Shown piece after piece: positions 1 through 64,000 of a DNA stretch of 64,000 nt. Source of the stretch: Sipunculus nudus (lineage: Eukaryota; Annelida; Sipuncula; Golfingiida; Sipunculidae); the NCBI GenBank assembly GCA_026874595.1, contig CM049313.1, positions 47,192,159 through 47,256,158 of the forward strand. Direction: 5' to 3'. The notes under the pieces were generated by a model that saw only the letters and a list, made by a program, of their open reading frames with translations, ran no database searches and had not been told where the DNA came from. Position numbers and translations under genes: made by a program. Each line of letters starts with the position of its first letter. Within the stretch, counting starts at the first letter, position 1.

Positions 1-43
1 AGGGTGAAATTATTTGGTTGGGTACACCGGCTGAGGAGGCAAG
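1..43 (+). CDS. NARS1: NARS1 exon a (partial at window edge)
   Basis: Encodes [14 protein letters not shown] plus one base of the next Gly codon; this is the first strand of the OB-fold anticodon-binding domain. The donor gt is at 44-45 and the intron is phase 1. The exon starts before the window. Confidence 0.9.
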
Positions 44-3000
44 GTAGTTATTTGTATATCATTCTCTCCTCCTCTCTATCCCAATCTTGTTACCTTGCAT
101 TTTCTGTCTCCAGAGATACCAAAGCTAGTGAAAAGCATCAATGCAAGGTTAAATCATATATCCTGTGCTGTGAGCTTTGTTCACGAGGGTTTCAGATTTG
201 TGATATTTCCAAAAGGGAAATTATCACAAAAATAAAACCCTTGTGAATGAGACGCCCCAACTACAGAGTGAACATTCGTTTACACTGTAGCTTCATTGAC
301 ATCATATATAGTGGCACTTTAAATGTGCCTGTAGCGTTACAAAGCAAGAATTATAGAAATTATTAATATAAACAGATAAATTTCATATTATCCGGATGTC
401 ACAGACTGATATTATAAATAATATGATATCTTAGACATTATCTGGTTCTAAGGGACAAGACTTTCCTCTTGTTCAATGTTCCCTTTGATCCTCTAAAAAA
501 GTTAAGATTTTTATTTGAATATTAAATAGTTCATACAATAAAGGATACTTTATGAATATTTTACTGTATGGTGACCTCACAAAAATCCAACCCTTGCAAA
601 ACACTGAAAAAGTGGAAAGAGCAAAATATTAACCTCACAAATATGAAGTCAATCACAGTATGTGTTTATCCAAAATAGGTAAAAATATTATAGATATATA
701 TAAAGATAAAATATGTTAATGCTTGAAAGAAAAATTGACTGCTTTGTGCTATTACTGTAAAATGATAATATTTACATTATGCAAGATCTCTGGAAATATC
801 CTTTTTTTTGCCTAGGGAAGAACCTGATGTTCATTGTTCTTCGTGATGGGACTGGCTATCTCCAGTGTGTCCTCAATGACAAACTGGTAAGACACCACTT
901 TATTAAATCATTTATTAAAAAATGTCATGTAACACTTGCTACTTCTGTGTGTCCTCAATGACAAACTGGTAAGACAGCACTTTATTAAAAAATGTCATGT
1001 AACACTTGCTACTTTTGTGTGTTCTCACTGACAAAGGGTAAGACACAACTTTATGTGGATATATTTCATGGTTCTCTCCAACTGTTCTAGTGACATGTAA
1101 CCATTTTCCATTACAAAATTTGTCTGGAAGGAAACAATAGTACTTGTTCAGTCATGGTTTTAGTGCAGGGTAAGACAACCTGTTAAAATCTGCAACAATT
1201 GAGCTAGAATTTTTGTACTGGCTATTTTTTTTTTTTTATGTCCTGCAGATGGAGCCTGGAGCTGAATTAGCCAAATAGACAACAAGATGTTGGCTCCACT
1301 CAGCTTGCAAAATGTGGGCTAGCTTAAACTTAACTGAAAGCCTACTCATTTGACGATGTTACAAATAACTTTTTTTATTTGACAAGTTATATATATTACC
1401 TGTGACATATTCCTTTCATTTTACATTTAACCAGTTTGTGATTTATTATCTAGTATAGTTTATCATGGCTGTTTCATGAGCCAATACTTTCATACTTAAG
1501 CAATCACAGTTTCCTTTCAGCAAAAAAAAACAACAAAAATAACAAAACCTGAACATTTGTTTTGGGCATTTTTAATTGTAAGAGATTTATCTTTTTGTAT
1601 TTATTTTTTTATCCAGCCAAACTGAGCTGCACAATTTAGTTGGCTCACTTTATGAAACATGGGCTGCGCCTCCTGATAAACTTTACCCGGGTGGGTGACT
1701 GCACCAGGCTCTACCTACAGCTCACCACTGCATTGTGTATAATGTTAATGCAGAAAATCCAAGTGAGACAAGATTAATATTAGTGGCAACCAGGTGCAGT
1801 TGAAGGTTAAGGATTACAGCCAGTCACAACTGGTTCAGACAGTCATCACTATACTTTGTGATTCTCAACAGATGGCACCACTAGGTGATCCCTTTCCTCC
1901 TGTAGGATACTGTTATATTTTGAATCAGGTGATCCCTAATGGATCCCCATCCTGTATTACAGTGTCACACATATGAAGCCCTGATGCTGGCCACAGAGTC
2001 AACAGTAACCATTTATGGTGAAATCAGTCCAGTCCCAGAGGGTAAAACGGTAAGTGACATGAAAAATAAACCCAGATGGTAACCTAGTCATGGATCTAGT
2101 ATTCCAGCAAATATTAAGAAAGAAACCAGAGTCATAACTTGAAAATAATTTTATTAAAATGATTTTTTTTTAAATCTGAGAAATAGTTCATTTATGACCA
2201 TAATGATGGGGCCAAGGGCGCCTTGTGTCCAAAATTTGTTAGATGTGGGTATTTTAAACAGTTACCATGCACTTCTTAAATTCAGCAAGTAAAATAGAAC
2301 AAGATTTAATCAAATAATTCTTGGTAACCATAGTGCTCATACTTTTTTTTACATTGCCACTGTCACATATTAATCATAAATAGGCAGTTGGTTCATAATT
2401 ATTCACCCCAAACTGATGAGCACATTTTGTTTAACAGATTAGTAAAATCTGTTGATTGAGGAGCCAATTCTATTTTTTTTTCCACAAGATGTATGTAAGA
2501 GGGTCTGCTGTAGTTTGAGATAAAGGGATACTGATGGTTGATTTTCTGGTTTCCAGGCACCTGACGGCCATGAACTGAGTGCAGACTATTGGGAAGTAGT
2601 AGCACTGGCTCCACCTGGAGGTGCAGAGAACCTGCTGAACGAGGTTAATGATATGTTAATTTTCCAATTAATTTTAATTTAAAGTGTTGTTTGTTTAATT
2701 ATATTTTAATTGAAAACACATGAATTTGATAAAACTTCAATATATAGGGTTTAACCCTTGTTGTGGGCATAAACTATTATTGTATTGGCAGATTCATAAC
2801 ATGGTTTATAGTTTTTTTTAAGAATTTTTGGTGTTGTATCTAATTCTCAATCTAAGTATATACATCTGCAGAATTCCATTTCGGTTTGGGACTATGTAAC
2901 AGGGCAGTAGCAATCACTTCCTATAGTGTTATTTTGTTTCCAGGTGTCAACCAGGCCAGGTGTCTACTAAACCTGCAGGTCCTGGGTCAGTAATCATCCC

Positions 3001-4899
3001 CATTGCTGGGGACACCAAGAAACTTTTTTGTGTGTAAAACACAGCTGTTGGTCCCAGCCTACCCTTTAAGGCTGTACAACACCCTGGATGGTGGCTGACT
3101 GTGAAAAACCTCACTGCCTCTTAACCAGACCTGACCATCCTGGGGTCAAGACTCAAGACGTTTCCCGATTCTATACTTCTTTTTTTCTTCTTCCTTCCCT
3201 TTCTCCTTTTTTCTTTTTGTTTTCTTTCCCTTTCTTCCCCTTTTCTTCTTCCTCCCCTTTCTTCTTCTTTCCTTCCTTTTTTTCACTTCCCGATATTTTG
3301 CCGCCTTCCCTATTTAGGGGGTCTCGGGGGGGCTACCCTACTGGTTACGCCACTGGCTCCTCGGCTGAGATTCAAACTCACAATCTCCTTGCTGTGAGTC
3401 CTGTGCTCTGCCCCCAGATCACGGAGGTTGGTTAATATTGTGATTAGGATGTATGAATTTAATCTTTGCAGGATGCCCATGTAGATGTTCAGCTGGACAA
3501 CAGACACATCATGATCAGAGGAGAAAACGTAAGTCTGATGTTCATAAAACTATTAAACAGCACAGTAAACATTCACAAACATAGCTTAAACAGACCAGTA
3601 AATGTTTATAAAATATTTTTTTTTATTACCATAAATTATTAAATGTTTAATGCTTTGTACAAGTAAACCTTAAAGTTTTATCCTTCATCATCAGAAAATT
3701 GCCTGAGAATCATCCTGACTTAAATTTGGGTGATGTTAATGGGTCTCAGTCTTTTTCTGAGATAAGAATTAATATGATCTCCTTTGTAAAAATGTAAACC
3801 TGATAAATGTTTCAGACATCCAAGATTTTGAAGATGTAACAATGTTAACATGATTAATGTTTCAGATATCCAAGATTTTGAAGATGAGATAACAATGTTA
3901 ACCTGATAAATGTTTCAGACATCCAAGATTTTGAAGATGAGATAACAATGTTAACATGATTTATGTTTCAGACATCCAAGATATTGAAGATGAGGTCTGT
4001 TGTGATGCAGGCCTTCAGGCAGTACTACTTTGGTCAAGGGTACTTTGAGGTTAGTTTTATAGCAAAATTTATACATGTGTGGCAGGTGCAAGTCAGTTGG
4101 ATATAGGATGTGGCAGGTATGAGTCCATTATTGTGTTTAATTGCAAATTGAGTTTTGGTTATGATCTTGGAGTGACTGATTGCCTTGTGCACTGGTAGGA
4201 CAGGAAAATCATGCATGGTGGGATTTAATATGGCTGTGACATCGGAAGTCTGCGACTGTTTGCAGATGTTGTTCAGCAATCAGGTGCAGACTCAAGATCA
4301 CAGAGTTTGGCTCAATGTTTATTTAATTTGGATATGAAAACTTGTGTAACTACAAAAATAATTAATAAAATATTATAATATATTTATTTATAAATATTTT
4401 ATATTTATTATATTATAATATTTTTAAAAAGTACTGAACAAATCTTATTTTGTAAAACAGATATTCATTATTCCCTGGGATTGATTAAAATTTTTTCTAG
4501 GACATGTTTTTGTGACTTATATATAAATGGAATGTTTTCCTTTCTTTTCCTTGCATAAAAGGAAATATCGACTTTGCATAGTTTTAGAATATTATAACCT
4601 TACTTTCTTGCAGTATGATGTCATTTTAATAATATTAATAATAACCTCACCTATTAATAATCCTCCTTGCAAATTTACTTGCATTCATTGGTTGTTTTGA
4701 CAGGTGACCCCGCCCACTCTGGTGCAAACACAAGTAGAGGGAGGAGCAACACTATTTAAGTTTAACTACTTTGGAGAAGAGGTCAGTATGTTATTTGTTT
4801 GGTGCCATGAAGAGAGAGAATTATTTTTCTTGTGTCAAATTTTAATGTTAATATCTTATCAATGAAATATTGTGGAACATATACATGCATGCATGTATG

Positions 4900-4945
<46 letters not shown>

Positions 4946-4947
4946 TG

Positions 4948-4978
<31 letters not shown>

Positions 4979-7900
4979 TTATGTAAGAATATTTGACTGT
5001 CTATAAATATTCCATAACATATTTAAAGCTGGAACATAGCCAAAGTTGACAATACATAAGTAATGTCATGCATATCAAGAACATGACTAACATAAAAGTT
5101 TGTAAAATATAAGTCGTTATAATTCATGGCATAATTTATCATACATTAAATGTTTTGACTCTAATGGAGTGTGATAATGGATTTTTGAAAATGTATAACT
5201 CTCAGAAAATAGCCAAATAACAGCAGGCACATGACCTTGGATTGGACTGTGATCAGTGATTGTGACTTCATATTTCAGGCCTACCTGACCCAGTCATCTC
5301 AGCTTTACCTGGAGACCTGTCTGCCATCCATGGGTGACGTGTTCTGTGTCGCTCAGTCATACAGAGCAGAACAGTCACGTACTCGTAGACATTTAGCGGA
5401 GTGAGTGATTAATTCTGTCTATAATCCTTAAATCATAACAGTAATATGAAGAGTCAACAGAGGTTTAAACTGTGACTTTTTAACCTTTGACCTCATTTAT
5501 TACACCCAGTCCCTTAAATTTCAAATCTGCAAAATACAAAAGAATAAGTTTTATAGATTATGATAAGAATTTACACTTAGTAACATAAGATTGGAGTCTG
5601 TAAGGATAAATTTGCTGGAGTTCATCCTAACATAAATCAACACAGGTTGACCAAAAGATTTTGGTAGTTTTGTTTACCACACACCAGAGGGCAGCCTGCT
5701 AGTCACATTATTATGATAACCTCTTGTCCATTTACATAAGCAATGAATAATGTCATAGAGATGTCTCACAAAGTTCACATGAAGTATAATTATGGGTGGA
5801 AATATAAAATATTTCACTATAATAATCTAATTCACTATAATATACTTATATAAAAATAATCACTAGGCCAGTGATTTCATAATAGTCAAGGGATGCATTT
5901 TATATACATTAACTCTGATTTCCTTCAGTCTTTATAAGACCAACACAATTGTCATACAAAAACTCAGGAAATTGGAATGTGAATGCACTTTCAACAAGTT
6001 TCTATTATAGCAGATTAAAGTAAAATTTATTGTAGGGAATCAGAAATTGTAGGGTATGGGGGATGATAAGAAACTGGATATGCTATGGCATATCATAATA
6101 AATCACAGACAGTACTAGCAAGCAGCATATTATGGAGTGGTCACAGAAATTTGTAGACAAATGCAGAAATAATACCTATTTTACAGAAATATGTTGCATA
6201 TCCCAGTGTTGAAAATATAAAGAAAAAATTCGTGTTGTTATTTCAGGTACACCCACATTGAAGCAGAGTGTGCCTTCCTGACGTTTGATGATCTGCTGGA
6301 CCGCTGTGAGGACTTGGTGTGCGGCGTGGTTGACAATGTACTCAAGTCACCATTTGCTCACCTGCTTTATGACGTCAACCCTGTAGGCATATTACATATT
6401 TTCATAACATATAATGACAATCAAGGAATATTCAGTGATATAATGATTTTTATGGAGTTTTCTTTTTTTCTTAATCTTTCAAGTTAACATTTTCAAAATT
6501 AGACGTTCTTTTAATAAAGCCTTTTGGTTTAAAGTAAGAAGCTGTTAAAACCATTATATGCTTAGCATTTCTAATTATAAAATCAGTGGGATACAATATA
6601 TGGGGCAACACATAAAGGTGTTGTGAACACTAAAAGGTGTTATTTTATGGTTCAGCTTTCCTTCCATATTGTACATTCTTTTTTCACAGGATTTCAAGCC
6701 ACCAAAGAGACCATTTAGGAGAATGACACATGCTGACGCCATCAAATACCTGAGAGACCATGACATTAAAAAGGATGATGGGACCTATTATGGTGATGGA
6801 GAAGTATGTTATACATTTAAATGATGTGTATATTGTTATTGTAAACTCCATGATAGTTTCTGATAAGAATTAAATTACAACAGAACCTTCCAAATATTTA
6901 ATAGGTTCAGTTGTGATGCTTTCATAAGAACATATTTTTATCTTGTGGTTTATTTATCATTATAATTGTATTACCATGAACCATTGTATCATCATTATAT
7001 CATGGATGTTTTATTTAAATATGTAAATAATTGATATTCAAATATCTCTTCATACATTTGCTGTATGTTCAAGATAACTTTTTAAAATTTTAAATTTCAT
7101 ATGCAAACAAGAAACATTCACCCTAACACAAACTGTTTGTTTTATTTTCAAAAAAGCTTACCGGTACCACAAAATATCCAAATATTTTAATTCATACAAG
7201 AAACATTTACACATGCACATACACATTTCTTGCAGTACTAGCATAAGGTGAAAAGTGTGAATTCAAAAGATATTTTAGGTGTAACTTTTACTTTCCAAAG
7301 GGTGTCACTGTCTTTCTTGTTGAAGAGGAGGCATTAGTCTTCATTAACCTTTTGAATTAGGTGGGATTATAAATTTGAAAAATAGTAACAAGTTAATAAA
7401 ATCTGTGACAGTGTCCACACAGGATCAAGTTTGACATTTCTAAACAAAATAAAACCAGTATCATTTAAGGACATTCTTTGTTTTTCAGGATATTCCAGAA
7501 GCTCCTGAGAGAAAGATGACTGACCAAATCAATGAACCAATTCTACTTATCTGTTTTCCTGCAGAAATTAAATCTTTCTACATGCAGCGTTGTGCAGATG
7601 ATCGCAGAGTCACAGAATCAGTAAGTCAAATTTTACAAATTTACAAATATGCAATGAATTTTATACATATTTTTTTTTATATATAATTAAACATATTTTT
7701 AATGAAATCTCTTTCTTGTGTATCACCATTGTTACTCCACCCATCAGTGAGCTGTAACCGTCTTGCAGTAATTGTGAATTATTTGAAAGCCTGGAGCTAG
7801 GAGAGCTGTTCAGGTTCAGTTTTATCGCTATCAGTGTATTTGCTTTATCTATTTGCAAGACAAATGTCACTGATAAAATCAAATGCAGTTTGGTAAATGA

Positions 7901-9668
7901 CAAACTTTCTGGGTAGCAGACATTTTGGCTGAAGACAAAAGTTTTTGAGCAAGATTCCCTGGCTCACAGCTTTTTTCTCTCTAATCCACCTACTTTATGT
8001 ATTATTTCTGTGTGTTGACAAATAAAGTCCAAGTGTATCTGTTGACTATGACAAGACCATGTGACTTTAGGTACAGTAATGCACATCTGTGGAAATTTGC
8101 ATTCAAAGAAAGTAGATGTCCTTGTCATGAATCATAAATAAACAGGGATTTTTTCCTGGTTTGTTGCCTTCTTGATTTAAGGTAGTAGTGCAGGAGGCTA
8201 TGTTCATATTTTCTTTCATGCCACTGATGGCCCTTTATGCAAATTTATTTCTACTGTGCACAGTTATTAGGAAATGGTTTCAGAATGAAAGCTTTAAGAG
8301 ACTGTTATATTTCAAGGAAAGAATATGTTTCATGTAAATCTAACATGTCTGCAGTACAAAGATGAGCACTGTACAGATTCTTCCTGTATATTCCTAGGTA
8401 CACTTCCTACAGTTTGTCTTGAGCACCATTTTTTATTGAGCACTTTATCAGATTGTTTTACATTCTACTATATGTTAAGACTTTCTTTGTCAGGTGGACC
8501 TGTTGATGCCGGGGGTTGGAGAAATTCTGGGAGGCTCGATGAGGATGCATCAGTTAGAGGAGTTATTGGAGGGATACAAACGAGAAGGAATTGACCCAAC
8601 CCCATACTACTGGTACACAGACCAAGTACGTTACTAAACACCAGCTCAATAAATCAACTTGTAAAGTGTGTGTGTACATAAAAACCTCTCATGTCATTAA
8701 CTTTTGAATAAAAGGGCTGTGCATGATATGTCATGAAAAACATTGGAGGGACTGAAGAAAGTGTTCCTGATACTGGTGTGGTTGTTTTATTACTAGGGTC
8801 ATCAGACAGCATTTTGTTATTTTATTTCATGTGAAATTATTTCATTTGAAAGGATCAGTTACTTTCATAACTGTGTATAAATGTCAACTGTTTCAGAATC
8901 AGATTTGGACCTTATCAGTGTCATAAATATAAAATACAAATCACTTGTGACAAAAGTGATGAGTTTTTTAACTTCTTCCAGTGTATCCCAGTCTTACTTA
9001 AAATATTCCTGTCATAAATGTCAAATACTTTCTTTGTACTTGTTACATTTCTGTTGGAAAAATACAATTGTTAGGCTTGTAATTCACATTTATCAATATT
9101 TCAGTGTCGCTTATCCCATATCCATTTGGTCTATAATGATAGAGTATTATGAACCAGTCTTGTCTCTGTTCCAAACTGACATGTTTATGGTAACATTCCT
9201 CACTGCAGTGGTTCCAGATCTCCTTAGTTTAAACCGCTGCTTTGTTTACCAAGTTTTTCCGGGTTTCAATACCAGGGCTGGCACAGGGCCAAGAATCAGA
9301 CCAACAAGAACTTGATGTAACATATTTAAAACTGGAGTTGGATGCACAATGTGATACTATGCTCTGATTGGTCTGATCACAGTTGGTTGCCCTGATGGTG
9401 AGACCTGGAGAATCTTGCTATAAAAAACAGTTCTGGAACAACTGCAGTGTATCACCGCTTTGTTAGGAGTGTAGTTTACTGGTATATGGTGAAGTGGCAT
9501 CTTGTTTTACATCTGCGCATTCTGGATGTTTTACAGAGGAAGTATGGGACATGTCCGCACGGTGGGTACGGACTGGGCTTGGAGCGGTTCCTGACCTGGA
9601 TTCTCAACAGACCACACATCCGGGACGTCTGTCTATACCCACGTTTCATTGAAAGATGTAAACCATAA
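1..9668 (+). CDS. NARS1: Asparaginyl-tRNA synthetase, cytoplasmic (3' part, 13 exons)
   Basis: Class IIb aminoacyl-tRNA synthetase that charges tRNA-Asn with asparagine using ATP in the cytosol. Exons join in frame as 1-43, 816-886, 1963-2049, 2557-2643, 3472-3528, 3972-4049, 4704-4781, 5279-5400, 6247-6382, 6690-6803, 7489-7620, 8494-8625, 9537-9668, every intron GT..AG; the sum is 1269 nt, 422 residues plus TAA. Seen: OB-fold anticodon-binding segment ([20 protein letters not shown]), motif 1 ([18 protein letters not shown]), motif 2 ([17 protein letters not shown]), motif 3 ([15 protein letters not shown]). The alignment to animal NARS1 is near-continuous to the C terminus. Roughly the first 125 residues (start codon, N-terminal appended domain) lie left of the window. 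No lesion is seen; the gene looks functional. It faces BLM tail to tail. Confidence 0.96.
816..886 (+). CDS. NARS1: NARS1 exon b, OB-fold strand
   Basis: Acceptor cctag at 811-815; donor gtaag starts at 887. Completes the Gly codon, then encodes [19 protein letters not shown] and NDKL, the OB-fold core of AsnRS. The last 20 bases of this exon and its donor are repeated downstream in the intron (see repeat at 866-1045). Confidence 0.93.
866..1045 (+). repeat. Tandem copies of the NARS1 exon b 3' end and splice donor
   Basis: The segment containing the true exon end and donor (gt at 887) recurs with gt at 969 (near-identical, 82 bp later) and again, degraded, with gt at 1038. The 60-70 bp of intron after the donor is duplicated too (the AAAAATGTCATGTAACACTT segment). 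Use of the second donor would add 82 nt and shift the frame. Confidence 0.88.
1963..2049 (+). CDS. NARS1: NARS1 exon c
   Basis: 29 codons in phase 0, from [14 protein letters not shown] to SPVPEGKT; matches the end of the OB-fold region of animal AsnRS. Acceptor tattacag ends at 1962; donor gtaagt starts at 2050. Confidence 0.92.
2557..2643 (+). CDS. NARS1: NARS1 exon d
   Basis: 29 codons in phase 0, [19 protein letters not shown] then [10 protein letters not shown]; this is the hinge leading to the catalytic domain. Acceptor ttccag ends at 2556; donor gttaat starts at 2644. Confidence 0.92.
3172..3290 (+). repeat. Long polypyrimidine (C/T) tract
   Basis: About 120 bp of almost pure C and T on the plus strand inside the NARS1 intron 2644-3471. 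It is a low-complexity tract and adjoins the SINE-like segment to its right. Confidence 0.9.
3335..3425 (-). mobile_element. Possible tRNA-derived SINE fragment
   Basis: Read on the minus strand, the stretch has a B-box-like GAGTTTGAATCTC (plus-strand 3366-3378) preceded by a tRNA-like GGGGCAGAGCACAGGACT about 30 bp upstream, then a GC-rich body. This resembles the Pol III promoter head of a tRNA-derived SINE. No full tRNA fold or A-box match was established, so the call is tentative. Confidence 0.35.
3472..3528 (+). CDS. NARS1: NARS1 exon e
   Basis: 19 codons in phase 0, [19 protein letters not shown], matching the segment before motif 1. Acceptor tttgcag ends at 3471; donor gtaagt starts at 3529. 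Confidence 0.93.
3806..3990 (+). repeat. Tandem copies of the NARS1 exon f acceptor and exon start
   Basis: The acceptor plus first 21-24 exon bases (TTTCAG then ACATCCAAGATTTTGAAGATG) occur four times, with exon-like starts at 3816, 3866, 3919 and the true exon at 3972 (spacing 50, 53, 53 bp). In the three upstream copies the coding frame hits TAA right after the copied bases (3837, 3890 and the matching point of copy three), so any use of them would end translation. Confidence 0.9.
3972..4049 (+). CDS. NARS1: NARS1 exon f (start of motif 1)
   Basis: 26 codons in phase 0, [20 protein letters not shown] then GQGYFE; the helix leading into class II motif 1. The true acceptor is the last of four tandem copies, and the only one that leaves an open reading frame. 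Confidence 0.93.
4704..4781 (+). CDS. NARS1: NARS1 exon g (motif 1)
   Basis: 26 codons in phase 0, [20 protein letters not shown] then NYFGEE. Contains the invariant Pro of motif 1 (dimer interface) and the flipping-loop region seen in AspRS/AsnRS. Acceptor gacag ends at 4703; donor gtcagt starts at 4782. Confidence 0.94.
4881..4978 (+). repeat. ATGT / AT microsatellite
   Basis: Runs of GTAT and TA repeats, about 98 bp, in the NARS1 intron 4782-5278. Simple sequence; nothing else is seen there. Confidence 0.95.
5279..5400 (+). CDS. NARS1: NARS1 exon h (motif 2)
   Basis: Encodes [20 protein letters not shown] then [20 protein letters not shown] and two bases of Glu. QSSQLYLE and [12 protein letters not shown] carry the aspartyl/asparaginyl-type motif 2 with its ATP-contacting Arg. 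Acceptor tttcag ends at 5278; donor gtgagt starts at 5401, phase 2. Confidence 0.95.
5401..6246 (+). other. NARS1 intron, nothing recognised
   Basis: An 846-bp AT-rich intron. No ORF of interest, repeat or RNA gene is seen in it. Confidence 0.6.
6247..6382 (+). CDS. NARS1: NARS1 exon i
   Basis: One base completes Glu, then [36 protein letters not shown] and AHLLYDVNP. This is the end of motif 2 (EYTHIEAE) and the following helical insertion. Donor gtaggc starts at 6383. Confidence 0.93.
6690..6803 (+). CDS. NARS1: NARS1 exon j
   Basis: 38 codons in phase 0, [20 protein letters not shown] then [18 protein letters not shown], matching the animal AsnRS insertion before the EDIPEAPER segment. 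Acceptor ttcacag ends at 6689; donor gtatgt starts at 6804. Confidence 0.93.
6804..7488 (+). other. NARS1 intron, nothing recognised
   Basis: AT-rich intron of 685 bp; no repeat family, RNA gene or conserved coding segment is seen. Confidence 0.6.
7489..7620 (+). CDS. NARS1: NARS1 exon k
   Basis: 44 codons in phase 0, beginning [20 protein letters not shown] and containing [13 protein letters not shown], the conserved strand of the class II active site in AsnRS. Acceptor ttcag ends at 7488; donor gtaagt starts at 7621. Confidence 0.95.
7621..8493 (+). other. NARS1 intron, nothing recognised
   Basis: An 873-bp AT-rich intron with no recognisable repeat, RNA gene or additional exon. Confidence 0.6.
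8494..8625 (+). CDS. NARS1: NARS1 exon l
   Basis: 44 codons in phase 0, [20 protein letters not shown] to [14 protein letters not shown]. The [10 protein letters not shown] segment is the strand that binds amino acid and ATP in AsnRS. Acceptor gtcag ends at 8493; donor gtacgt starts at 8626. Confidence 0.95.
8626..9536 (+). other. NARS1 last intron, nothing recognised
   Basis: A 911-bp intron. An open frame of 144 codons at 8881-9315 has no recognisable protein features and is judged chance. Confidence 0.6.
9537..9668 (+). CDS. NARS1: NARS1 terminal exon (motif 3)
   Basis: 43 codons and [23 protein letters not shown] then [17 protein letters not shown] and ending ERCKP. GLGLERF is class II motif 3 with the ATP-binding Arg. 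The C terminus falls at the same place as in other animal AsnRS proteins. Acceptor ttacag ends at 9536. Confidence 0.96.
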
Positions 9669-9931
9669 TGCTCATATACATAATATGTATATGTCAATCT
9701 AATTAAAAATTTCACAACCACGGTCTCCCAACTCTCTGATATACTGCTTCAGTAGAGTGAATGATAAATGAATTTCATGGACAACTTGGTGCTCATAACA
9801 ATTGTTTTTTGCTAAATATCTATATAAGATGATATATATAAGATAGATAATAGAGGTATTATAGATGTAGTGATAAACCAGGCTTGTAAGTCAACCTGCT
9901 CTTATTAGGTTGTGGTCTTTCCATATTCTGT

Positions 9932-9937
9932 AATAAA
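9932..9937 (+). terminator. Candidate NARS1 polyadenylation signal
   Basis: AATAAA 264 bp after the stop codon. It is the first canonical hexamer seen after the gene, though such words are common in AT-rich DNA; an ATTAAA at 9702 is an alternative. Confidence 0.4.
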
Positions 9938-12900
9938 CAACGTTCATAAATTTAATATGGAAAAAAAGTTCATTTATTTTTTTGTATGTGAATTACATAA
10001 TAGAAGAAAAGATGTATTTCAGGAAATAAGATTTATTAACCATTTCTTTTTTTCATACTTGCCATGCTGAACTTAACTTGGGTGAAGCAGTTACAATATA
10101 GTGACTTCAAGATTAAGATTATAGGAAATATTAGAGACAGAAATAAAATATATCATCAGTTCATATTTAATTATTCTTTAAAGAGAGTTCAGCTAAAAAT
10201 AGCAGTTGTAAACTGGGCACAAGCAGTTTCGTTTATTTCCAATGATTTTTTTTATTTATAATGATTAAATTGTACCGAAAGAGCACTGCCAAACATGCGA
10301 CCATTTTTTAAAACATTCATTCTTAAAACTGTATCAGGGATCTTGACATTTTATTCTTTATTCATCTTAGCATGTGTAAACAGCTTTATTTGTACTGGTT
10401 CAAGTCTTATGAATCATCTAAGTAATATGCTTGCTAATTCTTCACTATGATATACATGGAAGGATGAAAATAAATGCTGAACATGTTATCAGTATTCAGT
10501 TTTTGTGTTACTTGCAAAATGCATTCATGGTCTGTATCTTGTCAACTTACTTTTTGAATTTCATTGAATTTGCATCCTCTAATGGGCCCTCCATCAGTAT
10601 AGTTCAACATCATTTGTGAAGGAAGCACAGTTAATCAATAATCTTCAATATAAAACTTTATTGCCAAAGAAGTGACAAAGTAAAGATGATATCCTTCCAG
10701 GATGAAAAATATTCTGTATTATTCATAAAGGAAAAGAGGATTATGGTTGATACTGCTGTCAGATGAAAACTTATCCAAGCTAAACTTACAATCATTAAAC
10801 CATATATTTACAATGAAATTGGATAATATTCAAATGGCTTATCATCCAGAAACCAATGTTCTGAAAACCTTGGATTTTAGTACATCCAGGCTATATCATG
10901 GGACAACCATTCTACTAAAGTTGATGAAATCAAATAAATTTAAGCAAGTTATTATCAGGAGGCCAATGTAAAATTAATTTGCTTGCAAAGAGTGTCAGAA
11001 CAATGGACAATTCAAACTGAGAAGTAACCTAATCCAAGCTAATACAAAGGAGAACCATTGTAACAAATCTGAATGATATTGGCAAATATTTTGCAAAGTT
11101 ATCATCCAGATACAAACAAGTGACAAAAGACATACACAAAGAAAAGCAAAATAAATAAAAATATAATTTATGTAAGTTTTTCAATACAAAATTTCATATA
11201 AAAAAGGAATATCACTTTGCTTCTGTCCCAGTCTAAAACTTAAATATTGATGAAAACATATGATTGAAGCATCTGTCTAGTGTATTTATTACATTTGTAG
11301 CAGAATTGGGTTTTATTATGACTTCAGAAAACTATTTTTCAAATTTAACAGACACTTTAATCCATCATGAAATGCATAAATATAACAAGACTTAAGAAAA
11401 ACCTGTCAGTAAAGGTGTATTCTTAAATAGTTTTATGCATAAAATTTTGTGCTGCTACAGACCAACAGCGGGACCATAAAATGCCCCTTCTATCATGTAC
11501 AATTTTATGTTTATTGACGTAGCTGCCGTAATTATTTGCATTAAAATTGCTGTTAGTGTAGCTGACATTACTTTGAGGTTGGTGTTTCCACTCCTGTGCT
11601 CCGATCAGTTTCAAATATTCAACTAGAATGCTCTTAGTAGAGTGCAAACACCTCCACCATGTGTAATAAAAGGAAATAGTAACAGAAAGAATTCAAAGAG
11701 TAGTACACATCTGTATCTTGATATCTGATACATTTTAATTGTGGATTAATCTTTTCCATGTTTTAAAAGTGCTTGATCTAATGAGAAATCAAGGGGTTCT
11801 TGACTTGGTCTGTTGGCCCAGTGGGAGTACAAGTATTGTTACTCAGTTCTTCAATGATTCACTTTCAAACCCCTGAACAGATGATAACAAGATTTTATAT
11901 AAGAATTTCAGGACATAAAAACTGTTTAACATAGTACCTATGGCTGGTCCATTACAAGCAATCCAACAAACTTGCATCACATTTGCCTTAATACAGGCAA
12001 ACATTTAATGACAGTGGACACCCAAGTATTGCAATTTGTGTCTGTCAAATCCATTTATAGCTATAAATAGGTAACCTCCCACCAGGCTTGCTTTGTTTAA
12101 AACAATGTCTGCTCTGGGTTTTTCTTCTGTAAATTATGAACGGTAACACCTTTGTTTATGGTGATAAAATTTAATTACTCAAATTATTTTTATATTTATT
12201 TAAATTATAGAAAAATCTGCTGAATCAAAATGGAACTGAATTCTTAGAGTTTGCTTCTGTTTGTGACAGAACTCTGTCAAAACTGACAAAAAGTGAAAAA
12301 TTTGAGGTACACTGCAAATCATATTTCATACTGCACATGCTTGCGATTTAACTGCTTCTTTTTAAACATATATTTTATTTAAATATGGTTTGAAACAAGC
12401 AAATACATCATAGAGTAATTACAGCATTAATGTGGAACATCTATCAGATTAACTTGTGGACTTAAAAGTTGATATAAAAGGGTAAAATGGATAGCAGGGT
12501 AACTCAGCCCAATAAATATGATTCCATGTAAGTTAACTGTCAATATACATGTGACAATTGCTTAGTAATACCACCAAAAAAATAAAAAGAAAAACTTCTA
12601 TACAAAATCGTCAAATACTATTGAATCAAACAGCAATATAATTCAAGAATATAATTAATTATGACAAGTTTTGACAGTTGTTTCATGCATGAACACCAGA
12701 GGGCACTTGTATACAAATGAGGTATTACTGTAAATTAATGATATCAATGCACCGTGTGAGTTGCATGTTCTGGCATGTACATCGTCTACTGAGCTTAACA
12801 CAAGTTAGAGGCAATATGTGACTGGCTGCTGGAAGTGTAAGATCAAGGTCAAGCTAATCAAATCTTGCAACTTTTTTTTCAAATTAACCTGAATGACTTT

Positions 12901-14186
12901 ATGCCCTTTCTGTAAAATAATATAATACATCATGTTTTAGCTTTTTGAACACAGACTGGTGGACATACATACTGGTACTTCAGATATATTAGGTGCTATA
13001 AATATGATATACTTTAAACACAACCTTAAATGGTGAAGATGTAATAAATGAACACAGGTTTGTAGAATCTCAGTGGTTATATTGTTAGTGTATGTTTGTT
13101 ATTAAGGTAAAAATAACATTTCCTGTACTGTTGTTAAGGTAAAAATAACATTTCTTGTTCTGTTATGAAATACAGACAACACACTTTCTGAGAACATGAT
13201 AATCATAGTAGGCAACCTGTATCCAAAACTGTTATTTACATTTTACATTCACGTGGTTAATGTATATTCACAAGTATTTCACACAAATGCCTGAAATTAT
13301 CCGTTTCTTTGATTTGGGCAAACCCAAGTCTACTGATGAGCAGCATACTAATGTTTGTGCACAATGGACTATTTAAATGTATAAGACACCATTTAATGCA
13401 CTTTGTTTTAGTTGCCAATGTTTAAAAGGTGATTAACAGCTTCTGACCAGGGAAGTAACAGGCAGATATTTTGTATACAAATCTGGCCTTAATCTTGTGA
13501 AACCAGGCATAGGCATTGGCAACAAATGACAACATCAGGAAGATATCTGATTACACCAATCTTCCTAGATTTGCTGTGAGGATTTTAACCCTATTTTATC
13601 AGATTTTGACAAGGTTATGACAGACATTCAGACTGTATAAAGTTTTCTCCTTTTCAGTGATTCATTTTTACTCCATTATATGTTCTTTCTATTCAGTAGA
13701 ATGGTTTTCATCTATTTTATCAGACTTTGGCAAGGTTTTGTCAGACCTACAGATTGTATCACATTTCCTCCTTTTCAATCATAGTTTCATTCTATTTTAT
13801 TTGTTGATAAAGTTCTGAATGACCTTGGGACCATGTATATCTTTTGTCATGAAAGAAATCACTTATATAATATTTGTCATCAATGTCACAACTTTCCCCA
13901 TTGTACATTTAAGATCATTTCATGCAAGTACTCGTAAAAGTATCGAATCCTTTTGTTGTTTATGTCAAATCTGTCTTTTCAAAAGGCAACAAAATATAGA
14001 ATTAAAATGATAATTTCAATTTTGGCATTATCAGTCAATTATAAGCCTTCATGATATATATCTTGTATCACTTCTTTCTGGTCTCATGAACCTAATCATG
14101 ATTTGTATCCATGATATCATAACCCTCAGTTAATAATGTAGATTCATTTGTGACACTCAAAGAAATTTTCCCAGCAAACATTGTGT
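9938..14186. other. Convergent intergenic region and BLM 3' UTR
   Basis: NARS1 (+) and BLM (-) end tail to tail, with stop codons 4.5 kb apart. The DNA is AT-rich with no conserved coding segment. A possible BLM poly(A) hexamer (AATAAA on the minus strand) lies at 13796-13801, about 390 bp past the BLM stop. Otherwise only short local duplications are seen. Confidence 0.55.
13585..13810. repeat. Two-copy direct repeat, about 120 bp apart
   Basis: The segment TTTTATCAGATTTTGACAAG near 13595 recurs diverged near 13717, both followed by a TGACAGAC/TGTCAGAC word and a TCTCCTTTTCA/TTCCTCCTTTTCA segment. A simple old tandem duplication. Confidence 0.6.
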
Positions 14187-14391
14187 TCATTTCTTGAAAA
14201 CTCGCATTGAATTACTTAAGAATGAGCGTCCTGTTTTTAGTTCTGAAACACTGAGTAAACCAGGTCCTCTGCTGGTGGAGGTACTGGCTGAACCTCGGCC
14301 TCGTGATGACCCACCACCTCGCCCTCGAGATGACCCTCTAGATGGCGCTGTTGATGTCTTAGATTTCTTGTACTGGTACTGCGAAAAGTTG
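14187..14391 (-). CDS. BLM: BLM terminal exon, RG-rich tail
   Basis: 67 codons and TGA. Begins NFSQYQYKKSKTSTAPSRG, then a low-complexity SRGRGGGSSRGRGS stretch and ends SNSMRVFKK. RG-rich and basic tails are common nucleic-acid-binding or nuclear-targeting ends in RecQ helicases; the exact role here is inferred. Acceptor ctttcag lies at 14392-14398; an alternative in-frame start a few codons on (gcag) is possible. Confidence 0.85.
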
Positions 14392-17300
14392 CTGAAAGAG
14401 AGCACATTAAAGGCTATATAATGAAATTTGCAAATGCTATATATTGAAATAAGCACTGCTGATAAGTGAAGGGAACAACATATCAGTCTCAACAGTGGTA
14501 CACCGTACAGAAAATTTTGTAATACCAAATGAAATATAACCACTACACAACTGGAGTCTGTGTCAATAAAGTGATTAAAGTCACATTTTGGACTTTAATT
14601 TATGACACAAATAATGACATCACAATTATAACCATGGTCTTTAGGTCTGACCCATTAAAAAACAACTTTGGTGAAACAGAAATCCCAAAATGCTCTGTTA
14701 GTGATCAATACACTAAAACTTACTTGTTAGCCAGTTTAACAAGTTGTTTATTGCAATGAATACAGGAATAACACTGACATAAGTTTTACTAGGCAACAAT
14801 ATTTGATTTTTATTACTGATTTCACAATGTCTCCCATGAATACCTAGAACAAGTGATCCCAGTATAACTTTCCCCGGAATAAAGCAAAACATACCTTGTT
14901 CCCCCTCGGCCACTTGAGCCCCTCTTTTTGGAGCCCCCTCTTCTTCTTCTGTTGAACTTTTTCTTTCCCTACAGACACATAAAGGTAAAAGTATTCATTT
15001 ACTCATATCTGATATGTAGTAGTCCCAGAGGGTGAAGGTAATACACATACATAGCTATATGTTCTACATATTTCTGTAAGAAGGAAATAAAAGCATTATT
15101 GGATCACTGGAGAGAAAAACAGTAGTTTTTAAAATGAAAAGAAGTATTTTAATAAGTTAACAATTAGGTTTTTTTTATAAAAATATTAAGGGAGCAGCAT
15201 TGCAGCAAACTTCCATTCGGAAGGGTTCAATGAGGTCTCAGTCTTCTTATCATTACTGCTGAAACTTGTTACGATGATAAGAGCAACAACCTGGATCCTT
15301 ACCTTGAAGCCTGACTTGTTGAGTCCAGCGCTGGGTTCATGGTTGAAGTAATGAGATTCGCTTTCACTCTCAGCCCCAAAGTCCTCCTCCCCCTCATCTA
15401 TATCCAGACCTAAAGTAGAAACGAAAAAATTATAATAAAAATTATATGTCCATGCCAAAAGTATGAAAAATATCGCACATTATTAACATTGTATCAAATG
15501 GCATATCAAGAATGGAACCCTCCAGATGAGTTGCAATTTCAGGTTGCACTTGGGGGGTGCAATTTTAGTCTTTTAGTGAATGTTTACCCAGAATTAGTTG
15601 ACCTAAATTTAAATTTGTAGCAGTTTTGATCAATAATGACTTACTGAATTCTAATGAACATAATATGCATGATTCCAGGATATTAATGTGAGGTATAGTG
15701 CAACCATTTTTTGGAGACTGGTAAAATTTTGATAACCTTGCATGAGAAATACTTACTTTCCCAAATGACTCCATTTCAAACTAAGCTAACAAATTCTATA
15801 CATCTGTAGTTTTCTGAAAAGGTGAAACATACATTATCATATTGTAGGAAGCTCAAGACAAGCAAAAGAGTTTAACATATGTTTTACATGCAATTTAAAT
15901 GACTTTTAAGGTTGTATGAGAATACACAGTTTCAACTCACTGGCAAGGATTGTAGCATAATTGCAGGTGACCTCTAAGAACTTGTTGATGTAGCGTTCCA
16001 GTTTGAACTCTGTGACCCCCTGGATGTCGATCATCTCCTCCCGAGTGAGTGGTAGTTTGATGGACATCTCCTTGAGCGTTTCATTATTGAAAACCGCAGT
16101 GTAAGATTTGAACCCATAATTCCGTGCTGCAAAAATACACAATTTGAATTAGGAACCATTTGAAATAAACAATTTTTCATATACTTTCCAGCTGTTTTCT
16201 ATTCACTTTAATAATCTATCACCACACAAGAATACCATACAATGAAAAGCCACACAGAATATATTTATATAGTAATTTTACAGTGGATTTTTTAAGTTTT
16301 TTTACACTGTAAAGTTTTGACATATTTAAATTTTAGCATATATATGTTTACATCCTAAAATGATATAACTAGAGATCTGTTTGTATTAACACTATCAATA
16401 GGCAACAGATGCAAAAAAATAAGTTCCTCATGATTACAAAAAAGCTTCCTACTGTTGGTACATCATATGCTGTTTATTTAATGAGTTAACCTCAAAGACT
16501 ATCCTTGTGTTTCTTTACTTTCAGTCTGAAATATCAAAGTGGACTTCCTGTTAAAAGGTTCCATCATAAAAACTGGATATGAGCTAGATCGTAAAGTCAC
16601 ATGCTATATCGATGAACTTAGTAGGTAATTTAAATTCATCATTATTTAACAGGCTTTTACTTTATCATATTATATAGTCTTTTCAAGAATATTTAAATCT
16701 CATATTTTTTAAGATGACTAGTACATGAACAGTTGAACCCCTAGTCTACTTACCAACATCTTTAGCAGTAGTAATGAGCTCATCATAACACTGGTCATAC
16801 ACTTGTTGTTGTGGGGAAGCTGGCTGTCGACCAATCTTCTCAACAGCTGCTGCACCTCTCCCACTGCTGCGTACTTGCAGCTCAACCTGCAGGAAATTCA
16901 TAAAATTACATTAATTACACCATGTACATTAATTACACCATGTACACCCTTTTCAGATTTGTGTTGCCCGAATAGCAAAAAATTTTAACTAATGTAGTCA
17001 TCTAAATATTTTATCGGTTCACCTATTCAACCTTTCTCTGGTAAAAAGAATAGTATCTCATGAAATCTGGAATAAGGCATTAAAAACTCTTTTTTTTTTT
17101 TATGAAATCCAATTTTATTCCTCCTGGAAGATCAGGGACTTTCATGGATAGCAAGGCTTACTAGGTCTGGGCAAATACTGTGGTTGCCTTTTTATTCACA
17201 AGGGTTTTAACTCCCATATTTGTGATGGTGAAATAATTGCGAATATGAAACCCTTGTTTGTAAGATGTCCTATCAACTAAGATGACTCTGGAAACAACCT

Positions 17301-20300
17301 AAATAGTAACCAAATCTGTGTATGATATAGAAATTGACCCATGCATCAAATTATTGTAAACTTATCCATTATTGTAAAACATGCCATACAGAGGCTTCAT
17401 TGTCTGTAATACAAGTCATAAGTTATTGACAGAACCATTAATTAAGTAGGGTATTGCAGGATTCTTTCTTACTATAAAGTCAATACAATTACTGCTGATT
17501 TTATAGTTTCTGGTGCAATCGCAAAATGTCAGCCTTGCAAAAATAAAGCCAACCACAGTATAGTAATTTGTAGAATAGTAGTCTCACCTTTAGATCTCCA
17601 TTAAGCAGTTGGACAGCACGCTTTCCTAGCTTGACATAACACACAGTGTGATCTTGAGCAGTGACATGCAGTTCCTCAGATAAGATACCAGATGTCACTA
17701 GTTGTCTGAACAACCTCTCGGTGTCTGTTCTGGAATACGATGCACCTTTACCATGGAGTGGTAAGCGGTCATGACCTGCCTGAGACACTTTGGCATTCTG
17801 TGACCCTGAGAAGAAAACATAGAACCCACTATTTAGTATATGGTAAAACCTGGCCAATAAGGCCAAAAAAAAAAAGGTTTTGTTCTCAGGCACTTTTTTT
17901 CAGAAATCAATGCGGGCGGGCGTTTTTTTTACTTTTAATGTATGTTTCAATAAAAATGTCAAATGATAAGGTAAAAGCATGATAATAACATATTTTTTTT
18001 TGCTAAACCTGTAAAAGCACTACATACCAAAGGAAATTTTATCAAAATTGTATTATTTTATCTTCTTGAAAGAAATGTCTGAGCGGCTGGAGCTCAAAAT
18101 TGGTGAGTTTCAATTGAAAATCAAAATAAAAATTTTTGATGCAGGGTTTAAAATTAATGCGGAGGTGCCTAAGAGCCATACCTTTTATTTTTTTGGCCTA
18201 ATGACCTTGAATGTATGGCCACCCAAAATATGTCACCATTTTTTTCCAGAAATGGAATTTCTGATTAAAAATAGATAAGAAATGTTTGAAATCTGACTGC
18301 TCAGAATTGAAAACTACCACTACAATTTTGACCACACACTGGAAAAAAACTAAAATATGTAGCCAATTTTGGCTGTTCAGTGAAAGTGAGAATGCTGAAG
18401 CAATACATTCTGTCTCACCACATCTTGTCCACCAGTTTCACGGATACTTTTTTTACTTTTAAATGCATTAACCAGAATATCAATATCATGGTGCTCATAC
18501 CGCACCCCCACTGCCGCAACACACATACACGCACAAAAAACCATCCAATTTAATATACTGAATTGCATGTAAAGAACTTTTCCTATCTCAGATGACCACA
18601 AATGCAGTTCAAAACTTTGTGTTATGGTTTTGAAGGCAGAACCAAGCGCTAACAGATAAAACAAAAAATTAACTTGAATATCAGCAGAAGCTGACAAAGC
18701 CCTCACCCTAAAGAACAGTGTTTTTAGGTGGTGACAGTAACAAGTATGAAAAATTTGTTCTCACACAGATGTATATCTGTACATGTCTCAGTTATATTTA
18801 AACTGGAGAAGTATGTAGTGCCTTTGCAAGTATGGTAAGACCAATCTCATGCAGGACTTAGAGATCATACCATGTTTCATAACAATCCACCAAGAGGTTC
18901 CTGATGGTGCCCCCATACTTGTGCAGCAGGTTCAGACCATCAGTCCCAATGATCATAGTAAGTTTTGTAAAAATCTACCCAATGGTTCCTGAGAAATAAG
19001 CTCCTAAGTTTTTTTTCTTTTCTAAGCTCTGTGACTTTGAAAAATAAGTCAAGGTCAACCATCTTCGAACTTGACCAAGATTTTCTTAATATGCATCAGC
19101 ACTGAATTAATGAAGTTCCTGTGTTGAATACCTCTGAAGATATCTCGCTCACAAGGCCAAAGTTGAAAAATCCGATAAAAATTCATTAAAAATTAGAAAT
19201 TGTAGGTGGCGCCTCCAAACATGTGCAGCAGGTAAAGACCATCAGTCTCAATGATCATAGTAAGTTTTGTGAAAATCCACCCAATGGTTCCAGAGAAATA
19301 AGCTTCTAACTGTTTTTCTATAATCAGCTCTAAAATGTAGAAAAGTACAACATGGTCACCCATCTTCTAAATTGACCGAGATTTTGTCAATATATATCTT
19401 CACCGAAGAAATAAAATTCCTACGGTGAATCCTTTTAGAGATTTCCACACAAGGTAAAAGTAAACGGACACCGGACTGACAGACCTACAGATGGACTGAC
19501 AGACGGACAGCTTGGGTGAAGACAATGGCCCATCAGCTTTAGGGCATGAGGGCTAAAAATCAGTCAAGAATTAGCAAAGCATTTTTTGTTATATTGTTGA
19601 ACATTTGTATGAATCTGCATATTTGATGAATTTCAACATGATTCAAAGAGTGCTCCTAGCCCTTTCTAAAAAAAAAACAAATCAAACTCAATAAAAAACA
19701 AGGCCTACAGGCCTAGTGCGAACCTGTGCATTAGGAAATACACCAGGTATAATGCTTCAATGCTGGACCATTACTTCTCATGTACATGAACAATGCAAGT
19801 ACTAAACATTTTGAATAAGAAACAATTACACAAACATCACTGCTGAAATTCTGGCATGGGTATACACAACACAAAAATTATTGTAGGTGGTACCACAACT
19901 CTTGTATAGGACAAAGCTATTCAATATGTATAAATATGCCCAATTTCAGTCTGATATATCAAATTCCTCTGTAGAAATAAGCATGCACATACACTGTGCA
20001 AAAGTCATTGTAGGTGGCGACACCTGTCTTGTGAACGAGAAAGCCATCCAAGACACATAGACTGTTCAAAATATCAGACCAATGCATCAAACTTACCTTG
20101 AGTCTGATGCATGGGGCTGACTAAGCTTAGGTGAGAAAGGCAGTTGCCCCGAGTGAACTGTGACAAATTTGCTAGCTGGCTCAGGCTACTGCACTAAGTG
20201 AACTCATGACCTGCACCTGGCTAGACTGAGTGAACTTTCGACCTGTACCTGGCTGCACTGAGTGAACTCTTGACCTGTTACATAATCTGACACAGTTGGT

Positions 20301-23300
20301 AGTCCACATGCAACCCTGAGGGGCATGACACCCATGAGGTGATCACATGGTGGCCATGAGGTGTTCACATGTCACCCATGAGGTGATCACATGCCTTGTG
20401 CTTGGCTGCACTGACTGAACTCTTGACCTATATCTGGCTGCACTGAATGAACTCTTGATCTGTTGCCAAATCTGAAACATTTAGCAGTTTCTCAACCTAT
20501 TTAAAGATACAAACACAATCTTGGTCTGTTGGTCAATCTGTTAACACATACTGAAAGACTTTGGCTAAAATGCTATTTTTTCAAGCTGACATATTCATAA
20601 ACTTATTATCAAAATATCTAAATAACAAAAGATGCAGTTCTTTCATTGTTAAAGGTCCAATAATTCTGCCAAAAATCATTCAAGTAAACTTGAACAAAGG
20701 CCACCAAAGAATAATTTTTGTGAAATATTACAGAAGTTATAATTGAAACAATAATTTTGTAGAAGAACAGTTTTGCAGTCCTCAGTTTGAAACAGACATA
20801 ATAATGGCCATAAGACAAACTTAAGCTTTTCTGATATGATTGAAAGAACCATGTCCTAGGATAATTCTTTTGAAAAATTGAACGATTCAACTTGACAGCT
20901 TCATAATAAACAATTAAAGCTGAAAGAGGCTAAAATTACGAGGTTTTTGCTGATAAAAAACAGGTCAATGTAGATGGCACCACAAAATCTGCAACTTCAA
21001 ATATGAGTCATGTGACCAACATTTGCACAATACTTGGTAATGCTAGCTTCTGTCATTTCTGAGATTACTGTCAGTATGGTCAATTGGCCAAATGACTGTT
21101 CAAATTTGTGTAACACCACTTAAATTCATCAAATGCAAACCATTTGTACAAACTTGAAAGGGCTTGCCTCTGGGATCATTTTTGTAAAATATTGAACAAT
21201 TTGGCTGGACCGTTTACAAGAAGAAGACTTTTAAAGGTTTTTCAGCTTTTTCCCTATAAAATCTAAGTAAATGCAGATAGCAAAAAATTAACTGAATCCC
21301 ACAACATTTGATATGTGACAGATTATTGCATTAAATCTAGGGATGGTAGCTCCTGCTATTCCTGAGAAATTATGGGTTAATGTACAGAAGACCAATGACC
21401 CCCGTACAAAAAAAGGTCAATGCAGGTGGCACCACCAATACCTGAATTTCATATATGACTCATGTGACCAAAACTGGCATAAAATTTGGTGATGATAGTT
21501 CCAGCCTTTTCTGAGCAAAAAATTAACTGAATCCCACAACATTTGATATGTGACAGATTATTGCATTAAATCTAGGGATGGTAGCTCCTGCTATTCCTGA
21601 GAAATTATGGGTTAATGTACAGATGACCAATGACCCCCGTACAAAAAAAGATCAATGCAGGTGGCACCACCAATACCTGAATTTCATATATGACTCATGT
21701 GACCAACACTGGCATAAAATTTGGTGATGATAGCTCCAGCCTTTTCTGAGATTGCCATTTTAGTATGCTTTTTTGGACAGTTAGCTAAGTTTACTTCCTG
21801 TAACTCGGCCAAAATTCACCAAACTTGAACCATTCGAACAAACTTGGTAGATATGGTATAAAAGATTATTTCTCTGAAATATTGAACAATTTGGCTTGAC
21901 TGTTTCGGAAGAGAAGATTTTTAAAGGTTTTTTAGCTTTTTCTCTATAAAATCTAAGAAAATGCAGAGTTTTTCAGATTGCTAATTTTTTGCATTAAATT
22001 TCATGATACTAGCAATAGTTGTTTTCAAAATAGTATGGGTTAACGAAGACGAAAGACGATGCCAAACCATCACATTAGCTCACAGGTTCGCTAAAAATTA
22101 CTAAAGATGCATATTGAATGCAAAATTATAATACAGATACATCTCACTGATGGCAAAATCTTGAATAAAGTTGAGTATGGATACCAATTATTTATAATCC
22201 ATGTACAGCCATCTTTATTCACCCACAGAGAGCTGTATACCTGTGATTGTAAACACAGCATTTATTTAGCATAAATCTACATTTTTTAAAAGCTTTTAAA
22301 AAACATTCTTGTCAATATTAACCATAGATAACCTGATAACTAAATGTCTAGAGGCATTATGTAATGGATGCTGATAAACTGGTGCCAGGCCAGATGTATC
22401 TGCTTCACACAGCTAACATATATGGTAAAATGACTCAATTCAATCTTTATAATTCAGCCAAAATTCATTCTTTGGAACCATAAAATACAATTATTATAAG
22501 AATTATTCAGGGGATCATTCCTGTAAAATATTAAACAAATTGGCCTCAGTGTCGTCAGTCAAAAAAAGTTTTGCAGGTTTATAACTCATATGGGAAAATA
22601 CAGCAAAATGGCTAAGTTAAGCTTCCCATAACTCAGCCAAAATTTACTTAACCAAAACCATTTGAACAAACTTGAATTATCAACATCTAATGATAATTTA
22701 TGTGTGAGATTTAAGAATTTGGCCCAGTGGTTTTTGAGAAGAAGTTCTTTGTAGCCACTGAGCTAAAATGGGCTGTTATGGCATATGACTAAATTCAGCT
22801 TCCTATATCTCAGCCAAAAGTCACTGAACTGAGACCATTTGAACAAACTTCAGAAAGCACTACCCTAGGATCATTTCTGTGCCATATTAAACAATTTGGC
22901 CATATGGTTTCAGAGAAGAAGTTTTTTGTAGCAGTCAGTATGATACGGGCACTGATGACCCCCGTACAAAAAAGGCCGATGCAGGTGGCGCCACCAATAC
23001 CTCAATTTCAGATATGACTCATGTGACCAACATTGGCATAAAATCTGGTGATGATAGCTCCAGCCATTTCTGAGATTGTAATTTTAGTATGCTTTTTTGG
23101 ACAGATGACTAAGTTCAACTTCCTGTAACTTGGCCAAAAATCACCGAACTTAAACCATTCGAACAAACTTGAGAGAGATTGTTCCAGGAATCATTTCTGT
23201 GAAATATTGGACAATTTGGCTGAACATTTTAGGAGAAGAAGATTTTTAAAGCTTTTTTAGCTTTTTCCCCCAAAAAATCTAAGAAAATGCAATTAGCCAA

Positions 23301-26300
23301 AAAATAAGCAAAATCAGATAGAGTTTTTCGAAGACTAATTTTTTGCATAAAATTTCGTGATGCTCACTCTTGCCGTTTTCAAGATAGTATAGGTTAACGT
23401 ACAGACGACGGACGACGGACGCTGCCACACCATATCATAAGCTCACAGGTTCGCTAAAAATAGAGAAGCCTTTTTTGTGATTTTTAAAGTACAGGCCTCA
23501 GGTGGAAATACCTTTAGTATCAAACTTTTTAACTTATTTTTAGTATCAGCTTCTGTTGTCTTGAGTAAGAGCCAGGACACATCTCAAGGGGAGGGGGTTA
23601 AGATATTTCATGATCTTAACCAGCAGAGGCATACTGAAGACTAACTAGGAATTAACAGGCTCATGATCTATTGTATATGAAGTTATAATATCACAGGCAC
23701 TGTGAATCATCCATGTATCATAACAAACTGCTGGAGGTAAATTAGCAGATTAAAATTATGTTAATAAAAGCTGACAGGAAATCAATGACAAAGGTGAAGT
23801 AGATCATTATGCTGTCACTTAGTCTGTTACTGACTTGATTACAATGTCAAGCAGGCCTGCCAAAGGTAAATGACTGAAAAAAAGAGAAAATGGTCTGGTA
23901 AAAAGAGTAACATTCTTTTTAATAAAGAGTGGAAAAAAGTAAAATTAGCATCATTATCAGTATATCCTCAAAAAAAGAGTGACTCTTTTCAACTACTAGT
24001 GATTTGGCAGGCCCGGAGGGCAAGGTTCATGCACTTGTTTACTTGTTTAATGATCTGCACTCAGTCCCTTTGAATAAATGTAACATTTTAACTAGAATAC
24101 GGGTAGTCGACAAGCGACTACTTGTATCCGCCTAAATCAGAGTGGAACAGGTGAAGTGTTGCATATCAGCATGGATGTCTGCAGCCAAATTGTGTATGTA
24201 GGTTGCGCTACCTACCAAAAAATCCAAAAAGCCGTCCAAGTTGTATACATATGCAAAATTTAAGGCAGATAAGTCAAACCACTATATTGTATATGAGTGA
24301 TTTTTGCCCTTGGCAGACAAACAGATGGACGCTGTGCAAAAAAGGGTTGCAGGTGGCGCCACCAGTTTAGCGTATGATAAAGAGCTTTGTGAGAACTATA
24401 CACATGCAAAATTTTGGCCCAATCGGTCAAACGGTTCCCTAGATATGAGCTTGGATGTCTGCAGCGTAAACGTGAATGTAGGTGGCGCCACCTGTCATAA
24501 AATCAGAAAAGCTATCCAGGATGTATACGCATGCCAAATTTCAGGTGAATTAGTCAAGTCACTGCAGAGATATGAGTGATTTTAACCCAAGGCAGACAAA
24601 CAGATGGACACTGTGCAAACATGGTTGCAGGTAGCGGCACCATTTTTTGTGTATGTTATAAAGCTCTCCAAGGGCTACATTTGTGCAAAAGAATTTTCCT
24701 GATCGGTCAAACGGTTCCCGAGATATGAGCTTGGATGTCTGCAGCGTAAACGTGAATGTAGGTGGCGCCACCTGTCATAAAATCAGATAAGCTATCCAGG
24801 ATGTATACGCATGCCAAATTTCAGGTGAATTAGTCAAGTCACTGCAGAGATATGAGTGATTTTAACCCAAGGCAGACGAACAGATGGACACTGTGCAAAC
24901 ATGGTTGCAGGTGGCGCCACCATTTTTGGTGTATGTTATAAAGCTCTCCAAGGGCTACATTTGTGCAAAAGAATTTTCCTGATCGGTCAAACGGTTCCCG
25001 AGATATGAGCTTGGATGTCTGCAGCGTAAACGTGAATGTAGGTGGCGCCACCTGTCATAAAATCAGAAAAGCTATCCAGGATGTTTGCGCATGCCGAATT
25101 TCAGGTGAATTAGTCAAGTCACTGCAGAGATATGAGTGATTTTAACCCAAGGCAGACGAACAGATGGACACTGTGCAAACATGGTTGCAGGTGGCGCCAC
25201 CATTTTTTGTGTATGTTATACAGCTCTCCGAGGGCTACATTTGTGCAAAAAAATTTTCCTGATCGGTCAAACGGTTCCCAAGATATGTGGGTTTATGTGT
25301 GGAAACAGACGCACAAACGGACGCAGAGCGCAGAGGAAAGGTCAGAGGTCAAAACAAAATCGGGGCGCAGCAGTTCACATGTGACCCGAACATAATCCCG
25401 GGTTTCGGAAAATTCCGCCCAGCGGTTACGGAGGAGTTCTCCGGACACCTACGCGGCGGCGGCGGCGGCGTCCAGCTGAAAACATAGTATCCGCAAAACT
25501 CTGTTTTGGCGGATACAATTAGACATGAGAATTTAATGGCATGCCAGGTGCCAGGAGCCAGGTGTAATGGTGAAAATGGTTATCTCCTTCAGGCCTAAAT
25601 AACTCTTCTTTAAACAATCAACAAGTGCTTTTTAATTTTTTAGGATCTTGATAATGTCATTTCAAATTTAAAGCCGGCTATTCACCTGCCTTATCTGCAA
25701 AATTTAAGAGATTTCTGTGTTTAAATGGAGCCAATGACCTGTCTGATCATTATAAATTAAAGGTAATCCCTTGGAGCTTTTATCAAAAAGGCAGGAAAAT
25801 GTGGTTATCAAAACACACAGGCTGCTTGTTTTGTTTATATCAACATGTTTATAATATGTGGGGGCCAGTCAAAATAATAAAAACATCTGGCAGCAAATCA
25901 CATAAGCCAGAGCTTTGCATATGATGTTTGCAACAAGTGAAATTCCTACCTCAGCATATATGCAACCAACCATCTTTAGTTACATGTTTTCCTGTTTGTC
26001 AACATTAGTGTTTACAAACATGTTGTTGATAAACAAATCATATATCCTTCATAAAGGTCTTATAAGAACATTTCATAATCCTCAGATCATTGATATATAC
26101 ACAGAGGAAGCCAGAAATCACATAAATTCTTTTTTTTAAAAAGGTAGGTGAATGGGCAAATTTAAACATTAATGAACTACAGATAATTCCTGCTATGAAA
26201 GATTCTTTCGATGTAAAACTTATGTGACAGAGGTGTGACTTTGTTTATCTACAAGCTGTAAGTGAACATGGTACATGCAGCCTTGTTGACAAACAGAAAA

Positions 26301-29300
26301 ACCATGTCACTTAAAGGTGGTTGGTTGAATGTGTTAAAGTTAAAAGATCACTAGTTGCAAAATGCCAAACTCTGGTTTGTCTGATTTGCCACCAGATGTC
26401 CTTGCTAAATGTGTTTTTGGATAATTCGGCCCATGTACTATAAAATCTTCATTTTCTGACCCTTTAAAGATTAAAGGGATTATATCCAATTAGTAGACAG
26501 ATATCAGAATAGGCTTTAAACACAGTAAAGTGTGCAGGATGCCTGCTCAACCTGTAATGTTCTCACCTCTGAAAACTTCAACGTAATGAAGCATTGTGTA
26601 GTTATTATTTCTCCGGCCCCCACTAACGACGTCACGTATAGTGCGGACAATAAGCCTGGCATCATCTGTGACATCTCTCTTCTGAAATACATCCTGAAAT
26701 GAAAAAAACTTATATGCAAATTCCAGAAACCAGAATTCTATATACACTCTACTCACACAATTTCCCTTTGTACTTTTATATATATAAAATGTTCACAATT
26801 GTTTGTGAATCCATGTATGATGAGACCAGTAGAATCTATTCAGCAATACAAGTTAAAGCTAATATATACTGATTCAAATTTTCATGAATAGGGATTGTTC
26901 CTTTAAATTGGATGAGTATTTGAAATACAAATAATATTTGTCAAAGAACAGAGGTTATTTTTAACCTGTGAAGTACTGACTATAGTTGATGTTTCATATT
27001 AACTAAACCTGTGAATTGTTTACAGGTCTTTGACTTCATTAGAGTATCAACTATTGTTTGTCAATTCATTTTAGGATGCCTTTCCATGAGTGCGACACGT
27101 TTGCAGCACGACATACTGCATGACATGCCTCACGGGTAATGCCGCCGCCGCCAGAATGTTTCCATGAATGCGATTTTTCTGCGAAACAATGCACCAGAGC
27201 TCTGTTGCTGCATCCCATTTCCCTGCAAAAAAACACCTGATGAAGGGTTTGCCTAGCAGGGCGATAAACGTGTGTCGCAGGAATTGCTACATGTGTGATT
27301 TTCGCCGGAAGACATTTGTTGCACGGGATGTTGCTCTGGAACCCGCATTAATGGAAAGGCTACATGGTTAAAACATGAGAGCGATTCTGCCGCTGTCGCG
27401 ACGCCATGGCATCACAGAAAAATTGCGTATTTGGAAAGGCGGCCTTAGGATTCCATCAGTGCTGGGCTCCCACCAGGCTCCTGAAGAAATGTAGGAATTT
27501 TAAAGGAGGACTTCACACAAAAATTAAGAGTTTTCAGCCAAAACTATAGGGATACTAGAATGGCAGCCCTAAAAACAAATATGCCCCCCCCCCCAACAGG
27601 CCATCCCCAAGACATAAGGGGTAAATATATGCACTATCTCAAAACAATGATACTAAATTTCAGCAGATTGGACCTTGAATATCAAGGTCAAGGTCACCAG
27701 TTTTTGAACTCCAAAGATTTTGGCAGAAAACAATGGTGAAAAATGGTGTTTCAATTTTGAAAAAAAATTCTTCAGTACTTCTGAAGTTATGGGGGTCACA
27801 ATATACCTAGAATTGTGCAGACTTGACCTAAAAGGTCAAGGTCAAGATGAACACAACTCGGTGGAAATGAATTGTGTTACGAATTTGAAGGAAGAATACA
27901 CAATATTTCATAAGTTATTGTGTTCACAAGACAATAACAATAATTCTGCTTACTTGACTTTGAAGATTGTGGTCAAGGTCACCTGTTTTCTAACTTATCC
28001 ACAAACTTTGTTGAAACAAGTCATGTACCAAATTCGAGGACAAAATCCGAATTACTTAAAAAATTATATGGATGAAAATAATTTTTCATTTTGGCAGATA
28101 AGACCTTAAAAATGATGGTCAAGGTCATAGTTTTCAGAACTTGAACAAATATTTGGTAGAAACAATTGTGTTTTAAATTTCTGGAAGAAAAATATGCTGC
28201 CTTTCAAAAGTTACGGTGTTAACAAGATATCTGACATACAACAACAGATGATGGCACTGAAAACGTCTCCCCTGGATGGGGGGGGGGGGGGGGGGAGAGA
28301 CATAAAGATATAATAGTTTTCACTGTTTGTTTAGTGGTTTGCGTGGTAAACATACAGGGGTTTCTTATATAAAAGCAGCTTCTAATGGTCAGTTTCACTG
28401 GTTTAGATGGCTGCACTTGTATGACTGCACCAATTTCATTGACAGTTCCACAGAAGAGCTGCATGTTATCAATTATAATATGTTTATATAAAAATAATTA
28501 TCTAATGATGACAATTATGCTGATAAACAATTGGGCAGTGAAAAAAATTGGAAAAAAAGGGAGATTAGTCTAAATACTGGAAAATGTAGGAAATTATAGG
28601 AGACAATTTTTTCATGGAAAATTATAGAGTCAGCAGGAGGTCTGTTACTGTAAATGATCCAAATATTCTGCCATGGACAAGCATCTTCTAAAAGGCCAGA
28701 CGAGCTAAAATGACTGGCTTTGATTGAGTGCAGCAATTATTCAAAACATCATTACAGCTCTGTATTGATCTGAAATAAGTGATCACCTGTGCTACCTTTA
28801 ATTATATTCATTGGTTTTATATTTTACTGTATAAGTTTACTATAAAAAAATAATGATCATTGCCAGCTGGCTACAATAATAAATGTGGAAACTGGATATT
28901 TAAGAAAATTCTTGACAATACAATTTTCAATAAAACATTGACAAAAGGATTAACAAATGTACTGGTATAAGTGCAAACATGGCAGGTACAGCTTTAATGC
29001 AGTTACACTGAATGATATATATAAGAAGCTTATGGATTTATATAACTCGAGCAAAACTTAAGTCATGAAATAGCATAATTTGTAGGTTGGTTTATTTTAG
29101 TCTGGCAAGGCAGTAACTGATTAACGTTGCGTAAGTTTCCATACCAAAACTGCATAATACCACTATTACCCATACTTCATTTAACCATAGTGTACATCCA
29201 TATGCTAACGTGCAGCCCTTAACATTGCATTAAAATGAAGCTTACATTACAAATTTACATTAATTCTTGAGCACAAAGATGACTTTGTACCTTAAATTTA

Positions 29301-32300
29301 CTATGATAAAAAAAATTCCTGCATTTTCTGTTTCCTGTGCTAACACCTACATGTGCCATCAGTAATACTGACTTCAAAATAAAAGAAATTTCCCTAATAA
29401 TTATGTATCACAAATAGCCTTTTCATTTTCAGAATTTGTGAAATCATTACAGATACTGCATCAGCCTGCATATTTGTAGTAGTTTCATATTGCAAACTAG
29501 AGTTCTACATTCTATGGAATACCAGCCTCTAGCATATTGGAGGTGTATTATTCTGTCCATTCCCCCAGGTTCATTCATGTTTAGATGACTGTACCTTTAT
29601 GAATATTCTATGATAATGCTCCTGAATATGGATCATGTGATAGATCCAAACCAAATTCTGATCATTCATTGACCTTTTCTCAAAATGCCCTTCAAATTTC
29701 ATGAGATTCCATTCATGATGTGTGAGTTATGTCTTGAACAAACACAGACTCAAACGAGGATGAACGCATACCCTCCAGCTGAGTCAAATATCTGGTCCAC
29801 TGGTCAATGATGGATTAGGGACAAACACAAAATTAAAGACTTTCAAACAATGTGGAGTCATATTTTACATTCCCATGACATGGAGGGTTTTCCATGGCCT
29901 ACAGAATCTGTGCAAGCTTGTGCCATACATTCAATACTAAATGCTTTCTCCTGGAGTCACATACCTTACAGTTACAGATGTAAAGTACCTTTTAGTTATC
30001 ATGTCAATACAGATACAGATGTCAAGTACCTTAAAGTAACAAATGTCATGTACCTTATAGTTGAAGATGTCACTTTCCTTACAGTTACAGATGTCACGTA
30101 CCTTATAGTTACAGATGTCAGGTACCTTACAGTTACAGATGTCATGTACCTTATAGTTGAAGATGTCACTTTCTTTACAGTTACAGATGTCACATACCTT
30201 ATAGTTACAGATGTCATGAACCTTACAGTTACAGATGTCATGTACCTTACAGTCACGGATGTCATGTACCTTACATTTACAGATGTCACGTACCTCACAG
30301 TTACAGATGTCAGGTACCTTATAGTTACAGATGTCATTTACCTTATAGTTACAGATGTCATGTACCTTATAGTTACAGATGTCATGTACCTTACAGTTAC
30401 AGATGTCATGTACCTTACAGTTACAGATGTCAGGTACCTTACAGTTACACATGTCAGGTACCTTATAGTTACAGATGTCATGTACCTTATAGTTACAGAT
30501 GTCAGGTACCTAACAGTAACAGATGTCATGTACCTTACAGTCATGGATGTCATGTACCTTACATTTACAGATGTCACGTACCTCACAGTTACAGATGTCA
30601 GGTACCTTATAGTTACAGATGTCATGTACCTTATAGTTACAGATGTCATGTACCTTACAGTTACAGATGTCATGTACCTTACAGTCATGGATGTCAGGTA
30701 CCTTACAGTTACAGATGTCAGGTACCTTACAGTTACAGATGTCAGGTACCTTATAGTTACAGATGTCATGTACCTTATAGTTACAGATGTCAGGTACCTA
30801 ACAGTAACAGATGTCATGTATCTTACAGTTACGGATGTCATGTACCTTACATTTACAGATGTCAGGTACCTTATAGTTACAGATGTCATGTACCTTATAG
30901 TTAAAGATGTCACTTTCCTTACAATTACAGATGTCAGGTACCTTACAGTTACAGATGTCATGTACCTTATAGTTAAAATGATATGTACCTAACAGTTACA
31001 AGATGTCAAATACTTTACCATTACGGATGTCATGTACCTTACAGTTACAGATGTCATGTACCTTACAGATACAGATGTCAGGTACCTTACATTTACATAT
31101 GTCAGGTACAAAACAGTTACAGATGTCAGGTACAAAACAGTTACAGATGTCAGGTACATAACAGTTAAAATTGTAATGTACCTTACAGTTACAGATGACA
31201 GGTACCTTACAGTTACAGAAGATATTTACCATATTGTTACAGATGTCATTTTCCTTACAGCTACAGATGTGTGCCTTACCATTACAGATGTCATGCACCT
31301 GACAGTTACAGATGCCATGTGCCTTACCGTAAGAAATGTCATGTGCCTAACAGCTACTGATGTCATGTACCTTACAGTTACAGATGTCATGTACCTCATA
31401 GTTAAAGATGATATGGACTTTGCAGTTACAGATGCCATGTTTCTGACAGTTCAGATGTTACCTATCTTACAGTTACAAATGTCACAAACCTTACAGTAAC
31501 AAATGTCACATACCTTTCAGTTACAGATGTCACATATCTTACAGTTATAGATGTCACATACCTTACAGTTACAGATGTCACACACAGAATTAGACATCAT
31601 ACAGACGTCACATACCTTCCAGCTACAGATGTCACACACAGCATCAGGCATCATACAGATGTCACATACCATACAGTAACAGATGCCACACACAGCATCA
31701 GGTATCATACAGATGTCACATACCTTACAATAACAGATGTCACACAGCATTAGACATCATACAGATGTCACATACCATACAGTTACAGATGTCACACACA
31801 GCATCAGGCATCATACAGATGTCACATACCTTACAGTTACAGATGTCACACACAGCATCTGGTATCATACAGATGTCACATACCTTACAATAACAGATGT
31901 CACACACAGCATTAGACATCATACAGATGTCACATACCTTACAGTTACAGATGTCACACACAGCATTAGACATCATACATATGTCAGGTACAAAACAGAT
32001 ACAGATGTCATGTACCTTACATTTACAGATGTCAGGTACAAAACAGTTACAATTGTCACACACAGCATCAGGCATCATACAGATGTCACATACCTTACAG
32101 TTACAGATGTCACACACAGCATCAGGCATCATACAGATGTCACATACCTTACAGTTTCAGATGTCACACACAGCATCTGGTATCATACAGATGTCACATA
32201 CCTTACAATAACAGATGTCACACACAGCATTAGACATCATACAGATGTCACATACCTTACAGTTACAGATGTCACACACAGCATTAGACATCATACAGAT

Positions 32301-33169
32301 GTCACATACCTTACAGTTACAGATGTCACACACAGCATCAGGCATCATACATATGTCAGGTACAAAACAGATACAGATGTCATGTACCTTACATTTACAG
32401 ATGTCAGGTACAAAACAGTTACAATTGTCAGGTACAAAGCAGTTACAGATGTCAGGTACATAACAGTTAAAAATGTAATGTACCTTACAGTTACAGATGA
32501 CAGGTACCTTACAGTTACAGATTTAATTGTACCTTACAGTTACAGAAGATATTTACCATATTGTTACAGATGTCATTTTCCTTACAGCTACAGATGTGTG
32601 CCTTACCATTACAGATGTCATGCACCTGACAGTTAAAGATGCCATTGTGCCTTACCGTAAGAAATGTCATGTGCCTAACAGATACGGATGTCATGTACCT
32701 TACAGTTACAGATGTCATGTACCTTATAGTTAAAGATGATATGGACTTTGCAGTTACAGATGCCATGTTTCTGACAGTTCAGATGTCACCTATCTTACAG
32801 TTACAGATGTAAAGTACCTTTTATTTATCATGTCAATACAGATACAGATGTCAGGTACCTTACAGTAACAGATGTCACATACCTTTCAGTTACAGATGTC
32901 ACCTATCTTACAGTTATAGATGTCACATACCTTACAGTTACAGATGTCACACACAGCATCAGGCATCATACAAATGTCACATACCTTACAGTTACAGATG
33001 TCACAAACAGCATCAGGCATCATCCTACACTGGTCCCGCTGGAATCTTTCCCCGAAGTACTGCAGCTGCTGTGCCCGCCGGCAGTCTGTGCAGTTCTCAC
33101 AGTACTGTACCATACGATACAGGTTGTCAAGGTGTACCCTCTTAGCTTCATAGTCAGCATTAGCATCCA
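14187..33169 (-). CDS. BLM: RecQ helicase, Bloom syndrome protein type (C-terminal 8 exons)
   Basis: 3'-5' DNA helicase that, in other animals, dissolves double Holliday junctions with topoisomerase III-alpha and RMI proteins in the nucleus. Exons on the minus strand: 33169-32985, 26693-26567, 17805-17588, 16886-16754, 16126-15941, 15409-15303, 14968-14895, 14391-14187, all GT..AG with compatible phases; 1235 nt, 410 residues to TGA. Domains in order: RecQ zinc-binding (C-x..-C-x7-C-x2-C), winged helix (GKGASYSRTDTERLF), HRDC (DIQGVTEFKLERY), acidic linker, basic then RG-rich tail. The match to vertebrate BLM runs through all of these, which favours BLM over WRN or RECQL. The ATPase core must lie right of 33169 but was not found up to 64000. 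Confidence 0.93.
14895..14968 (-). CDS. BLM: BLM exon, basic nuclear-localisation-like segment
   Basis: Encodes GKKKFNRRRRGGSKKRGSSG then RGGT and two bases of Ser. The Lys/Arg clusters resemble the bipartite nuclear localisation signal in the tail of vertebrate BLM. Acceptor ctgtag precedes 14968; donor gtatgt starts at 14894, phase 2. Confidence 0.85.
15303..15409 (-). CDS. BLM: BLM exon, acidic linker after HRDC
   Basis: Encodes LDIDEGEEDFGAESESESHY then FNHEPSAGLNKSGFK. Acidic and Ser-rich; vertebrate BLM has a comparable ELDEEIPVSSHYF segment at this place, so SESHYF is a good anchor. Acceptor tttag precedes 15409; donor gtaagg starts at 15302. Confidence 0.88.
15941..16126 (-). CDS. 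BLM: BLM exon, second half of HRDC domain
   Basis: Encodes ARNYGFKSYTAVFNNETLKE to KLERYINKFLEVTCNYATIL. The segment REEMIDIQGVTEFKLERY matches the LLQIDGVTEDKLEKY helices of the vertebrate BLM HRDC domain, used in Holliday junction processing. Donor gtgagt starts at 15940, phase 1. Confidence 0.93.
16754..16886 (-). CDS. BLM: BLM exon, winged helix to HRDC junction
   Basis: Encodes VELQVRSSGRGAAAVEKIGR, a Gln-rich stretch, then VYDQCYDELITTAKDVG, the first HRDC helix (vertebrate counterpart MVKKCLGELTEVCKSLG). Acceptor ctgcag precedes 16886; donor gtaagt starts at 16753, phase 1. Confidence 0.88.
17588..17805 (-). CDS. BLM: BLM exon, RQC winged helix
   Basis: 72 codons beginning SQNAKVSQAGHDRLPLHGKG, then ASYSRTDTERLFRQLVTSGI and ending QLLNGDLK. 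This is the DNA-binding winged helix of the RecQ C-terminal region; GKGASYSR..TERLF and the LLNGDLK end are close to vertebrate BLM. Acceptor tctcag precedes 17805; donor gtgaga starts at 17587. Confidence 0.95.
18830..19560. repeat. Non-autonomous repeat, two internal copies, GACAGACGGACAG tail
   Basis: A paragraph of about 300 bp occurs twice: GTGCAGCAGGT..AGACCATCAGT and CAATGATCATAGTAAGTTTT near 18925 and again near 19227. It ends with a GACTGACAGACCTACAGATG / GACAGACGGACAG tail and GAGGGCTAAAAAT at 19556. Similar tails end the blocks at 23.4 and 41.7 kb, so these belong to related or convergently organised families. No coding capacity. Confidence 0.6.
19690..23467. repeat. Composite non-autonomous repeat with GCGAACCTGTG ends
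   Basis: Left end has GTGCGAACCTGTGCA (19716 region); the inverted word CTCACAGGTTCGCTAAAAAT occurs at about 22079 and 23443, suggesting element ends and a tandem or nested second copy (about 1.37 kb). Inside, a paragraph of 230-330 bp repeats (CAGCCAAAATTCACCAAACT, AATATTGAACAATTTGG, AGAAGAAG) and GCAGGTGGCACCACC / GCAGGTGGCGCCACC boxes near 21426, 21658 and 22982. The right end carries ACGACGGACGACGGACG. No protein is encoded. Confidence 0.6.
20200..20470. repeat. Short minisatellite, CTGCACTGAGTGAACTCTTG
   Basis: The phrase GGCTGCACTGAGTGAACTCTT followed by GACCTGT recurs four to five times with drift, together with three GAGGTGATCACATG-type words near 20335-20395. It lies inside the larger repeat block. 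Confidence 0.65.
24119..25523. mobile_element. Non-autonomous element with inverted ends and 280-bp tandem core
   Basis: Ends: TTGTATCCGCCTAAATCAGA at 24122 onward and its near-inverse (ACTCTGTTTTGGCGGATACA) at 25498-25517. The core repeats every 280 bp (for example 24481, 24761, 25041). Each 280-bp unit has two halves, each carrying the perfect palindrome GGTGGCGCCACC, at 24352, 24481, (24630 mutated), 24761, 24910, 25041, 25190: alternating 131 and 149 bp. Hairpins flank both ends (GTAGTCG..CGACTAC just outside the left end). No transposase seen. Class not determined. Confidence 0.65.
26567..26693 (-). CDS. BLM: BLM exon, start of winged helix
   Basis: Encodes DVFQKRDVTDDARLIVRTIR then DVVSGGRRNNNYTMLHYVEV and FRG. 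RDVTDDARLIVR aligns with RDVTDDVKSIVR of vertebrate BLM just after the zinc site. Acceptor tttcag precedes 26693; a second in-frame cag 12 bases on could be used instead. Donor gtgaga starts at 26566, phase 1. Confidence 0.92.
27074..27444. mobile_element. Harbinger-like MITE with TTA target duplication
   Basis: A 371-bp GC-rich island bounded by TTA on both sides (27071-27073, 27445-27447). Ends are inverted: GGATGCCTTTCCATGAGTGC on the left and the inverse of GGCCGCCTTTCCA on the right. A second, inner pair of the same motif is present (near 27158-27177 and 27340-27365), so the ends are nested. A 3-bp TWA duplication is typical of PIF/Harbinger. No coding capacity. Confidence 0.55.
27480..28270. 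repeat. Repeat with TCAAGGTCA hairpin boxes every 138-151 bp
   Basis: Four units each contain a GACCTT-type word followed within about 10-20 bp by TCAAGGTCA or GGTCAAGGTCA (cores near 27683, 27834, 27972, 28118). The first is the near-palindrome GACCTTGAATATCAAGGTC. TCAAGGTCA is the extended half-site bound by ERR/SF-1-type nuclear receptors in other animals; function here is not shown. Likely a dispersed non-autonomous repeat. Confidence 0.55.
28278..28295 (+). repeat. Homopolymer run of 18 G
   Basis: Uninterrupted G tract at the right edge of the preceding repeat, in the BLM intron. It is prone to length error in sequencing. Confidence 0.95.
28296..29950. other. BLM intron stretch without recognised feature
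   Basis: AT-rich single-copy-looking DNA between the TCAAGGTCA repeat and the minisatellite. No exon or RNA gene is seen. Confidence 0.55.
29956..32984. repeat. Exon-derived minisatellite (24-bp and 54-bp units) in BLM intron
   Basis: Left two thirds: about 60 units of 24 bp (plus strand ACAGTTACAGATGTCAGGTA then CCTT). Right part: about 15 units of 54 bp in which the 24-bp motif is joined to CACACACAGCATCAGGCATC and ATACAGATGTCACAT. On the minus strand the 54-bp unit reads MMPDAVCDICNCKVCDIC, that is, the last 13 codons of the BLM exon 33169-32985 plus its donor GTATGTGACATCTGT. Larger blocks are duplicated within it: 31100-31460 recurs at 32420-32790, and 29957-30020 recurs near 32790-32850. 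It directly abuts the exon. Units are multiples of three, so frames stay open on both strands. Confidence 0.93.
32985..33169 (-). CDS. BLM: BLM exon, RecQ zinc-binding module
   Basis: Two bases complete a codon, then 61 codons: DANADYEAKRVHLDNLYRMV, QYCENCTDCRRAQQLQYFGE, RFQRDQCRMMPDAVCDICNC, K. The four zinc ligands of RecQ proteins are present (Cys of DCRR, Cys of DQC, and the CDIC pair). Acceptor ttttag precedes 33169. The donor (AAG then GTATGT, gt at 32984-32983) is the first of a long series of copies in the intron. Joining to 26693 gives CDICNCK-DVFQKRDVTDD, which aligns with vertebrate CDNCCKTKDYKTRDVTDD. Confidence 0.94.
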
Positions 33170-33410
33170 CTAAAAATAAATTAAAATACATGATCATCAC
33201 TGGAACAGAACCGAGCTGTAATATATGACACAGACTGCCAAGGTGCGTCGTCTCAGCTACAAAGATTCTGAGCTGGCATCAAATCCAAATGAATAATAAC
33301 TCATGATCATCACTGGAATGGAACTGTAACTCATTTATTTATATCATGTAATACAGATTGTCAAGGTGCACCATCTTAACTAAATAGTCACACTATTGGA
33401 TAAATATTTA
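33109..33410. repeat. Degenerate tandem copies of the BLM zinc-exon 5' end
   Basis: The plus-strand word TACAGGTTGTCAAGGTG of the exon (core at 33125) recurs as CACAGACTGCCAAGGTG (33236) and TACAGATTGTCAAGGTG (33359), each followed by drifting copies of the next 35-40 exon bases. The intron text CATGATCATCACTGGAA after the first copy recurs after the second. Unit about 111-123 bp. The copied acceptors have lost their AG, so these look like dead relics. Confidence 0.75.
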
Positions 33411-34720
33411 TAATAATAATAACCAGCAATGGATTTACAATACAGTACTGATTTTGTTTAGGCAAGAGTCTGTTAACTGATTCAAATAAGTGTCTAGTAG
33501 CAATGCGGCTGTCGTAACTTGAATTTCTTATCAGACTTTAACATTTCTTGTTACAATGTTCTCAATAGAATGAACATAATGGATAATACTGACTCTAGTG
33601 AGAGCTATCAATAATCTTATAAGACCTATTAGATCAATACACTGCAGCACTATAAAGAACTAGTTATTATCATTGGCAAAATGTAATAGCTTCCTTTACA
33701 CTGTATTCAAGATACAGAGTTTTGTTTTCAATATGAGTTTATAAGGTCATGTCTGCATATTTCGATACCTTCAGTATCTGATGAACTTTCAAATCTTGAA
33801 AACCATCCATATTACAAAATTTATGCAGGTGTTTCATTTCAATATACTATATATTTCAAAACTTCTGTAATTATAAATCTTTCCTGGGCTTGGAAGTTCA
33901 CTGGTTTAACCATCAAAGAAGTATTTGTGGATATTAATTTTTTTTCTTTATTCAGAAATACGGCATTCATTTATATTTAATGTAAATTAGGCAACTGATT
34001 TAAGACATTCATTCAAGATGTGCTCAGAGACAAAGCACATATCTTGTAAAAAAGTACAATTACTGGAAAGTTATTCTATTAACAAATATATCATAAGCAT
34101 TTTTATTTAATTAGTTCTGCAATGTGGTTGCTAAACAGCTTGGATAATTAACAGTGATTTTTTTATACAACTGATAGTAACAGCAAAAAAATAAATGTAT
34201 GTAAAACACTGGACATTTAAATATAATTTATATCCACAAATTATAATGAAATTTAAAACTGAAGAAAACCTTTTTTTCTATTGGCCTGTTCACAACATCA
34301 CTGATGTTAAACTTATTTTGTCTTTTCTCAATTGACCTTGGACAGGCAATGAACACAAACTGTACAAATAAGTTCCTGATGTTAATTATGAAAGACCTTG
34401 GGTGACATAATCAGTGATGCAACCAAGCATGATGTTTACAATTCTACCATGAAAACCCTTGAAAAACATGCCATGACGTGACCATACCTGTACAGTAACC
34501 AGACTGTGACAAATCTAGTGCCTAAACAGTTTCCCGTCAATCATTATAACGAATAATCACATAAACAAAATCATGTTACAAACAAATCCTACACAAGGGC
34601 TCTAAATGCCCTTACAATAGGCATTTTCATACACCACTAGTCTTCATACATACTATTATGTATATCAATCTGGTGACTCACATGTTTGGCACTGTCTGCT
34701 GAATATGCTGATTGTAATTG
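33411..34720. other. Stretch with nothing recognised
   Basis: AT-rich DNA, presumably BLM intron. No exon of the RecQ core, repeat family or RNA gene is seen. Confidence 0.5.
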
Positions 34721-34724
34721 AAAT

Positions 34725-35185
34725 TAACAGCTGCATTTAGAAATAATGTAACAATGTGAATAACAGAAACATACGCATCTGATGTTGCTTGATGTGTTAA
34801 GGAACTTTAATATTCTTTCCTCAGTATAACTAATTGTAACTGAAATTATCAAGAGCATTTAGAAGTAACAGAACTTTATGAATGACAATCATATATTCAA
34901 GGGATGTTGTTTGATGTTTTTTATATTGTTCAATCCCATCTCCAGTATTACTGATTGCAATTAAAATAACAGCATGATTATAATTGTAACTGAAATTTTG
35001 AAAAGTATTTAGAAGTAACAGAACTTTGTGAATGATAGTTATATTCAATTGATGTTGTTTGATGTGTTTTAGATCTTTCAATCCCATCTTCAGTATTACT
35101 GATTGCAATTAAAAAAATCAGCAGGATTGAGAAGTAACAGAACTTTGTGAATTACAGTCATAGTCAATGGATGTTGGTTGATGTG
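34725..35185. repeat. Tandem repeat, 3-4 diverged units of about 120-150 bp
   Basis: The phrase TTTAGAAGTAACAGAACTTT followed by GTGAATGA occurs near 34855, 35006 and 35124 (and diverged near 34735), with ATTGATGTTGTTTGATGTGT and TTCAATCCCATCTTCAGTAT also repeated. Confidence 0.8.
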
Positions 35186-38100
35186 TTAATGCCCCACAAC
35201 ATTAATGCCATGCTAAACACACTCAGCAGAAGCCCCAGGGTATTTTGCTTCACATATAAATGTCACAAACACTTGAGATTTAAAGGAAGGTTTGTTTAAT
35301 ACAAAGAAGATAAAACCTAGTACATTGTATTGGAAAGCATTATGTTGGGATACTGAGTCTTAGCTTGGTATATTGTGGTCATCTTTTTGATTGCCAGGGT
35401 TTCAAACCTGTGATATTCACGAAAGAATTATCACTAAAATAAAACCATTGTGAATATGAGATCCCATTGTTGAAAGCAAGTTGAAAAGTAAAATAATGAT
35501 ATATAATGTGAATAAAAGATCTTGTATGTTCAAAGACTGATTTTATAATAATTATAATAAAATTATAGAGATTGCAAGGTCCCATATCCCTATAGTATCT
35601 TATGATATTTCATAAAAAAAATCCATTCACAGGCAATGTTTTAAACTGCATCCCAAAGCAGTGATAGTCAGTATAATTGTTTTGATGTGTTTTCATCTGC
35701 AGAGCCTGTATTTTTTAATAAATGTACTGGCCTTAAATAAAACCCTGCTTTGTATAGACGCCAGGTGATAGCAGGGTTTGAAAAAAATAAACATCCGGCA
35801 TCTGATCAAGGAAATATGGGATATTGCTCATCCTTAATTGATATCCAATAGTCTTGGGCAGGTCAATTGTCTTGTCTAAGAATGTCATTGTATTCAGATG
35901 AGTGGACAATGAAAGCTGGGTGACACTGCTTTTAGGAGTGCTGGAAATCTGACACCAACTGAATTATGTGAATTCAGATTAATGTTAAAAAAAAGTCAAC
36001 CTTAAAATTTTTTTCTTGCTCAAAATATTTTCAATAGATATCATTAAATATGTAGAAATGTTGCAGAAAATGCTGTTAATTTTTATGTGAGATAAAGTCA
36101 CTAGGAGAAATCAAACACATTTATGTGGCTCATTTTGGTAGCCCTGATTCATTAAAAGAACTTCTTGGGCAGTTATATAATAATAGAAAAAAAAGAGAAA
36201 AAATACCCAAAGAAAAAAATTCACAGGAATTAGTGCTGCTATCCCAGTTCAGTATTTGATATTAAAATCTGATTATTTGTGGCTGTGAAAGATTTCCATA
36301 ATATCAAAGATTTTGGCCTTCACACTTCACAACTAGCACACTGATAGCAATACTAATATTTGGAAAACTGCAGAACATTAGAATACTTTCAAAAGTCTAA
36401 ATAGTGGAGCAGCTCCTTTACACCATCTAGGCACTCTATATATATTTATGTATTTGTATGTCAGCATTATGCATATGTAAGTAAAAAGAACATAGTACAG
36501 TTGTAAAATTCCTATTTTATAATAAATATATGTGATGGGGAGTAATAAAGTTTGTGAGTGGCTGGGCGGACCACAGGTCCATTTTGATTACTACTTTGAG
36601 TACTGGGTAGTGAGAACTGAGCTTAATTAAGCTGGGTTGCTCATTGTGAGTTTCTGAGTAGCTGCCCAGAATAAGCCAAACACCATATATGTTCATTATC
36701 ATATTTTTTTATGAAACCAAAATGTTGGAACAATAACTATATATGATAATTATATAGCTTTTAACACAGACCTAGAACAACCATGACAAAACCCTTGCAG
36801 AATATCCTTGTTTTATTTTCCATATCTGACCACATGCTGCATAAACATCTTGTCCCAACATTAGATGGACAAAAATGTGATAAATGGTCTAAATAAAGGC
36901 AATTAACAGGTTATTTTTTTAAATCAAATAAGAATTTAGAGCATAAAATTATGTATCTTTCTTTGAAATAGTCATCATTTACTATTGGTTGCCCTGGTAA
37001 GGGGAACTTATTTTATTGGCATCTAATTTTTAAAGTAATTCAAAGAAATTTATGATAATATTCAAACTAAATCAATTACAAAATTAGTTGTTCCATTGTT
37101 ACACATTATTCATTACTGCAGACAAGGGCTGGACAAATGTACTTTGGAAAGCCAAAAGGAAATATTCTGAGGCACAATCTTGTCAAAACACAGAAACTTA
37201 AGACTGTGTTAAAGAGCTCATGCAAAATGGAAAACAGGAAATATAGGTCTAGCAGCCATGGACATGTAATCACTCAGGTAATAAAGTGTGAGCAACATGT
37301 CACACTAATTGAGTCCACTCACTAATCAAGCTTCCTGCACACGTGTTTGTCACACCTTTGAGAGAAGTCATAACCATGTATCTTAGCCAGAGAACTGCTC
37401 AAGAAATCCAATGTCAGACTCTGTGCCTGCAAACTGTGACTACTCACACTGTGAGTAAGTATCACTGACTAGACTTAAAGCATGGGGTGTGTCACCAAGG
37501 CCAGAAAAGTCTTGGATGCTAGACCATGCACCTACACTGTATCTGCATCTGCACCAAGAAATAAGACAACGGTATGTAAAGAAAGATTAAATGCTCAAGT
37601 GAATTAAATTTATTCTTTCCCACCATGCTGTGGAAACAAGTAAGTAATGTTATTTCAATTGTTAGTATATTTAACATAAACATAATTAGTCTTCTTGAAA
37701 TTGACTGGATGTCTTGTGTTTAACATGTGACAATAAACACACTGATACTCATCATTCAGGAAACTTGTATTAGCAAGGAAGCTAATGTGCAGTTTGTACA
37801 GATCAGTAGATTCCATTATGAACATTATGTTATTATCAGGATTATAATGTTAAGACAATCAAGGTGAAATGAACAAAATTCCCAATGGGAAACTACTGTT
37901 TGATAATCCTGAAGATAAAAATTATATCACAATGGAAATGATGTAGTAAGATAATAGCTGGGTTAATAATAATTATTCTTATAATATATAAAATTATTTC
38001 AGTTTTGGTCTGCATTGGTAGAGGTTTTATGTTAGTAAACTTTCATGTGGTCTTCCAGCACACCCTTGAATAATGCACTATCAAATCTGAAAAATAACGA

Positions 38101-38500
38101 AGTACCTGTCAGTTTGATCTTTAATATCTATTCAAGGCAATATGGATACAAGGTGTATCTTGTCTGGCAAACTAACTATGATGTTGTTGTTAAGGTTCAT
38201 CGTTTCAACCTGACACAGAATATTAATACCAGTGAACATTTTGAATACTTCAGTTGGCAGACTGGCATTTAAGTTTTTTTAAACTCCTATAAATTTGGGG
38301 GTATCACAATCCTCAAGGAACAAAATGCATAAAAGAAATTCCTTTTACTTCCACCACTACTACACCTCATACATTTACGTCATTATGAGAAGTTAAGACA
38401 CTTAAGGAGATGCTTGTTGAAAATCAGCTACATCACTATGCAATTTGTTAATTTACATCACAAGTACAAATACACTTTAAGAAATCTCTGACTGTATTTG
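35186..38500. other. Stretch with nothing recognised
   Basis: AT-rich, single-copy-looking DNA without recognisable exons, RNA genes or transposon ends. Confidence 0.5.
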
Positions 38501-38504
38501 TCAC

Positions 38505-38850
38505 GCCCTGCTGGCCGTAGTATATGGCACGAGTTATCCCAGTGAGATGTTACAACAACATGAGGGGGACTTGTGCCAACCTGGCTACCCCTAGTTCCCA
38601 AGGTTAAGAGCTAATTAGCACTAATAAACAATGTTCATTAACCAGCTAACTGTGTTGTTAAGTGGGCCCAAGCCTGTTCACATGGTGACATACCTGGACT
38701 AGTTGCCCAGGTGTATCAGCCATACAAGTATATTAAGGGGTATGGCCCACCTTGATGCACCATTCCCATCTGAGACTTCAGGTGGTAACAGTGCATACAC
38801 AGTTGTGAACAAGGCTGGATAGTCCCCTGAGAGACAACTGTTTAAGGTAA
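38505..38850 (+). promoter_or_regulatory. Promoter-like stretch with TATA-like box and splice donor (or solo LTR)
   Basis: A locally GC-richer block beginning TGTCACGCCCTGCTGG, with TATATTAA at 38729-38736 and a good donor (TTTAAG then GTAAGAC, gt at 38847) about 110 bp later. This is the layout of a promoter with a short non-coding first exon. TGTCACG is also a common start of Gypsy LTRs, so a solo LTR is an alternative. Neither is proven. Confidence 0.25.
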
Positions 38851-40300
38851 GACACATATACAATGAATACATACAACATATCAGATGTATATTTTCAATT
38901 ACCTGTACTGAAGTTATAGATCAAGTTGCAGATACAATACACAGTTGCTTATTATAGCTATTCTACAAGATATATGTGGTAAGTTATACTGAAAGTGTTA
39001 GGCCAAAAAAGTCCTTCAAATCTACATGATAACAGCCTGTTTGAGAATCACTGCTTCCTTAAAACACATCATATGCTTTCATATAAGTTAAAATCCTAGC
39101 CTTCAGAATTCATCTTTGAAAGCATTCACAACATGAAAGTGTTAAAACAAGGGACCTATGGGTCACGACGCTCAGCTGTTATATATGATAAAAAAATATT
39201 ATTTAGAAATGAGGCACATGCTGGTTTTGTGTGGTAATAGATATAAGCTGTATTATGAGTTGTTGTTGTTTAGCTTATGTTTGATTTTGATAGTACCTTT
39301 GGAGACAGGGAAGAGGATTGATTTCATTTATTTTATTAACAAATGGAGTGCTATTGTCACACAGATTTTGACTTGGCCATATAACTTATAAGCAGAATAT
39401 ATAATATAAGGGTTTAACTATTAATTAAAAAAAATTACAAATATTGTCCCAAATATTATTTTTTTTTTAAATAATAAGAGAATCATATGATTTTTTAAAA
39501 TGAAATATAACTGAAATGATTATTAAAATAATATTAAAGAATATATTCATGAATGCATTCATGAATACATTTTTAAAGTATTTGCACTGGTATTCATATA
39601 CTTTCATTTTTACCTGAATTCCCATTCTTTATGCAAGAAATTTTTTAATGGAGTACATAATCATATTCGTATTTAAATACAATTACAAAGTATTCGCACC
39701 ATGACTGGTATTTATTCAGTTTTCACCAAACAATGATGTTGAGAATCGAGAATATACAAAATTCACACATTTAAATAATGATCATAAGTACCTGGTTTTA
39801 TGGTTTTATTTATATTAAAAAATAACTGTAATAAATTCATTTTGGACTAATTTCACATCAATGTACACACTAGACACAGTAGGAATCTAGATTAATATTA
39901 TCAACTGCATCTTTGTCTATCATTAATTTCCATCATATGATCCCTAATGATTAGTAATGAATGATATGATTTACTTCTTTATCATTAAAATTGAACTGAA
40001 AAATACCATAGGTGACTGCATGGTGTTATTTGGAATACGTGACATTCTATCCATCGATACAAGATTCTTATATCATCAGTAACTGCAAGTTAATTTCCTG
40101 TTATTATAAACTAACAAATTCGTTTTCTATTTTTCTTTAATTTTTTATTAAAAACCAATAAAAATTTATTAATTTATTGTTTATTGTTATGTAGTTGGTT
40201 AAAACTACTAGATGAGTTGGGTTGGACACCTGGATCAACTGTGGCTGGCCATAAGCTGCCTGGATTCCCCTGTATGCCTCGCCTCAAGCATGCATAATTT
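38851..40300. other. Stretch with nothing recognised
   Basis: Strongly AT-rich; no coding or repeat feature seen. Confidence 0.5.
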
Positions 40301-40319
40301 GCTGAAAGTTCAACAAGGT

Positions 40320-41795
40320 CAACATACAGGTGACTCAAGAGGGGCTTGAGAGAGCCAAAGTCTGACAGGGTCTCATAAAAACATTTATAAAAGCTACAAT
40401 TTTTGGCCAATTTCTTTCAGCTTTCTAAACTTAAAAGCTGAAATCCTTATGTGTGCATGATATGAAAATTATATCAACAGTGCTCACAGGAAACAAACGT
40501 GCCATGGTCAAAGTTGGGCAAAATTTAAGTTATTAATTTTACATTTATACTAATAACTTATAAAATTTGAAAAATTCATAACTAATTTTGGGTATTCAAT
40601 TGAATCTTGATTAAATAATGTTACATCCCTGACAAAAAATCTCTAGCTTCAGCAATCCCCTTGTTAAGGGAGTAAATATATTTCTTGATTTTTTACAAAG
40701 TGCATTATGTTTGGGCCCATAACTTAAAACAATTACGCAATACTGACATCATTCTGGCATGTGCATAGAGAATGAAAAATATGTATATTATTTATGATTA
40801 AAGTCAGATCAGTGGTTTTGATATTAGGCAGTCTTGAAGTGTAACAATGGGTTTTTAATGGAAAAATGAAGTTTTTCATTAATATCTTGAAGGTATTAAG
40901 TCCTAGTGACCAAATTCTTGGCATGGTAGGGGATTTGGGAGACATCTAGCTGTATGCCGAATTTAAGGAACTAAGAGCTGAAGCTGGGGAGCTGAGCTCT
41001 TGCAAACTGCATAACACTAGCTTGATGTAAACAATATGTTACATGGTGCTTGAAAACTTGAATAAAATCTACAGTTTTTGATCAACTGGTTTCAAATTTT
41101 TGGTGTTAACAGTTGAAAAGGTAACAAAAACATGCTGTGAAAATTAAATCCACAGTAATCACAGGAAAAAAACGTGCCATGGTCAAAGTTGGGCAAAATT
41201 TAAGGTACCAATTTTTTATTTTTATTAATATTTTAAAAAATTTAAAAGATTTTCATCTAATTTTGGGTATACAATTTAATTTTGATTAATTAAAGTTATA
41301 TTACTGGAAAAAAGGTCCATAGCTTTAACATGTTTTGTGTTAAGTGATCAAATATCTTTCCTGATTTTTTACAAAATGCATTATGTTTGGGTCCATAACT
41401 TTTTTAAATTACATAATACAGACATAATTTCTTGAATGTACATAGGAACTATATAGAGGAATATTTATGGTAAATATGAGGAAAAACAGATGAGTGGTTT
41501 TGATATTAGGCAGTCCTGAAGTGTGAAAATAGGTTTTTAATAAAAAATTGAGGTTTTTCCTTAATTTCTCAAAGGAACGAAGTCGAAAAGACCCAGTTTT
41601 CGGCTTGGTAGGAGATCTTGGGGACATCTAACATTATGCCGAATTTTGGATTCCTAGGTCTTACGGTTTCAAAACGTGCCACATCTACGGACGGACGGAC
41701 GGACGGACGGACAGACGGACGGACGGACGGACAGACGGACAATGGACCACGACTATAGCTCAGATGACTTATAGTCAGCTGAGCTAAAAAGGTAA
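40320..41795. repeat. Two-unit repeat ending in GGACGGAC microsatellite
   Basis: A unit of about 670 bp occurs twice: AAACGTGCCATGGTCAAAGT and TGGGCAAAATTTAAG at about 40496 and 41172, GCATTATGTTTGGG near 40703 and 41379, and TATGCCGAATTT near 40952 and 41634. The second unit ends in a tetranucleotide GGAC run (41691-41741, with two GACA interruptions) and AGCTGAGCTAAAAAGG, an end style shared with the blocks at 19.5 and 23.4 kb. Confidence 0.75.
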
Positions 41796-41929
41796 TGTAG
41801 GATTCATGAGATAAGCATCCACTGTAGGCTACTGCATGCTTGTTTAAAAATAACAAATAATAGATGTTGGGTTTTAAAAGAATTCAGTAGGACAGTGATA
41901 GCATAGTTACAGGGACTAGTACCTGTGTT

Positions 41930-44900
41930 TGCTGATGATTTTTGTTAACATAAGCACCACAAGGTACTGGACCTTGTTTCTAGACAGATCACAAACTAGA
42001 AAATGTAAATCTGAGACATTAAACACAAAAATCCATTACACAGAAATATGACAGTGTAAAGAGAAAAGACTAGATCAAGTTTTTTGATGCATCAAAAAAC
42101 AATTCAAGGTAAGTTAACTAATGGGAAAATTTATCATGAATTAGATAAATGATCAGACCTCTTGTGGTTCCACAAGGAACTGGTGCACTACAATAACCTA
42201 CACTGTCACTTGGAATAAAATCTTGATATAAAAGCAGAGGGATCACACAGGATTGATATTAATATATATTCTAGAAATCTATTCATATATATTTTATGGC
42301 AGATTATACCTGGTAAAAGACAAGTGGAATGTCACCTTAGATTTTGACACTTGGTGGTACCAGGTGGGACTGATGTTAAACTTTAAATTAGCACCTGGTG
42401 GTATAGGGAGAACAAAAATAAACAGCAATACAGTATCACTTTTTATTTATGATTTAAATTAAATAATAATAGGTAAAATCAGTCATTATTGAATCTTATA
42501 ATATTTTAAATGCCATGTATATGTACTATGGAGTATTTTGAGGATATTGTTTATACAACAGTTGGTATGGACATCCAAGATTTTCATAGTCAAAGCCATT
42601 TGTGGCATAACTGATATAATTACCATGAACATGGATAAGTACAAGGAGTGTTTGGCCCCTAAAATGGCACCTCTAGGGTCTAGTGACTCATAACAACTAG
42701 CACCTTAGGGTGCCATAACAGGTGCTGATACCTACAGCAAGAATTTCTTACATACAATTCAAATCTGGATGAGTGAAGTCATTCATATCTTGAATCCATA
42801 TTGTGGTACCTCAAGGGGCTCGTATAGTGAACAGAGAACTAGCACCTATGGGTACTACAAGAGGGACAAGAAATTCTACACTAAAATAATGTAGGTAACA
42901 ATAGTTCACAGTATGTATATTATAATTGCTAGTACAGTGATATTACTGGATATTTAGCATGCAAATCTGTTCATTAGGTTAACAACTTTATGCACAGCTA
43001 AAAGAAATCAAGATTTCATTGATAAGAGAATCACTGATAAAAGGAAAATTAGGTACTTCTTTGAAAATGTAAGTTCAATTAAAACTTTTGGTGAACATTA
43101 AATTCATTCACTCTATGAATTATTATGATAATTAAAAGTGCCAAAATGAAGAAAAAAAGTTTTCTGTCTGGGATAGGAAATTGCTGCATGATACTGATGA
43201 AAATACTGTAATATGGAGGTGTTATCATGGAATCTGTGCACAGTTCACAATCTGCTGAGTATTGGACAGATGCTTCACTGATTTTTTTTATATTCTGCTG
43301 ACCTTTACCTGTGAGTGTTAGATGTATAATTTAACATAAGCACCGCATGGTACTGGCCACCAGGATATCTGAAACACCACTTCCCTATGAAGGAAAACAG
43401 GAAATCAAGGCGCCAAAATGTACCCACAAATTTAGATCAATATCCAGTGCATTAAACAAAAACAAAATGTGGTTAGCACTGACCAGAACCTGCAAGTGCT
43501 TCAGTTCATACCAGAAACAAAGCACTGCATGGTACTGGACAGGGCTAGACACTGAACAACAGAAGGTTCTCACACCTTGTATAGCAAATGTTATGGTATG
43601 ATCTGCAATTCATTGATTTTAAGTAATCTGGTATGTAGATGGCTAGTCCTTCATATTTACATGTATGTTGAGCCCTAGTCTTAGCCAGGACAGGTGAGTG
43701 CTTTATTCAAGTTATAATAAGCACCACATGGTACTGGGCAAGAACAAGCTCTGCATCAACATAGCATCCACTTGATACAAAGTATTACATTTATTATAAT
43801 TTACTGGCTAGTTAAATCACAGTACTTGATCTTCACTTTTTTTATATATTCATGATTTTGTTATATTTTTTTCCAAGTAGAATACCTTCTCTATTTCATA
43901 TTATCACTTTATTTGATATTTAAAAATAAATCTCCACTGGAAACAACAAAATGTATACTTCAATATGATTTTCAATCACGGGTAAGAAGCTGTGTTTTTG
44001 TACACTATTCTATTCGTAGAAAAAGGAGACCCAGCCTTGATTTTCCTTATGAATAAGCCATCAGAAGAAATCATCAAAAACAGTTCAGTATAATAGAACA
44101 AAAATAGAACATAACAGGATTAGACAGCTTTAATTAGTCTGTTGAACATCTATGATGTGACCTTTAATTGCACCCATTCATTAATTAATTAGGTCAGTTT
44201 ATGGCATGTCTTTCACTTAATTAGCCTTATGTGGCCCTCCCCAGCCAGGTGTGACAAGCTTGATCTTGTCCAATGAGACAACACTAGTCAAGGCCTGAAC
44301 TAAATAATGTTCAAAGACATGACAAGTGTTCAATATCCTTGATATATAAACAAGGTGAAATATGGACAAACCAGTCATACCAGTACATCACTTCAGAACA
44401 GTGCACCAGAATGCACAAATAACACAGAGACTCCAGGAAACTTAGGTATGTAAGCTATATAATATTAAGTTTACAATGTACAACAGGAAGCTGCAGGTGT
44501 ATAAAAAAATTTAGATATGTCTGGCAGATATCTCACTAGTTCCCTTAACTTGTTGAAATATAAAGTGAAAATATATGTCTACAAATTTTACATAAGGAAT
44601 TTGAAGAATGTTTCCTAATAATGACAATAGTGGCAATACCACTAGGAACTTTGTCATATCACTTTCCAGAATAGTAACATTAGAGTTTGTGATATATCTG
44701 AACATAAGCACTAAATGGTACTGGACAGGGCAGGGGTTAATTTCATTTAAATTAAATTCAATTTAATTTTATAAGGTTTTTTTCAAAAGGAAAATCATCA
44801 ATCAGAAAATGCACTATGACAGCTAACTTGGTGGTACTTTGTGGGACTGGTGTTCCTAAACACAACTAGCACCTCAGGGTACTAACAGGAAGGCTGAAAC

Positions 44901-46070
44901 ACCATCCTAATTATGATAGTGTACAACACTACAACAAACTTGAAGACAAGAAACTGAGAGGTTATTTTGCCTGGTACGTGTGTGTGCTAATGGATTTACA
45001 TAAGCACCACAAGGTACTGGACAAAATGCAGCTCCAAAACAACACTTGTCCATAAAGCAGTCCTAACTCAGTATTGTAAAAACCTATAGTTTACTTGAAA
45101 GTACTCTGGGGGGCTTGTGGTAAAAAACACAACTAGCACCTTAGGGTACTCTCAGGGAGGCTTGGATTTCAACAGTGAAAAATAATTCAAATCAGGATAT
45201 ATAACCATGTGAACATTTTGGCACTTGTGAATAAAAATAAGCTGTTACCTGGACCTGTCCCTGTGTGTGTTTCTGTGCAATTAACATAAGCACCATGAGG
45301 TACTGGGCCAGGTGTGGTTCAAAACATCAGAACCTCACTAAGAGATTGTAACTGAAAATATACATATTATCCATATTTTATACAAAAATATGTACATCAA
45401 CTATTAATGGAACATTATGGGGCTGGTACACTTAGGGTACTCTCAGGGAAACTTGTGCTGTATCAGATTTCAAATTGTACAGAAAGTACTAGAAAACAAA
45501 TATGCATCCAACATATCACCTGTTTACAAATATTAGGCCATCACTAGGACTGGTTCCTGTGTGTGTTTCTGTCTAATTAACATAAGCACCACAAGGTACT
45601 GGACCAGGTGTGGTTCAAAAACATCATATCCTGATTAAGTGAATGAAACAAAAAAAAAAAACAAAGAGCACATTTTATTGCAGAATGCAGATATAAAATC
45701 AGGTTTATTTGATGGTTCACTATGGGGCTTTTAATAAAAATAAGCATCTTAGGGTACTCTCAGGGATGCTTGAGCATCATCAGATTTAGTCTTACAGAAT
45801 ATACTAGAAGAAAGATATGTATCAAGACATATCACCTATAGAGAAATATTCAGCCATCACTTGGACTGGATCCTGTGTGTGTTTCTGACAAATCAACATA
45901 AGCACCACATGGTACTGGGCCAGGTGTGGTGTAAAACACGTGTTTTTGATTTGCATCTCATCAAAATTAAGATTAATCTTATAGCCAAAATACTGATGGA
46001 AATCAGCATATCTAGAAACAAAGAAAACAGAGCTGTCACTTGTACTGGTTCCTGTGTGTGTTTCTGTCTA
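41930..46070. repeat. Decayed left fringe of the satellite, conserved short boxes
   Basis: Most of this DNA does not align to the satellite core, but short boxes do. X-type: ATAAGCACCACAAGGTACTG at about 41950, 43338, 43514, 43719, 44704, 45001, 45288, 45581, 45897. Y-type: CTAGCACCTTAGGGTACT at about 42389, 42696, 42836, 44867, 45134. Z-type: GGTACTTTGTGGGACTGGTG at about 42350, 42806, 44833. Box-to-box spacing becomes regular (about 130-180 bp) from 44700 rightwards. Confidence 0.8.
44270..44450 (+). promoter_or_regulatory. CCAAT/TATA promoter-like module with splice donor
   Basis: GTCCAATGAG (CCAAT at 44270-44274), TATATAAA at 44343-44350, and a strong donor (ACTTAG then GTATGTAAG, gt at 44446) 96 bp later, with no such arrangement in the satellite units around it. 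It would start a plus-strand transcript running into the satellite. Could be chance in AT-rich DNA. Confidence 0.3.
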
Positions 46071-49000
46071 ATTAACATAAGCACCACGAGGTACTGGACC
46101 AGGTGTGGTTCAAGACATCAGAACTTCACTAAGTGAATGAAACAGAAAATGTACATATTCTGCACATTTTTTGCAAAAAATATGTACATTAAATAAAGTT
46201 TATTTGATGGTACACTATGGGGCTGGTGTGTAAAACCAATTAGCACCTTAGGGTACTCACAGGGAAGCTTGTGCTGCATCAGATATTCAAACTGCTCAGA
46301 ATATATTAGACGACTAATACATATCACATATTTATCTCTTGTTCACAAATATTCAGCCATCACTTGGACTGGTTCCTGTGTGTGTTTCTGTCTAATTACC
46401 ATAAGCACCACGAGGTACTGGACCAGGTGTGGTTCAAATCATCAGAACCTCACTAAGTGAATGAAACAGAAATCATACTGTTCTGCACATTTTATGTGAA
46501 ATATGTATATTAAATCAAGTTTATTTGATGGTACACTATGGGGCTGGTGCATAAAACCAATTAGCACCTTAGGGTACTCTCAGGGAAGCTTGTGCTGCAT
46601 CAAATCTTTAAACTGTACAGAATATACTAAAGGAAAGACAAGCATCCTGATGATCCTATACATATCACCAATACAGAAATATTCAGCCATCACTTGGACT
46701 GGTTCCTGTGTGTGTTTCTGAAAAATCAACATAAGCACCACAAGGTACTGGGCCAGGTGTGGTTCAAAACACGTTTTTTAGAGTTGTAAGATAGAATTCT
46801 CTTAAAAAATAAATATATTAAATCAAGTTTATTTGATGGTAAACTATGGGGCTGGTGTCTAAAACAAATTAGCCCCTTAGGGTACTCTCAGGGAAGCTTG
46901 TGCTGCATCAGATATTCACACTGTGCAGAATATATAAGAAGACAGATACACATCGCATAAAAATCTCTTGTTCACAAATATTCAGCCATCACTTGGACTG
47001 GTTCCTGTGTGTGTTTCTGTCTAATTAACATAAGCACCACGAGGTACTGGGCCAGGTGTGGTTCAAAACATCAGAACCTCACCATGAGAATGAAACAGAA
47101 AATGTACATATTCTGCACATTTTATGCAAAAAATATGTACATTAAATAAAGTTTATTTGATGGTACACTATGGGGCTGGTGTGTAAAACCAATTAGCACC
47201 TTAGGGTACTCTCAGGGAAGCTTGTGCTGCATCAGATATTCAAACTGCTCAGAATATATTAGACGACTAATACATATCACATATTTATCTCTTGTTCACA
47301 AATATTCAGCCATCACTTGGACTGGTTCCTGCGTGTGTTTCTGTCTAATTACCATAAGCACCATGAGGTACTGGACCAGGTGTGGTTCAAATTATCAGAA
47401 CCTCACTAAGTGAATGAAACAGAAATCATACTGTTCTGCACATTTTATGTGAAATATGTATATTAAATCAAGTTTATTTGATGGTACACTATGGGGCTGG
47501 TGCATAAAACCAATTAGCACCTTAGGGTACTCTCAGGGAAGCTTGTGCTGCATCAAATCTTTAAACTGTACAGAATATACTAAAGGAAAGACAAGCATCC
47601 TGATGATCCTATACATATCACCAATACAGAAATATTCAGCCATCACTTGGACTGGTTCCTGTGTGTGTTTCTGACAAATCAACATAAGCACCACAAGGTA
47701 CTGGGCCAGGTGTGGTTCAATACATGTTTTTAGAGTTGTAAGATAGAATTCTCTTAAAAAATAAATATATTAAATCAAGTTTATTTGATGGTACACTATG
47801 GGGCTGGTGTGTAAAACCAATTAGCACCTCAGGGTACTCTCAGGGAAGCTTGTGCTGCATCATATATACACACTGTGCAGAATATATTAGAAGACAGATA
47901 CACATCGTATAAATATCTCTTGTTCACAAATATTCAGCCATCACTTGGACTGGTTCCTGTGTGTGTTTCTGTCTAATTAACATAAGCACCACGAGGTACT
48001 GGGCCAGGTGTGGTTCAAAACATCAGAACCTCACCATGAGAATGAAACAGAAAATGTACATATTCTGCACATTTTTTGCAAAAAATATGTACATTAAATA
48101 AAGTTTATTTGATGGTACACTATGGGGCTGGTGTGTAAAACCAATTTGCACCTTAGGGTACTCTCAGGGGAGCTTGTGCTGCATCAGATATTCAAACTGC
48201 TCAGAATATATTAGACGACTAATACATATCACATATTTATCTCTTGTTCACAAATATTCAGCCATCACTTGGACTGGTTCCTGTGTGTGTTTCTGTCTAA
48301 TTACCATAAGCACCACGAGGTACTGGACCAGGTGTGGTTCAAAACATCAGAACCTCACTAAGTGAATGAAACAGAAATCATACATATTCTGCACATTTTA
48401 TGTGAAATATGAATATTAAATCAAGTTTATTTGATGGTACACTATGGGGCTGGTGCATAAAACCAATTAGCACCTTAGGGTACTCTCAGGGAAGCTTGTG
48501 CTGCATCAAATCTTTAAACTGTACAGAATATACTAAAGGAAAGACAAGCATCCTGATGACCCTATACATATCACAATTCAGAAATATTCAGCCATCACTT
48601 GGACAGGTTCCTGTGTGTGTTTCTGACAAATCAACATAAGCACCACAAGGTACTGGGCCAGGTGTGGTTCAAAACACGTTTTTTAGAGTTGTAAGATAGA
48701 ATTCTCATAAAAAATAAATAAATTAAATCAAGTTTATTTGATGTTAAACTATGGGGCTGGTGTCTAAAACCAATTAGCACCTTAGGGTACTCTCAGGGAA
48801 GCTTGTGCTGCATCATGTATTCACACTGTGCAGAATATATTAGAAGACAGATACACATCACATAAATATCTCTTGTTCACAAATATTCAGCCATCATTTG
48901 GACTGGTTCCTGTGTGTGTTTCTGTCTTATTAACATAAGCACCATGATATACTGGGCCAGGTGTGGTTCAAACATCAGAACCTCACCATGAGAATGAAAC

Positions 49001-52000
49001 AGAAAATGTACATATTCTGCACATTTTTTGCAAAAAATATGTACATTAAATAAAGTTTATTTGATGTTAAACTATGGGGCTGGTGTCTAAAACCAATTAG
49101 CACCTTAGGGTACTCTCAGGGGAGCTTGTGCTGCATTAGATATTCAAACTGCTCAGAATATATTAGACGACTAATACATATCACATATTTATCTCTTGTT
49201 CACAAATATTCAGCCATCACTTGTTCTGGTTCCTGTGTGTGTTTCTGTCTAATTAACATAAGCACCACGAGGTACTGGACCAGGTGTGGTTCAAATCATC
49301 AGAACCTCACTAAGTGAATGAAACAGAAATCATACTGTTCTGCACATTTTATGTGAAATATGTATATTAAATCAAGTTTATTTAATGGTACACTATGGGG
49401 CTGGTGCATAAACCAATTAGCACCTTAGGGTACTCTCAGGGAAGCTTGTGCTGCATCAAATCTTTAAACTGTACAGAATATACTAAAGGAAAGACAAGCA
49501 TCCTGATGATCCTATACATATCACCAATACAGAAATATTCAGCCATCACTTGGACTGGTTCCTGTGTGTGTTTCTGACAAATCAACATAAGCACCACAAG
49601 GTACTGGGCCAGGTGTGGTTCAAAACACGTTTTTTAGAGTTGTAAGATAGAATTCTCTTAAAAAATAAATATATTAAATCAAGTTTATTTGATGGTAAAC
49701 TATGGGGCTGGAGTCTAAAACAAATTAGCCCCTTAGAGTACTCTCAGGGAAGCTTGTGCTGCATCAGATATTCAAACTGCTCAGAATATATTAGACGACT
49801 AATACATATCACATATTTATCTCTTGTTCACAAATATTCAGCCATCACTTGTTCTGGTTCCTGTGTGTGTTTCTGTCTAATTACCATAAGCACCATGAGG
49901 TACTGGACCAGGTGTGGTTCAAATCATCAGAACCTCACTAAGTGAATGAAACAGAAATCATACTGTTCTGCACATTTTATGTGAAATATGTATATTAAAT
50001 CAAGTTTATTTGATGGTACACTATGGGGCTGGTGCATAAAACCAATTAGCACCTTAGGGTACTCTCAGGGAAGCTTGTGCTGCATCAAATCTTTAAACTG
50101 TACAGAATATACTAAAGGAAAGACAAGCATCCTGATGATCCTATACATATCACCAATACAGAAATATTCAGCCATCACTTGGACTGGTTCCTGTGTGTGT
50201 TTCTGAAAAATCAACATAAGCACCACAAGGTACTGGGCCAGGTGTGGTTCAAAACACGTTTTTTAGAGTTGTAAGATAGAATTCTCTTAAAAAATAAATA
50301 TATTAAATCAAGTTTATTTGATGGTAAACTATGGGGCTGGTGTCTAAAACAAATTAGCCCCTTAGGGTACTCTCAGGGAAGCTTGTGCTGCATCAGATAT
50401 TCACACTGTGCAGAATATATAAGAAGACAGATACACATCGCATAAAAATCTCTAGTTCACAAATATTCAGCCATCACTTGGACTGGTTCCTGTGTGTGTT
50501 TCTGTCTAATTAACATAAGCACCACGAGGTACTGGGCCAGGTGTGGTTCAAAACATCAGAACCTCACCATGAGAATGAAACAGAAAATGTACATATTCTG
50601 CACATTTTATGCAAAAAATATGTACATTAAATAAAGTTTATTTGATGGTACACTATGGGGCTGGTGTGTAAAACCAATTAGCACCTCAGGGTACTCTCAG
50701 GGAAGCTTGTGCTGCATCATATATACACACTGTGCAGAATATTTTAGAAGACAGATACACATCGTATAAATATCTCTTGTTCAAAAATATTCAGCCATCA
50801 CTTGGACTGGTTCCTGTGTGTGTTTCTGTCTAATTAACATAAGCACCACGAGGTACTGGACCAGGTGTGGTTCAAAACATCAGAACCTCACTAAGTGAAT
50901 GAAACAGAAATCATACATATTCTGCACATTTTATGTGAAATATGTATATTAAATCAAGTTTATTTGATGGTACACTATGGGGCTGGTGCATAAAACAAAT
51001 TAGCACCTTAGGGTACTCTCAGGGAAGCTTGTGCTGCATCAAATCTTTAAACTGTACAGAATATACTAAAGGAAAGACAAGCATCCTGATGACCCTATAC
51101 ATATCACCAATACAGAAATATTCAGCCATCACTTGGACTGGTTCCTGTGTGTTTCTGACAAATCAACATAAGCACCACAAGGTACTGGGCCAGGTGTGGT
51201 TCAAAACACGTTTTTTAGAGTTGTAAGATAGAATTCTCATAAAAAATAAATATATTAAATCAAGTTTATTTGATGTTAAACTATGGGGCTGGTGTGTAAA
51301 ACCAATTAGCACCTTAGGGTACTCTCAGGGAAGCTTGTGCTGCATCATATATACACACTGTGCAGAATACATTAGAAGACAGATACACATCGTATAAATA
51401 TCTCTTGTTCACAAATATTCAGCCATCACTTGGACTGGTTCCTGTGTGTGTTTCTGTCTAATTACCATAAGCACCACGAGGTACTGGACCAGGTGTGGTT
51501 CAAATCATCAGAACCTCACTAAGTGAATGAAACAGAAATCATACTGTTCTGCACATTTTATGTGAAATATGTATATTAAATCAAGTTTATTTGATGGTAC
51601 ACTATGGGGCTGGTGCATAAAACCAATTAGCACCTTAGGGTACTCTCAGGGAAGCTTGTGCTGCATCAAATCTTTAAACTGTACAGAATATACTAAAGGA
51701 AAGACAAGCATCCTGATGATCCTATACATATCACCAATACAGAAATATTCCGCCACCACTTGGACTGGTTCCTGTGTGTGTTTCTGACAAATCAAACATA
51801 AGCACCACAAGGTACTGGGCCAGGTGTGGTTCAAAACACGTTTTTTAGAGTTGTAAGATAGAATTCTCTTAAAAAATAAATATATTAAATCAAGTTTATT
51901 TGATGGTAAACTATGGGGCTGGTGTCTAAAACAAATTAGCCCCTTAGGGTACTCTCAGGGAAGCTTGTGCTGCATCATATATTCACACTGTGCAGAATAT

Positions 52001-55000
52001 ATAAGAAGACAGATACACATCGCATAAATATCTCTTGTTCACAAATATTCAGCCATCACTTGGACTGGTTCCTGTGTGTGTTTCTGTCTAATTAACATAA
52101 GCACCACGAGGTACTGGGCCAGGTGTGGTTCAAAACATCAGAACCTCACCATGAGAATGAAACAGAAAATGTACATATTCTGCACATTTTATGCAAAAAA
52201 TATGTACATTAAATAAAGTTTATTTGATGGTACACTATGGGGCTGGTGTGTAAAACCAATTAGCACCTCAGGGTACTCTCAGGGAAGCTTGTGCTGCATC
52301 ATATATACACACTGTGCAGAATATTTTAGAAAACAGATACACATCGTATAAATATCTCTTGTTCAAAAATATTCAGCCATCACTTGGACTGGTTCCTGTG
52401 TGTGTTTCTGTCTAATTAACATAAGCACCACGAGGTACTGGACCAGGTGTGGTTCAAAACATCAGAACCTCACTAAGTGAATGAAACAGAAATCATACAT
52501 ATTCTGCACATTTTATGTGAAATATGTATATTAAATCAAGTTTATTTGATGGTACACTATGGGGCTGGTGCATAAAACCAATTAGCACCATAGGGTACTC
52601 TCAGGGAAGCTTGTGCTGCATCAAATCTTTAAACTGTACAATATATACTAAAGGAAAGACAAGCATCCTGATGACCCTAAACATATCACAATTCAGAAAT
52701 ATTCAGCCATCACTTGGACTGGTTCCTGTGTGTGTTTCTGACAAATCAACATAAGCACCACAAGGTACTGGGCCAGGTGTGGTTCAAAACACATTTTTTA
52801 AAGTTGTAAGATAGAATTCTCATAAAAAATAAATATATTAAATCAAGTTTATTTGATGTTAAACTATGGGGCTGGTGTCTAAAACCAATTAGCACCTTAG
52901 GGTACTCTCAGGGAAGCTTGTGCTGCATCATGTATTCACACTGTGCAGAATATATTAGAAGACAGATACACATCACATAAATATCTCTTGTTCACAAATA
53001 TTCAGCCATCATTTGGACTGGTTCCTGTGTGTGTTTCTGTCTAATTAACATAAGCACCATGATATACTGGGCCAGGTGTGGTTCAAAACATCAGAACCTC
53101 ACCATGAGAATGAAACAGAAAATGTACATATTCTGCACATTTTTTGCAAAAAATATGTACATTAAATAAAGTTTATTTGATGGTACACTATGGGGCTGGT
53201 GTGTAAAACCAATTTGCACCTTAGGGTACTCTCAGGGGAGCTTGTGCTGCATCAGATATTCAAACTGCTCAGAATATATTAGATGACTAATACATATCAC
53301 ATATTTATCTCTTGTTCACAAATATTCAGCCATCACTTGGACTGGTTCCTGTGTGTGCTTCTGTCTAATTACCATAAGCACCACGAGGTACTGGACCAGG
53401 TGTGGTTCAAATCATCAGAACCTCACTAAGTGAATGAAACAGAAATCATACTGTTCTGCACATTTTATGTGAAATATGTATATTAAATCAAGTTTATTTG
53501 ATGGTACACTATGGGGCTGGTGCATAAAACCAATTAGCACCTTAGGGTACTCTCAGGGAATCTTGTGCTGCATCAAATCTTTAAACTGTACAGAATATAC
53601 TAAAGGAAAGACAAGCATCCTGATGATCCTATACATATCACCAATACAGAAATATTCAGCCATCACTTGGACTGGTTCCTGTGTGTGTTTCTGACAAATC
53701 AACATAAGCACCACAAGGTACTGGGCCAGGTGTGGTTCAAAACATGCTTTTAGAGTTGTAAGATAGAATTCTCTTAAAAAATAAATATATTTAATCAAGT
53801 TTATTTGATGGTAAACTATGGGGCTGGTGTCTAAAACAAATTAGCAGATACACATCGCATAAATATCTCTTGTTCACAAATATTCAGCCATCATTTGGAC
53901 TGGTTCCTGTGTGTGTTTCTGTCTAATTAACATAAGCACCATGATATACTGGGCCAGGTGTGGTTCAAAACATCAGAACCTCACCATGAGAATGAAACAG
54001 AAAATGTACATATTCTGCACATTTTTTGCAAAAAATATGTACATTAAATAAAGTTTATTTGATGGTACACTATGGGGCTGGTGTGTAAAACCAATTAGCA
54101 CCTCAGGGTACTCTCAGGGGAGCTTGTGCTGCATCAGATATTCAAACTGCTCAGAATATATTAGACGACTAATACATATCACATATTTATCTCTTGTTCA
54201 CAAATATTCAGCCATCACTTGGACTGGTTCCTGTGTGTGCTTCTGTCTAATTACCATAAGCACCACGAGGTACTGGACCAGGTGTGGTTCAAAACATCAG
54301 AACCTCACTAAGTGAATGAAACAGAAATCATACATATTCTGCACATTTTATGTGAAATATGTATATTAAATCAAGTTTATTTGATGATACACTATGGGGC
54401 TGGTGAATAAAACAAATTAGCACCTTAGGGTACTCTCAGGGAAGCTTGTGCTGCATCAAATCTTTAAACTGTACAGAATATACTAAAGGAAAGACAAGCA
54501 TCCTGATGACCCTATACATATCACCAATACAGAAATATTCAGCCATCACTTGGACTGATCCCTGTGTGTTTCTGACAAATCAACATAAGCACCACAAGGT
54601 ACTGGGCCAGGTGTGGTTCAAAACACGTTTTTTAGAGTTGTTAGATAGAATTCTCATAAAAAATAAATATATTAAATCAAGTTTATTTGATGTTAAACTA
54701 TGGGGCTGGTGTGTAAAATCAATTAGCACCATAGGGTACTCTCAGGGAAGCTTGTGCTGCATCATATATTCACACTGTGCAGAATATATTAGAAGACAGA
54801 TACACATCACATAAATATCTCTTGTTCACAAATATTCAGCCATCATTTGGACTGGTTCCTGTGTGTGTTTCTGTCTAATTAACATAAGCACCACGAGGTA
54901 CTGGGCCAGGTGTGGTTCAAAACATCAGAACCTCACCATGAAAATGAAACATAAAATGTATATATTCTGCACATTTTATGCAAAAAATATGTACATTAAA

Positions 55001-55576
55001 TAAAGTTTATTTGATGGTATACTATGGGGCTGGTGTGTAAAACCAATTAGCACCTTAGGGTACTCTTAGGGGAGCTTGTGCTGCATCAGATATTCAAACT
55101 GCTCAGAATATATTAGAAGACTTATACATATCACATATTTATCTCTTGTTCACAAATTTTCAGCCATCACTTGGACTGGTTCCTGTGTGTGTTTCTGTCT
55201 AATTAACATAAGCACCATGAGGTACTGGACCAGGTGTGGTTCAAATCATCAGAACCTCACTAAGTGAATGAAACAGAAATCATACAATTCTGCACATTTC
55301 AGTGAAATATGTATATTAAATCAAGTTTATTTGATGGTACACTATGGGGCTGGTGCATAAAACCAATTAGCACCTTAGGGTACTCTCAGGGAAGCTTGTG
55401 CTGCATCAAATCTCTAAACTGTACAGAATATACTAAAGGAAAGACAAGCATCCTGATGATCCTATACATATCACCAATACAGAAATATTCAGCCATCACT
55501 TGGACTGGTTCCTGTGTGTGTTTCTGACAAGTCAACATAAGCACCACTAGGTACTGGGCCAGGTGTGGTTAAAAAC
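46071..55576. repeat. Satellite core, about 315-bp monomers in a 952-bp higher-order repeat
   Basis: Three monomer types (about 301-328 bp) alternate. They are told apart by the segment after the X box: type a AATGAAACAGAAAATGTACA, type b CAGAAATCATACTGTTCTGC, type c ACACGTTTTTTAGAGTTGTA. Equivalent points fall at 46269, 47222, 48174, 49126 and 46503, 47456, 48409 (period 952-954); some repeats lack one monomer (49126 to 49754 and 50942 to 51569, about 628). Each monomer holds an X box and, about half a monomer later, a Z-Y pair. Short open frames recur only because the unit recurs; none looks like a gene. Confidence 0.96.
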
Positions 55577-55585
55577 ACGTTTTTT

Positions 55586-56580
55586 TTTTTGTTTGAATGA
55601 TTTATTGACACAATACATGGTAAGTATATTCATGTGGTATTCTACCTAAGCACATATATAAATATAAACATGTATCAATAGATTGAGCGCAAGCTACTTA
55701 AAGCTTATGAAGCTCGCTCCTGAATTCTAAAGTGATAATTTTCTGATGCATGGCAAGGGGGGGGGGGGGGTGTGATGTTAACATATTGATGACTGGAGTA
55801 TCATGGAAGATGTGGATAGCATAATGACTATGTTTTTAGTTGTGATTTGGAAAGTGTAAGGTGCCAGTTGAGAGGAGAGAGAGAGAGTTTTGGTGGGTGT
55901 GGGATGAGTTTGTCAAAATTGTCAAATTATTTTATGTTAGAATCTGTTTGAGTTTTCAATGAAGTTTGCTACCGATTCGAATATTTCCTTGTTTGATTTG
56001 TCATCTATTTTTGGGTTACCAAAAAGTAAAACTTTTAATGGGGTATCCCTAGGTAAGTATGTTTTCCTAGTGGAGTTATAGAGGTGGCATTGCAGTAGGT
56101 AGTGGTTGGGATCTTCTGATGGGTGGCCACATTGACATTTTTTGGTGTCACTAATATGTCTTGAGTACATATGATAATTTAGATCACTACATTTCTTTCT
56201 CATGCGTGCATGGATTATTTGTGATTTTCTGGTTCCTGAGTTGTAGTACGTAGGTGTTTTAGTTCTTAGAGCTGATTTTTTCAATTGGTAGTTTAATGAG
56301 GCACTTGTTAAGCAAGCTTTCTTATCAAGATCCATTTGGTTCCATAATCTGATTGATTTTGGGAGAAAAGAGTTGAAATATAAATCAGTTCTTGCTTGTA
56401 TTGGAGTAAGGTTGTGTATTACAAATCTGGTTTCGTATATGTTACTATGTGGAGGTGGAAGAAGAATGCGTAGATACTGCGGACTTTCGTTGTTAATCAT
56501 TTTATGTACAAGGAGGATTTGTTTGTTTTCTCTTCTCTTTTGGAGAGTTTCCCATCCTGATTCAAGATCATGTTCATGTG
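55586..56580 (-). mobile_element. 5'-truncated LINE (non-LTR retrotransposon) inserted in the satellite
   Basis: A 995-bp insertion on the minus strand, flanked by the 9-bp duplication ACGTTTTTT (55577-55585 and 56581-56589). The 3' end has AATAAA and a poly(A) tail (T run on the plus strand). A frame open from the truncation point (56580) to 55937 encodes HEHDLESGWETLQKRRENK, MINNESPQYLRILLPP, FLPKSIRLWN and CQCGHPSEDPNHYLLQC, the end of a LINE reverse-transcriptase ORF2 with its CCHC-like tail. The intact frame suggests a fairly recent insertion. The 3' UTR holds a G14 run (55757-55770). Confidence 0.88.
55937..56580 (-). pseudogene. LINE ORF2 C-terminal fragment
   Basis: About 213 codons without a stop from the element's truncated 5' end to TGA/TAA at 55937; the first Met in frame is at 56500. 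GWETLQKRRE and the DLYFNSFLPKSIRLWN segment are hallmarks of the region downstream of the reverse transcriptase domain in Jockey/CR1-like LINEs, and C-x-C-G..H..C is the terminal zinc-like motif. The endonuclease and catalytic RT domains are absent, so it is a dead copy. Confidence 0.82.
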
Positions 56581-59500
56581 ACGTTTTTTAGAGTTGTAAG
56601 ATAGAATTCTCTTAAAAAATAATTATATTAAATCAAGTTTATTTGATGGTAAACTATGTCTTAAACCAATTAGCACCTTAGGGTACTCTCAGGGAAGCTT
56701 GTGCTGCATCATATATACACACTGTGCAGAATATATTAGAAGACAGATACACATCGTATAAATATCTCTTGTTCACAAATATTCAGCCATCACTTGGACT
56801 GGTTCCTGTGTGTTTCTGTCTAATTAACATAAGCACCACAAGGTACTGGGCCAGGTGTGGTTCAAAACATCAGAACCTCACCATGAGAATGAAACAGAAA
56901 ATGTACATATTCTGCACATTTTATGCAAAAAATATGTACATTAAATAAAGTTTATTTGATGGTACACTATGGGGCTGGTGTGTAAGACCAATTAGCACCT
57001 TAGGGTACTCTCAGGGAAGCTTGTGCTGCATCAGATATTCAAACTGCTCAGAATATATTAGACGACTAATACAAATCACATAATTATCTCTTGTTCAAAA
57101 ATATTCAGCCATCACTTGGACTGGTTCCTGTGTGTGTTTCTGTCTAATTAACATAAGCACCACGAGGTACTGGACCAGGTGTGGTTCAAAACATCAGAAC
57201 CTCACCATGAGAATGAAACAGAAATCATACATATTCTGCACATTTTATGCAAAAAATATGTATATTATACAAGTTTATTTGATGGTACACTATGGGGCTG
57301 GTGTGTAAAACCAATTAGCACCTTAGGGTACTCTCAGGGGAGCTTGTGCTGCATCAGATATTCAAACTGCTCAGAATATATTAGAAGACTTATACATATC
57401 ACATATTTATCTCTTGTTCACAAATATTCAGCCATCACTTGGACTGGTTCCTGTGTATGTTTCTGTCTAATTAACATAAGCACCATGAGGTACTGGACCA
57501 GGTGTGGTTCAAATCATCAGTAACTCACTAAGTGAATGAAACAGAAATCATACAATTCTGCACATTTCAGTGAAATATGTATATTAAATCAAGTTTATTT
57601 GATGGTACACTATGGGGCTGGTGCATAAAACCAATTAGCACCTTAGGGTAGTCTCAGGGAAGCTTATGCTGCATCAAATCTCTAAACTGTACAGAATATA
57701 CTAAAGGAAGACAAGCATCCTGATGATCCTATACATATCACCAATACAGAAATATTCAGCCATCACTTGGACTGGTTCCTGTGTGTGTTTCTGACAAGTC
57801 AACATAAGCACCACAAGGTACTGGGCCAGGTGTGGTTCAAAACACGTTTTTTAGAGTTGTAAGATAGAATTCTCTTAAAAAATAAATATATTAAATCAAG
57901 TTTATTTGATGGTAAACTATGGGGCTGGTGCATAAAACCAATTAGCACCTTAGGGTACTCTCAGGGAAGCTTGTGCTGCATCATATATACACACTGTGCA
58001 GAATATATTAGAAGACAGATACACATCGTATAAATATCTCTTGTTCACAAATATTCAGCCATCACTTGGACTGGTTCCTGTGTGTTTCTGTCTAATTAAC
58101 ATAAGCACCACAAGGTACTGGGCCAGGTGTGGTTCAAAACATCAGAACCTCACCATGAGAATGAAACAGAAAATGTACATATTCTGCACATTTTATACAA
58201 AAAATATGTACATTAAATAAAGTTTATTTGATGGTACACTATGGGGCTGGTGTGTAAAACCAATTAGCACCTTAGGGTACTCTCAGGGAAGCTTGTGCTG
58301 CATCAGATATTCAAACTGCTCAGAATATATTAGAACACTAATACATATCACATAATTATCTCTTGTTCAAAAATATTCAGCCATCACTTGGACTGGTTCC
58401 TGTGTGTTTCTGTCTAATTAACATAAGCACCACGAGGTACTGGACCAGGTGTGGTTCAAAACATCAGAACCTCACCATGATAATGAAACAGAAATCATAC
58501 ATATTCTGCACATTTTATGCAAAAAATATGTATATTAAATCAAGTTTATTTGATGGTACACTATGGGGCTGGTGTGTAAAACCAATTAGCACCTTAGGGT
58601 ACTCTCAGGGAAGCTTGTGCTGCATCAGATATTCAAACTGCTCAGAATATATTAGACAACTAATACATATCACATAATTATCTCTTGTTCACAAATATTC
58701 AGCCATCACTTACACTGGTTCCTGTGTGTGTTTCTGTCTAATTAACATAAGCACCACGAGGTACTGAACCAGGTGTGGTTCAAAACATCAGAACCTCACT
58801 AAGTGAATGAAACAGAAATCATACATATTCTGCACATTTTATGTGAAGTAGGTATATTAAATCAAGTTTATTTGATGGTACACTATGGGGCTGGTGCATA
58901 AAACCAATTAGCACTTTAGGGTACTCTCAGGGAAGCTTGTGCTGCATCAAATTTTTAAACAGTACAGAATATACTATACATATCACCAATACAGAAATAT
59001 TCAGCCATCACTTGGACTGGTTCCTGTGTGTGTTTCTGACATATCAACATAAGCACCACAAGGTACTGGACCAGGTGTGGTTCAAAACACGTTTTTTAGA
59101 GTTGTAAGATAGAATTCTCTTAAAAAATAAATATATTAAATCAAGTTTATTTGATGGTAAACTATGGGACTGGTGTCTTAAACAAATTAGCACCTTAGGG
59201 TACTCTCAGGGAAGCTTGTGCTGCATCATCTATACACACTGTGCAGAATATATTAGAAGACAGATACACATCTTATAAATATCTCTTGTTCATAAATATT
59301 CAGCCGTCACTTGGACTGGTTCCTGTGTGTGTTTCTGTCTAATTAACATAAGCACCACGAGGTACTGGACCAGGTGTGGTTCAAAACATCAGAACATCAC
59401 TAAGTGAATGAAACAGAAATCATACATATTCTGCACATTTTATGCAAAAAATATGTACATTAAATAAAGTTTATTTGATGGTACACTATGGGGCTGGTGT

Positions 59501-61792
59501 GTAAAACCAATTTGCACCTTAGGGTACTCTCAGGGAAGCTTGTGCTGCATCAGATATTCAAACTGCTCAGAATATATTAGAAGACTAATACATATCACAT
59601 AATTACCTTCTGTTCACAAATATTCAGCCATCACTTGGACTGGTTCCTGTGTGTGTTCCTGACAAATCAACATTACACCACAAGGTACTGGACCAGGTGT
59701 GGTTCAAAACACTTTTTTTGAGTTTCATGATTTAATTCTCATCAAATTTAAGATTCATCTTATAGCCAAAATACTAATGAAAATCAGTATATCTAGAAAC
59801 AAAAAAAACAGAGCTGTCATTTGTACTGGTTCCTGTGTGTGTTTCTGTCTAATTAACATAAGCACCACGAGGTACTGGACCAGGTGTGGTTCAAAACATC
59901 AGAACATCACTAAGTGAATGAAACAGAAATCATACATATTCTGCACATTTTATGTGAAATATGTATATTAAATCAAGTTTATTAGATGGTACACAATAAA
60001 ACCAATTAGCACCTTAGGGTACTCTCAGGGAAGCTTGTGCTTCATCAAATCTTTAAACTGTACAGAATATACTAAAGGAAAGACAAGCATCCTGATGATC
60101 CTATACATATCACCAATACAGAAATATTCAGCCATCACTTGGACTGGTTCCTCTGTGTGTTTTTGACAAATCAACATAAGCACCACGAGGTACTGGGCCA
60201 GGTGTGGTTCAAAACATGTTTTTTAGAGTTGTAAGATAGAATTCTTTTAAATAAAATATATATTAAATCAAGTTTATTTGATGGTACACTATGGGGCTGG
60301 TGTGTAAAACCAATTAGCACCTTAGGGTACTCTTAGGGAAGCTTGTGCTGCATCATATATTCACAATGTGCAGAATATATTAGAAGACAGATACACATCG
60401 TATAAATATCTCTTGTTCACAAATATTCAGCCATCACTTGGACTGGTTCCTGTGTGTGTTTCTGTCTAATTAACATAAGCACCACGAGGTACTGGACCAG
60501 GTGTGGTTCAAAACATCAGAACCTCACCATGAGAATGAAACAGAAAATGTACATATTCTGCACATTTTATGCAAAAAATATGTACATTAAATAAAGTTTA
60601 TTTGATGGTACACTATGGGGCTGGTGTGTGAAAACAATTAGCACCTGAGGTTACTCTCAGGGAAGCTAGTGCTGCATCAGATATTCAAACTGTGCAGAAT
60701 ATATTAGACGACTAATACATATCACATAATTATCTCTTGTTCACAAATATTCAGCCATCACTTGGACTGGTTCCTGTGTGTGTTTCTGTCTAACTAACAT
60801 AAGCACCACGAGGTACTGGGCCAGGTGTGGTTCAAAACATCAGAATCTCACCATGAGAATGAAACAGAAAATATACATATTCTGCACATTTTATGCAAAA
60901 AATATGTACATTAAATAAAGTTTATTTGATGGTACACAATGGGGCTGGTGTGTAAAACCAATTAGCACCTTAGGGTACTCTCTGGGAAGCTTGTGCTGCA
61001 TCAGATATTCAAACTGCTCAGAATATATTAGAAGACTAATACATATCACATAATTACTTTCTGTTCACAAATATTCAGCCATCACTTGGACTGGTTCCTG
61101 TGTGTGTTCCTGACAAATCAACATAAGCACCACAAGGTACTGGACCAGGTGTGGTTCAAAACACTTTATTGAGTTTCATGACTTAATTCTCATCAAATTT
61201 AAGATTCATCTTATAGCCAAAATACTAATGGAAATCAGCATATCTAGAAACAAAGAAAACAGAGCTGTCATTTGTACTGGTTCCTGTGTTTGTTTCTGTC
61301 TAATTAACATAAGCACCATGAGGTACTGGACCAGGTGTGGTTCAAATTATCAGAACCTCACTAAGTGAATGAAACAGAAATCATACTGTTCTGCACACTT
61401 TATGTGAAATATGTATATTAAATCAAGTTTATTTGATGGTACACTATGGGGCTGGTGTATAAAACCAATTAGCACCTTAGGGTACTCTCAGGGAAGCTTG
61501 TGCTGCATCAAATCTTTAAACTGTACAGAATATACTAAAGGAAAGACAAGCATCCTGATGATCCTATACATATCACCAATACAGAAATATTCAGCCATCA
61601 CTTGGACTGGTTCCTGTGTGTGTTTCTGACAAATCAACATAAGCACCACAAGGTACTGGGCCAGGTGTGGTTCAAAACACGTTTTTTAGAGTTGAAAGAT
61701 AGAATTCTCTTAAAAAATAAATATATTAAATCAAGTTTATTTGATGCTTAACTATGGGGCTGGTGTCTAAAACAAATTAGCACCTTAGGGTA
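56581..61792. repeat. Satellite core, continued
   Basis: Continuation of the same higher-order array after the LINE. Near 59700-59830 and 61150-61270 a variant monomer appears (TAGCCAAAATACTAATG) that is otherwise only seen in the fringe near 45950-46030, so the two edges share a variant type. Confidence 0.93.
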
Positions 61793-63205
61793 CCGTAAAA
61801 TCTCCACTTAAAACCGCACTTCCGATTAAAACCGCACCCAGACTTCGCCGAAATTCCAGGTGAGACACCGCAAGAGGCTCAAATACTAAGAACCCCCCTT
61901 TAAAACCGCACCAACTTTTGCTACGGAATGATTTGACAAAAGACACAATCAAGCTATCATCTAGAAATGAACAGGCGTAGGTTGCGACTCAGCCATTCCT
62001 GTCCACATTAAATTCCTTGGGCATATTATTTAAACACATCATAACACTTTTTTTTGCAGGATCACTCAAGCATGAAGTTTGGGAAGACGTAAGGGCCGAT
62101 GAACCTTTGCCTGTTTATACAGATTTTATATTCCGTGCCGTATTCTTGTTTACTACCGATTTGTCATTATATTTTGGAAAAAAATATTCTGCTGATCCAT
62201 TTCAAGTCACTGTATATTTTAATTCTAAAAGTAATATTTTGAAATCTTAATTTTTGATTAAAATTCCATTTTCTGGAATTACTCGGAAGATTCAAATCAT
62301 TTTCATACCGGTTACTTCGGTATTATCATCGTCACATCGTACGTTGACATCGCTCCATGTCACAATTTGCTGGTGCGTTTGAAAACATCGCTGGTCTACT
62401 TAACTAAATATCAAAGTAACTGAAGTTACCTTGTCGAGATACGCACGTATAGGAAACATGACGCTTGAAAACGAGTGATTTTAAGGTAAAATTAAAGTGG
62501 CCAGTCCGGGTGAGCAAGTTTTTTCCTGAAGAAAGTTTCCGTGTGGGGAGCCATTTTGTCAAGGCAGTGTTCGCGCAAGGCACGATGGGACAAAATAGGT
62601 GGCTGTTCTGTTTACCACCCACAGCGTACAGCCGTTCAAAATATTCTTGGCAGAATACCAGGGCGTTTCAGCACATGGCGGCACTCAAACTTGATTTTAA
62701 AACGATCGTCTGCCATTGTGTGACTCTTTACGATGTCAGCCTTTTATTCATTTTACGTTTGAAACAAATAATCATTGCTAAATAATGCCGCAAATTGGTT
62801 TAAAGTAGGCTTTTATTTCAATTTTGCTTGACCATGCCCAACGAAGTGGGCCGCTGTGTGTTACAGCAGGGTTGTTGTAAACGTATTATTTGGTGACAAT
62901 TACCAAGATTTTATAACAAGTTATATATCACACGAAAACTAATCAGCAATATTTAATCTATAAATAACAAATAATCGTAAAAAACACATTAACACACGGC
63001 TGCCATGCATGCGAGACTGCTGCTAAGAACGGCCTTCGAAAGTTGCGATATTATCGCCCACTCGCCGGCCCGAAAACGATGTCTGTCAGGAAGATATTCA
63101 GGAAACCCTTCTAGTATAAACCGCACAGTGCTTTCAGGAAATCAACCCGATTTCAAGATTTTGAATTTCTTGATTAAACCGCGGTTTTAAGTGGAGATTT
63201 TACGG
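61793..63205. mobile_element. TA-flanked DNA element with 25-bp perfect inverted ends
   Basis: A 1413-bp insertion inside a Y box: the satellite text GGGTA is interrupted at 61792 and resumes TACTCTCAGG at 63206, giving a TA duplication. Ends are perfect inverted repeats (CCGTAAAATCTCCACTTAAA then ACCGC, 61793-61817 and 63181-63205). AAAACCGC words recur just inside both ends (five to six copies), as binding sites for a transposase would. TA duplication fits the Tc1/mariner/pogo superfamily. The interior has higher GC than the satellite and no recognisable transposase, so it is non-autonomous. Confidence 0.82.
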
Positions 63206-64000
63206 TACTCTCAGGGAAGCTTGTGCTGCATCATATATTCACACTGTGCAGAATATATTAGAAGACAGATACACATCGCATAAATATCTCTTGTTCACAA
63301 ATATTCAGCCATCATTTGGACTGGTTCCTGTGTGTGTTTCTGTCTAATTAACATAAGCACCACAAGGTACTGGACCAGGTGTGGTTCAAAACATCTGAAC
63401 CTCACCATGAGAATGAAACAGAAAATGTACATATTCTGCACATTTTATGCAAAAAATATGTACATTAAATAAAGTTTATTTGATGGTACACTATGGGGCT
63501 GGTGTGTAAAACCAATTAGCACCTCAGGGTACTCTCAGGGAAGCTTGTGCTGCATCATATATACACACTGTGCAGAATATATTAGAAGACAGATACACAT
63601 CGTATAAATATCTCTTGTTCACAAATATTCAGCCATCATTTGGACTGGTTCCTGTGTGTGTTTCTGTCTAATTAACATAAGCACCACAAGGTACTGGGCC
63701 AGGTGTGGTTCAAAACATCAGAACCTCACCATGAGAATGAAACAGAAAATGTACATATTCTGCACATTTTATGCAAAAAATATGTACATTAAATAAAGTT
63801 TATTTGATGGTACACTATGGGGCTGGTGTGTAAAACCAATTAGCACCTCAGGGTACTCTCAGGGAAGCTTGTGCTGCATCATATATTCACACTGTGCAGA
63901 ATATATTAGAAGACAGATACACATCGCATAAATATCTCTTGTTCACAAATATTCAGCCATCATTTGGACTGGTTCCTGTGTGTGTTTCTGTCTAATTAAC
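63206..64000. repeat. Satellite core, runs off the window
   Basis: Monomers of the a-like and c-like types continue to the window edge without sign of decay, so the array extends further right. Confidence 0.95.

Follow-up and report, generated by a model that had tools for sequence, protein, structure and literature searches.

An unbroken tandem array of 3.03 kb was found on the minus strand from position 32984, the first base of an intron, to position 29956 (positions refer to the window, i.e. the whole 64,000-nucleotide stretch of Sipunculus nudus DNA that was analysed). We consider this array to be a minisatellite that was seeded by the end of the adjoining BLM exon through a 24-bp duplication, extended later through a 54-bp duplication and carried as a neutral passenger, and we assign this reading a probability of roughly 85%. 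The units lie within the range of about 10-100 bp, are arranged head to tail and extend to the kilobase scale, and the array thus qualifies as a minisatellite. The initial annotation had described the intron as opening with copies of its own splice site; this description holds, and the first unit directly abuts the donor.

The exon beside the array (32985-33169, minus strand) encodes the zinc-binding domain RecQ_Zn_bind (Pfam PF16124, E 3.5e-15, 56.9 bits, with the match reaching residue 59 of 61), and its 5' limit was placed at the AG at 33171-33170, as the sequence suggests. A search of solved structures with this exon returned Bloom syndrome protein chains as the top five matches (best E 4.3e-14), and a protein search of the assembly with the same exon returned the exon itself as the sole match. 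The exon tail reads ...MMPDAVCDICNCK; its final AAG ends at 32985 and the intron begins with GTATGT at 32984, giving the donor AAG/GTATGT. Matches to RQC (PF09382, E 6.5e-15) and HRDC (PF00570, E 3.1e-10) were detected in downstream segments on the same strand, and RecQ-family matches were detected upstream on C8, the contig that contains the window, also on this strand, beyond the window edge. The RecQ zinc-binding, RQC and HRDC domains are thereby found in BLM order on one strand. Judged from these domain matches, the gene is very probably BLM, and the three domains together with the upstream RecQ segments would belong to a single transcript.

The next exon (26567-26693, minus strand; DVFQKRDVTDDARLIVRTIRD...) is read as part of BLM; it follows the acceptor TTTCAG/ and ends an intron of 6.3 kb. 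Its match to the Pfam RQC profile is under the cut-off (E 0.018) and covers profile positions 3-35, in register with positions 41-106 of the downstream exon. Structure matches of this exon are weak, with Bloom syndrome protein (E 0.29) placed behind a designed repeat protein (0.00021). The exon junction maps between positions 434 and 439 of the Bloom syndrome chain 4cgz_A, with the second of the two matches being weak (E 0.31). Human BLM presumably has an intron close to the junction position (c.3210+2); no paper with the c.3210+2 BLM variant was found among those listed in the literature search. The GC content of the window is 35.3%. At the other end of the window, an open frame at 9402-9665 (plus strand) matches class II tRNA synthetases (D, K and N; PF00152, E 4.7e-10), and other open frames in the first 10 kb resemble the same gene by eye; this plus-strand gene, which we take to be of the asparaginyl type, converges with BLM.

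The array was parsed with two unit types from 32984 to 29965, yielding 93 units of 24 bp and 15 full units of 54 bp, in agreement with the "some 15" longer and "tens" of shorter copies counted in the initial annotation. Exact lengths of 24 nt and 54 nt were found in 81 and 14 of these 108 units, respectively; the other 13 deviate. Tandem Repeats Finder, proposed earlier as a check, reported both periods: period 24 at 29962-32949 (121.9 copies), period 54 at 31499-32382 (16.6 copies) and, at 32920-33023, the pair formed by the exon and the first copy (period 54, 98% matches). Mean pairwise identity was 0.78 for the 24-bp units and 0.90 for the 54-bp units.

From the exon outward, the array opens with one 54-bp unit (32931-32984), which starts at the first intron base and continues the exon's reading frame, followed by a block of degenerate 24-bp units (32364-32930). 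A cluster of fourteen 54-bp units then occupies 31562-32363, where a 318-bp higher-order repeat is present and two 24-bp units (32039-31992) break the series. Eleven 24-bp units at 31206-31465 are a copy of 32793-32533 (identity 255/260, distance 1328 bp) and constitute a segmental duplication within the array. The stretch at 29965-30965 is made up of 24-bp units organised into higher-order repeats of 144 and 288 bp and is richest in exact GTACMTGACATCTGTAACTRTAAG units. The terminal remnant GTATGTGAC (29956-29964), followed by TCCAGGAGAAAGC and unrelated intron without further units, probably represents the original intron start. An odd three-unit block containing TATTGACATGATAA was observed at both 32858-32794 and 30029-29965 (minus strand), i.e. 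near the exon and at the far array end; a single unit (31489), rather than the three-unit block, stands in the equivalent spot ahead of the copied block 31465-31206.

The initial annotation had derived the 54-bp unit from the last 13 exon codons plus 15 intron bases, and the comparison bears this out. The unit combines the exon's final 39 nt with the intron bases GTATGTGACATCTGT; this exon stretch matches 38/39 in three of the 15 units and 32-37 positions in the others. The maximum in 200 mononucleotide shuffles of the array, in which dinucleotides were not preserved, was 25/39, and the two flanks reached 21/39. In all 15 units, GTG stands in place of the exon's GTT (14 clearly, one spanning a 2-base deletion), which is most simply explained by one founding copy. 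The seed of the 24-bp unit is the last eight exon codons, GTTTGTGACATCTGTAACTGTAAG (VCDICNCK; 32985-33008, minus strand), and the best 24-bp unit, at 31489, matches it at 23 of 24 positions.

No age gradient with distance from the exon was seen among the 24-bp units, whose mean match to the exon was 18.2/24 in the proximal part and 19.8/24 in the distal part; the block duplications (the 255/260 copy and the 318-bp and 144/288-bp repeats) can explain a scrambled gradient. A tree of units rooted with the exon had been suggested as a further check. In FastTree trees, which cover 24-54 sites, carry no support values and are descriptive only, the unit nearest to the exon is the 24-bp unit 31489, and the 54-bp tails and a few 24-bp units of the GTATGT and GTACGT types come next. 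The 15 54-bp tails lay at a mean distance of 0.141 from the exon, compared with 0.23-0.34 in groups of 24-bp units. Only two of the 93 24-bp units (31489 and 30221) share the T that the exon has at position 3. The unit at 31489-31466 (minus strand) could be either the oldest copy that survives or the result of a later conversion; its nearness to the exon, together with the T-bearing units, would also be compatible with a second seeding or a conversion event.

The 24-bp unit had initially been regarded as a shorter derivative of the 54-bp unit, and this order should be reversed. The exon's last 24 nt, which start with GT, finish with AAG and recur in the intron, are themselves the 24-bp unit. 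In addition, the consensus of the 15 intronic bases in the 54-bp unit matches exon positions -24 to -10 at 14 of 15 positions, and this exact consensus form occurs in 11 of the 15 units; the actual first 15 intron bases match the same exon segment at 13/15. The 54-bp unit already contains a partial intronic copy of the 24-bp unit, so the 24-bp duplication is deduced, from unit composition, to be the older one. If the 54-bp duplication came second, as a later round of copying, the 54-bp tails should lie closer to the exon on average, as they do.

The array ends suggest how the process may have begun. The array both opens and closes with GTATGTGAC, which matches at 8/9 the exon's GTTTGTGAC, located 24 bases upstream of the donor. 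We propose that the last eight exon codons were tandemly duplicated (24 bp) by slippage or unequal exchange, and slippage would probably have occurred between these near-identical 9-mers (exon -24 to -16 and intron +1 to +9). Owing to the GT start and the AAG end of the duplicated segment, AAG/GT would be regenerated at the same exon edge and the copies would become intronic. Given that the exon end is kept and all added copies are intronic, array growth would cost the protein nothing. Later, a 54-bp segment (39 nt of exon end plus 15 nt of repeat-bearing intron) would have been duplicated and expanded to 15 copies, and block duplications (318 bp, about 1.33 kb and 144/288 bp) would have produced the 3-kb array, which would be removed by splicing from the first donor, 32984.

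The main alternative is that the array works, i.e. that its donors compete and that the choice among them tunes the BLM level, with donor 2 adding 18 residues and the donors from 32882 onward leading to decay. Exact AAGGTATGT copies count in favour of this view: 17 were counted in 33100-29920 including the real donor, 18 on the window's minus strand and none on its plus strand, so that 16 further copies lie in the array beyond the real donor. GTATGT also starts 13 of the 15 54-bp units. With an assumed U1 tail sequence, 20 of 354 GT sites in the array reached at least the U1 duplex energy of the real donor, vs 2/181 and 1/169 in the flanks. The +5 G of the donor, however, is present in only 16 of the 93 24-bp units (75 have another letter and 2 a gap), and most of them would accordingly be weaker donors than the original. 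Moreover, proximal donors are usually favoured among donors of equal strength.

The reading frame limits what such donors could do. The putative donor 2 (32930) is in frame and would add VCDICMMPDAVCDICNCK, 18 aa, and the zinc-binding match persists with this extension at 47 bits vs 56.9 without it. The first in-frame stop past the exon, a TGA at 32888-32886 within the degenerate block, precedes the third exact donor copy (32882) and all later ones; among the exact copies, only the second thus leaves the frame open. As for other GT sites before the TGA, only the weak-looking GCT/GTGTGT at 32954 is in frame, and TAG/GTGACA at 32902 shifts the frame. A coding array was considered and rejected: as the unit lengths are multiples of 3, long stretches stay open in the exon frame, yet 42 in-frame stops occur in 32888-29956. 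Substitutions by codon position numbered 87/124/49 in the 24-bp units and 21/8/15 in the 54-bp units; neither type has a third-position excess, which indicates no coding constraint on the array and speaks against a working array as well.

RNA structure that hides or presents donors was also rejected, as neither of the two pieces folded was more stable than its shuffles. The 162 nt around the real donor were no more stable than shuffled sequences (z -0.25; 70 of the 200 shuffles were equally or more stable), and one 300-nt piece of the 24-bp array folded less than all 200 shuffles (z +3.26), which would leave donor sites in that stretch accessible, as a working array would need. Recursive splice sites of the AG/GT type were not favoured: the 17 bases upstream of the 76 AGGT sites in 33100-29920 are on average 55% pyrimidine (maximum 65%), compared with 71% at the next exon's acceptor. 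On balance, a regulatory role of the competing donors appears unlikely. Most likely, the array is carried as a neutral passenger and spliced out from the first donor; it probably has no function.

A further possibility, which we hold to be similarly doubtful, is that the donor is self-renewing: by virtue of the GT start and the AAG end of the unit, the exon end would be copied into the intron without limit and the exon would stay intact, the intron would lengthen in ratchet fashion from its donor side, and spare donors would accumulate as a polymorphic bank. If this were true, BLM would sometimes gain an 18-residue cysteine-rich module or its transcript would be subject to decay, and the device would sit in the very helicase that acts in recombination.

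The claim that the exon is the seed depends in part on the absence of an earlier source, and an array of the unit elsewhere in the genome that predates this one had been named as one observation that would contradict it. Such an array was looked for in the 1.43-Gb assembly and none was found; off the locus, only four scattered matches with 2-3 mismatches were present. A 381-base query of 54-bp units returned 13 matching pieces, all at the BLM locus. The 24-bp pattern (at most 2 mismatches) had 56 genome-wide matches, namely, 53 in the array, 1 in the exon and 2 on C13, and the reversed control had 1. The 29-bp exon-tail pattern (at most 3 mismatches) had 15 matches (14 in the array, 1 in the exon; control 0). 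The donor-spanning pattern (at most 3 mismatches) also had 15, of which 13 were at the locus, one of them over the real donor, and 2 elsewhere, on C3 and C12 with 3 mismatches each (control 0). All these match counts may be lower bounds, with masked stretches being invisible to the search. A dispersed source on C13 was rejected: its two 2-mismatch matches lie about 183 kb apart, one of them is a single unit without an array in the 221 nt read, and the 621-nt pieces around both have an ungapped identity of 0.68.

These results bear on the converse order, in which the intron first held a 24-bp satellite and the exon's last codons were then rewritten by gene conversion or by sliding of the donor, so that the exon end would be partly a product of the array. 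The last three codons (NCK) stand at or past the end of the conserved Pfam match, where Bloom syndrome protein is one residue shorter, and this off-by-one at the exon end would fit such rewriting; the array could thus have changed the final 9 nt of the exon. On the other hand, TGTGACATCTGT (CDIC), which makes up half of the 24-bp unit, encodes the conserved zinc-binding motif; this motif occupies its normal position in the protein, within the PF16124 match, and is ancestral protein sequence. No second array was found, as described above, and the exon retains GTT where the array usually has GTA or GTG, indicating that conversion by the array was not effective there. An array-first origin is hence improbable, and the exon, as the initial annotation had held, is most likely the seed, a conclusion that rests on protein conservation in the coding RecQ_Zn_bind segment of BLM and on the lack of another array. 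An assembly or collapse artefact is very improbable, since the structured differences between units (identity 0.78/0.90) and the clear higher-order blocks are unexpected from assembly error, although the locus was seen in a single assembled copy and the number of array units may be off.

Other repeats occur nearby. A second large tandem array, with a unit of about 324 bp in six blocks, occupies 46036-64000 in what looks like the preceding intron of BLM; going upstream, the first RecQ-family match is located at C8:47258829 (about 66671 in window coordinates, outside the window), and this intron would thus be about 33 kb long. An open frame of 216 aa (55940-56587, minus strand) between the blocks of the 324-bp array has a weak match, below the cut-off, to zf-RVT (E 0.0075), the zinc-binding part of reverse transcriptases, and is possibly a LINE remnant. 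Tandem repeats were also observed at 24163-25287 (280 bp x 4), 21279-21750 (235 bp x 2) and 34831-35128 (148 bp x 2), in apparent BLM introns on both sides.

The minisatellite of IFI6 abuts its exon and has a 12-bp unit resembling the bare donor consensus. The BLM array shares the traits of this type, in that its units carry 5' splice-site sequence and it abuts an exon. Unlike that of IFI6, the BLM unit is a 24- or 54-bp piece of conserved coding exon plus donor, and the array reaches 3 kb. According to PMC4526556, the human IFI6 minisatellite supplies several splice donors, and two downstream repeat units are used as such; this multiple-donor minisatellite of IFI6 (6-16, G1P3) goes back to Turri, Cuin and Porter 1995, as cited in PMC4526556, PMC2572611 and PMC2915984.

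Another set of precedents concerns intron gain. In PMC3629103, 24-nt tandem repeats are described around gained introns of the Schizosaccharomyces genes SPOG_01682 and SOCG_00815; the proto-splice site is given there as AGGC and, as retold in PMC4974935, as AGGT, and one EST contradicts the annotated intron. The Rogers model and the ATP2A1 case, as outlined in PMC4974935, involve a coding segment with splice-site letters that is tandemly duplicated, with the copies turned into intron. The BLM array resembles these accounts in the duplication of a coding segment whose copies became intron, and the unit is 24 nt in fission yeast as well. In those cases the new introns arise within coding sequence, whereas in BLM an existing intron grew longer at its donor side and the exon boundary was kept. 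The BLM array is similar to ordinary intronic minisatellites and VNTRs in unit length, slippage-like block structure and higher-order repeats, but differs in having an identifiable source, the adjoining exon, and in starting exactly at intron base 1.

The initial statement that no described case resembles this one was therefore too strong, with IFI6 and the two Schizosaccharomyces genes being close precedents. No description of an exon-seeded donor array in BLM was found in the open-licence literature searched (titles and abstract starts). The BLM case differs from these precedents in the donor-side lengthening of an intron, the size and the exonic seed that can still be read. Satellites often have no visible origin. 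The BLM locus shows the seed, a probable priming direct repeat, the order of events and the reason why the growth was tolerated, and the array, although probably harmless, illustrates cleanly how arrays of this kind can arise.
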